Source: Tetrahymena thermophila SB210 (lineage: Eukaryota; Ciliophora; Oligohymenophorea; Hymenostomatida; Tetrahymenidae). From it: DNA of 64,000 nt. The first letter of the stretch is position 1. Every line of letters begins with the position of its first letter. The DNA is taken from positions 434,001-498,000 of the forward strand of contig NW_002476237.1 of assembly GCF_000189635.1 (NCBI RefSeq), in the 5' to 3' direction. Shown piece after piece: positions 1-64,000 of the stretch. Position numbers and translations under genes: made by a program. A model generated the notes under the pieces. The model was not told where the DNA came from. It ran no database searches and saw only the letters and a list, made by a program, of their open reading frames with translations.

Positions 1-3000
1 TCCATGTTTTGAACGCTTTACTTAGAAACAGCTAAATTACTCTAGCTTCCTCTTTGGTTAGAAGCATTATTTTTATATTAATTTTCTACATCAGAATCTG
101 AGTACTAATTTAAGATTATTCTGTTATTTTTTTATTCAAATCTGCTATCTATAATAGGTACACCAACTTTTTATTGAGTTCCATTCTCGTAACTCTGGTT
201 ATTACTTTTGTTCATTTAGTGATTAATACTTTACTAATACATATTATCTATTTATAAATTATTGTTTTTGGTTTCTTAAACATTTTAAGCTTCGTCTTAG
301 AAATATTATAGTTATTAATTGTTATGAATTTAAGATGATCTTTAGCTTTCATCAGAATTTTAAAGTTATTCTTCAATTATAGGTAAATTTTCTTATCTAA
401 CAGATTAATTTTCAAAGTCATATTAACCTCTACTTTGGTTTTACAAATATTACTTCTTTTATGAAACTCTTATTTAATCTTTTTCAGAAAAAAAGGACTC
501 ACCCTAATTGACATAAGTATGACTCTAGTCTATTTGGTATTAAGCTAAGTAATTGTTATTATTAGTGCTAAAAAGCATTGATGGATCTTACTCAGATATA
601 TAAAAACTTTATGTATCTTATTTCTATTGACTGCTTATCATAGAATTTAGGTCCTATATTGGCTGAGGATTACATTTATAATTGAATAGTATATTTTCTC
701 CTTACACTTATAATAGTTCATTTTAATCTGTTTAACATTTACTCTTATCTCTAGAATTATTCATAGCTTAAATGTTAGCATCTTTAAATGTCTTAGAGTT
801 ATTTAAAGAATTATTTTAATTCTAGATATTTTAGAAGCTGTTTTCATGAGCAAAGCTATCAAAATCTTTATTGCTTTAAGTAGGAGTATTTTGTTTAATA
901 GATAAGTTTTCATAACTCTAATTTTGGATTATCTCTCTTAAATTAATTAAATAAAAATTATTTTAATCAGAAAAACATTAAATAAACTTCAATTATCTAA
1001 CGATTATGAATATCAATAATGAAAAAATAATAATGCAAATAAAAATGATTGTGAATTTCAAATAAAATTGATAATTTTTATTTTTATGTTTTTTTTAAAT
1101 TAAAAATCTGAATTAAAATAATTTTTATTTTCTTTGTTTAAAAAAAATTAATCAAATAATGAAATTAAAAAAATAAATTACTGATTTTAGTTGCTTTTAT
1201 GTTTATTATCATGCTGTCTATCAATACTCTAAGCAGATTAGAAGTTGAATTCAGTTTAGGAATGCAATCCTTTTCTAGATTAAATATCATTTAAGTTTTC
1301 AAAGCGTGCAGTTTCTACTCTTTCAGAAGGAAAATATCCTTATTGATACCCATCTGGAGAGTTTAATTTTACACTCTAAATAATATTTTCAAAGTGTTTA
1401 TTATGGATTTAATAATCTTTTACTAATTATTCTGGATTTTATTTTTAATGATAAAACATCTACTCATTTTATTCTGGCTGAATTTGCGAATAAAAGTATT
1501 GGAAATTTGTTTTGTTTTCATCTAGGTCAGCTATCTCTGGCATGTTTTAGGTAAAGTCTTTATGATCATCTTGTTTTTTATTGCTCAAAAAAACACTGTT
1601 AATATCGCTTTTGTTATTTTTCTAATCAGAATTAAACTTTCTACAATGATAAAATTTTGGTTCTTGATAATTTTGTTAGATATTAGCTATAGAATTAAAC
1701 TAATTACTTTCTAATTCTTAATCCTTTTAAGAATCTTCATTGCAAGCAGAATATCTTGAACTATGGTTACTTTCAGTAAGTTTTTTCTTTTGACTATTCA
1801 TGATATTTGCCCAAGGCCTATTGCTTTTTAGGCTCTCTTCTAACTTCTCATCATGTGGATAATTTGGGTTTGAAAAATTATTCTATGGTGTTCTTTTTAT
1901 CATATCTTCTTCGTCTTAGCTTTATTCTCTTTCCAAATCAGCTTGAATTTTATTATTATTGTTATCATTTGATGTATTTTATGGAAGAGGTTATGTAAAT
2001 TTACCCTCTAAGTTGAAGGGTGGATTTAACTTATAATCAAGCTATGAATCTTTATTATTTAAAATTTCTTAAACTTAAACTGAAGGAATTTATTATTAAG
2101 AATTAGTTTTTTAGGCTTAACACTCATTAATTTTGTTATGACACATTTCGATTGTAAATTAATTGTTTTTATTCTCATAATATGGAGATTTTTAAGTGTA
2201 TAGCGATTAGTTTCTTTAATGGCGGTTGTATGAAGGAACTACTTTTTTATATTGATCTAAATTGATTTCTTTATCCTATTTATGATTATCATTATACCAA
2301 TTTTTCTAGTCATTCTACTTATCAGCATACATACTGTATGGAGTAGTAGAACTTTATGACTTATTGCTTGAAATCGCATTTAAATCTTATGGATAGTATG
2401 AATTATTATTTTCAATTATTAAATTTGTTGGAGTTTAATAGGAGTAAATATTCTATTAGTCTTCTGCTTACTAAGTTTAATATCCAACTTAGCTTTATTT
2501 GTTTGGAGTCAAATATTGATTTGTGATATTTGAATTGCTTGGTTAGCAGTAAAAATCATTATTTTGATACTTTTTATGCTCTTGGGGATTATCAGCTTAC
2601 TTAAAATCAGTAAAGTGCTTACTCTGATAAAAAGGTAGTCTGCTAGCTGGTAAAATTTCTCTCTCTTATTAGCTCTGATTTTCAATTTCAATGATCTCTG
2701 GTAAATCTAAAGGTTTATTCCTAACATAGGATAGAAGCTATGAAGCAGAATTACTTCTCCTTAAATTTAAAATTTTAGAAGCACGGTTAGGGTCATAGTA
2801 AATAGAAGGCTTATATTTAGTGTGTACATTCTTTAAATCTTTTAGGTCATTCATCTCAATACCTATATCAGTAATTTTTCTTTTAATTGAATCTATGCCT
2901 TTCATGTTTTTTGATTGATCCCAATTATTTTGTTTGATAAGTGATTAAATAAAGAATATTTCCCTATTTTTTTCTCTTTTTAAATCTTCAATCATCATTT

Positions 3001-4102
3001 TAAAGTATTTTTATCTTACTAAATCTACTTCAAGCAATCTATTTTCTAACATTTAGATTTGAATTTCTAAATTTTATTTGATACATTCAAATTATAATTA
3101 TAAGTCTAAGTTAGAATTTTGTTAAGGCGCATACATATCTTGGTTTAGTTATTGATTTTATGTGCTTCTATTGCTTGATATTTAATTGCCTGCAAAGTCA
3201 TGATCAAATGGTATAGCTTGAGAATAATTAATTTCTTCAGCATTAGAGCTTGTAGAGTGTCTTTTTAGTTACTGATTACTATCTTTATAACCATTGTTAT
3301 ACTTCTGTGAATCTTAGAAAGTAGATAAATCTATTGTTTATTCTTTATAAATATATTTATTTTTATTCAAAGAATATAAACAAGCATACCTTAAGACTAT
3401 ATTTTGTTTTATCCAACAGGAGTTTAGAATTATTTTCCATAGTCTGCATTCCCTAAATTTTTTTCAGCTAAGTCTAAAGGTGTAACAATATTATTTTTTT
3501 TGCTTACTTAAAGAACTTATTTTGGTTATGTTATTGATAAATTGTTGTTTTTGAGTGAATTAGGAGTTTTTAAGCTATTTAGCAGGCTTTCTTTCTAAAC
3601 AGGATCATTTGCAAAACAATTATCAATAACTTAGCTAACTTTATTGTACTCTGATTCAACCGATATCTAGCAAGGCTGGTAAAAAGGAGCTTCTTTTACT
3701 GTGGAAATGGTAGATGATTTATTTGAGAATCCATCATTTCTATTCAAAAAGCATTCACTAATTTCTTATTTTTTTGATGATAAAATAAGTTAATAAGATT
3801 TTATAAAAACTATATACTGTCATAAGAATTTGGGATATAGTAATGAGAACTTTGGTAGGGAGAGACCGGCGATATTTGAGAAACAGCAACTATTTTATCA
3901 TAAAAAATAATATTAAATTTAAATTTTTTTGCTTAGTTCTACTTTTATATTTAAGAATTATTAATATAGCTTAGATATTCTTAATATCAAAAATAAATAA
4001 AAATGTTAATTATTTTATTGTTTTACTCTGACTTCCTGTTGCTATCGTAAGCGGATTAGCATTTGCACCTGAACTGTTTAAATTTGTAAAGTGTTTGCTC
4101 AT
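1..4102 (-). CDS. Asn/Gln/Ser-rich protein with short coiled coil, 3' end outside window
   Basis: Unrecognised protein read with TAA/TAG as Gln. The start is the ATG at 4102-4100 (begins MSKHFTNLNSSGANANPL). Exons are 4102-4027, 3889-3818, 3764-3390, 3330-1182 and 936 to beyond base 1; all introns are GT-AG, A/T-rich and keep phase. No TGA was found in frame across the 2.1-kb fourth exon, and the last exon is still open at position 1, so the C-terminus lies outside. More than 1,150 residues are visible. Most is low-complexity Asn/Gln/Ser, with Pro-Ser patches near the N-terminus. A charged segment around 3080-2940, containing LEIQIQMLENRLLEVDLV, looks like a coiled coil. No enzyme motif or membrane segment was seen. 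It is probably a disordered scaffold-type protein. The gene model is confident; the function is unknown. Confidence 0.75.
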
Positions 4103-5452
4103 TTTCTTATCTTAGCACTTATATTTTACTTTTTTTATGATTTAATTAATATTTTGCAATTATGAAATATTAGCTCAAATAGCGAGTATTTAAAGATGCA
4201 AATTATTATTTCTAATAATTAATTAATTATTTTTTATAATTTATGAAAAGATACAATCTAATAAGATTCATTGAATTAAAGATACCAAAAAAGATACTTC
4301 TACTTATTTTCACTGAAATTTTTAAATTGTCTATTATTTGCTATCTACTAAAAAATATAATAAATAAATAAATACTATCTTTTTTAAAATATAAGCATTA
4401 ATTTCATTATTATAAATTATTTTATTAATTTATTAAGACAAGTACGTACGATAAAATTCCATTGTTTGGTATAAAAAGGATATTTCATATTTAATATAAT
4501 AATTTAAACAAAAGAAATAAATTATAATTTATCGATGATTATAAATATAATATTTAAATTATATTAATCTCTCAAAATTAATAAATGAATTAAATAAATA
4601 ATTAGCTATTCTTTATCACGTAAATGATCTAACATGTTCTTTTGATTTCATTTTATTTAAAATTAATTTATAGAAATAACACTTAGGATTTTTATTTTAA
4701 AATATTTTTGAATTTCTTAGATTAAATATTTTTACTTTTAATATTTTATTTTAAAGTGATTAAATAAAAAAGAATGATTTTAATTAGCAATTTTAGAAAG
4801 CTAGTTATCGTTAATGTGGATAAATTCAATAATTAAAAAAATAAATCCTAAGACAATTTCTAATTGATTCAAACATTGGTTAACTACTTTACTAAATACT
4901 TAAGCAAGAGTTTCTAAAAAATGAAGTAAGCAAAATGAACCAATAATATATTTAAATTAATCTATTTATTAATCAGAACTCTATTTAAAACATTAATATT
5001 ATGATTAAAGAATGAAAATTTAATTCTATAAATTTTTATTTAGATATTACCAATATGCTTATTTGTAGGATTGATTGATTGATTAGAAAATTAATGAATA
5101 AATGAATACTACTCGTTATTGAAAATGAGCCATGAAAAGATGAAGATAAATAAGTGAAAATAGTAAGACTTATTCACTAGTGAAGCGATGAATAAAATAA
5201 TGAATGAATGAAGAACAAAAAAATTATAAATTGTTTATTTATCAAAAAATAAATCAAAAGTAGGTAAAAAATGCTTAGAGTCAAATTGCTAATTTTAAAT
5301 TACAATTATCAATTAATTATTGATAACCAAGATTTGTGTTTGAATTATAATCTATAATAATTAGAATAAAACAAATCTTGTTATTTTTTAATATTTTTTA
5401 GAGCTGCAACTTATAATTAATTAAAAATACCATAAAAAAGGATAAATAACTA
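4103..5452. other. Intergenic A/T-rich spacer (divergent promoters)
   Basis: Spacer between two divergently transcribed genes, so it should hold both promoters. It is almost entirely A/T with homopolymer runs. The only pattern seen is a tetranucleotide-phased TTGA tract at about 5069-5110. No coding exon or RNA gene was recognised. Confidence 0.6.
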
Positions 5453-7160
5453 ATGGGAAGCTCTGCAAGCCAACAAAATACTAAACAAGTCAAAATAAAA
5501 TCATAAATAAGCAACTTTAGTAAGTAAAGAGAAGAGAGCCCAGAACATTTACAGTAAAGAAAATCAGTGAATGGAACTCCAAAAATTGGATATTAGAATT
5601 CACCAAATGCCAAAAGGAGCCCTCTTCTAAAAAGCTCAGAAAGAGTGCTAGAAATATTCTCTCCTAATTTAAATGACAAGCATTGTGGATAATCATCAGT
5701 TCAAGCAAGCGAAATAAGCGAGCAAGATCAAAGTTAAATAAATAATGTTTTTAGACCTAGAAAAGTCTCTAGATTTTAGGAATAAAAGTTAAATAATGAT
5801 ATTCATGTTAGCAATTTAAAAGATCATATTCCTCTGAGCTCTCGAAATGATATTGTTTAAATTTAAAAGGACGTTTAGACTTAAAGATCTATATAGATAA
5901 ATGACAGTAAACGAAACACAATAAAGTTAAATTTAGACTCTAATATTGATGATAATAATTAAATTCATAGTTTGAAAGACCATGATGGTGGTTTTTAATT
6001 TCATAATGACAATGATTTTCATTCCAAATACAGTAATAATGACACACTGAGGCCACATACTGACAGAGCCATTAACTCTAATATTTTATCTCATATTTAA
6101 TAGTTTGGACAAAAGCTGACTAATATGAGAATTAAAAATGAACAGAATTTATTTTCAAATGAGTCAGATATTTTCTTTAGAAAAAAAGATTACCAAAAAG
6201 AAGATGAGGTAATTAAAAAAAATTTCGCTAATTTGCTTAATTAATTTAACTTATACCTTAAGCATTGTTACAATTACACAATCAAAAAAATAAAGGTATT
6301 TTGTGGATAAGAATATTTTATAATCTGTCAATCAAATCCAATCAAATTTATTTGTTTCTAAGTCATGAAATTTATAGTTTAAACTTACAGCTTTTATTTT
6401 TTAACTTGAAATTTAAAGATTAAATTTATTTAGAAATTATTTTTAAAAAAAGAAAAATTTAACTAAGATTAGTAATTCTTAGTAAGGAACATAGATTGTT
6501 AATAACATGCATTCATAAACTATGACTGATCTTAATTAAAAGAAGCCAAATAGTTTGCAGGAGATTTCTAAGAGTTTATAAAAAAGCTCATAATCAGTGA
6601 GTTAGCTTGAAAGTAATTAAAACTAATCAGGTCTTGAATAAATTAACGGAGATTTATTCAAGCATGAAGTTATTTAAATTTCTAAAAGTAAAAATAACAA
6701 AGAATTCTTTAAGAAAGGAAACGTGTATCTTTTGGTCTAGGACGAAAATAGTAGTCTGTAAAAGAAGTTGAGTAAGAATGACCAAGAAAATATAATTTCT
6801 GACTTAATTACAAATAATATTAGTATTACAGATTTTTTAGTGAGCGAAAAAGAAGACATTCAAGAATAAATTCTTATCAATCAATAAAAGAAGAAGCTTT
6901 TGTTGCAATAATAGTAAATGCAAGAGAGTAAAGTCAAATAAAAAACAAAAAGAAATTATAGAATTGAATATGATAATCAACAGCAGTCTTCAAGCTCACT
7001 AAGCGATATTCAAAACTAAGAGATTTTGAATAAAAGTTTAATCACACAGCAGATGAATAATCTATCCTAAACCTAACTATAGAAAAATATAATAATTTCA
7101 TATAATTAAGAATGGGAATAAATGAGAAGCAGAGGAGCTTTTCAATCAAGTGTAAATTGA
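5453..7160 (+). CDS. Putative N-myristoylated Gln/Asn/Ser-rich protein
   Basis: Two exons, 5453-6208 and 6468-7160, joined in phase 0, give 482 residues ending at TGA 7158-7160. The first residues are MGSSASQQ: Gly2 with Ser6 fits the N-myristoylation consensus, suggesting membrane anchoring (inference from the motif). The rest is polar and low-complexity, with Ser-Pro sites (ESPEH, NGTPKIG, SPNAKRSP) that could be kinase targets, and a Gln/Lys-rich stretch around 6870-6950. No conserved domain was recognised. The intron is about 260 nt and strongly A/T-rich, ending CTAAG. It shares the feature of an acylation-type N-terminus with the gene at 13174-13818 but has no visible sequence similarity to it. 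Confidence 0.75.
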
Positions 7161-8842
7161 ATAACATAAATAAATAAATAAACTTTTTAAATTTTAACAT
7201 AAACTAAGTGAATAATCAGATAGATAGATAGAAAAATAACAAAAAAAAGTTAAAAAGCGTTTAACAAAATTAAAAATAAATTACAAAAAAGAATGACAAA
7301 AAATTAGAAATCATATTTTCATTTGAAATATAATGGTTTTAATTTATATTGTCAAATAATATTATATTACAAAATTATATTAATATATTTCGCAATTAAA
7401 CTTATAAGTAATAATCACCTCTTCCATATTTGAATATATAATTTCACATTATTTTAAAGCTCTTAAACAAAAAACAATAAATTATCTCAAAATTAAAAAA
7501 CCTATAAATATGCAAATCATCCAGCTGGTACTTCATATAAAAAGAATTATATGCAAATTTTAGATCATTTTTACTTAAGCTTTAAATATTTGTTGTTATT
7601 GGTTTATATTATGGTATTGTATAAAGTTTTTTACTCGTGAAAAAAACATTCTATTACAGAAAGTGTTTAGAAATTATTGAATTTTATTTTCAAATTGTAA
7701 ATCATATAACTTAATAGTTTTTTTTCCATCAATTTAATTTTAAAATTAATATCACAACCAAACAATTTTTATGATAAAAATAATAAACGCTTGAAATATT
7801 TACTGAATTCTGGTATATAAAACATTCATATAAGAAATATGTTTAATGTCACCTTTATTAATGAAAGTATACAGAATATTTTAATTATAAAAATATTTAC
7901 AGTGAAAAAATTAGAGTTGCTTTTAGATAATTAATTATAAATACTAAATATACAACCTAATTTAAAAGAAATTATTTCAAAAAAATTGAAAAGTTTTTTT
8001 GCTAATAATTACTCAATATCAAAAAAAATAATAAAGATTTATGATTCGATATTTTTTTCTTTATATTATTATTCTAATACTTATACTTAGCTTATTATTC
8101 TTTATGTATTATTTAGAATAGTAATAGGATGATAAAATATATATTAATCAAACAAAACTCACATTAATTAATATTATCATTTAAATGAAAAAGATTAATT
8201 AAAATTTATTAAAATAATTTATTTATTTGATAAAATAAGGATTTAAGGTTATTTTAAAAATATTTTTTTTTTATTTTTAAATATTTTATTAAATATGGAT
8301 TATTTTAAAAAATATTAGCTTTAACTTAAGCATTAAAAATAAATTAAAAAAATGTTTTAAAAAATAAAAGTGAGTATTTCTGAGTTAATTAAAAATAGTT
8401 GGTAGAGGATGGATACTAAAATCAAATATAAGATTTATTAATGAAATAAATTGAAATAAAAGTTAAATAGCTGATAGTGATTTGTATTCATTGAGTTGTT
8501 TGGAATTAAAATGAAAGCAATAAGAAATTTTATAACTTAAGAATTACTTTATAAAAATTTAAGATGTTTTATAAATGAAATGCATGCTATTGTATAGATG
8601 CTTGTCATGCATATTTATTTGATTGTTTGATTTTTAGGGTTTGATTGATTGATTATTTGCTTGTTTGTTTGTTTATTAGCTTTTTATTTAATAAGAAAAA
8701 TAATAACAATTATTGCATTCAATAGTTTCTCTGAAATAATTAGTAAATAAATAGATAACTTTTCAATTAATAACAAAAAAGATTATCAAAAAATATTAAA
8801 ACAGCAAACACAAAATAACATAGAAGAACAGTTTTTACAAGA
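7161..8842. other. Intergenic A/T-rich spacer
   Basis: About 1.7 kb of A/T-rich DNA between two plus-strand genes; it should contain the 3' end of the first transcript and the promoter of the CCDC81-like gene. No coding exon was recognised. It ends with a TTGA/TTGC/TTGT tetranucleotide-phased tract at about 8617-8680. Confidence 0.6.
8617..8680. repeat. Degenerate TTGN tetranucleotide tract
   Basis: Runs of TTGA, then TTGC and TTGT, in tetranucleotide register about 200 bases upstream of the CCDC81-like start codon. Similar tracts lie near 5069, 40270, 57122 and 59955, mostly in spacers near gene starts. Confidence 0.6.
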
Positions 8843-10803
8843 ATGAATCTCGATAGTATTTTTGAATGGTAGAATGAATAATATAATTTTAATCTAGTTT
8901 AAAATATCAATTAAGCATAAGTCAGAAAAGATGGTGTTTTTAATAAATCTATTAGACTAAATTGTCTCATACTTGCTTAATTGAAAGAATTTTAGAGGCC
9001 AATGGCTAACTAACAAATTAATTAATTATAAAACATAATAATTATTATTAAATTTGCTAATTATATTTCTATGAATATAGGATTTTAAAGTAGCCTATTA
9101 ATTATCCAGGTAAGCATTAGGATTCACAACCCAGAACTAATCCTGCTTATAAGCCACTAGAAGCCAAAGCTCAAGTATGATGCAGTTCTTAAATAAAATA
9201 TATAAAACTCATGTTAATTTTAGCAGAGTGAAAATTGCAAATTAATTGCATTACAGTTAGAGAAAAGCAAAACTCATTAATTTCTATTTAATATAAATAG
9301 TTCCATATTATATTTAAAGCCACTGGTGAATATATTAGAGAAAAGATGCTTGATGGAAAGGTAAATTTAATTATTATAATATAAATTGGAAATTATTTCT
9401 TTGTTTTAAATAAGATGTCAAATTATTAAAATCAAAAAACAATTAATTTATTTTACCGTTGCAGATGAATAATAAAATAATATAAATTAATAAAATAAAG
9501 GGTGTTAACATGAGAGATTTTGGTGCATTCACTTTTGAAATATTTTCAGATACAGTAAAACCTGCTTAACATTCCAATTTCGATATTGCCAAGGACTTAG
9601 ATGAATAGCGTGCTGATCGTAAGCATGTTCACAGAATTAGGTAAATTTAATTTCATTTTATGAAACCTTCAAAGTTAATATAAATCTAATTTAAATAATA
9701 GACCTTGCTTCGTACCCGATAAAAAATTCAGATATTCCCTCGCTCGTTATGCTGGAAAAGAAGAAATTTCTGGTAATAATAAAAATATATTTTAAATGGA
9801 TAAAAGAAATAATAAAAATGTTTATTTTTATTGTTTGATATATAGCTAGTTCTTTATAAAATTTAGCTTATCAAATTATTATTTCGCACAATAATTCCAA
9901 ATAAATAAATAAAAAAATATGAAAATTTGAATTAAAAATGGTTGCTGGCTCATCTTATTTTAGCAATTTAACTTTCTTCATTTATATTTTTTAATGAATA
10001 ATATGAATTATATTAAAATTAATATCTTTTATTAATTCAATTTTTTTATAAAAATAGCTCCAAAGAGTCAACACTCTATTTATCAAAAGGGTTTTGGTAT
10101 GATGTTCTGCAATGCTGGACCTATTGCTGCTTCTTGGTAATTTAATATAATTTATCAATTGGAAATAATTTTTATTAACAAATTATTTACAAAAAAAATA
10201 AAATAAAGTTATCTTGGTAAAGATGTTGTCTCAAGTGCTCATAATGCATTCATTTAGGCCGTCTCCGATCTTACAACCTTAGGTAAAATATAGCTTATCA
10301 ACACAATATGAATTAAATAAATGTTTTAATAATTAGGACATGGATTAAATATTGATTTTGGCTTCGTGAAAGTCTACGTATAAGATAGAGATTTAAGATA
10401 TAGTTACAACTAAAATTTTGCAAATACATTGAATAACAAAAACTTTGAATACAGAGTAAATAAATTACATCACTATTTTATAATGTATTGATAAATTATT
10501 AAATATAAAAACAGCTCAGAAAATCTGATACTCCTACTTCAGAACACTGGAACACAACTTACGAATCAAAATGGGCTAAATCTTCGTAAATTAGAATTGA
10601 ATTAATAAATTTATTAAAAATAATTTATCTAAAAAAATAGACTTAATAGTTTGTTGAAAAGACCCAACAGCAACTAGGTTAGAAACTATTATGAAAAGAC
10701 CTTAGCTTTAAAGATTATGTCATTGGATTTGAGTACTGCTGAATAAACCAACTATTCTAGAATCAAGCCTAAACCACAATAATTGCCTCCCCTCAAAAAG
10801 TGA
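8843..10803 (+). CDS. CCDC81-like eukaryotic HU-domain protein
   Basis: Multi-exon gene whose downstream exons are clear: up to 9360, then 9501-9640, 9702-9772, 10058-10136, 10209-10282, 10337-10455, 10515-10585 and 10641-10803 (TGA), all phase-consistent. The segment IREKMLDGKGVNMRDFGAF is the turn and strand signature of the HU fold in CCDC81 proteins (GKGV, then FG-F), followed by RPCFVPDKKF. A second HU-like unit follows, with YLGKDVVSSAHNAF and HGLNIDFGFVKVYVQD. This is the paired-HU arrangement of CCDC81, a centriolar-satellite and basal-body-associated protein in animals, so a role at basal bodies or cilia is inferred. The C-terminal tail is basic (RIKPKPQQLPPLKK). The N-terminal exons (8843 to about 9250) are unresolved: a good coding stretch at about 9085-9175 and the start at 8843 could not be joined with standard splice sites. 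Confidence 0.75.
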
Positions 10804-13173
10804 AATAACTAGTTGAGTTAATTAAAAAGGAAGATAACTTTATAGTGAACATATCTTTCTATTTATAAATGAAATCATTCAATTTAATAAATGGATTTAT
10901 CCTCTTCATATATAAAAATATATAAATAAATTTGTAATTTGTATACCAATAATATAAGTAAGTTAGTAAAAATCTGTCTGTTTTTACACACTCTTTATAA
11001 ATAAAACAAATTCTTCTTTTAGAAATCTTATTATCAATTCCCCTGTCATATTATAAGCAATATCTATATAATTTGAATTCAAAAATAAGTTTACTTAATT
11101 AAACAAATTAACAAATTTAAATGACAAAGCTAAAATAACAAACATTTTTAATCAGTTATATTTTATTTATTCAATATACTTTTAAAAAAAGTACTTAATA
11201 TTATAATAACTTATAATCATACTGAGTTATTTACCAATAAATATTTATTTAAAATTGAAGATGAATTAATGTTCAGTTATCAAGAATCATTTTTAATAAA
11301 AGAAATTAATCCTAATTAAAATAGTTTGTCTTAAAAAAAATAGCCACTTTTTTATTTTTTCATAATTTTAAGCATTAAATTTTACTAATTGTATTCATTT
11401 TTATATTAAAATATATTTAGATTCTTGTTTTTTCTCAAAAAAAAATTTTATTCTCAAAATAAAAAATGAATGAAAACCTCAATAAATCTAAAATTTTTTG
11501 AATTTGCAGGTTGCGAGTTAACGAGGTTTTACGGTATTTAAATTTACTTCCTAATCTCTTTTAGACTGTTTAATTTGATAGGAGTAAGTAACTCTATTAG
11601 ATATTTTTAATAATTCTTGATTTCCAGTAATACTTCTCAAAATAATTCTAAAATTTTGTAAAATATTCTATATTAATATTATGAAAATTATAAAAACTGA
11701 TCCCTAAACTTTATTCTAATAATTTTAATTATTTTTTTCTTATAATTTATATCAAGATAAGTAAAAATAGAAAGTAAATTACTATTTACTTTATTTTTCT
11801 TTAGGCTTTACTTACTACTTTTATTCATATATATCTTGTTTGATTGCATACACTTTTTTTTAGATCAATAAATCTAATTTTTAAATTCAAATATTGAAGT
11901 AAATTTGTATTATTTATACTTATTTATTCTTTTTAACTTTAGCAAAAACTATTAAGATTTAAATCTAAAAGTGTATTAGAACGTCTTTAAACTAATAAAA
12001 AAGTATTTTACTGATGGGATCATATGCTAAAATCTTTAAATATTAAAAATAAAATATGTAGACTTTAAACAGTATATGAAAAAAAATAATTACATTTTTG
12101 CAAATTTATTTGATGTTTATAAAAATTAAGGATTTGAATCTAAAATTAATATCAAATCTAACAAGCAACTTTTTTCCATAAATTTTCCTAATGCATTTTT
12201 TATATTAATAAGAAATCTTTCATGTAAATTTCATATTATTTATTATATCCAATATGTTAATTATTATTAATTCTGACTAACTTTATTAAAAATAAATTAG
12301 TTTAAATTCTCGATTGATATTATCATTATGAGTAAATAAATAAGAATAAATTATTGCTTTCAATTTCAGTAACAAAAGGTAAATCTTAAAAGAGTCTTTT
12401 TATTAAATTAAATTGTAAAAAAGTCACAATTTTTATTCAGTTGCCCGTTTTGACAAAATTAAATTTGTAATTTTAGAAGATCACAAAATAAAAAATTCAA
12501 CAATAATTGATTACAATTTTTTACTAAATTGTAATTTTATTGAGACAAATTTATTTTAAGTTATTTGCTTGATTTTTCAAGCTTGCGAGAGACTTTAAAA
12601 GAAATGTAGAGTTATATGAGTCTAAACATAATATATTGTATGTTGAAAACTACTAGAGTATTTATACATTTGAAAATTACTGATAACCGAAGTATTAAAA
12701 TTAATAAATAGATTACATTCACTCTGTTTGAGAAGAGTATCGCCTAGTAAAACTTATGGATATAAGAAGCTTTTCTTTAATAAATAAATTAAGAATTTAT
12801 GGATGGATATAGAGGTAGGGATTTGTATGAAAAAATACAAACATATAAAATAGTAAAATTTATATAAAGAGTATTATTAGAATTTATGGATATTACCATA
12901 ACTTGTAAAGACTTTTTCAGTCATATTCATTACACTTCTTTATCAAAGATTTTTTTATAAACAATCAATAATCCTTTCAATCAAAAAATAATAAATAAAA
13001 CAAGAGAACCTAAAAGATAACAAAAATTTAATTATAAAAAAACAATTCAAAACAAAAATTAAAAAATAAATTTTTTTAAAGCATCAACCATTTACAACAT
13101 TTATTAATCTACTTTAGTTTATAGAACAAACATTTTCTAAAAAGAAGATAAAATCAAATTTTAATAAATAATA
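10804..13173. other. Long intergenic spacer
   Basis: About 2.4 kb without a convincing gene. Two patches are less A/T-rich than their surroundings. One, at 11473-11530, carries an inverted repeat. The other, at roughly 12540-12960, includes a 35-codon TGA-free run beginning KLARDFKRNVELYES that could be a relic of a gene. Neither supports a full gene model. Confidence 0.5.
11473..11530. repeat. Inverted repeat in a GC-richer island
   Basis: AAAACCTC at 11473-11480 is perfectly complementary to GAGGTTTT at 11523-11530, enclosing a 42-base loop. The right half is unusually GC-rich for this spacer (GCAGGTTGCGAGTTAACG). It might be a structured non-coding RNA or a regulatory site; no known RNA family was recognised. 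Confidence 0.4.
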
Positions 13174-13818
13174 ATGGGTGCTTGTGCTGGCTCTACCAAG
13201 AAATAGCCTAAATCTAAAACCTCAGGATCTATTTCTACATGTTAAGATTCTCCAGTGAAGCGCTAAAACAAATTAAGTACAGACAATAATGAAAAGCAAT
13301 AATACAAGCTTTCATAAGATATAGATCCTTACTTCACTAAATTTTAAATTCACGAAGCTGATTTTAAGCAACACGCTAACTTAAAAAGCCAAAGCTATTA
13401 CATGATCTTTTACAAATTCAAAATGCTATCGGATTAAATTGGAGATATTTAGTAATAAGGAATATCTTCAAGATTAACAAAAAGTTTAGCTAAAATTAAA
13501 TTACTTAGAGAAAAAATAAAAAGAGACTTTAACACAGATAGTTATAGCAAAGCAAGTCCTACTCTTCCTATTCTAAATGAAGAAGTTTTAATCTATACAT
13601 TTAAATACACTCAAATTATGATTGATGTCTTTGAATAACTAGAAAAAGATCCAAAATATGAAGAACTATATCCTATTATCAGCTTCAGCTTCAAAGAAAT
13701 GAAGAATAAACTTCGTGATATTTTAATAGATGCTGATCAAGTCAGAGTAAACTCATAAGCAAAACACAGAAGATCAGAAGAAGTACCTTAATCTTCTTTA
13801 AAAAATATAGAATCTTGA
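13174..13818 (+). CDS. Small putative lipid-anchored protein (MGAC start)
   Basis: A single exon of 645 nt encodes 214 residues, starting at an ATG in A-rich context and ending at TGA 13816-13818. The first residues are MGACAGSTKK: Gly2 plus Cys4 followed by basic residues is the usual arrangement for N-myristoylation plus S-palmitoylation, so plasma or ciliary membrane anchoring is inferred. After a polar, Ser/Lys/Gln-rich linker to about residue 60, the protein becomes helical and charged (YYMIFYKFKMLSDQIGDI, TKSLAKIKLLREKIKRDF, KEMKNKLRDILIDADQVRV), with no transmembrane segment. No family was recognised. No intron is needed, which is unusual in this window. Confidence 0.8.
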
Positions 13819-15210
13819 AAAAAGTATAAATCAATCTCTGATTAAATAATAAAACAATAATAACAACAACAACTATCTCTCTATTTATCTAATTATACTA
13901 GCTATTTTTAATTTATAATTTATTAAAATAAACAAATAAAATGGAAAATCAGAATTAATTGTTTAATTAAAAATTGAAATACAAATTACTTTTGTTTTTC
14001 TAGAAAAACTATTTAACCTACTAACAAACAAACAAATATAAACTTATTTGTTCTTCTATTTATTTAGTAGCTATGAAAACAAGAGTGCATACATATATGC
14101 ATTAAACAAATACTAACTAAATAACTAACTAAGTTGTCTGTAAATAAAATATTAATCATATATTCAATAAATAAATCAATATTTGGTAATTATATATATG
14201 TTCCTTGCTTTTCAAAATAAATTTTGTATCAAATTATTAATCTTCCAAAATCATTCATTTAAATCTCCTAACAATCTTTATATTATTTTTAATTAAAATA
14301 TATCCTAATTAAATGAGTGGATTTTTTTTATACAAATAAGTTAAGACAAATTTCCCTAATATTCATGCTTACTAAGTAATAGAATCCTTTTCATTTTAAT
14401 AAATGAATTTTTCTAAATTTTTTTTCCTTTTCAGGTTTTTTCCCATCGACCAAAATATTTAATAATATATTTATTCATTTATTTATTTATTCATTTGTTT
14501 ATTTATTTACTATCTATTTATTTCTTAAACAAAAAGAACTCCTTAATTGTATTAGAACAACAAGAAAATACTTTAGATTACTTATTTTCTAAAATAAAAA
14601 ATAAATCTTATTAGTGAAGTTGATACTTGTACTTCTATTTGAAGAAAGTAATAATATTGAGTTACTACTCTTAAATATATAATAATGAACTGTAAAAATT
14701 TGTTTTGAATAAAAACTTTATAGAAAAAGATTTGTTTATCACAAGGTAAAATAAAATTGAATGAAGAATTTTGCTAAACATTTAAGAAAGAATGAAATCA
14801 AATTATTTTGTTTTTGGAAATTTATTGTGAATTGATCAAATGCATTTTACAAAATTATATATACACTATGCAGATAATAAAAGAATAACTTTAATTACTT
14901 TCCAAAATTTAATTGACTGTGTTACATAATTTAAGACACAGACAAGCAAGCAATTTAGAGTTGCTAAAAATTTTAGCAAATAGCTCTATTTAAGCTTGAT
15001 TCTTCAATAGTTTAAATATGCCTACTGAGCCTTGTAAATTAAGAGGAGATAATAGGAATTTATTTATTTAGAAATATACTTTATATTATAAAATTAATTA
15101 TTTTCTATTTATAATTTATGTTATGTTATTTTATTTAAGGAATTTAAAAGTATAAACGTCTGTTTCTTTTAGAAATTTATTGAGTTTTAATTATCACTAT
15201 AACAATAGTA
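13819..15210. other. Convergent intergenic spacer
   Basis: Lies between the 3' ends of a plus-strand and a minus-strand gene, so no promoter is expected. It is A/T-rich with an ATTT/GTTT-phased tract at about 14471-14514 and a hairpin-forming sequence at 14956-14988. No coding exon was recognised. Confidence 0.55.
14956..14988. repeat. Perfect hairpin between convergent genes
   Basis: TTGCTAAAA and TTTTAGCAA (14961-14979) form a 9-bp stem around a single base. The flanking TAGAG and CTCTA extend it after a short bulge. Its position between the 3' ends of two converging genes suggests transcript-end formation or a small structured RNA, but this is inference. Confidence 0.45.
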
Positions 15211-18200
15211 TCAATTCATTTTATAGTTTTTGATCATGTTATTAATTACTTCTGCTGTTTGCATTTGGGAACTTGTTTTTTACTTCAAATAAGCATTCTA
15301 AATTTATTGGGTGTTTCCTTGTTTATTTATTATTTACTATTACTTTTAAAATCCATCCATGCTTTAGCTACGAGGATTGTTAGAACCAGATTGTTAATAA
15401 GCTATTTATCCATTATTGATACTTAAATTTTAGGATTAATTAGATGCTCCAACTATTCCTTACTAGGGCTTTTACTGTTATTAATTAAACATAAAAAAAT
15501 ATATTAAATATTCTACGTTTCATTTAAAAAACTAAATTTTTAGTTTTAAAGATTTGAATGATTTCAAACTTAGATTAACTATTACTAACAAAAACTTTGT
15601 TTCAATCAAAAAGTAATAATAAATTAATGCATGCATGAATTTAAGATTTAAAGTATCTGTAAGCCAATTAATTATTACCAGATTTTTTATAAAAAAAAAG
15701 GCTTGCTAAGAATTACTTTAGCATATTTACTTTATTTATAAAATTTAAAATACTAACTAAAAAATTTGAAATTCATTTCAACTAGACACAATAAAAATTC
15801 TATTGATTGATGAATTCATAAAAAAGTTCTTCAAGTAAAATTATAATAAAATTTTTTGATAAAAAAGAATCAATATAATTAGCTTACATTTTGGATATAG
15901 GGATTTGACTTTTCAAACGAAGAATTTGGTCTTTGAGATTAGATAAACTGACCATATTTAGAATTGCTAGATATTTAGGTGTTATTAATTTAATTATTAG
16001 ATAATGAGCTTTTATAATTACTATTGTTATTATTATTATTATTTGTTGATGTATTTATTTAAGATGTATTCATATTCAAAGTGCTATTATTTTATTCTTT
16101 TGAGCTATATTAGTTCATACTTATATTATTATTATTATTATTGATGTTATTGGAGCTAGCATTCATGTATGATCTTTAACTCTTATTTAAATCAATATTT
16201 TGCTACAATTATTGAGTGTTAGTGTAAGAAACCTGTTAAGTTACAGGAGAATATTTTATATTACTTGTATTGAGATTAGAAGCATTATTTATATTTGCTT
16301 AAGCAAATTATTATTAATTATATTAATATTAACCTGAATGTTGTTATGTATAACTACTATTCATAGCATTTTATTTTTCATTGATATTTGAGGCTGATTA
16401 GTTGGATGGGTTTCTCACATGTAAACCTGTTGTATATGCTGACGTCTACACATATTGTTAAGGTTAGCTTACTATAGAATTAGGCTATCTCGATGATAAG
16501 CAGTTCTAGATATCATTTAATTTATTTGTCAATGCTTACTTATTTCTTTAAGAATCCAATGTTTAATAACTACCTTCATATTAATTAGATCCTGTACCGT
16601 TTAAATTTGCTGCCTATGGAATAGCATTTGTTTAACTCAATCCACTTGCAGAGGCATTTTGTTAGTGGTGAGTATATTTTACTCTAGAACCAGAAATGTA
16701 GTTTGGTTACTATTATTGCTATTATGTAGAAGAATGCTAAGAAGATATTTATGAGGGATAAAGTTAAGTTTATTGAATAGCTATATTAGCATACTAAACT
16801 CCACTTTACTACAAATAACTTTATTATTATTATGCTATATTATTTATTTACTATTGTTGTCCACTTTTTTATTTTTATGCATTTAAATACATAGACGGGT
16901 TGTTGCCACTATTAGAAACGATTGGCATTTATACCTAATTTTAAGTCTGTTTCTAAGATCCCATTTAACTTAAATTTTACCTATTATTACTTTATTGTGC
17001 TGATGTTAGAGTGGTAGCTGTATTTGCAGCCTTTGAGTTTATCATATTATTATGAATATTTTTATAACTATTGTTATTCAAATTACCACTGTTGCTATTA
17101 TTACTGTTATTTTCATTATAGTATGATATACCTTAACCCTCTTTTTTCATTAACTATTTTTTTAAAATGTTTATTTCTTTATTTTTTGACTTATTTTGAG
17201 AATCATAAAAATACTTTTTCCTAAATTGATGAGGCATATTTGTCAAATGATTTCCTGTTTTCTTTCATTTCTCCTACATTTCCAAGTCTAAAAATTATTC
17301 ATTTAAAAAATACTAAGATCAATAAATTTTATGATTGAAATTTAAAATACCTTGATGAGCTTCTTTCTTAGACATGTGGATCAGTGTAAAGCCTTGCATT
17401 TTGGGTTTCACCAACTTAGTCCGAATTTAAGTTTTTGTTTTAAGTATTATATTATATTTGTGAACTTGAAGATAAAATTTATTGAGGATTGATCTAGGAA
17501 GACTGAGAAAATTAAGTGTATTTTTTAATTGTATCCTCATTCATACTACTTACAGATCTTTTACCTCTCTTAGCATCTATGAAAGAAATTTCGTTTGATT
17601 AATTTGATTATAAGTTTGGGTTGACTGAAACCATTTTTGAAGATTAGGTTGAGTCTCCTTAAATCAAATGGGAATTAAATGATGGTTATGAAGATTATTA
17701 TTGCTATTATAGCCATTAGGAGTTCGTTAAATGATTGTTTTATTATTACTGCTATGAAAGTTGTAGTTGCTAAACTTGAGCCTTCAACTATTAGATTGTT
17801 TGTTCTTATTCATTTAGTTAATCTGTTTTCTAGTTATATTATTGTTAAAGCTACTTATACTCTTCTTCTTTTCTATTGAGTTGCTCAATCATCTAACTAT
17901 TAGTCTTTTCTATTTACTATAAATAGTTTAATTATTAACAAAATAATATTCAAAATTATCTTTTAATGTAAAAATAAGTGTTTTTGAATTAACTGAAATA
18001 ATTTTTTTACCTTGATTTAATCTAAATTAACATTTTTAAATTTTAACTCCAAATCATCTTTCTCTTTAGTTACTTATTCTAATTTTTCTTGTGTTGTCTC
18101 TGCGTATAATTTCAACTGTTGTTCAATCTGATATTATTGAAATAATAAAAATAAATTTAAACACACATATTTAAATCCAATTTTATTCTATTTTAAATGT

Positions 18201-18741
18201 GCTAGTTAAGTAAGCATTCAGAAAATTCAACCAATATTAAATAGTAAAGATTGAAAGTCATAAAAATAAGCATTTAGTGAAAATATATTAGTAATAAATA
18301 TACTCTAATATGTTAACGAACTTCTGCTTCTAATTTTTAAAGACAAGATTCGTAATCACTACATTCATCTGAATTCTTTTTTTCAATTATCTATTCCAAT
18401 TCGTGCTTTTAATTGATCAAATAACTTGAAATTTGATTTATGTAGTGTAAGACAGTTGAAAAGTCTGCATTCATTATTACACTTTTATCTTCATCAATTG
18501 GAACTACTCTTCGCAACTATATCTAAGAACCCTAAAAAGAATAATAAATGATAACTTAATAAAAAACCTTATTTTATGCTAATATTTTAATCTATCTTAG
18601 AAAACTTTTAATTTTAAGTAATGTTTTTTAAATGTTTACTTCATCTAATTTTGTGCGTATTTCCAAAAATAATTCACAAAGCAAAGCTTTTAATTGCTAT
18701 CTAGTTGGAGACTAAGATTCTAAATTGCTCCTATTATTCAT
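15211..18741 (-). CDS. Coiled-coil, Asn/Gln-rich protein
   Basis: Seven exons: 18741-18568, 18531-18304, 18127-18011, 17916-17351, 17287-17215, 17153-15888 and 15474-15211. All join in phase, giving 895 residues. Residues about 1-60 are basic and helical (MNNRSNLESQSPTRQQLKAL). Residues about 75-240 form a long coiled coil (HELEQIIEKKNSDECSDYES, YAETTQEKLEQVTKEKDDLE, MIEQLNRKEEEYKQLQQQYN). The remaining two thirds is low-complexity Asn/Gln/Ser with a run of seven Asn near 16030. The last intron (15475-15887) is about 410 nt. No enzymatic motif was seen. The combination suggests a scaffold or RNA-granule-type protein with a prion-like tail, which is inference from composition only. Confidence 0.8.
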
Positions 18742-20305
18742 TTTTCAGTAGTAAATGCTAAGATAAAACCTAAACCAATTATGGGTATTTTGTACTAATG
18801 CTGACTGAATTTTGAATATGATCTTTTTGACTACTAAATAACTGCCTATGGTTGGCCTTACTTTTTTACTTTGAAATATTTATTATTATTGTTGGTAATT
18901 ATTCGATTTAATTATTTGATTTAAGATTTTCGAAAATATATATCAAATTAATTAAATGTAAAAATTCTTTGGTATTTGAATTGTTAAAAAATTTGATTTA
19001 TTTTTTGTTTGTTTGTTTTACAACTCTTCTTTCATCAAAATCCTAGAAGAAATGCAAAAAATAAATCTGAATGCCATTCATTTATAATGTTAATAAAATT
19101 AAAAACAAACCTTTTATAAGTATAATTTTACAATAAAAGGATTAAGGTAGATTAAATTAATTATTATTTTATCATAAAATCTTATTTAAAATATAAAATA
19201 TCACCTTTAAATTCTTATTAACCATGTAATCTACACTTAAATATATATATATATCAGTTAAGGTAGTTAATAAATTAAGAGTTAATCTAAATAATTATTC
19301 CCAGATGAAATATTGAGGACGCAAATAAAAACTAGCTATAACTTACACTTGTTTGAAATCAAATCCTTAATATTAAATTTTTTATAAATTCAAAAGATAA
19401 AATTATAAAATTATTGAACATTCTTTTTTAATACATTCATTTTAAAGATAATTATTTAAATTAAAATTTTATAATGTCTTAATTATATTATGTAAAAATA
19501 ATTATTTGGTAAATAAAAAGACTATCAAGTTTAAATTGAAAGATACTCTTTTAAAATTAATAATTTTGTATGGTGTGGAAAGAATTATACCAAAATTTTA
19601 ATTATTTTTATTAAAATTTTTGTAATAGAAAAGCAGTTAAAGTTCCATCATCTGCTATAAATTAAAATAAAATAAAGAGGAATAAATAGTCAAAACTTCA
19701 ATAGTTAAATTAAAGTTTACAGATCTGCACAAGAAATTGAATGTATATTCTTTTAGCAAATATTATAGATGATGGTTACAAAATGATATTTATGTATTGA
19801 CATTTATAAGAAAATATTAGCCCTTGATTAACTAATTATTTCTAAATAAAAAGGAAGAATTGAATTGGTGGAGTTTAGTTTTAAGTATAAAAATGCAGTT
19901 ATATAATAAATATACAAAGAAATTAATTGTTTAGTAAATAGAAAGAAGATCTTTTATTTCAATACATTAAATTATATGAGATTCTTAATGTTTATTTTTT
20001 AATGCTAGTCATATTAAAATATAAGATTTATTCTATAATTATTAAAAATTTTTGTCTGCTCTTGGTTTTTATTATTTTTTTATATTAATGTTTATGATGC
20101 TTTTATCCAATGAGGCACGACATATCTGTAAATATTTATCTGTAGATGGTAGGATTACTACATTATTAAATAATTTAAAATTTAAACTAATATTTTATAA
20201 ATTAGGCTTATTTTTTATTTTTAAGTATATATTTTTTTTTAACTTAATATTTTAATTTCACATACTGAGTTCGTTTTAATTAATTTTTAATTTAAATTAT
20301 CAATT
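18742..20305. other. Intergenic A/T-rich spacer
   Basis: Upstream of the coiled-coil gene and downstream of the TPR gene. It is mostly A/T homopolymers with a TTTG tract near 19002-19018 and an AT dinucleotide run near 19240. A TGA-free stretch of about 30 codons near 19640-19740 reads like weak coding sequence but has no start, partner exon or domain. Confidence 0.5.
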
Positions 20306-23300
20306 TCAATGCTTAGAATTATTTTTATCATTTATTTAAGGTAGATCACACTGGTGATTATTATTTTAATTATTTTAGTGAGTGTTTGCATTTCTATTTT
20401 ATTACTCTGTTTTGTTGTTTTAGTTGTTATTTTTGTTTTTGTTACCTCCTCCCTTTTTCTACAAGTTTTTAAGCTTATCCTCGATGTCTTTATCCAGCAT
20501 TAACTTAGCTTTCATTCTATCGATTTCTATTCTTCTGTCTTGGTCATCTTTTTTTATAATGATCAATTTTAATTGAATACTTTTAAATTAAAAAAAAAAT
20601 TATACTTTTTTCTTTTTCTTCAGTTTCTAAATCTAGATCCTCAAATACTTGTATGTTGTCAGTGAAAATTACTCCATTAGTGTTTCTTCTAATCCAAGGA
20701 GCTTCTGGCTTATTTTCAACCATATTAGGCTATATTTTACAAAATATATTTTAGATTTTTTAAATATTCATCGAATGGTATAATTACTGCTAGATTTTCT
20801 ATTAATGATGTTTAAAAGACTGGGTGTAAGCTAGGAGGCTCAATATTTGGGATATCAAAACTCAATCTCATTTTTAGATTACTTATTGAGGAGAACGGAG
20901 GAGTGAAAGTAGGGAAAATTTCACAAAATTTACCATCACCAGGGAAAATATTTAAAAGCTCAAGTTAAAGTTCATCATTAATTGGTTCTAAAAAATAATT
21001 AAAATAATTTAAATTTATTTGATAAATAAAATAAATTTTATAATACCTTATTATTAAGGCTAAGCTACTTCTTTTTCATGGAAAATTAATTTCATTAAAA
21101 CATTGAAGTAGTCTTTTGTGCTCTCTTACAATTAACTTTAGAATCTGAGACAAGTGTCATATGCATCACTAAATTTCTTCATCTATTTAAAAATATTTAT
21201 ATAAAATTAATTAAATTGAATTAAAATTATATAATTTTTACCATCAATTAAGCCATGGCAATGTTGTAATATATTTGATTTGAAGTCATGGAGTCTAATA
21301 TTGACTACTCATAATCTTCATTTAAATCTTCAGACGAAGGAACAACGAGTATGTCTGAATCGTTATTTAAAGGCTTTTTCATGTTTCTAATTTAATCTGA
21401 ATAGTCAGCCCTAGACTGTAAAGAGAGATTGAAGTCCTTTATAGCTTCTTCATAATTTCCACAATAGAAATTCAAGACACCCTTATATAGGTGCATGTCA
21501 AACTATTTAAATATTTTACCATTTATATAAGAAGCTTAAGAAAGCTTTTATAATTTTTATAACCCACTTTGAAAATTAGATAATTATATTTAAGGATCTT
21601 TTTGTTTTGGAGGATCCTCAACTGATTCATATTCAATTAAATTCTCAGTAGCTAATTACAAAGCATTTAAACATCCTCTGTCAAAAGCATAATTTCTTGA
21701 TGGATTTATTTCAATAACCTATTTAAATTACAAGAAATATTAATAACAATTAATGTTTAAATAATAAATTAAATACCTTAGAAACATCTTAGTATGCAGA
21801 GCTTATATCTTTGATAATAATGCTGCATTTAGCCCTAAGAATCAATAAGGATTCACTTGTCTCTATTTGGTCAGAATGAGAGTAAGCTCTTATTGCATCT
21901 TCATAAGCTCCACTGTTAAAAAGTAAATTACCAGCCCATTTGTGAATGTTGGGATCTGTAGGTTTAAGAGATATGTATTTTTAGAGGTCAGCAAATGCAT
22001 TATTTGATTCTCCAGCAAAGTGATAGCATTTAGCTCTTTCAAGATAAGATTCTGCATAATTTTCATCTAGCTAAATGGCTATTGAAAGATCTGATATTGC
22101 TTATTTATATTATTTGCAAATCCCAAAAGTGTGTCCACGTAAGTAGAAATACTTAGGAACATTATCTTCACTTTTTTCTATGGCTTTATCGATATCAGCT
22201 ATTCCTTCCTAGTAATATCCTAGATAGCACCTAACAATAGCTCTAAAATAAAAAAGATTAGCATTTGTATCACTAATTTCTACAGCTCTATCCATTTCTT
22301 ATAAACTATTCAAAATGCACTAGTTCTATAACTCTAAATTATCTGTATGTAACTTAAATGCCATGTTAATGAGGCTTATTCCTCTGTAGAGTGCAGGTTC
22401 CATTTTTTATTTAAATATTTTTTCAGCATTTCTAAAATGTTTTAATCCCATTTCATATTTTCCTGCCATTACAGATAATATACCATCGCAAAGAGATTTA
22501 TTATATTAAGAATTTAAATCATCTTTAAGGTTGGACTCAACAGCCATGTAGTCATAAAGAGCATTTTGGTGTTTGCCTAAGCAAAAATATCCATAAGCTC
22601 TGTATACGTAAAAGAGAGGTTTCATGAAATCACCCAAACTAAAATTTGAAGTGATTAAATTGAAATTATCTATGGCATCTTTATATTTACGTTTCATTAA
22701 AAATATAACTCCTTCAGTGAATAATCTAAACTTTTCTAACATTTTCTTGTCAGTATCTAAGTAATCTGATCTATTTAAAGTATGAAAAGCTTCATAGAAA
22801 TCTCTTTGTTCTATTTTTATTTTAGCTATTTCATACAAAGATTTTGTTACTGCTTTTTTTGAATTATTAAATTTTATAGATTGTTCAAAGCATAAACTGG
22901 CCTCATTCAAATTCTCTATATATTTTTAAAACAAACATATTATCAAAAAGTTATTTTTTTAAAAAAGCTATTAAAAATTTTATTTTTAATATCATAAAAA
23001 AAATTACTTTGTTTGTAATAAACAAGACCTTTAAAGTAATAAGCCTCAGAATTTTCTGGTTCAATTTCTAGTACCTTTATTTATTTTTTGTCAAATTAAA
23101 CTTTTGAATATTTTTTTAATGAAAATGTTACTTCGTTCAAATCTTACAATGACAAATCAAGCTATTTATTATCAATATATGTAATAGCACGCTTTAAAAG
23201 AGCTTTTGATTTTATGTAACTTTCTGTTTAAAGAGCCATGGTGTATATATCTATAGCTTCTTAGTATCTATTCATAAATTAAAGACAATCTCCTTTTCCT

Positions 23301-25339
23301 AAATAAGCTATGCCTTTCTCAGGGTGTATACTGATAGCATTATTAAAATCTTACTCTGCCTTATCCCATTTCTTTTCTTTTATAAAGAGTTTTCCTCTAT
23401 AGATGTAAGCATCATAATATTTAGGGTGGTTTTATAAAACTTTAGAAAGCTTTAATTTATATAAATGATGTTTAATTATTTATTTTAATCTCATTCATGA
23501 ATAATAATTACCATTCTTATAGCACTTGGGATATTATCTAACTTTTTAAAAGCAATTGAAATTAGGAGGTAAATATTTTTACGGTAGTTTGGATTTTTTT
23601 CCATTACAGTTAGGAATTCTTTAACTGCCCTTTCATACTCTGTTTTACCAAGGTAGCACACACCAAGCAAATAATTTAATTCTAAATTTCTATTATCTTT
23701 TTTGAGAGCTTCTTGAAAACATCTTTTGTAATAAAAAAAAAATTGAATTTAAACAAATTTATAATTTTATGTTGTTAAAATGATGAAAATTTAAGTTTAA
23801 AATTATAACTTTTTTTTTTTCCAACAATTAATTTTAATCTTAGAATAAATATAGAATTAACTGATTGTAATAAAATATTAGCATAAGCTAACCTTAATAA
23901 TAACGACATAATTGGTAAATTAATAATGAAGATTGAAATAAATAATTTTGCATTATAAATTAATATTTTTTTTACTATATCGCTTCTGAGAGGTTATTTT
24001 CTTTGAACAACTTTTATCCTTTCTCTAAAAGCATCATTGCTTCATCAGATACCAATTTTTTAGGGTTCGAAGGTGGATTGTAAGTAGAAGCTTTTGATAT
24101 TGTACGAATATGATTTTGAGTGGTGTTTAAGCCTGCATCGAATGATCTATCGTTGGCTTTTGTAGTATCGAAGTGATTAGGAAGAATTTTGTTTAAGTCA
24201 AAAGGAGCAGATTTTTCATAAAAAGATACGTTGTTAGCGTTTGTTGAATCATCGAGATTCGACATAGCTGATTCTAATCTATAATGATCATTCATCGACT
24301 TATTTAAAACACTGTTTTTTTAATAATTTTAGTTGTTTATTTGCTTATTATGAGTAGAGTGTGAAGAATTTCTTGTATGTGGGATGTGATAGTTGTTGTT
24401 GTTACTGTTGCTTTAAGGCTGTAAACTAGGTGAATATTTTGTGCTAACTGAACCAGTTGCGTGTGTATTATAATTATTTGTAGATGTATTATTTGAAGGA
24501 TTCAATGAATGGTTGTATCTGCCTCCTTTTCGATATTCAATTGTGCCATTCATTGAAGGTGTTGCTGTTCCTGAGTGAGAGGCACCTGCATTTCTACCAG
24601 ATGTAAGCCTAGGTTTATTGGCAGACTAAGGAGTATAATTTTAAATTCCTATAGTTTAAGGATAATCGCCTTATCTGGAATTTTTTTCACTGCTTATCAT
24701 AATATTCCTCAATGGGTGATTCTAGTTATTATTGCCATTTGAAGAATTTGCAGGGTTATTGTTGTGCTAAGTATTTGTATTAGAATTAGTTGAAGATCCT
24801 GCAATATTGTGATTAACTCCGTTTTGCTTACTGCTGCTATTACTATTATTTTTACTTATTTATAGATAAGCTTAACCACTTCCACTACCATTTTTGCTTA
24901 TACCTCCACTAGCTAAATATGCGTTATTGTTCATATTGTTAGCACTCATTGGCATTGTGCCTGCTACATGGTTATTCTAATTATGATTATAGCTATTAAT
25001 TGTACTATTAGGACCGCTTGGAATCTACCCTACTCCGTTTTAAATTATGTTATTAAGATGCAAATTGTTGTGATTGTTATTATTTCCTTTATGATGATAC
25101 TAATTTACTTGCTACTAATGAGGTTGTAGAGGCATATGCTGCAATTAATTATTGGGCATATTTGGATTGATGCCGTTTGGGTTGTTATTTTATCGGCGAT
25201 CATATGCATTTCTAATTAAATTAAATTTCATCTTTCTTTTTAGGTTTATAATGGCGTTGTTATCCTTTTTAGTATTGCTGGTTGGAATGCTAATATTTTC
25301 TAAGTCATTTAAGTCCTTTAAATATTTAGGGTAGTTCAT
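20306..25339 (-). CDS. Large TPR-repeat protein with disordered N-terminal region
   Basis: Start ATG at 25339-25337; the first exon (25339-23976) encodes about 454 residues of Asn/Ser/His-rich low-complexity sequence. Later exons (23722-23512, 23449-23008, 22915-21777, from 21718, and several more) encode at least a dozen tetratricopeptide-type helical pairs. Examples are LSEAIQCFQEALKKDNRN, YERAVKEFLTVMEKNP, KQAISDLSIAIQLDENYAES and YEDAIRAYSHSDQI, with the usual Gly/Ala/Pro spacing. TPR superhelices bind peptides of partner proteins, so an adaptor or co-chaperone-like role is likely; no J-domain or enzyme domain was seen. The C-terminal part has a Pro-rich block (FTPPFSSISNLKMR), a segment PWIRRNTNGVIFTDN, a charged helix (DDQDRRIEIDRMKAKL) and an Asn/Gln-rich end. 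TGA is at 20308-20306. Total length is about 1,350-1,450 residues. Confidence 0.85.
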
Positions 25340-26955
25340 CTTTAGAAGGCAAACTCTAAAATAAATTCTTGAAGTATTTTGCTATAGCTTTTAATGAATA
25401 AATGAGTTGCTCTATCTATTTTTTTAATATTTACCTTCTTTTTAATTAATATTAGAAAACAATCAATTAATTTAGGAATTTTTTTCTTTAATAACTTTGT
25501 TTGTATATCCTCCACTTATTTATTTAATTAGCGTTGGCTGGTATATTTTATATAAAATCTGATATTTTGTTTTACAGTTTGTATTTATTTATTTAATTTA
25601 TAATTTTGAATGTGTTCATTTTGCTGTGAATTAATGAATGATTAATTGATATTATTGTTAATTAATTATTGGTTGAATCTCAAACTAATATTTTTTGCAT
25701 GCTTTTTTCAAATTTTGTTTTGATTTTATTTACTCTCTATATATTCCTATCGAAAATAATACTTTTTTTTAATGATAAATATTTTGAGTGTGTATATATA
25801 TATGTATATTTGTTTTTGCTAATTAAAAATATCAATTTAAAAATGTGTTTTGTTTGTACGTTCAATTTCATTCACTTTATAAATCTAAAATTGTTGTTAA
25901 ACATAAAATTTCTTGTTAAAAATTTTTTAATGATTTTGATTTAGATTTTTTGGCTAATTTCTTAATCTATTAACTACCTATTTTTTCAATGTGTTTTTTA
26001 CCATTTATTTTATTATATTAATGTATTTTTTTATTTCTTATTAATTTTTTTTTCTTTTTTTGATTATTGTTTATTAATTAACCATTCAATATTTTTTTTC
26101 TAAATGTTAACCATAAAAATACACATCAATTACTTCATTTATTAATTTTACCAGCCTATAACTAACTAATACCATTCCTTATTTATTATTAAATAAAAAT
26201 TATATTTAATATTTATCTTTTAAACTGTTTTTTTTTAAATTTCTGTTTATTTTTATGTATTAAATAATTTTTATTTCTAAATTCCAATCAATCATTATAA
26301 ATTCAATTTTGATAATTAATATTTAGTTTAATTTAAATTGAACATAATAAATTATAATGCTTGTTCTAAAATACTCATTTTTATAAAATGGATTAATGAA
26401 AATATACATTCAAAGAAAAGCATTTTTATCAAAATGATTTTTATAGTTTTGAAGTAATAACTATTTTAAACTAAAGCAAATATTCCATGACTATCAACCA
26501 ATTATGTTATAATCATTTTTAATTAATTTTAGATTCTATTATGAAAATATTAATAATTAAAAATATTTAATTCTTTTCTCATACCAAAATTACTTTATAT
26601 TTCATAACATATAAAAGTATAAATATACTATAAATATTTGTATATTCTTAAATATATATAAAAATACTTTTCTCTATTAAAATTATTTGATTTTTAACTT
26701 TTATTTAAATGAATCATTATGCCTTGATATAAAAAGTGAATGTTTTTTAAATATTTTTTACATCAAAAATTTTTAATCTTAAATAACTTTTACAAAAAAT
26801 ATTTACTAAAAAGCAAAACTGTATGAAAATATTATCAATTACTTCCAAATAAAATATGTAATATATAAAATAAGTAAAAAAAAAATGTAATTATTTTTTA
26901 TCAATATCTAACTGGTATTAAGCATACAAAACCATAATATTATTAAACAAATTAA
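25340..26955. other. Intergenic A/T-rich spacer
   Basis: Upstream of the TPR gene and downstream of the LRR gene. About 1.6 kb of A/T-rich sequence with long T runs near 25980-26100 and many ATTAAT motifs. No exon, RNA gene or strong repeat was recognised. Confidence 0.6.
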
Positions 26956-29313
26956 TCAAAATTAAATGCCTCTGATAACTAATCTCTTTAATTTCATAAT
27001 TTGTTCTCTAAATCTCTTTTTCGATGACTCACTTTCTTTATTACTTCTTTTGATAATTTTTAAAATTTATTAGTGAATAGAAAAAAATTTCTTTATATTA
27101 AAAATAAGAGTTAAAAGTTTCAAAGTTAAATAATTTTTAAATAAATAAAAAAAGCTGTAATTTTAAAATTAAAAAAATTCAAAATTACAAAAAAAGTGTT
27201 GCATTTATGATAAAGAAAGAAATCAAAAAATAAATAAAATATTTTACCTGAGTTCTAATGTTAAATTTGATAGAAGAGGGCATTTAGCCAAATTAAAGCT
27301 TAAACTTTATAAACCTGTTTCACTTATCTTATTATGACTTTTAATATTAAATAAAATAGTTTTTAATGAAAAAATAAGAACTACTTTTAAATTAGTTATA
27401 TTTTGTTTAGAAAAGAAGTGAACAAGTTTTAAATAAAGCAAATTATGGAAACATAAAACATTTTAATAATAAAATAAATCATTTTTTTACTATTTTTTTT
27501 TTCTCTTGATTTTATTATTTTAATAAAACAAAAATAAATTAACTATTTTACCTGAAAAAAAATGTCAAAGTTGACATATTAGTGCACTTTACAAAAGCAG
27601 ATCCTAAGCTTGATAAATCATCATCACCAATTTCATTGCATCTATTAATTATTGTACACAAAAATGTTAGTTTCTAAATAAATTTACATTAAAAAGTTGA
27701 ATTATGAAAATATAAAAAAATAATCTTTAAATATGAAAGATGTAGTAAAAAAATAATTTTTTTTATTCTAATTTTAAATAAAAAATAAATATTACTCAAT
27801 ATTAAGTATTAAATTTTATAGAAAAGTATAATTCTCCTAAGCAGATGCCAAATTTATCATTCCAGAATCACAAATGTAGTTGTAACTTTTTATTTATTTT
27901 ATATAAATTTTTATATTTGTAAAAAAGAAAAAATTAAACATAAATAACAAATAAAAATTTTAAATCTAAAAAATAAGCAGTTAAAAATTTAATTAGAAGC
28001 TTGACAAATAGATAGCAAAATAATCAGCTTTTACCCTATTTAAAGTTCCAAATTTTAGAGTTTGGTACAACTTTTTAAAGCAGAAACTAAACTTGATGCC
28101 CCTTATGCACCTAAAAAATTGTTTCTTTATTATTTTAAATTAGTATTTGTGAGTATTATAATAATATAATTATTGAAAAAAATTGAAGAGTAAATAGAAA
28201 TGAATTTTTATAATTAAAAAAGGGATTTACATTAAGTTAAGAGACAGGTTTTTAAGAAGAATGCAGCTCGATAAAGCAGAGCCTAAATCTTATACCCCTT
28301 ACTCTAGGATTAAATTGTTTCTTTTTTAATTTAGAATAAATTAATAATTATATATTATTTAAAAAAATGAACTTTAGAAAATAAAGTATTTTAAAAGAAA
28401 AACAATTAATAAATTTAAAGAAGCGATATATCAAACTAATGTGCCAATAAATTAGAAGAGCCATTTAAATTATTTTCAAATTAATAAATTATTAAAAAAA
28501 AAGTGAGTTTGTTTTACTTGAGTTCTATAGTTAAGTCTAATAGATTAGTACATTTTGAAATTCCTAATCCTAAAACTTTAGCACCCTCTTCTTGAATATC
28601 ATTATTCCTTTTAATAAAAATATTAATTTTAATGATAAAAGAAAATAATAAGATACAAAAATAGACTAATAAAATAAATAATTCAATCCTTAGGAAATAA
28701 TAGAAAATTTAATTATTTATTCAGTAAATAAAAGGCTCAAAAGTGAATAAACAAGATAATTTTACTCTAGCAGAAGAAATAATTTTGTGATATTTGTGCA
28801 GCTTGCAATAGCAGAACTTAAGAATGTAATGTTCTAATCATTATTTTAACAACTCCTTTAACATATATTTATTAAAAATAAATTTATTATTTTATAAATT
28901 AAATAAAAGTAATATTTCAAAAATAAGTTAGATATTTTTTATTTTTTTATTAGATTATTTTAATTAATAAAATACTGAGAGGAAATATATACATATAATT
29001 TTACCTCAGTTCAAGCTTAATACTTTAGGCATTAGAGCAGTTTTATAAAGAAGAAGCTAATTTTTATAAGCTTTCTCTATCAAGTTATCTATGTCATATT
29101 TTATTTTATTTTTAATTATTGCTAAATAATAAACAAGAAAAATCAAGGCAATATTTAACTTTTTTACCTAGTTCAATTTCAAGCTATTAGTGAGTTGATA
29201 GAGATGAGTTTATAAACTATTTGCAATAAAATAAAGATTAAGTAAGGTTTTTTAGTTAAAAATAAATAAATAACTTCTTCAAGATTTGAAAATTATCTTT
29301 TCTAATTTATCAT
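26956..29313 (-). CDS. Leucine-rich-repeat protein, one repeat per exon
   Basis: RNase-inhibitor-type LRRs, each encoded by one short exon. Exons 28855-28766, 28607-28518, 28320-28231, 28124-28035, 27885-27796, 27641-27552 and 27337-27248 are each 90 nt, begin and end in phase 2, and encode one repeat of 30 residues. Examples are NEIGDDDLSSLGSAFVKCTN and EQGVQDLGSALSSC, then a LxxLxLxL strand. The exon at 29088-29005 (84 nt) is a shorter repeat. The last exon (27046-26956) encodes a basic tail ending VIRGIQF. The first exon (29313-29275, starts MINQKRQFSNLEE) and second (29216-29168) also fit. The second ends in phase 1 while the third needs phase 2, so either one base is lost or a border is misread. 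Expected about 295 residues. LRR arcs bind proteins; no other domain is visible. Confidence 0.75.
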
Positions 29314-30080
29314 TTTTTTTTTATTTTTAATGGTTCCAAAAAAAATTTTGAATCAAAATTGAAGTTAATAATCTCCAATAAAATATTAAAATAAAAAAAG
29401 ATTAATGCCAAACAAAATATATCTTAACATAATATCTATCCTTTATTTAAATAAAAGCATTTTAGATATTAATTGTATATCATATAGCATAAAAAGACAT
29501 ATTTTTTTTAATTTCAAAAATATTGATAAAATTATAATAAAAATGATAAATTTGCATTTTAAATCTTTTTAACATTGAAATACATCTATAAAATTATAAT
29601 TATTTTTTTTGTCATTCAAAATAATATTTAATGCTTTAAATTAAAATTTTAAACGTTTTGAATAATTTTTAAAGAGTTTTAGAAAAAAATAAAAATAAAC
29701 TTTTTATAATTGTAATAAAGCTAAATCAAGTAAAAATTTTCTATTTTTTTAATAAATGCATTTAAATACTTTTAAAATAGATTATATCGCCATTTTAATA
29801 TTAATAAATTTAATTATTCCTTATTGAAGTTGCTTCAATTTATTTGCAAAAAATTAAACTATTTCTATTATTCAATTAAATTTGGCTTTGATGAAAATAA
29901 TTTTATAATTTAAAATAATTGGTTATATTTTTTATAATTGCTCAAAACAAGTTTTGTATTTATCTTTACTAACTACATTTAGATTATTTATGTAAAATTG
30001 AAAAAGTAAAAAACATATAAAAATATCTTTAATTATTATTTTAATTTCTAAGAAAAATCTAAAATCTTTTAGAAGACAAA
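29314..30080. other. Divergent promoter region
   Basis: About 770 bases between the starts of the minus-strand LRR gene and the plus-strand CHCH gene; it must hold both promoters. Very A/T-rich with many T runs; no motif stands out. Confidence 0.6.
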
Positions 30081-30363
30081 ATGGAAACATAGGTTATAAG
30101 ATACAACTGCAAGTAGCAATACCTTGAAATAAGAGCATGTTATGACAGTTTACCTAACACATCAACTTCAGAATAGATTATTTAAGCGTGCGATGTAAAT
30201 TATTTAATATTTAAACATAAATTGCATCATATATTTTATTCAGCCAAAAATTTATGCATTAGGAAAGTGCATCGAATAGGGGAGGATAAAGGATTAAGAA
30301 TTGTTTGTAAAATAGAAGTTAAATGAATACATAAACTCAGATTAAAACTAAAGTAAAAATTGA
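30081..30363 (+). CDS. Twin CX9C (CHCH) small protein, probably mitochondrial intermembrane space
   Basis: Two exons, 30081-30194 and 30244-30363, joined in phase 0 by a 49-nt intron, give 77 residues with TGA at 30361-30363. The four cysteines sit at 10, 20, 37 and 47, making two CX9C motifs: CKQQYLEIRAC and CDPKIYALGKC. Twin CX9C proteins fold as a helical hairpin with two disulfides, are imported and oxidised by Mia40/Erv1, and act in respiratory-chain assembly, cristae organisation or mitoribosomes. The length matches small family members such as the CMC and COX assembly factors. No N-terminal presequence is present, as usual for this route. Which family member it represents cannot be decided here. 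Confidence 0.75.
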
Positions 30364-30676
30364 TAAATTTAGAATTATAAAACAGTATAAAAATGCATTA
30401 TTGTGTATTGCTTAAATAGATAAATTTTTAAGAAGTAAATTCTATTTAATTAATAAAATTTTACATAAAGTATAAATGATATTTGTTTTTTAAAAGGAAT
30501 CTATTGATATTTATTTTTAACAAATATATAATTCAAATATTTTAACTAGAATTAATAAATAAAAGTATTTATTATCAGTTTATATTATAAATCATTTGGA
30601 TTATAAATAAATAAAAACATTTTATATTAATTATTAACCTACACACATCCATAAATTTATTATCTTAAAAAGCTCT
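30364..30676. other. Short convergent spacer
   Basis: 313 bases of A/T-rich sequence between the 3' ends of the CHCH gene and the Arg/Ser-rich gene. No structured terminator is obvious. Confidence 0.55.
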
Positions 30677-33471
30677 TCAATTGTTGCTTTATTGCTTTTC
30701 TAAACCCTTTGTCAACAAATTAGATTATCCATAAAAGGGATTGAATGTTTGATTGCTTTTTTATGGAATTTGTTAAATGTTAGAATAAGGATTAAACATA
30801 AGAAAATTCTAAAACTTTTAATCTTACTAAGGCTAAGGTGGAAAAACTTATTATTAAATTACACTTTTAATTTCATGTTGGTTATCAATAGTATTGGTTG
30901 GGGTTTGGGCTATATTATTTGGGAACTATTGTAACCCGTTTTACTAAATAACTGGATTTATTATTTAGCTTGGAGGTTTTATATGTGAAGGAATTTGAAA
31001 ATTAAATTAAAAATTCTCTTAAGGTTTGTTTCTCGTGCTAGTTTAGAACTAAAATTTATCTTGGTTGCTTCTAACTGGAGAGTTTTTAAATGGTTTGTAG
31101 TTATTAATTTATTTTTCTGGACTGTTGTATCCATTTCCATCTATATTAATATTGCTATTACTGTTTAATTTTTACCCAATAAATTTATTTTATTAAAGCT
31201 ATTTGAATTGTTAAGTCTAATTATTGTTTCCTATCGCTTTTTATAGATAAATTAAATAAATAATTAATTAATTACTTAAAATTGAAAGAATTAATTGTTA
31301 TAATTTACTTTTTGCAGCTATTTGAGGTATATTTACACTCTTATTACCGTTTTAGTGATATAATAATTTTTGTTCACTAATCCCTTTTATTTATTTAAAG
31401 CAAATATTAAGTATTTCTTCAATATTTCTAAATTAATTTTAATACTTTGATTAGAGTGGATACTAAGTTTGCTTTAGGAGTCACTCTAATTACGATTTCT
31501 AATTTAAGGTGATTAACTGTTCTTGTGCTAAGGTGAAACTGAGAACTAATTACTATTTCTTCTTAAGTAGCTTTAATCTTAGCTCCTTTTATTATTGCTT
31601 CGCTAAACACTTCGACTACTACTTTGACTTGAAGATGAAGAAGAGGAAGAAACAGATTTCTTCTTTTAATAATTGCTCTCCCAATCATTACCTTTTGGTC
31701 TACTTCTTAAAGGAGTATCTTCCTCTCTGTACCTACTTTAACTCCTCCTTTCTCCTCTCTCTGAGCTTAATCTTCTATTATACCTATAGTCCTAATATCT
31801 GCCATTATTAAAATTATATTTATTTGAGTAATTATTATAACCTTAGTTATTTTAATATTATTTTTAGTTATTCTAAAATTTATTATTTTAAATATTATTT
31901 AATTGTTTTCTATGTTCTTCACTACCCTTATTATTATAGCTTCTATCCCTCTCTCTTAAATTATTAATACTATTATACTAGGAACTAGAAAGTTATCTAT
32001 TATTATCTTATTTTATCGAGTGGTGCTTTTGATCAAAATAATCATCCCTTAGGTTCTTTCTTTCTTAACTTCTTCTATTTGGCGACACAGGCCTCGAATC
32101 TTAGATTTTATTAGGACGATTGTTTGAGTAATGGTTTTTATTGCTTTCACCATCAATAATAATCATTTCCCGATTTTAATGTTGCTAATTTACAAAGTGT
32201 CTTTTATCTTACTACTTGAAGTCGTAACTCATATTCTTTTAATTATATATCTGCTACTAGTTATATCTTCTATCATCATCTTCTTTAATTTATAAACATA
32301 TATTTAAAATTTAAGAAACTAACTTTTTTACATTAATTGGTTGAATACATAAAATTTACTTACAATCATAGAGAGTTTGTTTGAATATTTGTTTGCTTGC
32401 TTGTTCGTTTGTTTGTTATTTTTATGCATAAATTCCAGTTAAATTTCATTTCAATTATAAATAATAAAACATTTTAATAATTTCGATTCTATTTAAGATT
32501 TAATTTAATCGATAAAACTACATCTTAAAGGGAAAATCAAATAGCAATCGAATAATCTCCCTATATTTTATTGATGCTTAGCTGTTGTTTTTCATTTTAT
32601 TTTATACAAACTCCCTATAAAGTACGAATTTAAACTACAAACACACAAAAATTGTTTAAAATTAATTATTTACACTTTCTCTAGTACGTATCATCAGTAA
32701 GATCAATCACATTTTCTTTACTAAAATCAATTTTTTTTTTCTCCTTTATTTTATAAAAGGAATTATATAAAATTATTGAATCGAAAATATAAAATTATTT
32801 ATTTTTTATTCAGCAATTATTTTGAAAATATTTATCATTCTTTTATTTATTTAAAAATAAATATTCTATCCAATCTGTATTAAATCCTTTGATCATTTAC
32901 ATATTTATTTTATGATATTAATTAATAAAAAGTGTGTTACATTATATATACTATTGAGATAGCCTTCTTTTACACTATAAGGGTTTTTATCTAATTGCTC
33001 ATTATGCTTGTTTGCCTAAATAACTTTTGTAAAATTAGGCTCTATACTTTCTATTTCAAAAGGGTTTTCAGCATGATTTTATTATGAATATTTAATGCAT
33101 TACTTAAATATATTTTTTAAATCTATCTTTTCTTTATCTTTATCATTCAACATTGAAGATAACTCTTTGAGCGGGAAATTAGTAAATTTTTTATTATCTT
33201 CGTTTTAGTTATTTGTATTTTGAGATTACTCATTTTCATCTTCTTTTTATTTTAGTAGCTTGTAGTAGGTCTCCTTTTGCACAAATTATATACAATTTTA
33301 AAGATTGCAAAACGTACCAACATACTTTTAGTTTTATATTTAATATAGCATCAAAAAATAATCTTACAAAATATTAATTAATTCATCGTTTTCAGGAAAA
33401 AAATCAGTACTAATATCACTATTTTATTATGAAATCAAATAATTTAAAAACTACGTAGATATATCTTCCAT
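30677..33471 (-). CDS. Arg/Ser-rich protein with SUMO-interaction-like motif
   Basis: Exons are 33471-32941, 32743-32674, from 32282 to about 31465, a short exon near 31400-31310, and one from about 31240 to TGA 30679-30677, phase-consistent. The N-terminal 177 residues are folded-looking and acidic (MEDISTQFLNYLISQQNSD, ELINILQDYFLMLYQI) and were not recognised. Exon 2 carries VIDLTDD, a textbook SUMO-interacting motif. Exon 3 is rich in Arg/Ser/Asp dipeptides (LRERDRSYNN, LSSERGERRSQSRYREED) and has an eight-Ser run near 31645, as in SR-type splicing or nuclear-speckle proteins. The rest is Asn/Gln/Pro-rich. No RNA-recognition motif was seen, so an SR-related regulatory protein is inferred rather than a classical SR factor. 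Total is about 660 residues. Confidence 0.7.
32376..32417. repeat. TTTG/CTTG tetranucleotide tract in an intron
   Basis: GTTT and GCTT units in four-base register inside the second intron of the Arg/Ser-rich gene (intron about 32673-32283). It resembles the tracts found in spacers, showing that these are not restricted to promoters. Confidence 0.5.
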
Positions 33472-34524
33472 TTATTTGCTTATATTAAGCTTATATTATA
33501 ATCAAATCAGGCACTTAGTTAGGATTTAACTTAATTTATCTTCAAATACTTTATTTTAAATTCGCTTATTGTATTTGTATTAATGTATGAGTGTATATAT
33601 CTCTTTTTTAATTTATTCTTGACTATATTTTTTATATTTTTTTAAGTAAACTCTTAATTATTTTTTTTTTTTGATGATTTTTTTTGCGAACTATTAAGAA
33701 ATTTTAAATATCTAAAATTTATATGTATTTTTTTTATACAAAAATTTGTAATATTACTTTCTTATGCAAAAGCTTTTTATCGAGATTCACTATTTTTAAT
33801 TACTTTTTTATCAACAAATATCTTAAAAAATACTGCTGATTAATTAGTTTTGGGTATGATGAAAACAAAAGAAGTTTAATATTAAAATATTATTTCATAT
33901 AAAATTAAATAACAAAATGTATTACTATCAAATATTTAACAAAGAGAATTAGTGCTGAAAATTCTGAAATGAATTTTGAATAAGTTTCGAAATATTTAAA
34001 AACAAATATATATTTTCAATAAATAATCATTTAACTAACCTTCTAAAATAAATATTATTATATAAGAGGGTGTTCCTTTACAAATTTTTATATATCAATA
34101 TACGTCAACTACTTTTTAAATAAAACAATTTATTTATTTTAAATATATTCTTCTTTGAAAATATATCTACTTACAAAAATGTTAAAAAATCTAATAAAAA
34201 ATTAATAGCATTTATATAAGAAAATCTAATGAAAAATATTTAGAAAAAATGAATCCTTAATGAATCATTATTATAAGAAAGATATCTATCTGCAGCAATG
34301 AGATCAAATCATTCAATGAATAAATAAATGAATAATTTATTCCTTAAAACTAATGTATTAAATTCATTCAAATTAATTATTGAATTTTTTGCTGTTAAAT
34401 TTTTGAATTGTAAGGTTTAAAAACAAAAATTAGGATAGTAAGTAAGTAATTCTATTAAGGAATTAAAATCTTTAAGTTAAAAAATAAATAAAAAAGCTTT
34501 AAACTGTTTGCAATATAAAATAAA
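33472..34524. other. Divergent promoter region
   Basis: About 1.05 kb between the start of the minus-strand Arg/Ser-rich gene and the plus-strand C2 gene, so both promoters should be here. Very A/T-rich. A short ATGA/ATAA-phased stretch occurs near 34314-34335. No exon was recognised. Confidence 0.6.
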
Positions 34525-37500
34525 ATGATTTTTACAAGTAGAGAAGCAGCTCCAAAACAACCGAATTTTAGGATAGGCATATAATTTGATTCAGTTGAAT
34601 GCCAATAAGGATGTAATTTAAATAATTAAGCTCATATAAAAAAAATTTGTATTTTATTATTGAATAATAAATGCTTAAATCATTTCTTATAAAATAGTTG
34701 AAAACAAAATTTATGCTACTTTCATTTTTACAAGTTAAGAACTGGCTAAAATGGTTGAAGTAAAATTCTAATTACTAGACAAAAATACCTTATTATTGAA
34801 ATCTTTTTAAATTAGATTCCTATGGAAAGCCCTCTTTTGTTTGATGTTTTTAAAGAAGATTACAAGCAAAAACTAGAAGTTGAATTATACGAAAACAGTA
34901 GATAATTTATTTTATTAATTTCAAAAATAAATGATTTTTGTATATTTGTTTTTATAAAGATACTTCGATAGGTTAAATAGGATTGAGATTTCCTGCTAGA
35001 CCAGATTATATTAATGAAATTCAAGTAATTATTTAAATATCTTAATTCTATATTGCTAAATAAGGTTTTTAATAAAGATGGAAGATATAGTTAACGTAGA
35101 TGTAAATGACCACATCATTAAGATTAAATATAAATTTAGTGTGCTCAACAAGCTTATTTCTGCGCAAAAAGAAAACAATTATAAAAAAAGATACAATTCC
35201 AATAACAAAAGAGATAATAGCTTTGAAAAGCAATAGCAACACGAACGAAGTGGATAAGAATTACAAAAGATGTCTTAACATGATAGATCTGACAACAAGA
35301 AAAAAAATACATTTAACAAGGCTTATATGTCTGAAAATTCAGAAAATCTACCTCCATTAAAGTGCTCGTTAATTTAAAATTTTAACTAATAAAATAAATT
35401 AAGTGAAGGGATGAAGCAAAATTGCAATTATGAAATGACTGAATACTCATAAAAGATTTCATTCGAAGAAACTATAAACAAAATTTTGTAAGAAAATTCA
35501 TAATATACAAATATGAATTACTTAAACACTAATGAGTAGAATTAAAATTTCGACTATAAAAATTAAAAAATAAGTCAGACTATAAATGCTTTTGAAACTA
35601 GTAGAGTAGAAGACTCATAATCAGATATAAAAATTTATTCTTTTCAGTAAAACAACTTAGAAAGTTAGTAGAACAATGTATTTAATTCAGATAAATCTTA
35701 CAGTTTTAGTTAATAGACTACTGCTAACAAAATTAACCCAAAATATAGCTAACATACAATAATAGAAGCCTATTCAGCAAAAAAATTTGACTAAAATTTA
35801 ATTTCAGCTGAAAAAAAAAGGCTCAATTTTTAAGAAAGCCCTGGTAGAAATCAAAAAAATTTTTAAAATTTAACACATCACACAAAATTAATATATTCTC
35901 CAAGATCAGATATCAAGTCTGCCAGAAAAAATAATATAGAGTTTTCTTAGCTTAATGTAAACCCTGCTAATAATCCTAGTATAGGTCCAATTGATACTAC
36001 TAGAACATCCAAATCATAGGAAATATAATGCAGAAGTCGAAGAAGTTTGAATGATATAACATCAGCTTCTAGGAACAATAGATTGGAAACATAAAATGAT
36101 AGCATCTTAGAAAAGAATATTCCTAATGCATAAGGAATGCTAATAGATACATTAAGATAACCATATGACATTTCATTGTGTGCAAATAGCAAAGATTTAG
36201 ATGAATTTTCATAATCACAAGCTATTGAATATCTTAAAAATCTCACAGTTGCTTTGTAATTAAGAGTTTAAGTAAAAGTTTTGATTTAAAAAAAAATAAA
36301 TTTTTTAATTTTATAATTTTAAATCTATTAATCAGCATTTGAAGCATGTTGAATCTGAAAATATTACACTGAAAGAAGATTTCCACAAGCTCAAAAATTT
36401 AAGAGATTAATGTTTGAAAACATCTGAAAATATTTCATAAGTATCTCTTCAAGAAACGGTCAAATTATAGCAAGAACTGGAGGGAATAATTTAAAATTCT
36501 AGAAAATACTTAGAGTAGCTCAAGGAAAGCCGATAATAGTAAAATTAAAATTATTGATTAAAAAGCTTTAAAATTATTTTAATTTAATTGAAGGATTGAT
36601 GAATTAAAAAGTTAACTGCAAAATGAGTAAAATGAAAAAAGATAACTTAATCAAAAAATAAATGAATTAACAAGCTAAATCTAGATATAAAGGTAATACA
36701 TTTAATTAATTTGCTTAATAAAAACTAAATTAAAATTGTTTACTAGTGAAAAGGAAAAATTAAGTCTTTAAAACATTAACCTTGAGACAATATAAAACAC
36801 CTCAACCTTAGACCAATTAGTAAATAATTGTTTTAAAATTTGGTTGAAATAAATAAATAAAATTAATTATTTATTTTGTGTTTAAAGAAAACTAGAGAAT
36901 TAAAAGAGATTTTGGAAAAAATAATTCGAGAAAAAAGTGAAATAACTAAAGAAAATTTGAGTATAAAAAATGATAACATAAAATTGTAATAGAGTTTAAT
37001 GGAGCTAAGATTAAAATATGAAGAACTTGATTTTAAAAACAAACAACTTTCTGAGTAGATTATCTTAATGTCAAATGGAGAAGAGGTAAAAGAAGGATAA
37101 GATATTACCAAAGATTAATAATACCAAGTTTAGAAAGAAATAAATAGAAGGTATTCTTACTTTTTTTACTAAAATTTATATTGAGAAATATTTTTTATAA
37201 ATGAAAATAAGTCTGATTTTAAGTATAGAGCAACTTCATGAAGAAAAGAATACTAAATAAAGAGAATTTAACAATTTATCTTCTCAGTATGAGGAGTAGA
37301 TTTTATTTTTGTAGAAAAATGTTTAAGATATGGAGGCCTAGCTGAGAGAGTTAAATTAAACCAACCTTGAATTACAAGCAAACAATTTAGAACTGAGTCT
37401 AACTTTGAAGAATATAGAATGCATTTAAAAATCAAAGCAAATTTTTGAAGAAGATCTTAGGAAAGAAATTGAAAGAAATTCAACTCTTTATCTTTAATTT

Positions 37501-38116
37501 TAGTCCATCAAGCAATCAAATGAAGTCCTTTTCCATAAATTAGTAAGAGCAAATGAGTAAATTAAATGCTCATAAGACTAACTGACAAGCTTTAACGAAT
37601 AAATTAAAACTTTAACTTAATGCCAGGAAACAGCTGTTCAATACTTAACATATCTTTCTTTTTTAATTAATGATTCATATTCTCCAGATTAAGTAAATAA
37701 ATAAATAAATAATCAACGAATTTATTAAAAAAATTAAACAATTTTTAAATTTAAAGAATGACCTTTTTGATAAACTGTTAAATGAACAAGTACGATAATC
37801 TAAATTTAGTGCATTAATTTTCATCATTTTAAGAAAGCTTAAAAGCGGCTTGTATTAATTTGGTTCATAAAAAATATAAGTGTATATAGAAGAAAATATA
37901 GTTAAAGGTAATTAATTAATTAAATGTATCTTTTAATTTAAATTATTATTTGGTTTTAATTCAGTCAAAGGGCAAGACAGTGCAGTTAAGTATTTTGAGA
38001 GAAACATCAATCCTGAAATCTTAAAGTTGATATCTTCCCTTAATGCTGATAAAGAAAAGTAATATAACGAGCTAGTACTTGTGCTAAGCAAATGGCTAGA
38101 AAATAAGAATTACTGA
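34525..38116 (+). CDS. N-terminal-C2-domain coiled-coil protein
   Basis: Exons 34525-34612, 34698-34759, 34816-34897, 34960-35024, 35078-36271, from 36336, and about five more to TGA 38114-38116; all the early borders keep phase. The first 120 residues read as a C2 sandwich: PNFRIGIQFDSVECQQG, ENKIYATFIFTS, SPLLFDVFKEDYKQKLEVEL and SIGQIGLRFPARPDYINEI. This pattern fits the N-terminal C2 (NT-C2) family found in EEIG1/EHBP1 and many ciliate coiled-coil proteins, likely a membrane or protein-binding module. About 400 mostly polar residues follow. Several coiled-coil exons come next (IDELKSQLQNEQNEKRQLNQ, TRELKEILEKIIREKSEITK) and then a helical C-terminus (NPEILKLISSLNADKEKQYN). Total is about 930 residues. 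A scaffold role is inferred. Confidence 0.75.
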
Positions 38117-38444
38117 AAAGAAACCATTTAAAATAAAAACTGATTGATTATTTATTTTGAAAATGCAATTTACAATAAATTTATTCTAATTAAGCAAAAT
38201 AGATATAATAAATAGAGTTATTAAAGTGAAATATAAATTTAAATAAAGAAAACTATGTGTTATATAAAAAGTAAAATTATTTTATAATATTTTTGTATAT
38301 AATTATTAAAAAATTATTAAATCTACATAAACAACAATTAATTTTTTAGTTAATTAATTAAGGATTCATTTTTATCTTTTTAAGATTTGCAATTTTTTTT
38401 ACTTTTGATCTTTATATAAAAGAAAATTATTAGTAATGTTTCAA
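38117..38444. other. Short convergent spacer
   Basis: 328 bases of A/T-rich sequence between converging genes; nothing recognisable. Confidence 0.55.
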
Positions 38445-39089
38445 TCAAAAGAGCAAAGGATGAAGTTCTAAAATTATTTTTGCCACCATTTAGCCAGAAA
38501 GATGAAAGTTGTTGTTTAAAGAGATGAAATCTAAAGCATCCCATAAAAATGAAGATACATCTCTGTCAGGATAAATTTATTCATACTTTTCCTTAGCTGC
38601 TACATATTTAGAATAGTTGCCAAATACTTCTAATGATATTTAGACTAGCTTTAATAAAGATCTGCTTTTTTTGGGAAGCTACTCTTCTAATTTTATAAGA
38701 GCATCACAAATGTGTTCTAATCCTTCTTTTTCTTTCTCCTTGATCAATATTGAAAGACCTTGATAATCTAAGCCGAGCTGAAATTCATCTAGAGCAAATT
38801 GCTGATCAGTTATTGAGCTTAATTCTAATTCATTTACCTCTAATTTAAGTCCTTCCAAATATCCTTTTAATTTTAAAGCACTAATCAATGAAATAGTTAT
38901 TAAGTTTTTAAAAAAGGTTTGTTATTGAATACATTTTATTTTTCAATTTTATAAAAAGATACCTTTTAAAAACTGCTGAATATTATTTTTATCGTGGAAA
39001 ATTGGATCAGTATCGGCCAGTGAAAAATTAATACCAACAAAAATTAGTATTACTAAAATCTAATAATTAAAAGCTTATTATCTCTTCAT
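38445..39089 (-). CDS. Small secreted or lumenal protein, unknown family
   Basis: Two exons, 39089-38974 and 38880-38445, join in phase (leftover CA plus T) to give 183 residues; TGA is at 38447-38445. The N-terminus has a typical signal peptide: a basic start, then ILVILIFVGINFSLA with probable cleavage before DTDP. The mature part is helical and acidic (KLKGYLEGLKLEVNELELSS, IKEKEKEGLEHICDALI) with a single visible Cys and no transmembrane segment. No family was recognised. It would enter the secretory pathway, perhaps a mucocyst, food vacuole or the medium; this is inference from the signal peptide alone. Confidence 0.75.
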
Positions 39090-40616
39090 TTTTTATAGAG
39101 TTGCTTATTTTTTAATGGACTCAAATAAATTTGTGAAAAATATTATTACTATGCAATTATCAATTCCCCATAAAGAAAGTATTTAATTTTATAATTAATA
39201 CATTCAAGCAATTTAATAATTTTATCATATAAAACCAAAATCCTTATTCTGTGATCAAAAGATGGAATGCTATTTCTTGAGAAAATTAAGACCAAGAAGA
39301 AATAGAATTATTATTAAGATTTCTCAATAAAATTTAAAATAATTTATCAAAAAAATATAATTTACTAGACAATTGCATATTATATTTTTTAAAAATATTT
39401 TTTTGTGGCATATTTATGTATTTGTTAAAATTATTAGATTGTAAGCTATGTTTTTTGGTTGAGTATGATTGCTTGAATATCATATAAAATAAATGAAATT
39501 TTAAAAAGCGCTTATAGATTATTATTGAGGTTGATTAATATTGAAAGATTAATTTCGGCTAAATTTATAGAAAAATCCAGTAATGTTAAATAATTCTTTT
39601 AAAAATATTTAAAATTTATTTTTGAAATGTGTGTGTGATAAAACTCTTTGAAAAAACTAATCTTTTTGATTTTATATCCTATGAATGATCTATTAATTTT
39701 TAAAGGTAAGTTGCTTTTACAACTTATTTTTAGTTTCTTGTCAAAAAAGAGGAAAATCATAAAACAAATCTATAAAATATCAATGAAAATATTTTTTTTT
39801 GTAGTGATGGTTTATTATTTTATAGCTAAATTTACAATTTAGAGCATAATTAGTAATTATTAATTCAACTTAATAGCAGCTTAATATTTATTCTATTCTA
39901 GATGCGTTAAAGGTAGTAGAGTAAATCAGAAAACTTAAGTTGGTAAGCAATAAAATAAAAAAAAATAAATTAATTAAGTTTTTATCTAAAAATGAATATT
40001 CGTAATATGATTCCAAATTAATTAATAAATATGAAGAATATAATTTGTCTGTCGATGAGTTATTTTTATTGTTTTTCAATCAATAAATGAAATAAAGATT
40101 TTTTTCGTCAAGTAATTAATTTTTGCACTATTAAAAGAGAATACTATTAGTAAATAATACATAAATTTATATACATATATTAACACAAATATGCATATGC
40201 AAAAAGAAGAAGAAAATTTATTTGATTGCATAAATAACGCAATACTTATTTATTTATTTTTAATTTAGATGTTTGTTTGCTTGCTTGTTTCTTTTTTTGC
40301 TACCTAGCTTGCTTGCTTAATTGTTTGCTGGCCTTTTATTAAAAAAGTGATTATATCCCGCAAATTTCATAATTAATAAAAAAATAATAAAATAAAATTC
40401 AATCCAAAAGGACTTCACAACATATAAACCAAAATTTTTAAAGTATTTATTATAAAACTCAAGCATTCTCCATAATAAGTAGGGCGAATAAACTCATATA
40501 GACAAGTACTTCTTTAATCTTTTAGTTTAAAATTAGCCAGAAGAAAATCTAAGCTCATATTGCTAGTCCTTCATCATACCAAAATTCTCACTTGAAATCA
40601 TAAGACATTACTGCAA
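39090..40616. other. Divergent promoter region
   Basis: About 1.5 kb between the secreted-protein start and the kinesin start. A/T-rich with no exon recognised. A GTTT/GCTT/CTTG tetranucleotide tract lies at about 40270-40333, some 300 bases upstream of the kinesin start codon. Confidence 0.6.
40270..40333. repeat. GTTT/GCTT tetranucleotide tract
   Basis: Four-base-phased TTGT and TTGC units upstream of the kinesin gene, interrupted by TTTCTTTTTTTGCTACC. Same character as the tract before the CCDC81-like gene. Confidence 0.55.
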
Positions 40617-43600
40617 ATGAACAAAATTATAGGAGGCTATTCGAGCAATAAAACAAATTCAACCTCTTTGCAAAGAAGTAATTCCAAGTCTAAGGACAAT
40701 ACAAGTCCTGTTAAGGGTCTCTAAGTTCCCAATTCTAATACTAACCTGAACAGTTCTAGAAAATCACCTGGTTAGATAAAACTTAATTTAAAATCTGATG
40801 AATATGCTACTCCAATCAAAGGAACTCTTCCCAATTCTACTAACTCTTAATCATAAGGCAGCTATTCAAATTTCGATGCAATTAATCAAGGTGGTAAAGA
40901 AGTCCTGTCCACCACTAAGTAAACAAAATAAATTTTATATTCTCTTTTTTAAAAAAAGTGTTGTTGGTTGAGTTTCTCTACTTTTAGTTTATTGTTAGCA
41001 AATAAAAAAAATAAAGAAAAAGTATGAAACTCAAACTCATGAGTCAAAAACTACTTTTATATATATTTATCTTTTGTTTATAAAAATTTTTAATTAAAAG
41101 CTCAACAAATAGAGGCAAAGCGTAGCTCCTTAATACTAAATCTCCTCTTAAATCTACTTCTATTGCAAGAACAGGTGTTGTTAACCTTCAAAAAGAGGGA
41201 TCTAGGACAGAGCTGAATGTTTCAAGCTATGAGAAAAAGAACCTAAGCAATACAAACATCAATATCAATATTTAGAAAGTAGATCAAGAAGGCGCAAACG
41301 AATTGACTGTAAGCTAGAAATATACTCAAGAAATCAGCGGATTTTAAGGATAAGGAGATGCAGGTTCAAATATTTTAGATATTTCATAGAATCAACTTAA
41401 GTAGAATATTTTTCTCCTTTATTTTTTCTTTTTATTACTTTCATCCTTCTACAGAAATTTAAAAACGATCAATTTGCTAGCTTGCTTCTAAAATTTAAAT
41501 TGTCCTTAAATACTTCTAAAAATATTTAATAAATTTTATATCAATTGATCCAGTAAAAAATTTTGCACTGAATCAAATTTTTTTCACAAATTAATAAATA
41601 AATAAATAAAAATAAAAAATATTGATAGCAAATTAAATTAGTTTTAAGAAATAAAATTCTGATTAATTAAATAAATAATTTTCTACCCATTATTTAATTT
41701 GATTAAGCAATTAGTTATTTTCTTAATTAAATTCAATGCAAATCTAATCAATAATAGTGTTTCAAATTTCTGATGTTTACTATTAGCAAGCATTTATCAT
41801 AATCAAATTTTGCTCACTTAATTAAATTTACATATTTTAAATAAGTCTTAAGGAAGAAAAAGATAAAAAGTCAAGCAACTAAAAGTCTCAAACAAGGTTA
41901 GATGACTCTCCTCCTTAAAATAGAAAGAATTCAATTCCTAAAAATCCTCCAGCTCTATCTCTACAATCAAACTCTTCAAATATGTCTTCTAATTATGGAT
42001 AAAAGAGAGAATCTGCAACTTTTTCTTTAGCTAAAAATATCCTAAAGAGATAAAATACTAATTAATATGGCGGTTTACAAAATAACGATAAAGTAAACTA
42101 ATCAATTGACAAAGGTTTACTGAATTTATCTATCTAATAATCAACCAAACTCAAAAATGTTTCTTCTACAGCACCTTATAATCCCGAAGTTACAGCTAAA
42201 GAAAGAGATGGTAATGTAAGAGTATATGCACGTTTTAGACCTAATAACTCAACTGAATTAGACTTGATCAATTAAGGTTTAGGATCTAATATTATTGAAT
42301 TTAATGATGAAAAATCAGTTACAACAATGTGTGATAATCAGATGTACACTTGCGATAGAATATTCAAACCTGATTCGAAATAGGTATTAATATTTTTAAA
42401 TTTATTTATCGAAAAATCAAAATAAAAATCATTAGCTATTGCAATCAATTCAAAAATTTGCAATTGTTTTCAATAGATCATTTTTAATTAAAATATATTT
42501 TAAAAATAATATTTTACAATTTTAAACTTATGTTACTCAAAATATTAATTACTTAAGCTCCAATAAATTCAAATATTTAAGTTTTGGGATTTCAATATAC
42601 TCTTAAAATTGAAATAAAATAAATTACAAAAAACAAATTTATTAATTTCAATCAAACTTAAAATTTTAGCAAAATAGAAATAAATTTAAAACAGCTAATT
42701 TTTTAAAAAATATTTAATTTATTTTAAAATTATAAAGGAATATGTTTACAATACTGTAGCAGTTGAAGTTGTAAATGACGTTTTAGCAGGTTATAATGGT
42801 ACTATATTCACCTATGGTGTTACTGGTAGTGGTAAGACTCATACCATGTTTGGTAAAATTTAAGAAGAAGAGATGGAAGGTATCATTCCTAGAATGTGTA
42901 CTTAGTTATTTGAACATGTAGAAAATGAAGAGCTTGATATTGACTACACAATTAACGTTTCTATGCTTGAAATTTACAAAGAAAATTTATATGATTCTCT
43001 TATTTAACTGAGCTCAGGAGATAAAAAGGATTTAAAAATTAAAGAACATCCTTAAAAGGGTATCATTGTTGATGTAACTAACTAAAGATTTTCATACTTT
43101 TGTAATATAAATTCAAAATTTTATTTTTTCTAGGGTTTAACTCAAAAACAAATCGCAAAAGAAGAGGAACTCTTTGGTATCATAGATTATGGTTATAACT
43201 AAAGACAAACAAGAGCTACTCGTCTTAACGAATATAGTTCTCGTTCTCACACTGTTTTCATGGTAGAAATTTAACAAAAGCTTCCAAATGGATCTGAAAA
43301 GAGTGGTAAGCTTAATCTTATTGATTTGGCAGGTAGTGAAAAAGTAAATAAATCTGGTGCTGTTGGTGAATCCTTAGAAGAAGCTATCAAAATTAATGTT
43401 TCTTTGACTTGCTTAGGTAAAGTTATCCATGCATTAACAACAGGGTAAGAGTACATTCCTTATAGAGACTCTAAATTGACTAGAATATTGCAAGAATCAT
43501 TAGGTGGTAACTATAAGGTAGTTTTTTAAATTTAAAAAATAAAAATTTCAATTTATTTCTTCATTAACAAAAAAGACATCATTAATTGTTTGCTGTTCTA

Positions 43601-46600
43601 TGCATTCAAACTTCTAGGATGATACAGTCTCAACTTTAAAGTTTGCATAAAGAGCCAAAACTATTAAAAATACCTTTAAGTAAAATATAAAGAGTTCCCC
43701 AGAATCTATGAAGCAAGCAATCGAAATACTGAAGTAAGAAGTCTTCTAAGCAAAAAATCTTTTGTAAATTTTCCACTCCAACATTGCAGATGTTAAAGAA
43801 GGCTTGTAAAGCGGTGATCCAGAAAAAATAAAATAAATTAGTAAAATATTAAAACTAATTTAAAAATAAGATTAAAATATTATTTTTATAAAATAGATAA
43901 GGCACTTGATAAGCTTTTAGAATATTAAACTGACTACAATCCTAAATAATACGAGCTAGGAGCTCTTACTGATTAAGCAGGAAGAATTTCAGCTTTAGCT
44001 TCAGGTGCTGCAAATTTAGCTGGATTTGCTGCAACAGGCAATGCAAGCATCGATATTTTAATTGCAAGAGTTAAAAATAGAGATGAAGAAATTGCTTCTT
44101 TAAAAAATAACATCGTCGATTTAGAAGAAAAGAATAAAAATTTAGAGAATGACATTTTAGAAATAAAATAATCTAACATTAAGATGGTTAGTGAGTTAAA
44201 TGACTTAAAAATTGAAAAAAATTCTATTAATGTTAAATTTAACAAAGAAGTTTCAAAGAATGATTTCTTAGTCTTCCAAATAGAAATTTTATAGAAACAA
44301 ATTCAAAATTTAGTTGATCAAGTGTGTAAATCTGAAAAGAGATGTGCAGAATATCTTTAACAGAAGAAAAAAGTTAGTAATAAATATTTTTAAAACTATT
44401 ATTAATGACAAAATATTTATAATTAATTTTATTTTCAATTAAATAGTCGATGAAAAAATTGATAACATTATGAAAGACGATTTGACTTTCGCTGAAATAA
44501 AGCTTTCTGATTATTTTAACAATAGTATCAACTTCAACTATGAGGTAAATATTTAAATTATATATAATTTATATAATATGAATTATATTTAATAAAAATA
44601 AGTTCTAAATTGATCGTAACAGTGCTTTAAATTAAGGCATTAACCTCAGCTCTTTAACAGGTAAAAAGAAATCAGCTCACTCAAGTGCTAAATAATCTAG
44701 TGACAGTGATAGCGATAGTGACAGCGACTCTGATTCTTCTTAGAGTTTTATTTCTTCTTAAGTGAATACACCTGGTAAAAATAAAGCTTCTGCAGTTCAT
44801 TCATAGAAAAAAATAGAATACTAAGGAAATAAACCTATCTTAGGAATACCTAATACATCTAGCTTCTACAGAGGATAAAATATGAATGCATAATAAAATC
44901 CTCCTTCTTCAAGAGATGATGGAATGAAAGACTCATTCTTAAACAATATAAGCTTCAACAACATTTCAAATAATCCTAATGTTGAAATGCTGAAGAGAAT
45001 TATTGAAATCCCTTAAAAGATAGATGAAGCAAGTCAAAAAGACCCAGTTTCTAAAGATTTTATGATCATAAATTTAAAGAAGGCTCTTATAAAGTAAAGA
45101 AAAATTAAAGATTAAAAAATTAATTAAATTTACAAAATTTTAACATAATAGTGCTCATATCATAAACTAGAATTTACTTAGAACAATTAGTGCTCTTGAA
45201 TGGAAATAAATTATTGAATATGGAAAATCATAGCTAAAAAGTAATGTCATGAAAATTTAAAGCAAACATATTGAAAGATTAGAATCTGTAATCGAAGAAA
45301 ATATTGGAAACTAAAAGAACTTGCGTGATAAGATGGAAGAAATAGAATTTGAATTAAATGAGTAAAAGAAAGAAATAAAAACTACAACTTCATTCAGTCG
45401 CTTAATGCCTCGTAAAAGCAGAATTATGCTACCTGTTCCAATTTAACCTAGATTCTAAAACGCTGTTTAACAAGTTTAGAAAATAGTTTAAATAGCCCCA
45501 CCTAGAAAAGATTCAATAACAAGTGAATTACAACAATCAAGAGAATAGAACCCTACAAATAGCAGCTAAATTAGAAATAACACCACAGAAAAAACAGAAG
45601 GAGATGACATGAATGAAAGTATAAATTTAATTTAATTTAATTAATTTGATTAATTATATTTTATTAACAGTTATTGACATGATTGATAAGAATGTACTTC
45701 CTTTAACTTATGAGAATGCTATTTCAGAGCTCAAGAAAAAGAACTATATTATCAAAAAATTATACCAAGAAAATTTAGATAGTAAAACACAAGTCATACC
45801 ATCAGTAATTCAAGATAGTGATAAATTAAATGCACTTTCTAGAGAAAACGAAAGACTTCGTGATAAGATTATTAGCATTTAAAATGACTTAAAAGTTGAA
45901 TAAGCTCAGACAGCCTCATATAAAAAATCTTTGCAAGTTGAAAGAAGAAACTTAAATAACCTAAGGAAGTTGAACCAAGAAATGGAGATTTCTCTAAGAA
46001 ATAATTTAAGAGAAGAGAACGAAGGCTGGTAAAGTGTGATTAATACAATCAAAGAGTAAAACGAAAAGGAAATGATTAAGAGATAGCAAGATTATAATAT
46101 TTTGAATGAAAAGCTCAATGATGTACTTGAAAAGGCTATGTATAAGTAAGAAATAGAAATTTTTATTATATTAATTATTTAAATTAATAGAGAATAATAA
46201 ATAATTAAAATATTTTTAAAAAAATGATCAATCAATCTTCTTTTAAATACAATTTATTGTTCAAACAAACTTTATCAAAAAATTCTTTAAAGTCAATTTT
46301 ATACTAACTTTTATTTTATTAAAAGACTTGGCGAAATGAAAACAAGAGGCTAAACTTGCACTGTAAGTGAAATTGAATAAGTTATTTAAGAACTCTAAAA
46401 ACAAAAAACTTCTGTAAGTGTAAATTATGAAAATAAATCAGCAAAAAGAAGAAGTTTACTTTTTACACCAGGCATGGTTCCTCCTACTTCCAATACTCCA
46501 TCATAATAATAATAATAATCATAATCATAAGGTGTTGGTGGAAATGGCATTAATCCTCATTCTCCTAAAACTTTAGCTTTACTCCAAGCATTTGCTTAAT

Positions 46601-46620
46601 AAGCTTAGTAACATTAATGA
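40617..46620 (+). CDS. Kinesin-1-like motor protein with long N-terminal extension
   Basis: Starts at ATG 40617 (exon 1 to 40918) and ends at TGA 46618-46620, in about 12-14 exons. About 310 Ser/Asn-rich residues precede the motor, which begins [11 protein letters not shown]. Motor landmarks are P-loop GVTGSGKT in [15 protein letters not shown], switch [10 protein letters not shown] and switch [10 protein letters not shown]. Then come [29 protein letters not shown] and QRAKTIKNT. These last three, together with GYNGTIF, match kinesin-1 heavy chains best. The motor hydrolyses ATP to walk on microtubules. The P-loop has Val where kinesins usually have Gln. The motor is followed by coiled coils (44030-44380, 45240-45380, 45690-46150), a Ser-Asp repeat near 44700, and a Gln-rich C-terminus. 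Total is about 1,450 residues. The N-terminal extension and low-complexity tail suggest specialised cargo or regulation. Confidence 0.9.
44695..44745 (+). repeat. Ser-Asp dipeptide repeat inside the kinesin gene
   Basis: AGTGAC/AGCGAT-type hexamers encode alternating Ser-Asp residues, a likely casein-kinase-2-type phosphorylation tract between the first and second coiled coils. Confidence 0.7.
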
Positions 46621-47818
46621 GCAAGAGGAATTCGATTTTTTTTTTTCTTTAAAAATTTTATTACTAACTAACTATAACAAACTTACACTATAAAAAATGT
46701 AAATTTTAGCTAAATCTGAATAAAAATAGAACTTCTCTTTTAGATTATTGCAATAAAAGGCATTATTTACTTCAATAAAAAAATATAATTTAATTTAAAT
46801 AATGCTACTATTATTATGTTTAGAAAAGGTATATATAAAATTGTATCTATAAACTTATGTCATTATATTATATATAATATATATATTCATGGATTTACTT
46901 ACATTTTTCCTAAAATATTCAATCTCTTAATTTTTTATTTTTATTTATTAATTATTCATTTCTAATCATTTAAACATATTTTCAAGCAAAATGTTTTAAC
47001 ATATTTGTTTATTTAATTGATCAAACAATTTATTCAAAATTAAAATTAATTTTTCAATATCTTACCTCTAAATATATTAAGCATATTTTCTTTTTTTTTA
47101 ATAAATATCATTATTTTTTATTTAAATTAAAGTGGTTTTCAAGGATTGGCAAGGAGCATAAAAATAGTCAAACCTTAATAAAAGCAAATTTTAATGTTTA
47201 GATTTTTACAATAAAATACCTTATTTTACTTCCTTAAACAAATATAATATAAATTTAAATAATACCACTATTAATATCATTAAGAAAAGGTATATATAAT
47301 ATTATATCTATAATTTATGTCATAATATTGAAACATATAATTTATATTTTCACATATTTATTTCTTATATTTTTCTGAATAAGTACAAAAATTCTTATAT
47401 TGTTATTTTATTCATTTTTATTTATTCTTAATAATCTAAAAATATTTTCAAAAGTAGCACTTTAGTGCATTTGGAAACTTTAATAAATAATAAACTTTTT
47501 ATATAATTGAATAAATAATTTATTTTTGAAATTAAATTTATGTGTTATTTCTAAATTTATTACTTGTGTTTATATTTTTTTAATGTAAATTTAAATAATT
47601 TTCAAAAGCAAGGATCAAAAAAATAATTTTATTTGTTTGATAAATTTAAGTTAATACACCTCTTTTATTTCGTTTTAATTTTTAAAAATATTATATTCGT
47701 TTTTTAAAATGCTAATTTCCTTTTTGTTTGAATAAGATCAAATCCTTTTTGATGATCCTAAATATTTAAATAATTAAAAAAGTCTAAAATATATTGTTTA
47801 CTATTTGGAGACTAACAA
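46621..47818. other. Intergenic spacer holding a diverged duplication
   Basis: Spacer between the kinesin and polycystin genes. It holds two diverged copies of a roughly 250-300-base non-coding unit (see the repeat entry). No exon was recognised. Confidence 0.6.
46740..47460. repeat. Two diverged tandem copies of a non-coding unit
   Basis: Copy one (from about 46740) and copy two (from about 47195) share ordered landmarks: TTTACTTC, a shared TTTAAATAAT block, then AGAAAAGGTATATATAA, ATCTATAA and TTATGTCAT. Later come a TTTATTTATT stretch and ATATTTTCAA. The spacing is about 430-445 bases. Divergence is considerable, so the duplication is old. It does not appear to include coding sequence. 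Confidence 0.6.
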
Positions 47819-50800
47819 ATGAATTAAAAAAATCAATAAGATAAGTAGGATGATGCTTTATTAGAAAAGTAAAGAATCTAATAGGAAGAACAAGATAAAA
47901 TAGAAAAACAAAAGTTAATAGATGGACAGCTGTCTACAAAAGAGACAACCTGCTACTGCGCGTATAAATTAAATAGAATTAAAAATCATTAATCAATCAT
48001 AATTTAAAAATATAGTTAATTGGTGATTACTATCATTCTCGTTGTGGCTCTGTTTTAAGATCATAGAATTCAAGACGGATATTAAATAGTAGAAGGCCTG
48101 GACGACTTTATAGGGATTTCGTATATTGATTTTAATTTAGTTTTAATAGTTTTCAAAAATTTTTTTTAATGCTTAGGAATTTGACTGAACAATCCTTGAT
48201 GAGTTTTAATAGTCTTTTTACTAACAAAATATCAGTAGCAATAAAAAACATTTACAATTCTAAAAATAAGAATCTTACTCTAACATACAACCCTCAATAG
48301 CATAATACCTTACAAAGTATCTTAGATGCCTAGCCTAATTATCAGGAATCTTAATATAGAATTTAATTCCTGAGAACTTTCAATTTGTTTTTAGGTATGA
48401 GGATCAGAATAGACTTGCGTACAATTGATGATAATGAGTTCGTTTCAAATTTCTTCTAGGTTTTATCTTAAAATCAAATTTTATTGATTGAACCAGGAGG
48501 TTATTAAGATTAAGCAGCAAAATTATAAATTATTTTGTAGAGCAATCAAGATAATTTAATATAAACTGATAACTATATAGATATGTTTTTTACAAGTGAA
48601 TTAGATGTTGGAGTTGTTAACAATTTACTAGAGTTTATATAAGTAAATCATATAGATTATTAATACAATATTTTAATATTGATATAAATAAATAAAGATA
48701 TAACTGAGTGACATTAAAACATACTAAGTTACTATAGATGTCTTTTCTGTCAACTTAATTAGATAAATGATTGTTTAACAAACAAGAGTTTTCACTGAAA
48801 GCGATTAAGGAGCTCTAAATTATTATTAACAAGATTAAGTAGCTATTTTCCTAAATATTAAAGGGTAAAATAATTTCGTTTTAAAAGGTTGTTGTAAAAA
48901 ATGTTTTAATATATTTATAGCAATACTAGTCCTGCAAATACTCTATATGCCTCTTATCTGATTAAAATCTTTTACTTATGCTGTGTTTCACTATAGATTT
49001 TAATATCTTTTGTCCTTGTAACAAATCTATTTATTTATATAGTTTTTTATTAATTTTATTTAATGATTTAAATAGAAAGTATTAGGTATGATTGTAAACT
49101 TTATTACAACAAAAATCTTCATTTTCGATAAGTAATATTTATTTTCATTTTAAGATTCTTAAATATAGCATTTATTTATTGTTATCAATAGATTCCTCAT
49201 TATCAATTTAATCCTTTAGTCAGTTGTTGTGAGCTATTTGTCTACTTGGCTACAACTTTTCTCAACTTATAAGTAAATGCAATTAGATTCAGTCTTAATA
49301 TTAATACTTGTATTTAATAATCTAGCTCCTTAAATTAAAGCACTTTTCAAAGCTTTTCTGATTTTGACCACTATGCTAATTACATGAGTGCTTACAATGG
49401 TGATAGATTTTTTAGTATTATAGTTTTAACTATATAGACTATCGCTCTTGTATAGCTAATTAACTAAAAGATACCTTCTTTTAATATTATTTACTACTCT
49501 CTTTTGAATTCAAGTAGAGATCTCTTTTTACTCATGATAGTATTTATTATATTTGCCTTTATAATATTTAAATATATATTATTATTATTATTATTATTTA
49601 TAGTTCATTGTTATTATGCTTGTAGCTTTTTCAGTAGTTGGAACTATTATATTCAGTGCTACTTAAATCAGTTTTTATAGTGAGATCACTGGAACTCTTT
49701 TTGAGCTTTTCAAATTTGTAGAGATTTTTTCCATATTTAGCTTAAATTTATAAAATTAAAAAAAAAAAGATATTCTAATATGGTGTTCTTGAAGAATTGG
49801 TAAATATCAATACCGGAACTGGTATAGTATTTGGATTAATCTTCATATTGTTTTTCAACTTTATATTAATTCCATACCTATACTCAGTAATTATTGTAAA
49901 TTACAACTCTATAAGAGAAGCTATGTCTATTACTACTGAAGCAATAACGGCGATAGAGTCAGAAAAGCAGTTCTAATTCTTAATAAAGATTTTTAATTTG
50001 ATAACGTTTGCCTCACCTTAGTAAGTAATGCAGTAAAAGTAGAAAGATGAAGAGAAAAAAAAATAAATTAAAGAGAAAGACAAATAAAGTTTGGAAAATC
50101 TGAGTGTGCATGATAAGCAAAGTCCAGATAAAAGAATAAAAGGAGGATTTCAGTCTCATATAGATCCTAATTACAGCTATTCGGTAAATTCTCCAAGAAA
50201 AAATCGCTTAGGTAATGAAACTCCTGTCACTCCAGAAAAAGCTAAAAGTTCATTTTAGAAAAATACCAGCATGAGAGGATCTCAGATTTTTGATGACGCA
50301 CACTCCAGTACAAGCAGAAAAAATTCTAGAAGCTAAACAATGATAAATTTTGGAAAAAAAAATAATTAGATTCAAGTGCATGGCAATAGCTAAGAATATG
50401 GAAATACTTAATAGGGGCCAGAAGTTAAAATGAAGTGGAAGTAGTAGCTATAATTCAACTTTAAATAACTTGGTTTGAACGTAAACTTATTTTAATATTA
50501 TTATTATTTAACCTTTATTGAATTTTATAAAAAATAGTTTTATGGATTCATTCCTGCTAAGGTAGAAGTATAGACAAGATAATAGAGACAAGATGAAATT
50601 GTCTAAAAAATTGAATAGTTGAAATTTGAGAAAAAGAAAGAAAAGATAAGTATTCAGAAAAAGAGAGCCAAAACTGCCAGAGAAAATATAAAGCTTACTA
50701 TTATCCATATTTATTTTTTAATAGTGCTGATATTTATGGGATCTGAATAACTACTCTATGATTAGGTATTAGAAAAAAAATTATTAATTTATGAATTAAT

Positions 50801-53800
50801 TCCATTAAAACAATCTTAATTTTAATAAATAATAGTGCTACAAAATCAACAAAGCTATTGATAATTACTATAGAAACACCCAAATAACTGTATTACAGGG
50901 TCTTGTTTCATAACAGATAACATTTGACACAGTCTCTGAAATCAATCATCTTTATGCGTGGATTGAATATGTATTTTTGCCTCCTCTTACCCCTTAATTT
51001 TCTACTAACTCTTATTCTGATAGAATTGATCAGTATAATTTGATTTTTGCAGAATTTCCAGCTCGTATGACTATTAGAAGAACAGTTATGCACTAAAACT
51101 CAGACTTCTAATTTTATAATACCACAAGCAACAAAATGAATGACCTACCTCTTTATATCTAAACTGCTGGAGACATGAGTCCTAGTTCAGGCTACTCAGA
51201 TGAATATCAGTAAGATTTTTATGGTCCAATTACTTTAAATGAGTATTATTACATTCGTCCTGGACCTAAAACAACTCCATACTAAGAAGGTGGTTTTGTT
51301 TAATATTTTACAACAAAATAAACTTAGAATTACCTTTACTTACTGACCATCTACAGAGATTAAATTATAAACCATGATGTAATAAATTTTTTAACACTTT
51401 TTAGATATCTAATTAGCAAATGTAAATAAATATAAATTAGACAGGTACAGTTGTTTTAGAATGTATATTCTATAATAAGTTTGATGATCTTTACTCATAT
51501 GCAATTATAAATTTTGATATAACAACGAGTGGATACATTAACAAGAAAATTAGTGTTAATGTAAAATTTCTTTCAATAAATCCAAATTATTTAAAGCATT
51601 TTCAAACAAATTAAACAAAAGAGCTTCATTGTAGATTTATATTCAAGTGACAGGCTAACAAGGATTGTATGGGAAGTACTGTTTTTCATTTAAATTTTGA
51701 TTTACTTCTTATAGTTTAAGAGGGATTTCTCAGCAATATTCATGAATGAAGAGATGAAGGCTTTAGTAAATTTATTTAATAACCTTTTACTTTTACTTAA
51801 TTAAGTGATATATTTTAATAGACTCCTTTAGATCCTGAACTAGAAAAAAAGAATTATGTGTTATATTTGCTAAACTATCATATTGAAGAAGGAGAGTATT
51901 CTTTAGTTGGATTGGTAAAGTAGTTCTTGACAAGAACTCTTAAATTAGCTCAAAGAATTTTAATGTCGCTTTAGATTTATTGTTAGTAAACAACAGCTAA
52001 TATCTTTTTAATCCTTGGACAAATATTGGCCTTAATTGTAATCATTTTCTATCTAACATATGCATGTAATACAGACAGAATAAATTTTGATAGAAATAAA
52101 TCAGCAAACTCTTATTAGCTAATTGGCTAATTCTCAGACTTCGCCAGCTAAATGGGCAAGTATAGTGCTGTCATGAGTATACTGATGTTTGTGCAATTCA
52201 TGCGTATTTTGTTTTATTTTGGTTTCTCAGGTAAATTAGCGTTAGTTCTGGATGTTATTTCTAACGCTAATCTTGATGTGTTCTTTTTCTTAATTATCTT
52301 TTTTATTCTCCTCTCTGCATTTGGATTGATCAGTATTGTCTTGTTTGGAAGTGAAATTTCATAATTTTAAGACTTCCCTAATTGTATAATAGAATTACTA
52401 TCATGGCTGTCTGGTGTTTAATCTTTTCCCTCTGAAAACTTTTCTGCTTCAGCCACTGAATACATCTTTTATATTATTTTCTTAGTAAATATTTATTATC
52501 TTTAATGTTCATTCTAATATAATTAATTAAAAAAAAATAGATTATTATGTAGCTAATTCTATTGAGAATGTTTATTGCTATTTTGGATGGATACTTTATT
52601 CAAAAAATAAGTGACAAAGACGATGTATGAACTTTTTGATAGTATTTATACTTAATATTTTATAAAATATATTAAATAGTAAACCAAGGGTATCATAGAC
52701 TTATTGCTTGACTTACTACATACCTATTATGAATAAATTAGAAATAACTCTTAAGAAAAATAGTAAGATGAAGTAGAAGAGTAGGAAAAAACAAATAAAG
52801 GTATAGCTTTTATTAAGAAAGCAAAGGATTGTCTATGGAGGTATTTTAATAAAGGTCTTCTATTTTTCTTGCAAATTTATTTCAGCGATGAAGAGACAGA
52901 AAAGTTAGAAAAGAGGATTGGTCTTTAAACATAACAAGAAGAAGCAATAAAGCTTGAAATAAATTTCTAAGAAAATGATGAAAGTGAATAGAACATTTCA
53001 TAATAAACTATAAATGATAAGCTATTAGATTTATAAACCTATATGAAAGAAAAACACAATGACAAAGACACTTAAAAAGACATACTAGATAAAAAAGATA
53101 AAAGTAGTATAAATTTCTGGATGATGTTGCTTTCTGATTCTTTGCAAACGACTACAAATAAATAGCTAAATTTTACTGAATATGATAAGAAAGGAAACAT
53201 TCTTTATCTTAATGAATATAGATAAATTGAATACAAAATGGAAAACTATTAAAATGGTGTTCAGACCATAATTAATTTACCTGATGATGAAGAAAATATT
53301 ATGTAATCCCCAGGTAAAAATGTAAAAGATAACACTACAAAATTTTCAAGTAAAATTTCAAGAGTACAGACAAATATGATAGGAAATTAAGCTAGGAAAT
53401 CAGTTTTAATTTTAGATGAAAATGAAAAGCCATTAATAAAATATGGGAAAAAGTAAATAAAAAAAGATATTGAGTAAATGAAAAAGAGAAATAGAAATAT
53501 CCATATTGAGTATAACTAAGAATGGAGAAGCTTATTTGACAGCAAAATTATGAATGAAATTATAGAATCTCTATCAGGTAAAGTCTACCTTTATGAAGTC
53601 AAGAATAAAAAAAATAAGTAAATCAATTTATTATTATTTAACACTTTTATTAACATAAAATAAATTTGAAATATCAATCATATAATTTTTTTTTACAAAT
53701 TTAACAGCTAAGTGATAATTTATTAATTATTTAAAAGTATAAAGTTGATATATTAAAATAAATTTTTTTTTGAAAAGAATTAATAAAATGCTATAAAATT

Positions 53801-56027
53801 AAAATTGAAAAGCAAAAATAAAACATTATGTGTTTTATAAATCAAAACTACTATAAATGAAAATAATTATGAATAATCTGAATACTAATAGCAATTTATT
53901 TAATTATTGCTTAATTAATTTATTACAATTATAAACTAAGGACTTTTTAAAAATAATAAAATAGTCTGATACAACTATTCTATATCTTTAAGATTGCATT
54001 TAACAATTTAATTACTTCTAATTGAAAAATCAATTTTTTAATTCAGATCATTAACATAATTTTTATTTATTTAATTTAATAATTTAAAAAAAAATAGATT
54101 GTTTGTAGAAGAGATTAGTAATTTAATAGAAACTTGGAACTTTGATGGATTGTTAAATAGTATTTATAGAACTGCAGAATACATTATCCTTTCTAAAAGT
54201 AAAAAGAAGAATGAATTTAAATTAATAAGCCATTTATTCTATTGCCTTTTATACTTCTTCTACAATTTGAAATGCGTGTAATTTGATTAAGAGAAAAATT
54301 AAAAGATTAACATTAATAAAATTATTGATTTTGATCCTTTTGATGATGATAAAGAAATATAAGAAGCTCAATGTAAAATTGAATTTATTATTTAATATAA
54401 AATAATGTTTAAATATGATTATAGTTAATTTATCTGCTAGAGATGTAAGCACTTACTTAAATAATGTTGATTAACAGTAAGATTATGGTATCACATATCA
54501 AAACATCTAGAACACTCCATAAAACTAGAATATGTCATTTGAAATGATAAATATTTAAAAAGAACAGAAACCAGCTCATATATCTAATCCTTAGACAAGC
54601 TAATTAAAGAAAAGAGAAGGCAAAGTTGGTGTTATCATGAGTTTAAATGATGCTAATAGCAAGCATAAATTACCATAAAAAACACAAAAAGCCCTAAGCT
54701 AAATAGAATTGCTTAAAGTTTTTAAAAGATGTGAACTTCTTTTTAGTTTATGGAAACAGACATCACTATCTGATAAGTAAAAATAAAAATCCATGTTTTT
54801 TATTGAAATAAAAATTATTTATTTTTTTAAAAGGGTTCATTTATGGTTTGGTAGTGACTTTATTAATCCTTATCTCCCACATTACTTAAAATCAATCTTA
54901 TGGTAACACATATCAAACATATTTCATGTTTTTATTAGTAATATGTATTTCATATATAATCAGGCACAACTCTAACTTCTTGAAAGAAACTTTTTATCCA
55001 TTTCAAAAGCAATGTGATTTCGACCTAGATAAATTTATCTAAGGACCAGAAGTTTCGAGTTATGAAATACAAAACTTATGGTTGTATTTTGGTAATTTAT
55101 TTTTATATAATTTAAACTAAAAATTACCATAAACTAAACTAAATTAAAGATAATTATGTGCCTCCTCAAGCTCAAGGAGTTGTCAATGACGAAGAAAAAA
55201 AGGAAAAGTAGTAAAATAATTAAAAAAACGCTTCAGGTGAGGCTAATTAAAAAGACAACATAAATCAGGAAATTAAACCTTTAATTGATCTTAAAAAGAA
55301 ACTGTAAATGGAAGAAAATGGAGATTTGGATACCTTCTAAATTAATGAAATAAAAGAAATGCATTTGTTATTCATTCAAATGTTTGTTCGTGATGAAACT
55401 GATCGTGTAGGAGTACTATATAAAAAGGATACTATGCAAGAGAAATATAACTTCCTAAAGAGTTATAAAAAAGTAAAGAATGATCACAAAATGGTGATTT
55501 TCCATTTAATGACTCTCGAAGAAAAAATGAGATTAACATTTTTAAACATGGATGATGTAGTTTCTAAATTCGAAGTAATAAAATCATTTACTTACATACA
55601 ATTAATATTTAAATAATTTCTTACTCTTCAAAAGTTTTTAATGATCATTGAAGAAAGCTACGAGAGTGTCATGAATATAATTAAACTCGATAAAGATTTA
55701 AATGATGAAATGCGTTAATGGATATTTGATTTTTACTATAATTTTGCTCAGTAAGTTTTATTTTATGATTTTTCACTTCTTGATATTTTTCAATAAAAAA
55801 ATAAACAGATATAATAGTTACCATACTGCGTACAAGGTAAAAAAGCAATTTTAGGCCTATACAGAAAAATCAGAAGATGTCTTCTAGTAAAAAAATAATA
55901 GGTTATATTTAAATATTTATTTTTATTTTTTTCATATTATAGGTACATAAGAGACTTAGAGAGAACAATTATTAGGTTAGATTAGCTTATTGAAGATAAT
56001 ATTAAAATTTTAAAATAATACATTTGA
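47819..56027 (+). CDS. Double polycystin-type (PKD2-like TRPP) cation channel fusion
   Basis: Begins at ATG 47819 and ends at TGA 56025-56027. Unit 1: TM1 near 48010 (YSQLVITIILVVALF), an extracellular TOP-like domain 48180-48850 containing TIDVFSVNLIRQMI, several TM helices to 49600, then a pore region and last helix (GTGIVFGLIFILFFNFILIP) to 49975. A cytosolic, Ser-rich linker follows. Unit 2: TM1 at about 50690 (IKLTIIHIYFLIVLIFM) and a TOP domain 50850-51700 with LYAWIEYVFLPPLTPQ and TGTVVLECIFYNKF. Then TM helices (VFFFLIIFFILLSAFGLISI), pore loop LLSWLSGVQSF and last helix IIMQLILLRMFIAILDGYF to 52625. Frame is open across the linker with no TGA, and the exon at 54095 has no ATG but joins in phase to the exon ending near 53619. 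Polycystins are Ca2+-permeable channels of cilia and cell membrane. Total is about 2,200-2,400 residues. Confidence 0.75.
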
Positions 56028-57487
56028 GTTATTCATACTTTTTATGGAAAAATTAGATTAAATTTTAGTTTTTTTAAAGGAAAAAGAAATTGAAAAATAT
56101 ATATGGTAATTAATGTTCACAAAAACATATTTTTATCTTAATATAAATACATAAATTATATTTACAAAATGGTCTTATCGATATAATTATTTTATTCTAG
56201 AATTATAAGTAATAATTTTATTATATGATAAATTTAAAATATTTTTTTTTAATCACTTATGAAAAATAGTGAAAATCTTTTTAAGAAAATATTAATTTTA
56301 TAATTTTTTATTACTTAAATAAAATTTAATTCAAATATCTTTTAGAAATTATTTTCTTTTTAAAATCAATAAATTTTCTGAGAATATATAAAAGGAATTT
56401 TAAGTAACCTTCTAGAAATAAAATATATTTTAGTAATATTGAAGAATAAAAATTACTTTACTTTATATTTTATTTTTGTAAACAAAACAAGAAATAAATT
56501 TTTAAAAGTTAATTATTTAGTTAAAACTATCATACTTTCTAGAAATTTTAATATTTAAATTTAAATGAAAATCTTTAAATATCATTGTAGGAGAAAACAT
56601 ATTTATTGGATAAAATGGATGTTTTATCAATTCTATTTATATATTTACAATTTCTATTTAATTTAATTGTAACTTAAAGAAATGTAATCGTGAGGTATTC
56701 AAATCAATAGAAATAAGATTCTAATATGAATAATTTAATATCAGGGTTTTAATTTATTAATTAAGCATTATTAATAGCCAATAATTCAGATTCTAAGAAT
56801 TTGAATGATTTATTTTTACAAAAATGAGAAAATAAATTTTGGAAATTTATTAAAAGAAATTTGATGATTACTTTGGGGCAGATAGCGGGAATGGTGTAAA
56901 ATTGAAAGATAAATTATTCTAAAAAATACTTCTTAACTATTTTTAAAGAATGAAAGAGTAAAACAAAAACTGAATACATAGATTAGGAGATAGATAAAGA
57001 TAAATACAATTTGATATTTGCTTTAATCTGCGTATACATTTCAGAAGAAATGAAAAAAACAAAATTAATGAAATATGTAAGAGGAGACTTTGCTTGGATG
57101 CGATTGAATTTAATATATATGAATCAAGCAAGCAATCAAGCAATTAATCAATAAACAAATAAATCGCTTGCATATTAGTTATCTGCTTAAACTAATTTAT
57201 ATATTTTTCTTAATCTTTATTTTGAAGAAATTGATTTACTAACTTATGAATCAATCAATCAATAAATATTATAATTAACTTAAAATTAATTATATTTTTG
57301 GTAATCATATAAATATACATTAAGGGTATATTATACTCATAAAGTTAGGATATAACAACAATAAAATATAGGACAGATAGATAGATTCTTACTAACTTAC
57401 CTACCCTTTATTTTTTTAAAAAAAGGCATACCAAACAATTGCAAATATATTTACTAAATTACATTCTTAATAGAAACTTTATTATTT
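56028..57487. other. Intergenic A/T-rich spacer
   Basis: About 1.46 kb between two plus-strand genes. Very A/T-rich. A CAAG/CAAT/AAGC-phased tract lies at about 57122-57170, roughly 320 bases upstream of the next start codon. No exon was recognised. Confidence 0.6.
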
Positions 57488-59647
57488 ATGAAGCCCAATC
57501 GCGAAGCAGTTCGAAACATTAGAGTGTTGTCTTAAACATCTGGAAATTAGGATCTTAATAGGCAATCATTGACTAATCATCCAAATTAAAATAATAACAG
57601 CATGAATATAGTTAGTAACAACATTAATACTAGTTAGCAAAATAATAGTAGCTTTGCTCATACTAGTGGTGATGCTTCAACATCCATAAATACAAGACCA
57701 AATAACTCTAGTTCTGTCAATAAAAGCAATGCTGCCCCTCATTCATAATAAAATTAGCTAAACTATACTAATGGATTCTCTGCCGCAGCTGATAACCCAA
57801 ACAAGACTTAAACTTCTTTGTCTCCTTTTAGCAATAAGAATACTAGAGTCTTGAAGGAGACTGCTAATAACAACTAAGGCAGTCAAAACACTAATCCTAT
57901 ACACTTGATAAATAGCACAGGAGGTATCTCTTTTTTAAATGGATAACCTTAACTGTAGCAATAGCAACAAAGTTTACTATCTGAACAGATGAAAAAGCTC
58001 AAAGAAGATTTGCAGCGTAAAGAAAGAATTAAAAAAATGCAACAAGAAAAGCTAGCTGGAAGTATCGTTGTAGGATAATAAATGTAGCAAAATACAAGCG
58101 GTAATAAGTAGACTATTTAACAATCTTAGCAGTAATAACAGAGAAATTCTCATCAACATATTTAACAGATTATTTAGCATTAGCAACAACAACTCTAACA
58201 ATAATAGCAGCCACCTCCAAAGTAAGATTTTAGGAAAGAGATTGAAAGAAGATTTTAAAGATCAAATGTCAATAAAACATTTATTTTTCCTCGAAAAAAA
58301 AGAAATGGGAATTTAAATACCATATCTGGTGGAGAACCTGTTGAAAGTAATAATAGTTCTAGTGATTCTTCTTTAGATAGCATAAAAGACGTTACTGTAT
58401 ATGATCTAAGGTCGTAAAATAATAAAATTAATAGTTTAAGAAGAGTTTAACGTAGCACTACAGATCATTCTCTAGGAGGTACAAGGCCTTTAGTTTCAGA
58501 CAGTCCTGAAATTAAAAATACTTAAAACTAAAACAATATCAATAACCAATCAATTAGTTAGTTTAATAAAAATAGTTATAAGCAGCAACAGACAATAAGC
58601 AGCTCATCTCAACAAGTGAAAACAGAAGGTGATGAATAGCAGTAATCTTAAAGTAATAACTATGCTAGGACTCACTCATCTATTTCTAAGCCAGTTTCTA
58701 TGATTACCTAATAGCATTAATAACAAGCAATATTAAACAGAGAAAATTAATAATTTTCTTCTCTTAACTAAAAATTACTTGGAAGTGTGTTAGTGGGTTA
58801 ATAATTGTAAAAAAATGATTCATCTGTTCAGCAACCATTTTCTTAGACGAATGGATTTTTATCCAATTCAAATACAAAACCTATGAAGAGAGGAGAAATT
58901 GCAAAAAGTGCTAATAAATCATATGATCATAAAATTTAAAATGCTTCTACAACATTCACAACAATTTAATCCAAGAGCAGTAATTCTCGTAGACCTTAGT
59001 AGTCCTAGGGATTTGATAACACCAAAGATTACTAAGAGAGCATAACAAATCCAAGGTATGCAACAGAATTTTCTCCTGAAAAGAAATCAAACATATCTGA
59101 TTTTCTAAATAATGTATCAATATAAAATAATCAATCTAGCATAAACTATGATTCTTACAACAGGTAACATAGTAAAAGCTAAAGTGGAAATAAAATTAAC
59201 AATGCACAAGTTGTATTTAACAAGAACTAAGTGTCACTGTCGAAAAAGTAATTATATATTTAACATAAATCAAATTAAAGTCATTTTTTAAAAAATAAAA
59301 TTAATAGTGGTGCCAGGAATACATAAAATAATATGAGGATTTTCTAAATGAAAAACGATTAACTTTAAAAAATATATAAATCTAATATTAAAAGAAACGA
59401 ATATCAGTAAAATAATCTCTCATAAGATAACTATTCTGCTATGAGAGTACAAACAGAAGGATCTGAGCCTTAAAATAAAAATAATATTTACAATAAATAA
59501 GAATTATACAAGAAATTCAAAGTAAGCTAGGTACCATAATAAAATAACTTAATAAATTCAAATGTGTTCTCCTCATAATAATAGTAAATGTTTAATTAAA
59601 ATAATATCTCTTTTAAGAAATAAAAACTTCCAGTTCTCTAATAATGA
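57488..59647 (+). CDS. Gln/Asn-rich, prion-like protein
   Basis: Two exons, 57488-59247 and 59308-59647, joined in phase 2, give 699 residues; TGA is at 59645-59647. The start MKPNREAVRNIRVLSQ is basic. A Gln run near 57950 leads into a short charged coiled coil (SEQMKKLKEDLQRKERIKKM), followed by another Gln/His-rich block near 58090-58220 and a basic patch (RKEIERRFQRSNVN, FPRKKRNGN) that could be a nuclear signal or nucleic-acid contact. The rest is Ser/Asn/Gln-rich with Ser-Pro sites. No domain was recognised. Composition is typical of assembly-prone or RNA-granule proteins; this is inference from composition. Confidence 0.75.
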
Positions 59648-60185
59648 AATAATTTAAATTGAAATAAATGTCATAAAATAACACCTTGAAAATTTCTTAA
59701 TAAAAAAATTTTAATTTATAAAATTATCAAATAAAATGAAAAAAGCCTTAAAGTATTTAATTAACTAACTAATTAATAAATAAATAAATAAACAAATAAA
59801 AACAACTTAAATAATAAATAAAAAAATACATGAATTGAAATTATAAATATAAGAATGATAAATTAAGGATATAAATAAATGGAATCATAATAAATATTGA
59901 TTTTTAAATTATATTAAATGATAATAAACACTATAATTAATTATAATAAGTCTTTCTTCTTTCTTACTTGCTCGCTTGCTTGATTGATTAATTTTTTTTT
60001 AACTAACTAACTATCTATCTATCTACAATATAACACTCCTAAAAATAATTTTAATCCACTTACAAGTAATTTTGGATTGATAAAGTTGTTGAAACATATA
60101 TCTCTCTCAGCTCTTTTAATATCTTAAAAAGCACAGCCTGATTACTAGCTTTCAAAGTAAGCATAGAATAATTAAATTTGTATAC
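59648..60185. other. Convergent spacer with tetranucleotide tracts
   Basis: Between converging 3' ends. Holds ACTTGCTC/GCTTGCTTGA and TTGATTGA units at about 59955-59990, then AACT and ATCT units at 60000-60027. The minus strand is TGA-free through most of it, but this is downstream of the stop of the neighbouring gene. Confidence 0.55.
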
Positions 60186-62972
60186 TCATTAAAGATGGTT
60201 AGATTATCTATTAAGTTCTTGCAATATATTTTCCCATTTGCTTTTATAAAATTATTAAAATAATATTGTTGATTGTTTGTTTGTATGTAGGAATATATGC
60301 ATTTTTTGTATATAATATTTTATGTATGAATCAAAATTAAATAATAAAATTATAATCTTTAATTACCTTAATTCAAATTCTAGACCACTTTTTTCTTGGT
60401 GCAGTTTTTGCAAGATTGGATCAGTTTCATATATTTTTTATAGTCTTTCATCCTCCTCTTCTATTAATGGTAATATTCTCTCACCTAAAGTATAATTCTA
60501 GTATTACTAATCGTCTAATTTATATTCAAAATAGTTTATTTTAAATAAATTTAATTATTTAACTTACTTTGATATTTTTTTTGCTCGTTCTAATATATTT
60601 AAGACTGTTCATGCATGGATTGACTATAACTGAGATTTGAAGCATTATTATGTTGATAGCTAGATTATAAATCTGATTGTACATAATTCTAAGTTTTGTT
60701 AATTACTGAATTATTTATTTATCCTTAGTTTATTTTATTTTATGATAAAGATGTTTCAGATTAGCTTTAAATATTTTAGGTATGTGGTTAATTTATAGTT
60801 TTTTAATTATTTTAGCGATAGTTTTGTGGATTTTTCTGAAAACTGTCTTATAAAATCTGGCCTTAAATCTAAGTATTTAGTATAGGTGAAGGGGAACTAC
60901 CTTAATTGGCTCTTTTATTTATTTGTTGTGAAAATGTGTTATTATTATTATAATGTGCCGCTTGTGATTATCTGGGGCTCTTCTAAAATATGCTTTGTTC
61001 AAGAAAACTAGCTTAAAGAGACTAGTTTTCATTAAATATACTGATAGTATGATTTTCATCTGGAATACTATTTAAATGATGGTCATTTTGCGGATGGTGA
61101 TCTGGAGATATATTAAATACTTCGCTATCCATATCAGCAATTTCATCATTATCAACTCCAAATTATTGGTTATAACTTTATGGTTTTCTTTTGCCAATAA
61201 AATTCTCAGATTAATCATTTATCACAATATGTTCTTTGGTAGTCACTGTATCTTCATCATAAAAGAAATTTTAATGATCTTGTGAGTACTCTAATTCACT
61301 ATCTCTTCCCTATTAGTACTATTGAATTTAGTTATAATTTTTAAAATTCTAATTTTATTTATCAATTTAATGTTAAGCTTCTTCTTCATCATCATCCTTG
61401 CACTTTTATAGATCAAAGTTATTTTTAAATATTTGTTTTAGTTTTTTTATGTTTTCTTTAAAATTAATTTTATTTTATGAAATTTATTCTAATGCCTTTA
61501 AGCTTTCGTCTTCATGTTTTTCCATTTTTTTATTTTTAACTTATTCATTTTTCATATTATTTTCTTTTGTTGGGATAACATTTTTTTAGTTTTTTTTATT
61601 TTCTACCTCTTCATCATAGATGAGTTTGTCATTTTTATTTTTAAAATAATCTTAATTATTTATTTTCTTGCTGGTTTTTTATTATGAATTTATTGAATTT
61701 TTAGGATTCTTCGCATCTTCTTCACTGCTATCACTTGAATTGTAAATTGGATGTTTCTTATTAATTTTTTTGGTTGCTTTAGAATCAATTTCTTAAATTT
61801 TTTGGTTATCTATTTTATTTGGAACTTATTCAATTTTTTAAGGTGATTCTTCTGTCTTTTTAGTTTCTGAATTTCTGTTAAAAATTCTAGTTTTTATTCT
61901 TTCTATTTCCATATCAGCATCATGCTCATCTATTTAATTTATAGAATTTTTGTTTTAAACTCTTGAAGGTGAAAGACGTTTTTTTATTTCATTTTTTTTA
62001 TTCTCAATTAGCTTTTCTTTAAATTCTTGAGTTGTCTATGCCTGATTACTATTATATTTTACCTATTCTTACTATATATCAAATTAATTTCCTTATCTGC
62101 TTAGCCTAATAAAAATGTTTTATAAAATATTACTTTTTATTTAAAAAAAAAAATATTTACACTTTGTTTTTTATTTTTTGAACTATTGAATCTGGATTAG
62201 TTTCATAGTCAAAGCCAGAAAAATCTTATATTTGTAGTAATCTCTGGTTTTAGTTTAGTTAGCTTAGTGTAATATCACCTTAAGAATTTGATTCAAAATT
62301 TTATCTGCTTGAATTAGCAGAGTTACCTGCAGTTGAGTCAGGAATATTTAAATGTTTTTGGATTTCCTTCAAAGAAAAATCCATTTTATATTTTGTTTTC
62401 ATTTTGTTAAAGATATTGTCTATTGTATTAATCACTCTATGACCCTTCGAATGATAATCATCTTCATTTTCGTAATTATCCTCTTGATAGTCTTTCTGTT
62501 GAATATTCTCTTTGAGTTTGGTATCACTTGAGTTTTATAAATCATTCTATTCCCTTTATTTCTAAAATTAATAAGAATTTCTACTACTATCATCTTATTG
62601 CTCATATTTTTTTATCTTATTTGAACTCTTTTAATTAATGATATCATGATAACGTTAATCTGTTTCTTCCTTGATTAAATTTTATATATTTCTATTTCCT
62701 TCTTAGTAAGTTCTTTAAGAAGGAGGTGATGTAATATAGGATTTAATCTATCCTTATTTGATTCCAACAATATCTGATCGCTAAGGTGTTTCCATAATTT
62801 TTGATTCTACTGAAGGATTATCATTTAATGAAATATTATTATCCCTAACAAAATTAGCTAAAAAATCTGAATGCTACTTCAATTTTTAAAAGTTATATTG
62901 CTACTTAGCAGAAATATCAGAAATAGAACTTTAATTTTCTGAAAATTAATCCATAGAGTTTTAAACATTCAT
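60186..62972 (-). CDS. Charged, Asn/Gln/Lys-rich protein
   Basis: Start ATG at 62972-62970 (MNVQNSMDQFSENQSSISD), then one short intron (about 62155-62101), a long exon to about 60570, an exon from about 60525, and a last exon from about 60243 to TGA 60188-60186, all in phase. The middle is highly charged: Lys/Glu/Asp-rich runs (EFKEKLIENKKNEIKKRL, NSSDSSEEDAKNPKNS, FKENIKKLKQIFKNNF) and acidic DDDEEEA. The C-terminus is a predicted coiled coil, EERI-like (GERILPLIEEEDERLQ, KSGLEFELRSKWENILQELN). No domain was recognised. About 860 residues. The composition is that of a nuclear or cytoskeletal scaffold, not an enzyme. Confidence 0.75.
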
Positions 62973-64000
62973 TTATCAAGTTAATTAGGATTAATTACTT
63001 ATTATCCAATGATATCTTTTGTATTAAATTTAAAATTTACTATAAGATTCAATTGGCTACAAACAATCAATATTACAAATAAAGAAATTAATAAATAAAT
63101 AAATGTATAAATTTTCAAAAATTTTATTTTTTAAAAATACTTTTTGAACTAATTCATTATTAAAAAAATTAAGCAAAAAATATTTGATTTGAAAGCAAAA
63201 AAATATTTTTTTTTTAGTGAAAATTGAATTAATTAGCTAATTAATTATTACTCGACTTTGAAAATATAAATCAAATATAATTTAAATATTAAGCTTGAAT
63301 GATTATTATCAATATTACAGGCATTTACATGCATTAATGTTATATTTTTAGGGGATTGAAAAAAATAATTAATACAAATATTAACATTGTTTATTATTTT
63401 GATTTAAAATTTGATATCACAAATTCTGTCATTTTTACTAATCAAATTAATTTTTTTTAAAATAAAGATTAAAAAAGTTGTAAGCTTATTGTTTACTATG
63501 ATAAAATTTTCTTTTCAATTAGAAGTCAAAAATAAAAAAATAAATTCTTAAATTTTTTTAATTTATTAGCAAGGAGATTATGGAGAGAAAATATCATTTT
63601 AAAATTAGTTTTCTTCTTTTTATTGTTAAAATATTTTATGAGTAAATTTAATTTTTAATATAAATTTTCTGGAGAATAATTTGTTTGTAAACATTCAAAG
63701 ATAGATTAAAATAGTTAAGGCTAGATTTTAAATCAGCTAAGTTTTCTATTAATACTTCAATTTAAAATTTCTGATACATATTTAGCTTTGATGGTATCAG
63801 TTAAGATTAGAACTTACTTTAAATTTATAAAATGTGATTTTGAATCTTACAAATTTATTCACTAAAAAAAAATATTTATTTCATTGATGTATTTTTTATT
63901 TATTCATACTAAAATAGCCATTAATTATTATAGCCATCAGCCTATAAAAAGTTTCTTGGAATCTTCCCATTATTAAAAAAATATATGTAATTTATTTAAA
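62973..64000. other. Spacer to the right edge
   Basis: Upstream region of the minus-strand gene, continuing to the end of the window. A/T-rich with T and A runs; no exon, repeat or RNA gene was recognised in the visible part. Confidence 0.55.

Follow-up and report, generated by a model that had tools for sequence, protein, structure and literature searches.

A predicted tandem of two polycystin-like channel units in a single reading frame of Tetrahymena thermophila

Polycystin-type ion channels normally carry one unit per protein. In the window, by which we mean the whole 64,000-nucleotide stretch of Tetrahymena thermophila SB210 that was analysed (contig NW_002476237.1, positions 434,001 to 498,000), a gene predicted on the forward strand at 47819..56027 appears to hold two such units within one frame. 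The gene model has 22 exons and encodes 2152 amino acids, and its spliced frame is open from the ATG at 47819 to the TGA at 56027, TGA being the only stop codon. These ends, and a single open spliced frame covering both halves, agree with what an earlier note on this DNA had described. Exons 1-8 lie at 47819-47961, 48016-48120, 48177-48642, 48698-48864, 48921-49017, 49192-49539, 49604-49717 and 49770-50480, exons 9-15 at 50538-50765, 50836-51378, 51441-51560, 51622-51765, 51822-52484, 52541-52624 and 52680-53617, and exons 16-22 at 54098-54372, 54425-54776, 54834-54902, 54964-55091, 55150-55750, 55809-55886 and 55943-56027, all on the forward strand, as are the features given below. All 21 introns are GT-AG and are 52-70 bases long, except for one of 174 bases (49018-49191) and one of 480 bases (53618-54097). 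Their G+C content is 0.08-0.20 (19 introns measured) versus 0.23-0.35 in exons. A crude codon-model gene finder, whose training set took in 51750-52562 of the same gene and which was iterated on its own predictions, had already joined both halves before the junctions were curated manually.

A hydropathy scan at a fixed threshold identified 13 segments in the predicted protein. Each half has six strong segments, similarly spaced in the two, and a single weak segment lies in the C-terminal tail. The scan bears out the six helices per half (12 in total) of the earlier description. Both halves share the same layout, in which a loop of roughly 240 residues separates S1 from S2-S6. As controls, a mucolipin-like protein gave six helices, and human PKD2 gave six together with one weak segment. 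Models of two other polycystin genes in the genome (C184 and C282) gave 10 and 14 segments, doubtful C-terminal parts included, and some of the helices expected in C184 fell below the threshold, so that the 6+6 pattern has no equally clean counterpart in these two nearest relatives. Single-sequence folds of two single-exon stretches had mean pLDDT values of 47.8 and 45.5, too low to serve as structure models.

Judged by its predicted sequence, the second half is a clear polycystin. Its S1 helix (50688..50744), with TAREN just before it, is followed by a loop with the polycystin (TOP) domain (50745..51654; PF20519, 24.7 bits, cut-off 23.6) and by S2-S6 with the pore (51655..52585), where the PKD_channel profile scores 39.8 bits, higher than Ion_trans at 28.0 bits, itself over its cut-off of 25. 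Among PDB entries, this half also finds PKD2 chains, at E values down to 1.6e-6. The LGD-type selectivity filter is kept in neither half, and half 2 retains only its glycine. C184 and C282 also lack the aspartate, which suggests that this residue is seemingly not required of ciliate members. The region after S6 extends over 52586..53617, and a further C-terminal tail is probable at 54098..56027, ending by eye in a coil-like helix, DLERTIIRLDQLIEDNIKILKQYI. The tail depends on the single 480-base intron, and if that intron is not spliced the frame stops at the TGA at 53667-53669, giving a protein of 1640 amino acids. No Pfam family was found in the tail, and the genome held no second copy of it at E up to 0.1.

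The first half is the divergent one. Its S1 helix (47945..48055, residues 43-61) is split by the intron at 47962-48015, and the loop after it (48056..48966, residues 62-309), predicted to be extracellular, sits where a TOP/polycystin domain would be expected and is of matching size. The loop contains FNLFLGMRIRIDLR, which by eye resembles the LLLGVPRIRQLRV stretch of PKD2. Pfam gave no match there to a polycystin domain or to any other family over its cut-off, and a small home-made TOP profile scored half 1 no higher than its shuffles, although this profile fails on half 2 as well. S2-S6 with the pore region (48967..49880) aligns to positions 18-225 of 225 in the PKD_channel profile, at 22.3 bits, 21.6 bits and, for the S2-S6 fragment alone, 23.8 bits (cut-off 22.4), versus 15.8, 9.7 and 11.6 bits for Ion_trans in the chosen gene model. 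None of eight shuffled controls of half 1 that kept local composition matched PKD_channel. Against a four-sequence polycystin profile, half 1 scored 1.5 over the whole sequence, where the maximum of 1000 local shuffles was -9.4, and 8.3 for its best single stretch, where the shuffle maximum was 6.1. In the pore helix and filter region (49694..49823; TLFELFKFIFQYGVLEELVNINTG), a glutamine encoded by TAA stands where the filter glycine of the others aligns, and a glycine follows two residues further on. This filter glycine is present in six of the seven sequences in the core alignment and absent only from half 1, and a basic residue in S4, found in five of the seven, is missing from half 1 and from the mucolipin-like protein. 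The suggestion of two complete units, each with a TOP-like domain, is therefore borne out for half 2, where Pfam detects the domain, whereas half 1 offers a right-sized and right-placed loop but no detectable polycystin domain, filter glycine or S4 basic residue. Two separate PKD_channel matches, proposed beforehand as a check, were both found, clearly in half 2 and at the threshold in half 1.

The family of half 1 can also be read differently. Within the same single chain it could be a six-helix unit from a different cation-channel group, related to mucolipins or to voltage-gated channels, whose loop is unrelated and which stays out of the pore lining to act as a regulator or anchor. We consider this improbable, but it accounts for several of the features above, namely the undetected polycystin domain, the borderline PKD_channel score and the missing filter glycine and S4 charge. 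When 49018-49131 was taken as an exon between S2 and S3, a variant that was rejected, PKD_channel fell from 21.6 to 15.0 bits and Ion_trans rose from 9.7 to 16.4 bits, and so came out the higher of the two. The 174-base intron was kept because of the PKD_channel score and the helix spacing, a choice that leans on the family sought. The PKD_channel profile also matches one piece from each of two voltage-gated-like models in the genome, at 35 bits each, with Ion_trans far above it (54 and 96 bits), so that a PKD_channel match alone is insufficient to name the family of half 1. On the other side, PKD_channel scores above Ion_trans in the chosen model, S4-S6 align to the other units without large gaps, and a long S1-S2 loop marks the TRPP/TRPML group according to the available text of PMC7312350. 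Against the polycystin reading, a phmmer search of half 1 in the PDB up to E 1 returned no polycystin and only bacterial sodium-channel-type entries (0.67-0.78). The long loop and the S4-S6 alignment do not separate polycystin from mucolipin for this half.

Between the halves lies a linker of about 250 residues (49881..50687), predicted to be cytoplasmic and open in frame 0, with one in-frame intron of 57 bases (50481-50537). Were this instead the end of one gene and the start of the next, the locus would hold two adjacent single-unit channel genes in the same direction, which is rather unlikely. In 49980-50690 frame 0 contains no TGA, as had been claimed, where the other two frames have 7 and 9, and a stop for a first gene would require an unseen intron into another frame. 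Of 2000 simulated 3-kb sequences, 0.1% contained a TGA-free run of at least 485 codons, the length of the frame 49404-50861. The G+C content of the linker is exon-like (0.284) compared with 0.153 and 0.145 in the gene flanks, and there is no AT-rich spacer. With a codon model trained on other genes, 8 of the 11 windows of 90 bases across 49770-50759 gave frame 0 a score higher than the background maximum. Frame 0 led the other two frames in just seven windows, however, and was outscored in four, which speaks for two genes. So do in-frame ATG codons in exon 49770-50480 (MQQKQK, MRGSQ, MINFG and MKWKQ), which make an internal start within the linker possible, so that the claim of no clear new start is not entirely accurate. 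The other polycystins in the genome likewise look like one unit per gene, C184 and C282 having one Polycystin_dom place and one unit each in their models; by the same token, the double layout is not something the gene finder produces for every member. Decay of half 1 into a non-functional remnant still within the frame would suit its lost filter and S4 residues and its long branch in the core tree, but is very improbable given eight exons without a stop, intact splice sites and six intact helices.

The halves match each other only weakly, with blastp E values of 0.005 (half 2 as query) and 8.3 over another stretch (half 1 as query), and phmmer values of 0.0016 and 0.4 in a six-sequence set. 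Half 2 scores better with C282 (phmmer 1.6e-7) than with half 1. A recent internal duplication was rejected on these grounds, and the view that the halves are clearly different and their divergence old is supported by them. A tree of seven core sequences had supports of 30, 36 and 33 (30, 36 and 39 in the consensus), with 74 for C184 and C282 together. With 30 and 36 at the relevant branches, it is compatible with either an internal duplication or a joining of paralogues.

Neither a close paralogue nor a second double unit was found: genome searches at E up to 1 yielded no further copy of either half, half 2 having one weak match (C420, E 0.285). Searching the genome with the PKD_channel profile gave six places, one of them the present gene. 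Another (C236) falls within a model of 1577 aa that has a single pore-like region, one (C138) is mucolipin-like by its layout, and three (C127 and two in C244) fall within models that by layout resemble voltage-gated calcium channels. For comparison, C282 scored 36.2 bits with PKD_channel and C184 had no match to it at E up to 1. The Polycystin_dom search of the genome reported two places, C184 and C282, and missed the present gene, probably as a result of reading each exon on its own. With the half 2 exon as query, no relative was confirmed in viral_contigs (272 pattern matches) or genome_contigs (588), as expected for a ciliate gene.

On the predicted protein, the earlier observation of two polycystin-like channel units within a single frame largely holds: there is one continuous spliced frame with 6+6 helices, two channel-profile matches and a polycystin domain in half 2. 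The reading we favour, with some reservation, is that one gene encodes a 12-helix tandem of polycystin-type units (TRPP/TRPML group) that would assemble as a dimer around one pore, with half 1 modifying it. Both termini and the linker would be cytoplasmic and the large S1-S2 loops outside. Two-pore channels work as a dimer, and by analogy a dimer is a reasonable expectation here, in which two copies of the protein would place four units around one pore in alternating order. Half 2 would be the more canonical unit of the pair. The loss of several channel-forming residues from half 1 suggests a built-in half-and-half channel, with half 1 acting as a modifying subunit, much as PC1-type subunits alter a PC2-type pore, at a stoichiometry that would be fixed at 2:2 and not the 1:3 seen with PC1-type subunits. 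The channel probably passes cations, presumably in the plasma or ciliary membrane.

Among the closest known systems is Polycystin-2/TRPP (PKD2, PKD2L1 and Paramecium Pkd2), with the same S1, large S1-S2 loop and S2-S6, the PKD_channel matches, borderline in half 1, and the polycystin domain and PDB matches of half 2. The present protein differs in having two units per chain, in keeping the LGD filter in neither, and in a first half without a recognisable TOP domain. PC1-type subunits (PKD1 and PKD1L3, 1:3 with PKD2-type) resemble it in pairing a divergent six-helix TRP-like unit with a more canonical one. In the accessible portions of these reports, PC1 contributes to and changes the PC2 pore (PMC12183636), and PKD1L3 with PKD2L1 gives an asymmetric filter (PMC8357825). 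Here, unlike in those complexes, both partners belong to one chain and no additional N-terminal helices precede S1, and the likeness of half 1 to PC1 is one of arrangement. Two-pore channels also carry two six-helix halves per chain, as described in the available part of PMC7312350, but they differ from the present protein, which has large S1-S2 loops and units that match PKD_channel above Ion_trans in the chosen model; half 1 reaches 9.7-15.8 bits with Ion_trans, or 16.4 in the rejected splice variant, under the cut-off of 25. Oomycete PKDRR proteins (PMC7399828) are likewise protist polycystins with an unusual domain layout, but combine a polycystin channel with a ryanodine-receptor domain, and the accessible text mentions no second channel unit. 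No report of a tandem polycystin was found in the literature covered, partly available as excerpts and lying outside subscription journals and protein databases, and an automatically named database entry for such a protein may already exist.

If a single transcript is confirmed, this would be a TRPP-type channel built, like two-pore channels, from two units per chain. The debated shaping of a polycystin pore by PC1-like subunits would then be testable in a ciliated cell, at a composition that the gene itself sets. Paramecium has Pkd2 and, according to the authors of PMC6627415 in its available text, no Pkd1 homologue, and a doubled channel may bear on why this is so. More tentatively, the protein could be a natural concatemer of the TRP family, in which a pore-divergent, PC1-like unit covalently joined to a PC2-like one would set a 2:2 alternating channel and replace the separate Pkd1 partner, of which no homologue is known in Paramecium.

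The polycystin gene at 47819-56027 (+), in a ciliate genome of 101.0 Mb and 445 contigs, is predicted to encode two polycystin-type channel units in a single chain, an N-terminal one (half 1) and a C-terminal one (half 2). Both were merged into one gene by a custom, simple codon-model gene finder, and the resulting model comprises 22 exons encoding 2152 aa from the ATG at 47819 to the TGA at 56027. Its 21 introns are all GT-AG and 52-70 bases long, except two of 174 and 480 bases. In the genes of this genome (22.8% G+C in the window), TAA and TAG encode glutamine and TGA is the sole stop; the polycystin gene contains 97 TAA codons, 38 TAG codons, and one TGA, its last codon. The finder was initially trained on six stretches, one of them (51750-52562) from this gene, and retrained on its own predictions, and junctions were inspected by eye in three-frame translation, partly guided by the expected spacing of polycystin helices. 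A second run with different intron scoring, whose training set also included this gene, was concordant except for one acceptor (52553 vs 52541) and the last exons, and newly proposed an intron at 47962-48015, which was taken into the model. Of the introns, that of 480 bases (53618-54097) carries the most doubt; without it the model stops at 53669 with 1640 aa, and both channel units are retained.

Two further polycystin genes are present in the genome, C184 (L030) and C282 (L031), which appear to be single-unit, judging from one Polycystin_dom place each and gene models of 10-kb loci. C184 matched Polycystin_dom at 52.3 bits and did not match PKD_channel at E up to 1, while C282 scored 36.2 bits for PKD_channel and 33.5 for Polycystin_dom. 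An alignment of both with half 2 matches human PKD2 in the PDB from S1 to S6 (best E 7.9e-17). Their filters read IGC and IGY where PKD2 has LGD.

The earlier note had claimed two complete PKD2-like units, and the helices are consistent with this in both halves. A scan with a 19-residue hydropathy window and a single threshold found 13 segments, six in each half plus a weak one in the tail. As controls, a mucolipin-like protein of this genome (C138, L022) yielded six under the same scan and the human PKD2 chain six with an additional weak one; the models of C184 and C282, doubtful in their C-terminal parts, yielded 10 and 14. Of the two PKD_channel matches expected in one protein, that of half 2 stood (39.8 bits, with Ion_trans at 28.0 and Polycystin_dom at 24.7), and that of half 1 is borderline around the cut-off of 22.4: 22.3 bits, 21.6 with a refined N-terminus, and 23.8 for the S2-S6 part alone, spanning profile positions 21-225, 20-225, and 18-225 of 225. 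Ion_trans scored lower each time (15.8, 9.7, and 11.6, respectively), and the order flips in an alternative splice form (Ion_trans 16.4, PKD_channel 15.0). PKD_channel scores call for caution as to specificity, as two voltage-gated-type channel pieces of the same genome get 35 bits, with Ion_trans at 54 and 96. The weak score of half 1 is not disqualifying, because C184 lacks any PKD_channel match. None of eight shuffles of half 1 keeping local composition matched PKD_channel up to E 10. Against a four-sequence channel profile (PKD2, C184, C282, and half 2), half 1 scored 1.5 bits over its full length, where 1000 local shuffles peaked at -9.4, and 8.3 in its best single stretch, where they peaked at 6.1. 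Profile-profile comparison with three ciliate units gave E 2.4e-4 and a probability of 43% over 73 columns, running from the S4-S5 linker to the pore.

Completeness was not confirmed for the polycystin domain, which Pfam detected in half 2 only and did not match in half 1. The S1-S2 loop of half 1 fits such a domain in position and length, and by eye a short stretch in it, FNLFLGMRIRIDLR, resembles LLLGVPRIRQLRV of PKD2. A four-sequence profile of this (TOP) domain gave half 1 -3.1 bits, a score reached by 1301 of 1990 scored shuffles (2000 made), and the approach is a blunt one, as it also misses half 2: with each sequence left out in turn, shuffles reached the score in 0/423 cases for PKD2, 0/500 for C184, and 0/492 for C282, and in 331/484 for half 2 (500 made each), despite its recognition by Pfam.

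If the halves belonged to two genes, a boundary would lie in the linker of approximately 250 residues that joins S6 of half 1 to S1 of half 2. No ordinary AT-rich spacer was seen there. The absence of TGA from 49980-50690 was borne out for frame 0, with seven and nine in the other frames, and a TGA-free run of at least 485 codons occurred in 0.1% of 2000 simulated 3-kb sequences. G+C is 0.284, compared to 0.23-0.35 in exons, 0.08-0.20 in introns, and 0.153 and 0.145 in the flanks. Frame 0 was also scored across 49770-50759 with a codon model built from three other genes: 8 of 11 90-base windows lay above the highest background value (0.04), the score falling at the 57-base intron. This score by itself is not strong, because frame 0 was the best of three in only 7 of 11. 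An internal start is possible, since in-frame ATG codons are present, which qualifies the claim of no clear new start.

The tail (54098-56027, +) matched no Pfam family, and no other copy was found in the genome; by eye, it terminates in a coil-like helix. About 1.2 kb upstream of the gene, a kinesin motor gene stops (40617-46620, +; Pfam Kinesin 323 bits; ends from the crude finder). Other genes in the window include one with two CCDC81-type HU domains, both above the Pfam cut-off (8843-10803, +), a large TPR-repeat gene from the gene finder and Pfam (20009-25339, -), and a gene-finder model with a run of approximately 90-base exons (26956-29793, -), each apparently encoding one leucine-rich repeat by eye.

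A recent duplication of the halves is unlikely because of their low similarity, in agreement with the claim that they differ clearly in sequence. They may be joined paralogues or an old internal duplication, and a seven-sequence tree of the S4-S6 core (PKD2, C184, C282, channel locus C236, the mucolipin-like protein, and both halves) favors neither. The filter glycine is kept in six of the seven; half 1 has glutamine there, and glycine two residues on. An S4 position is Lys or Arg in five (PKD2, C236, C184, C282, and half 2), Gln in half 1, and Ile in the mucolipin-like protein. Half 2, C184, and C282 also lack the acidic residue of the PKD2 filter.

Full-text literature searches, which did not extend to protein databases or most subscription journals, turned up no tandem polycystin. 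Paramecium carries Pkd2 (a pair of close paralogues plus one distant relative) and is stated by the authors to lack a Pkd1 homologue (PMC6627415). As described in the respective papers, PC2/PC1 and PKD2L1/PKD1L3 tetramers are 3:1, the divergent subunit altering the pore or its filter (PMC12183636, PMC8357825), and two-pore channels have two six-helix halves (PMC7312350). The protein predicted here unites these features, with two different polycystin-type units sharing one chain. Such a chain would be expected to assemble as a dimer with its units in 2:2 order, and may form a cation-conducting channel, putatively located in a membrane.
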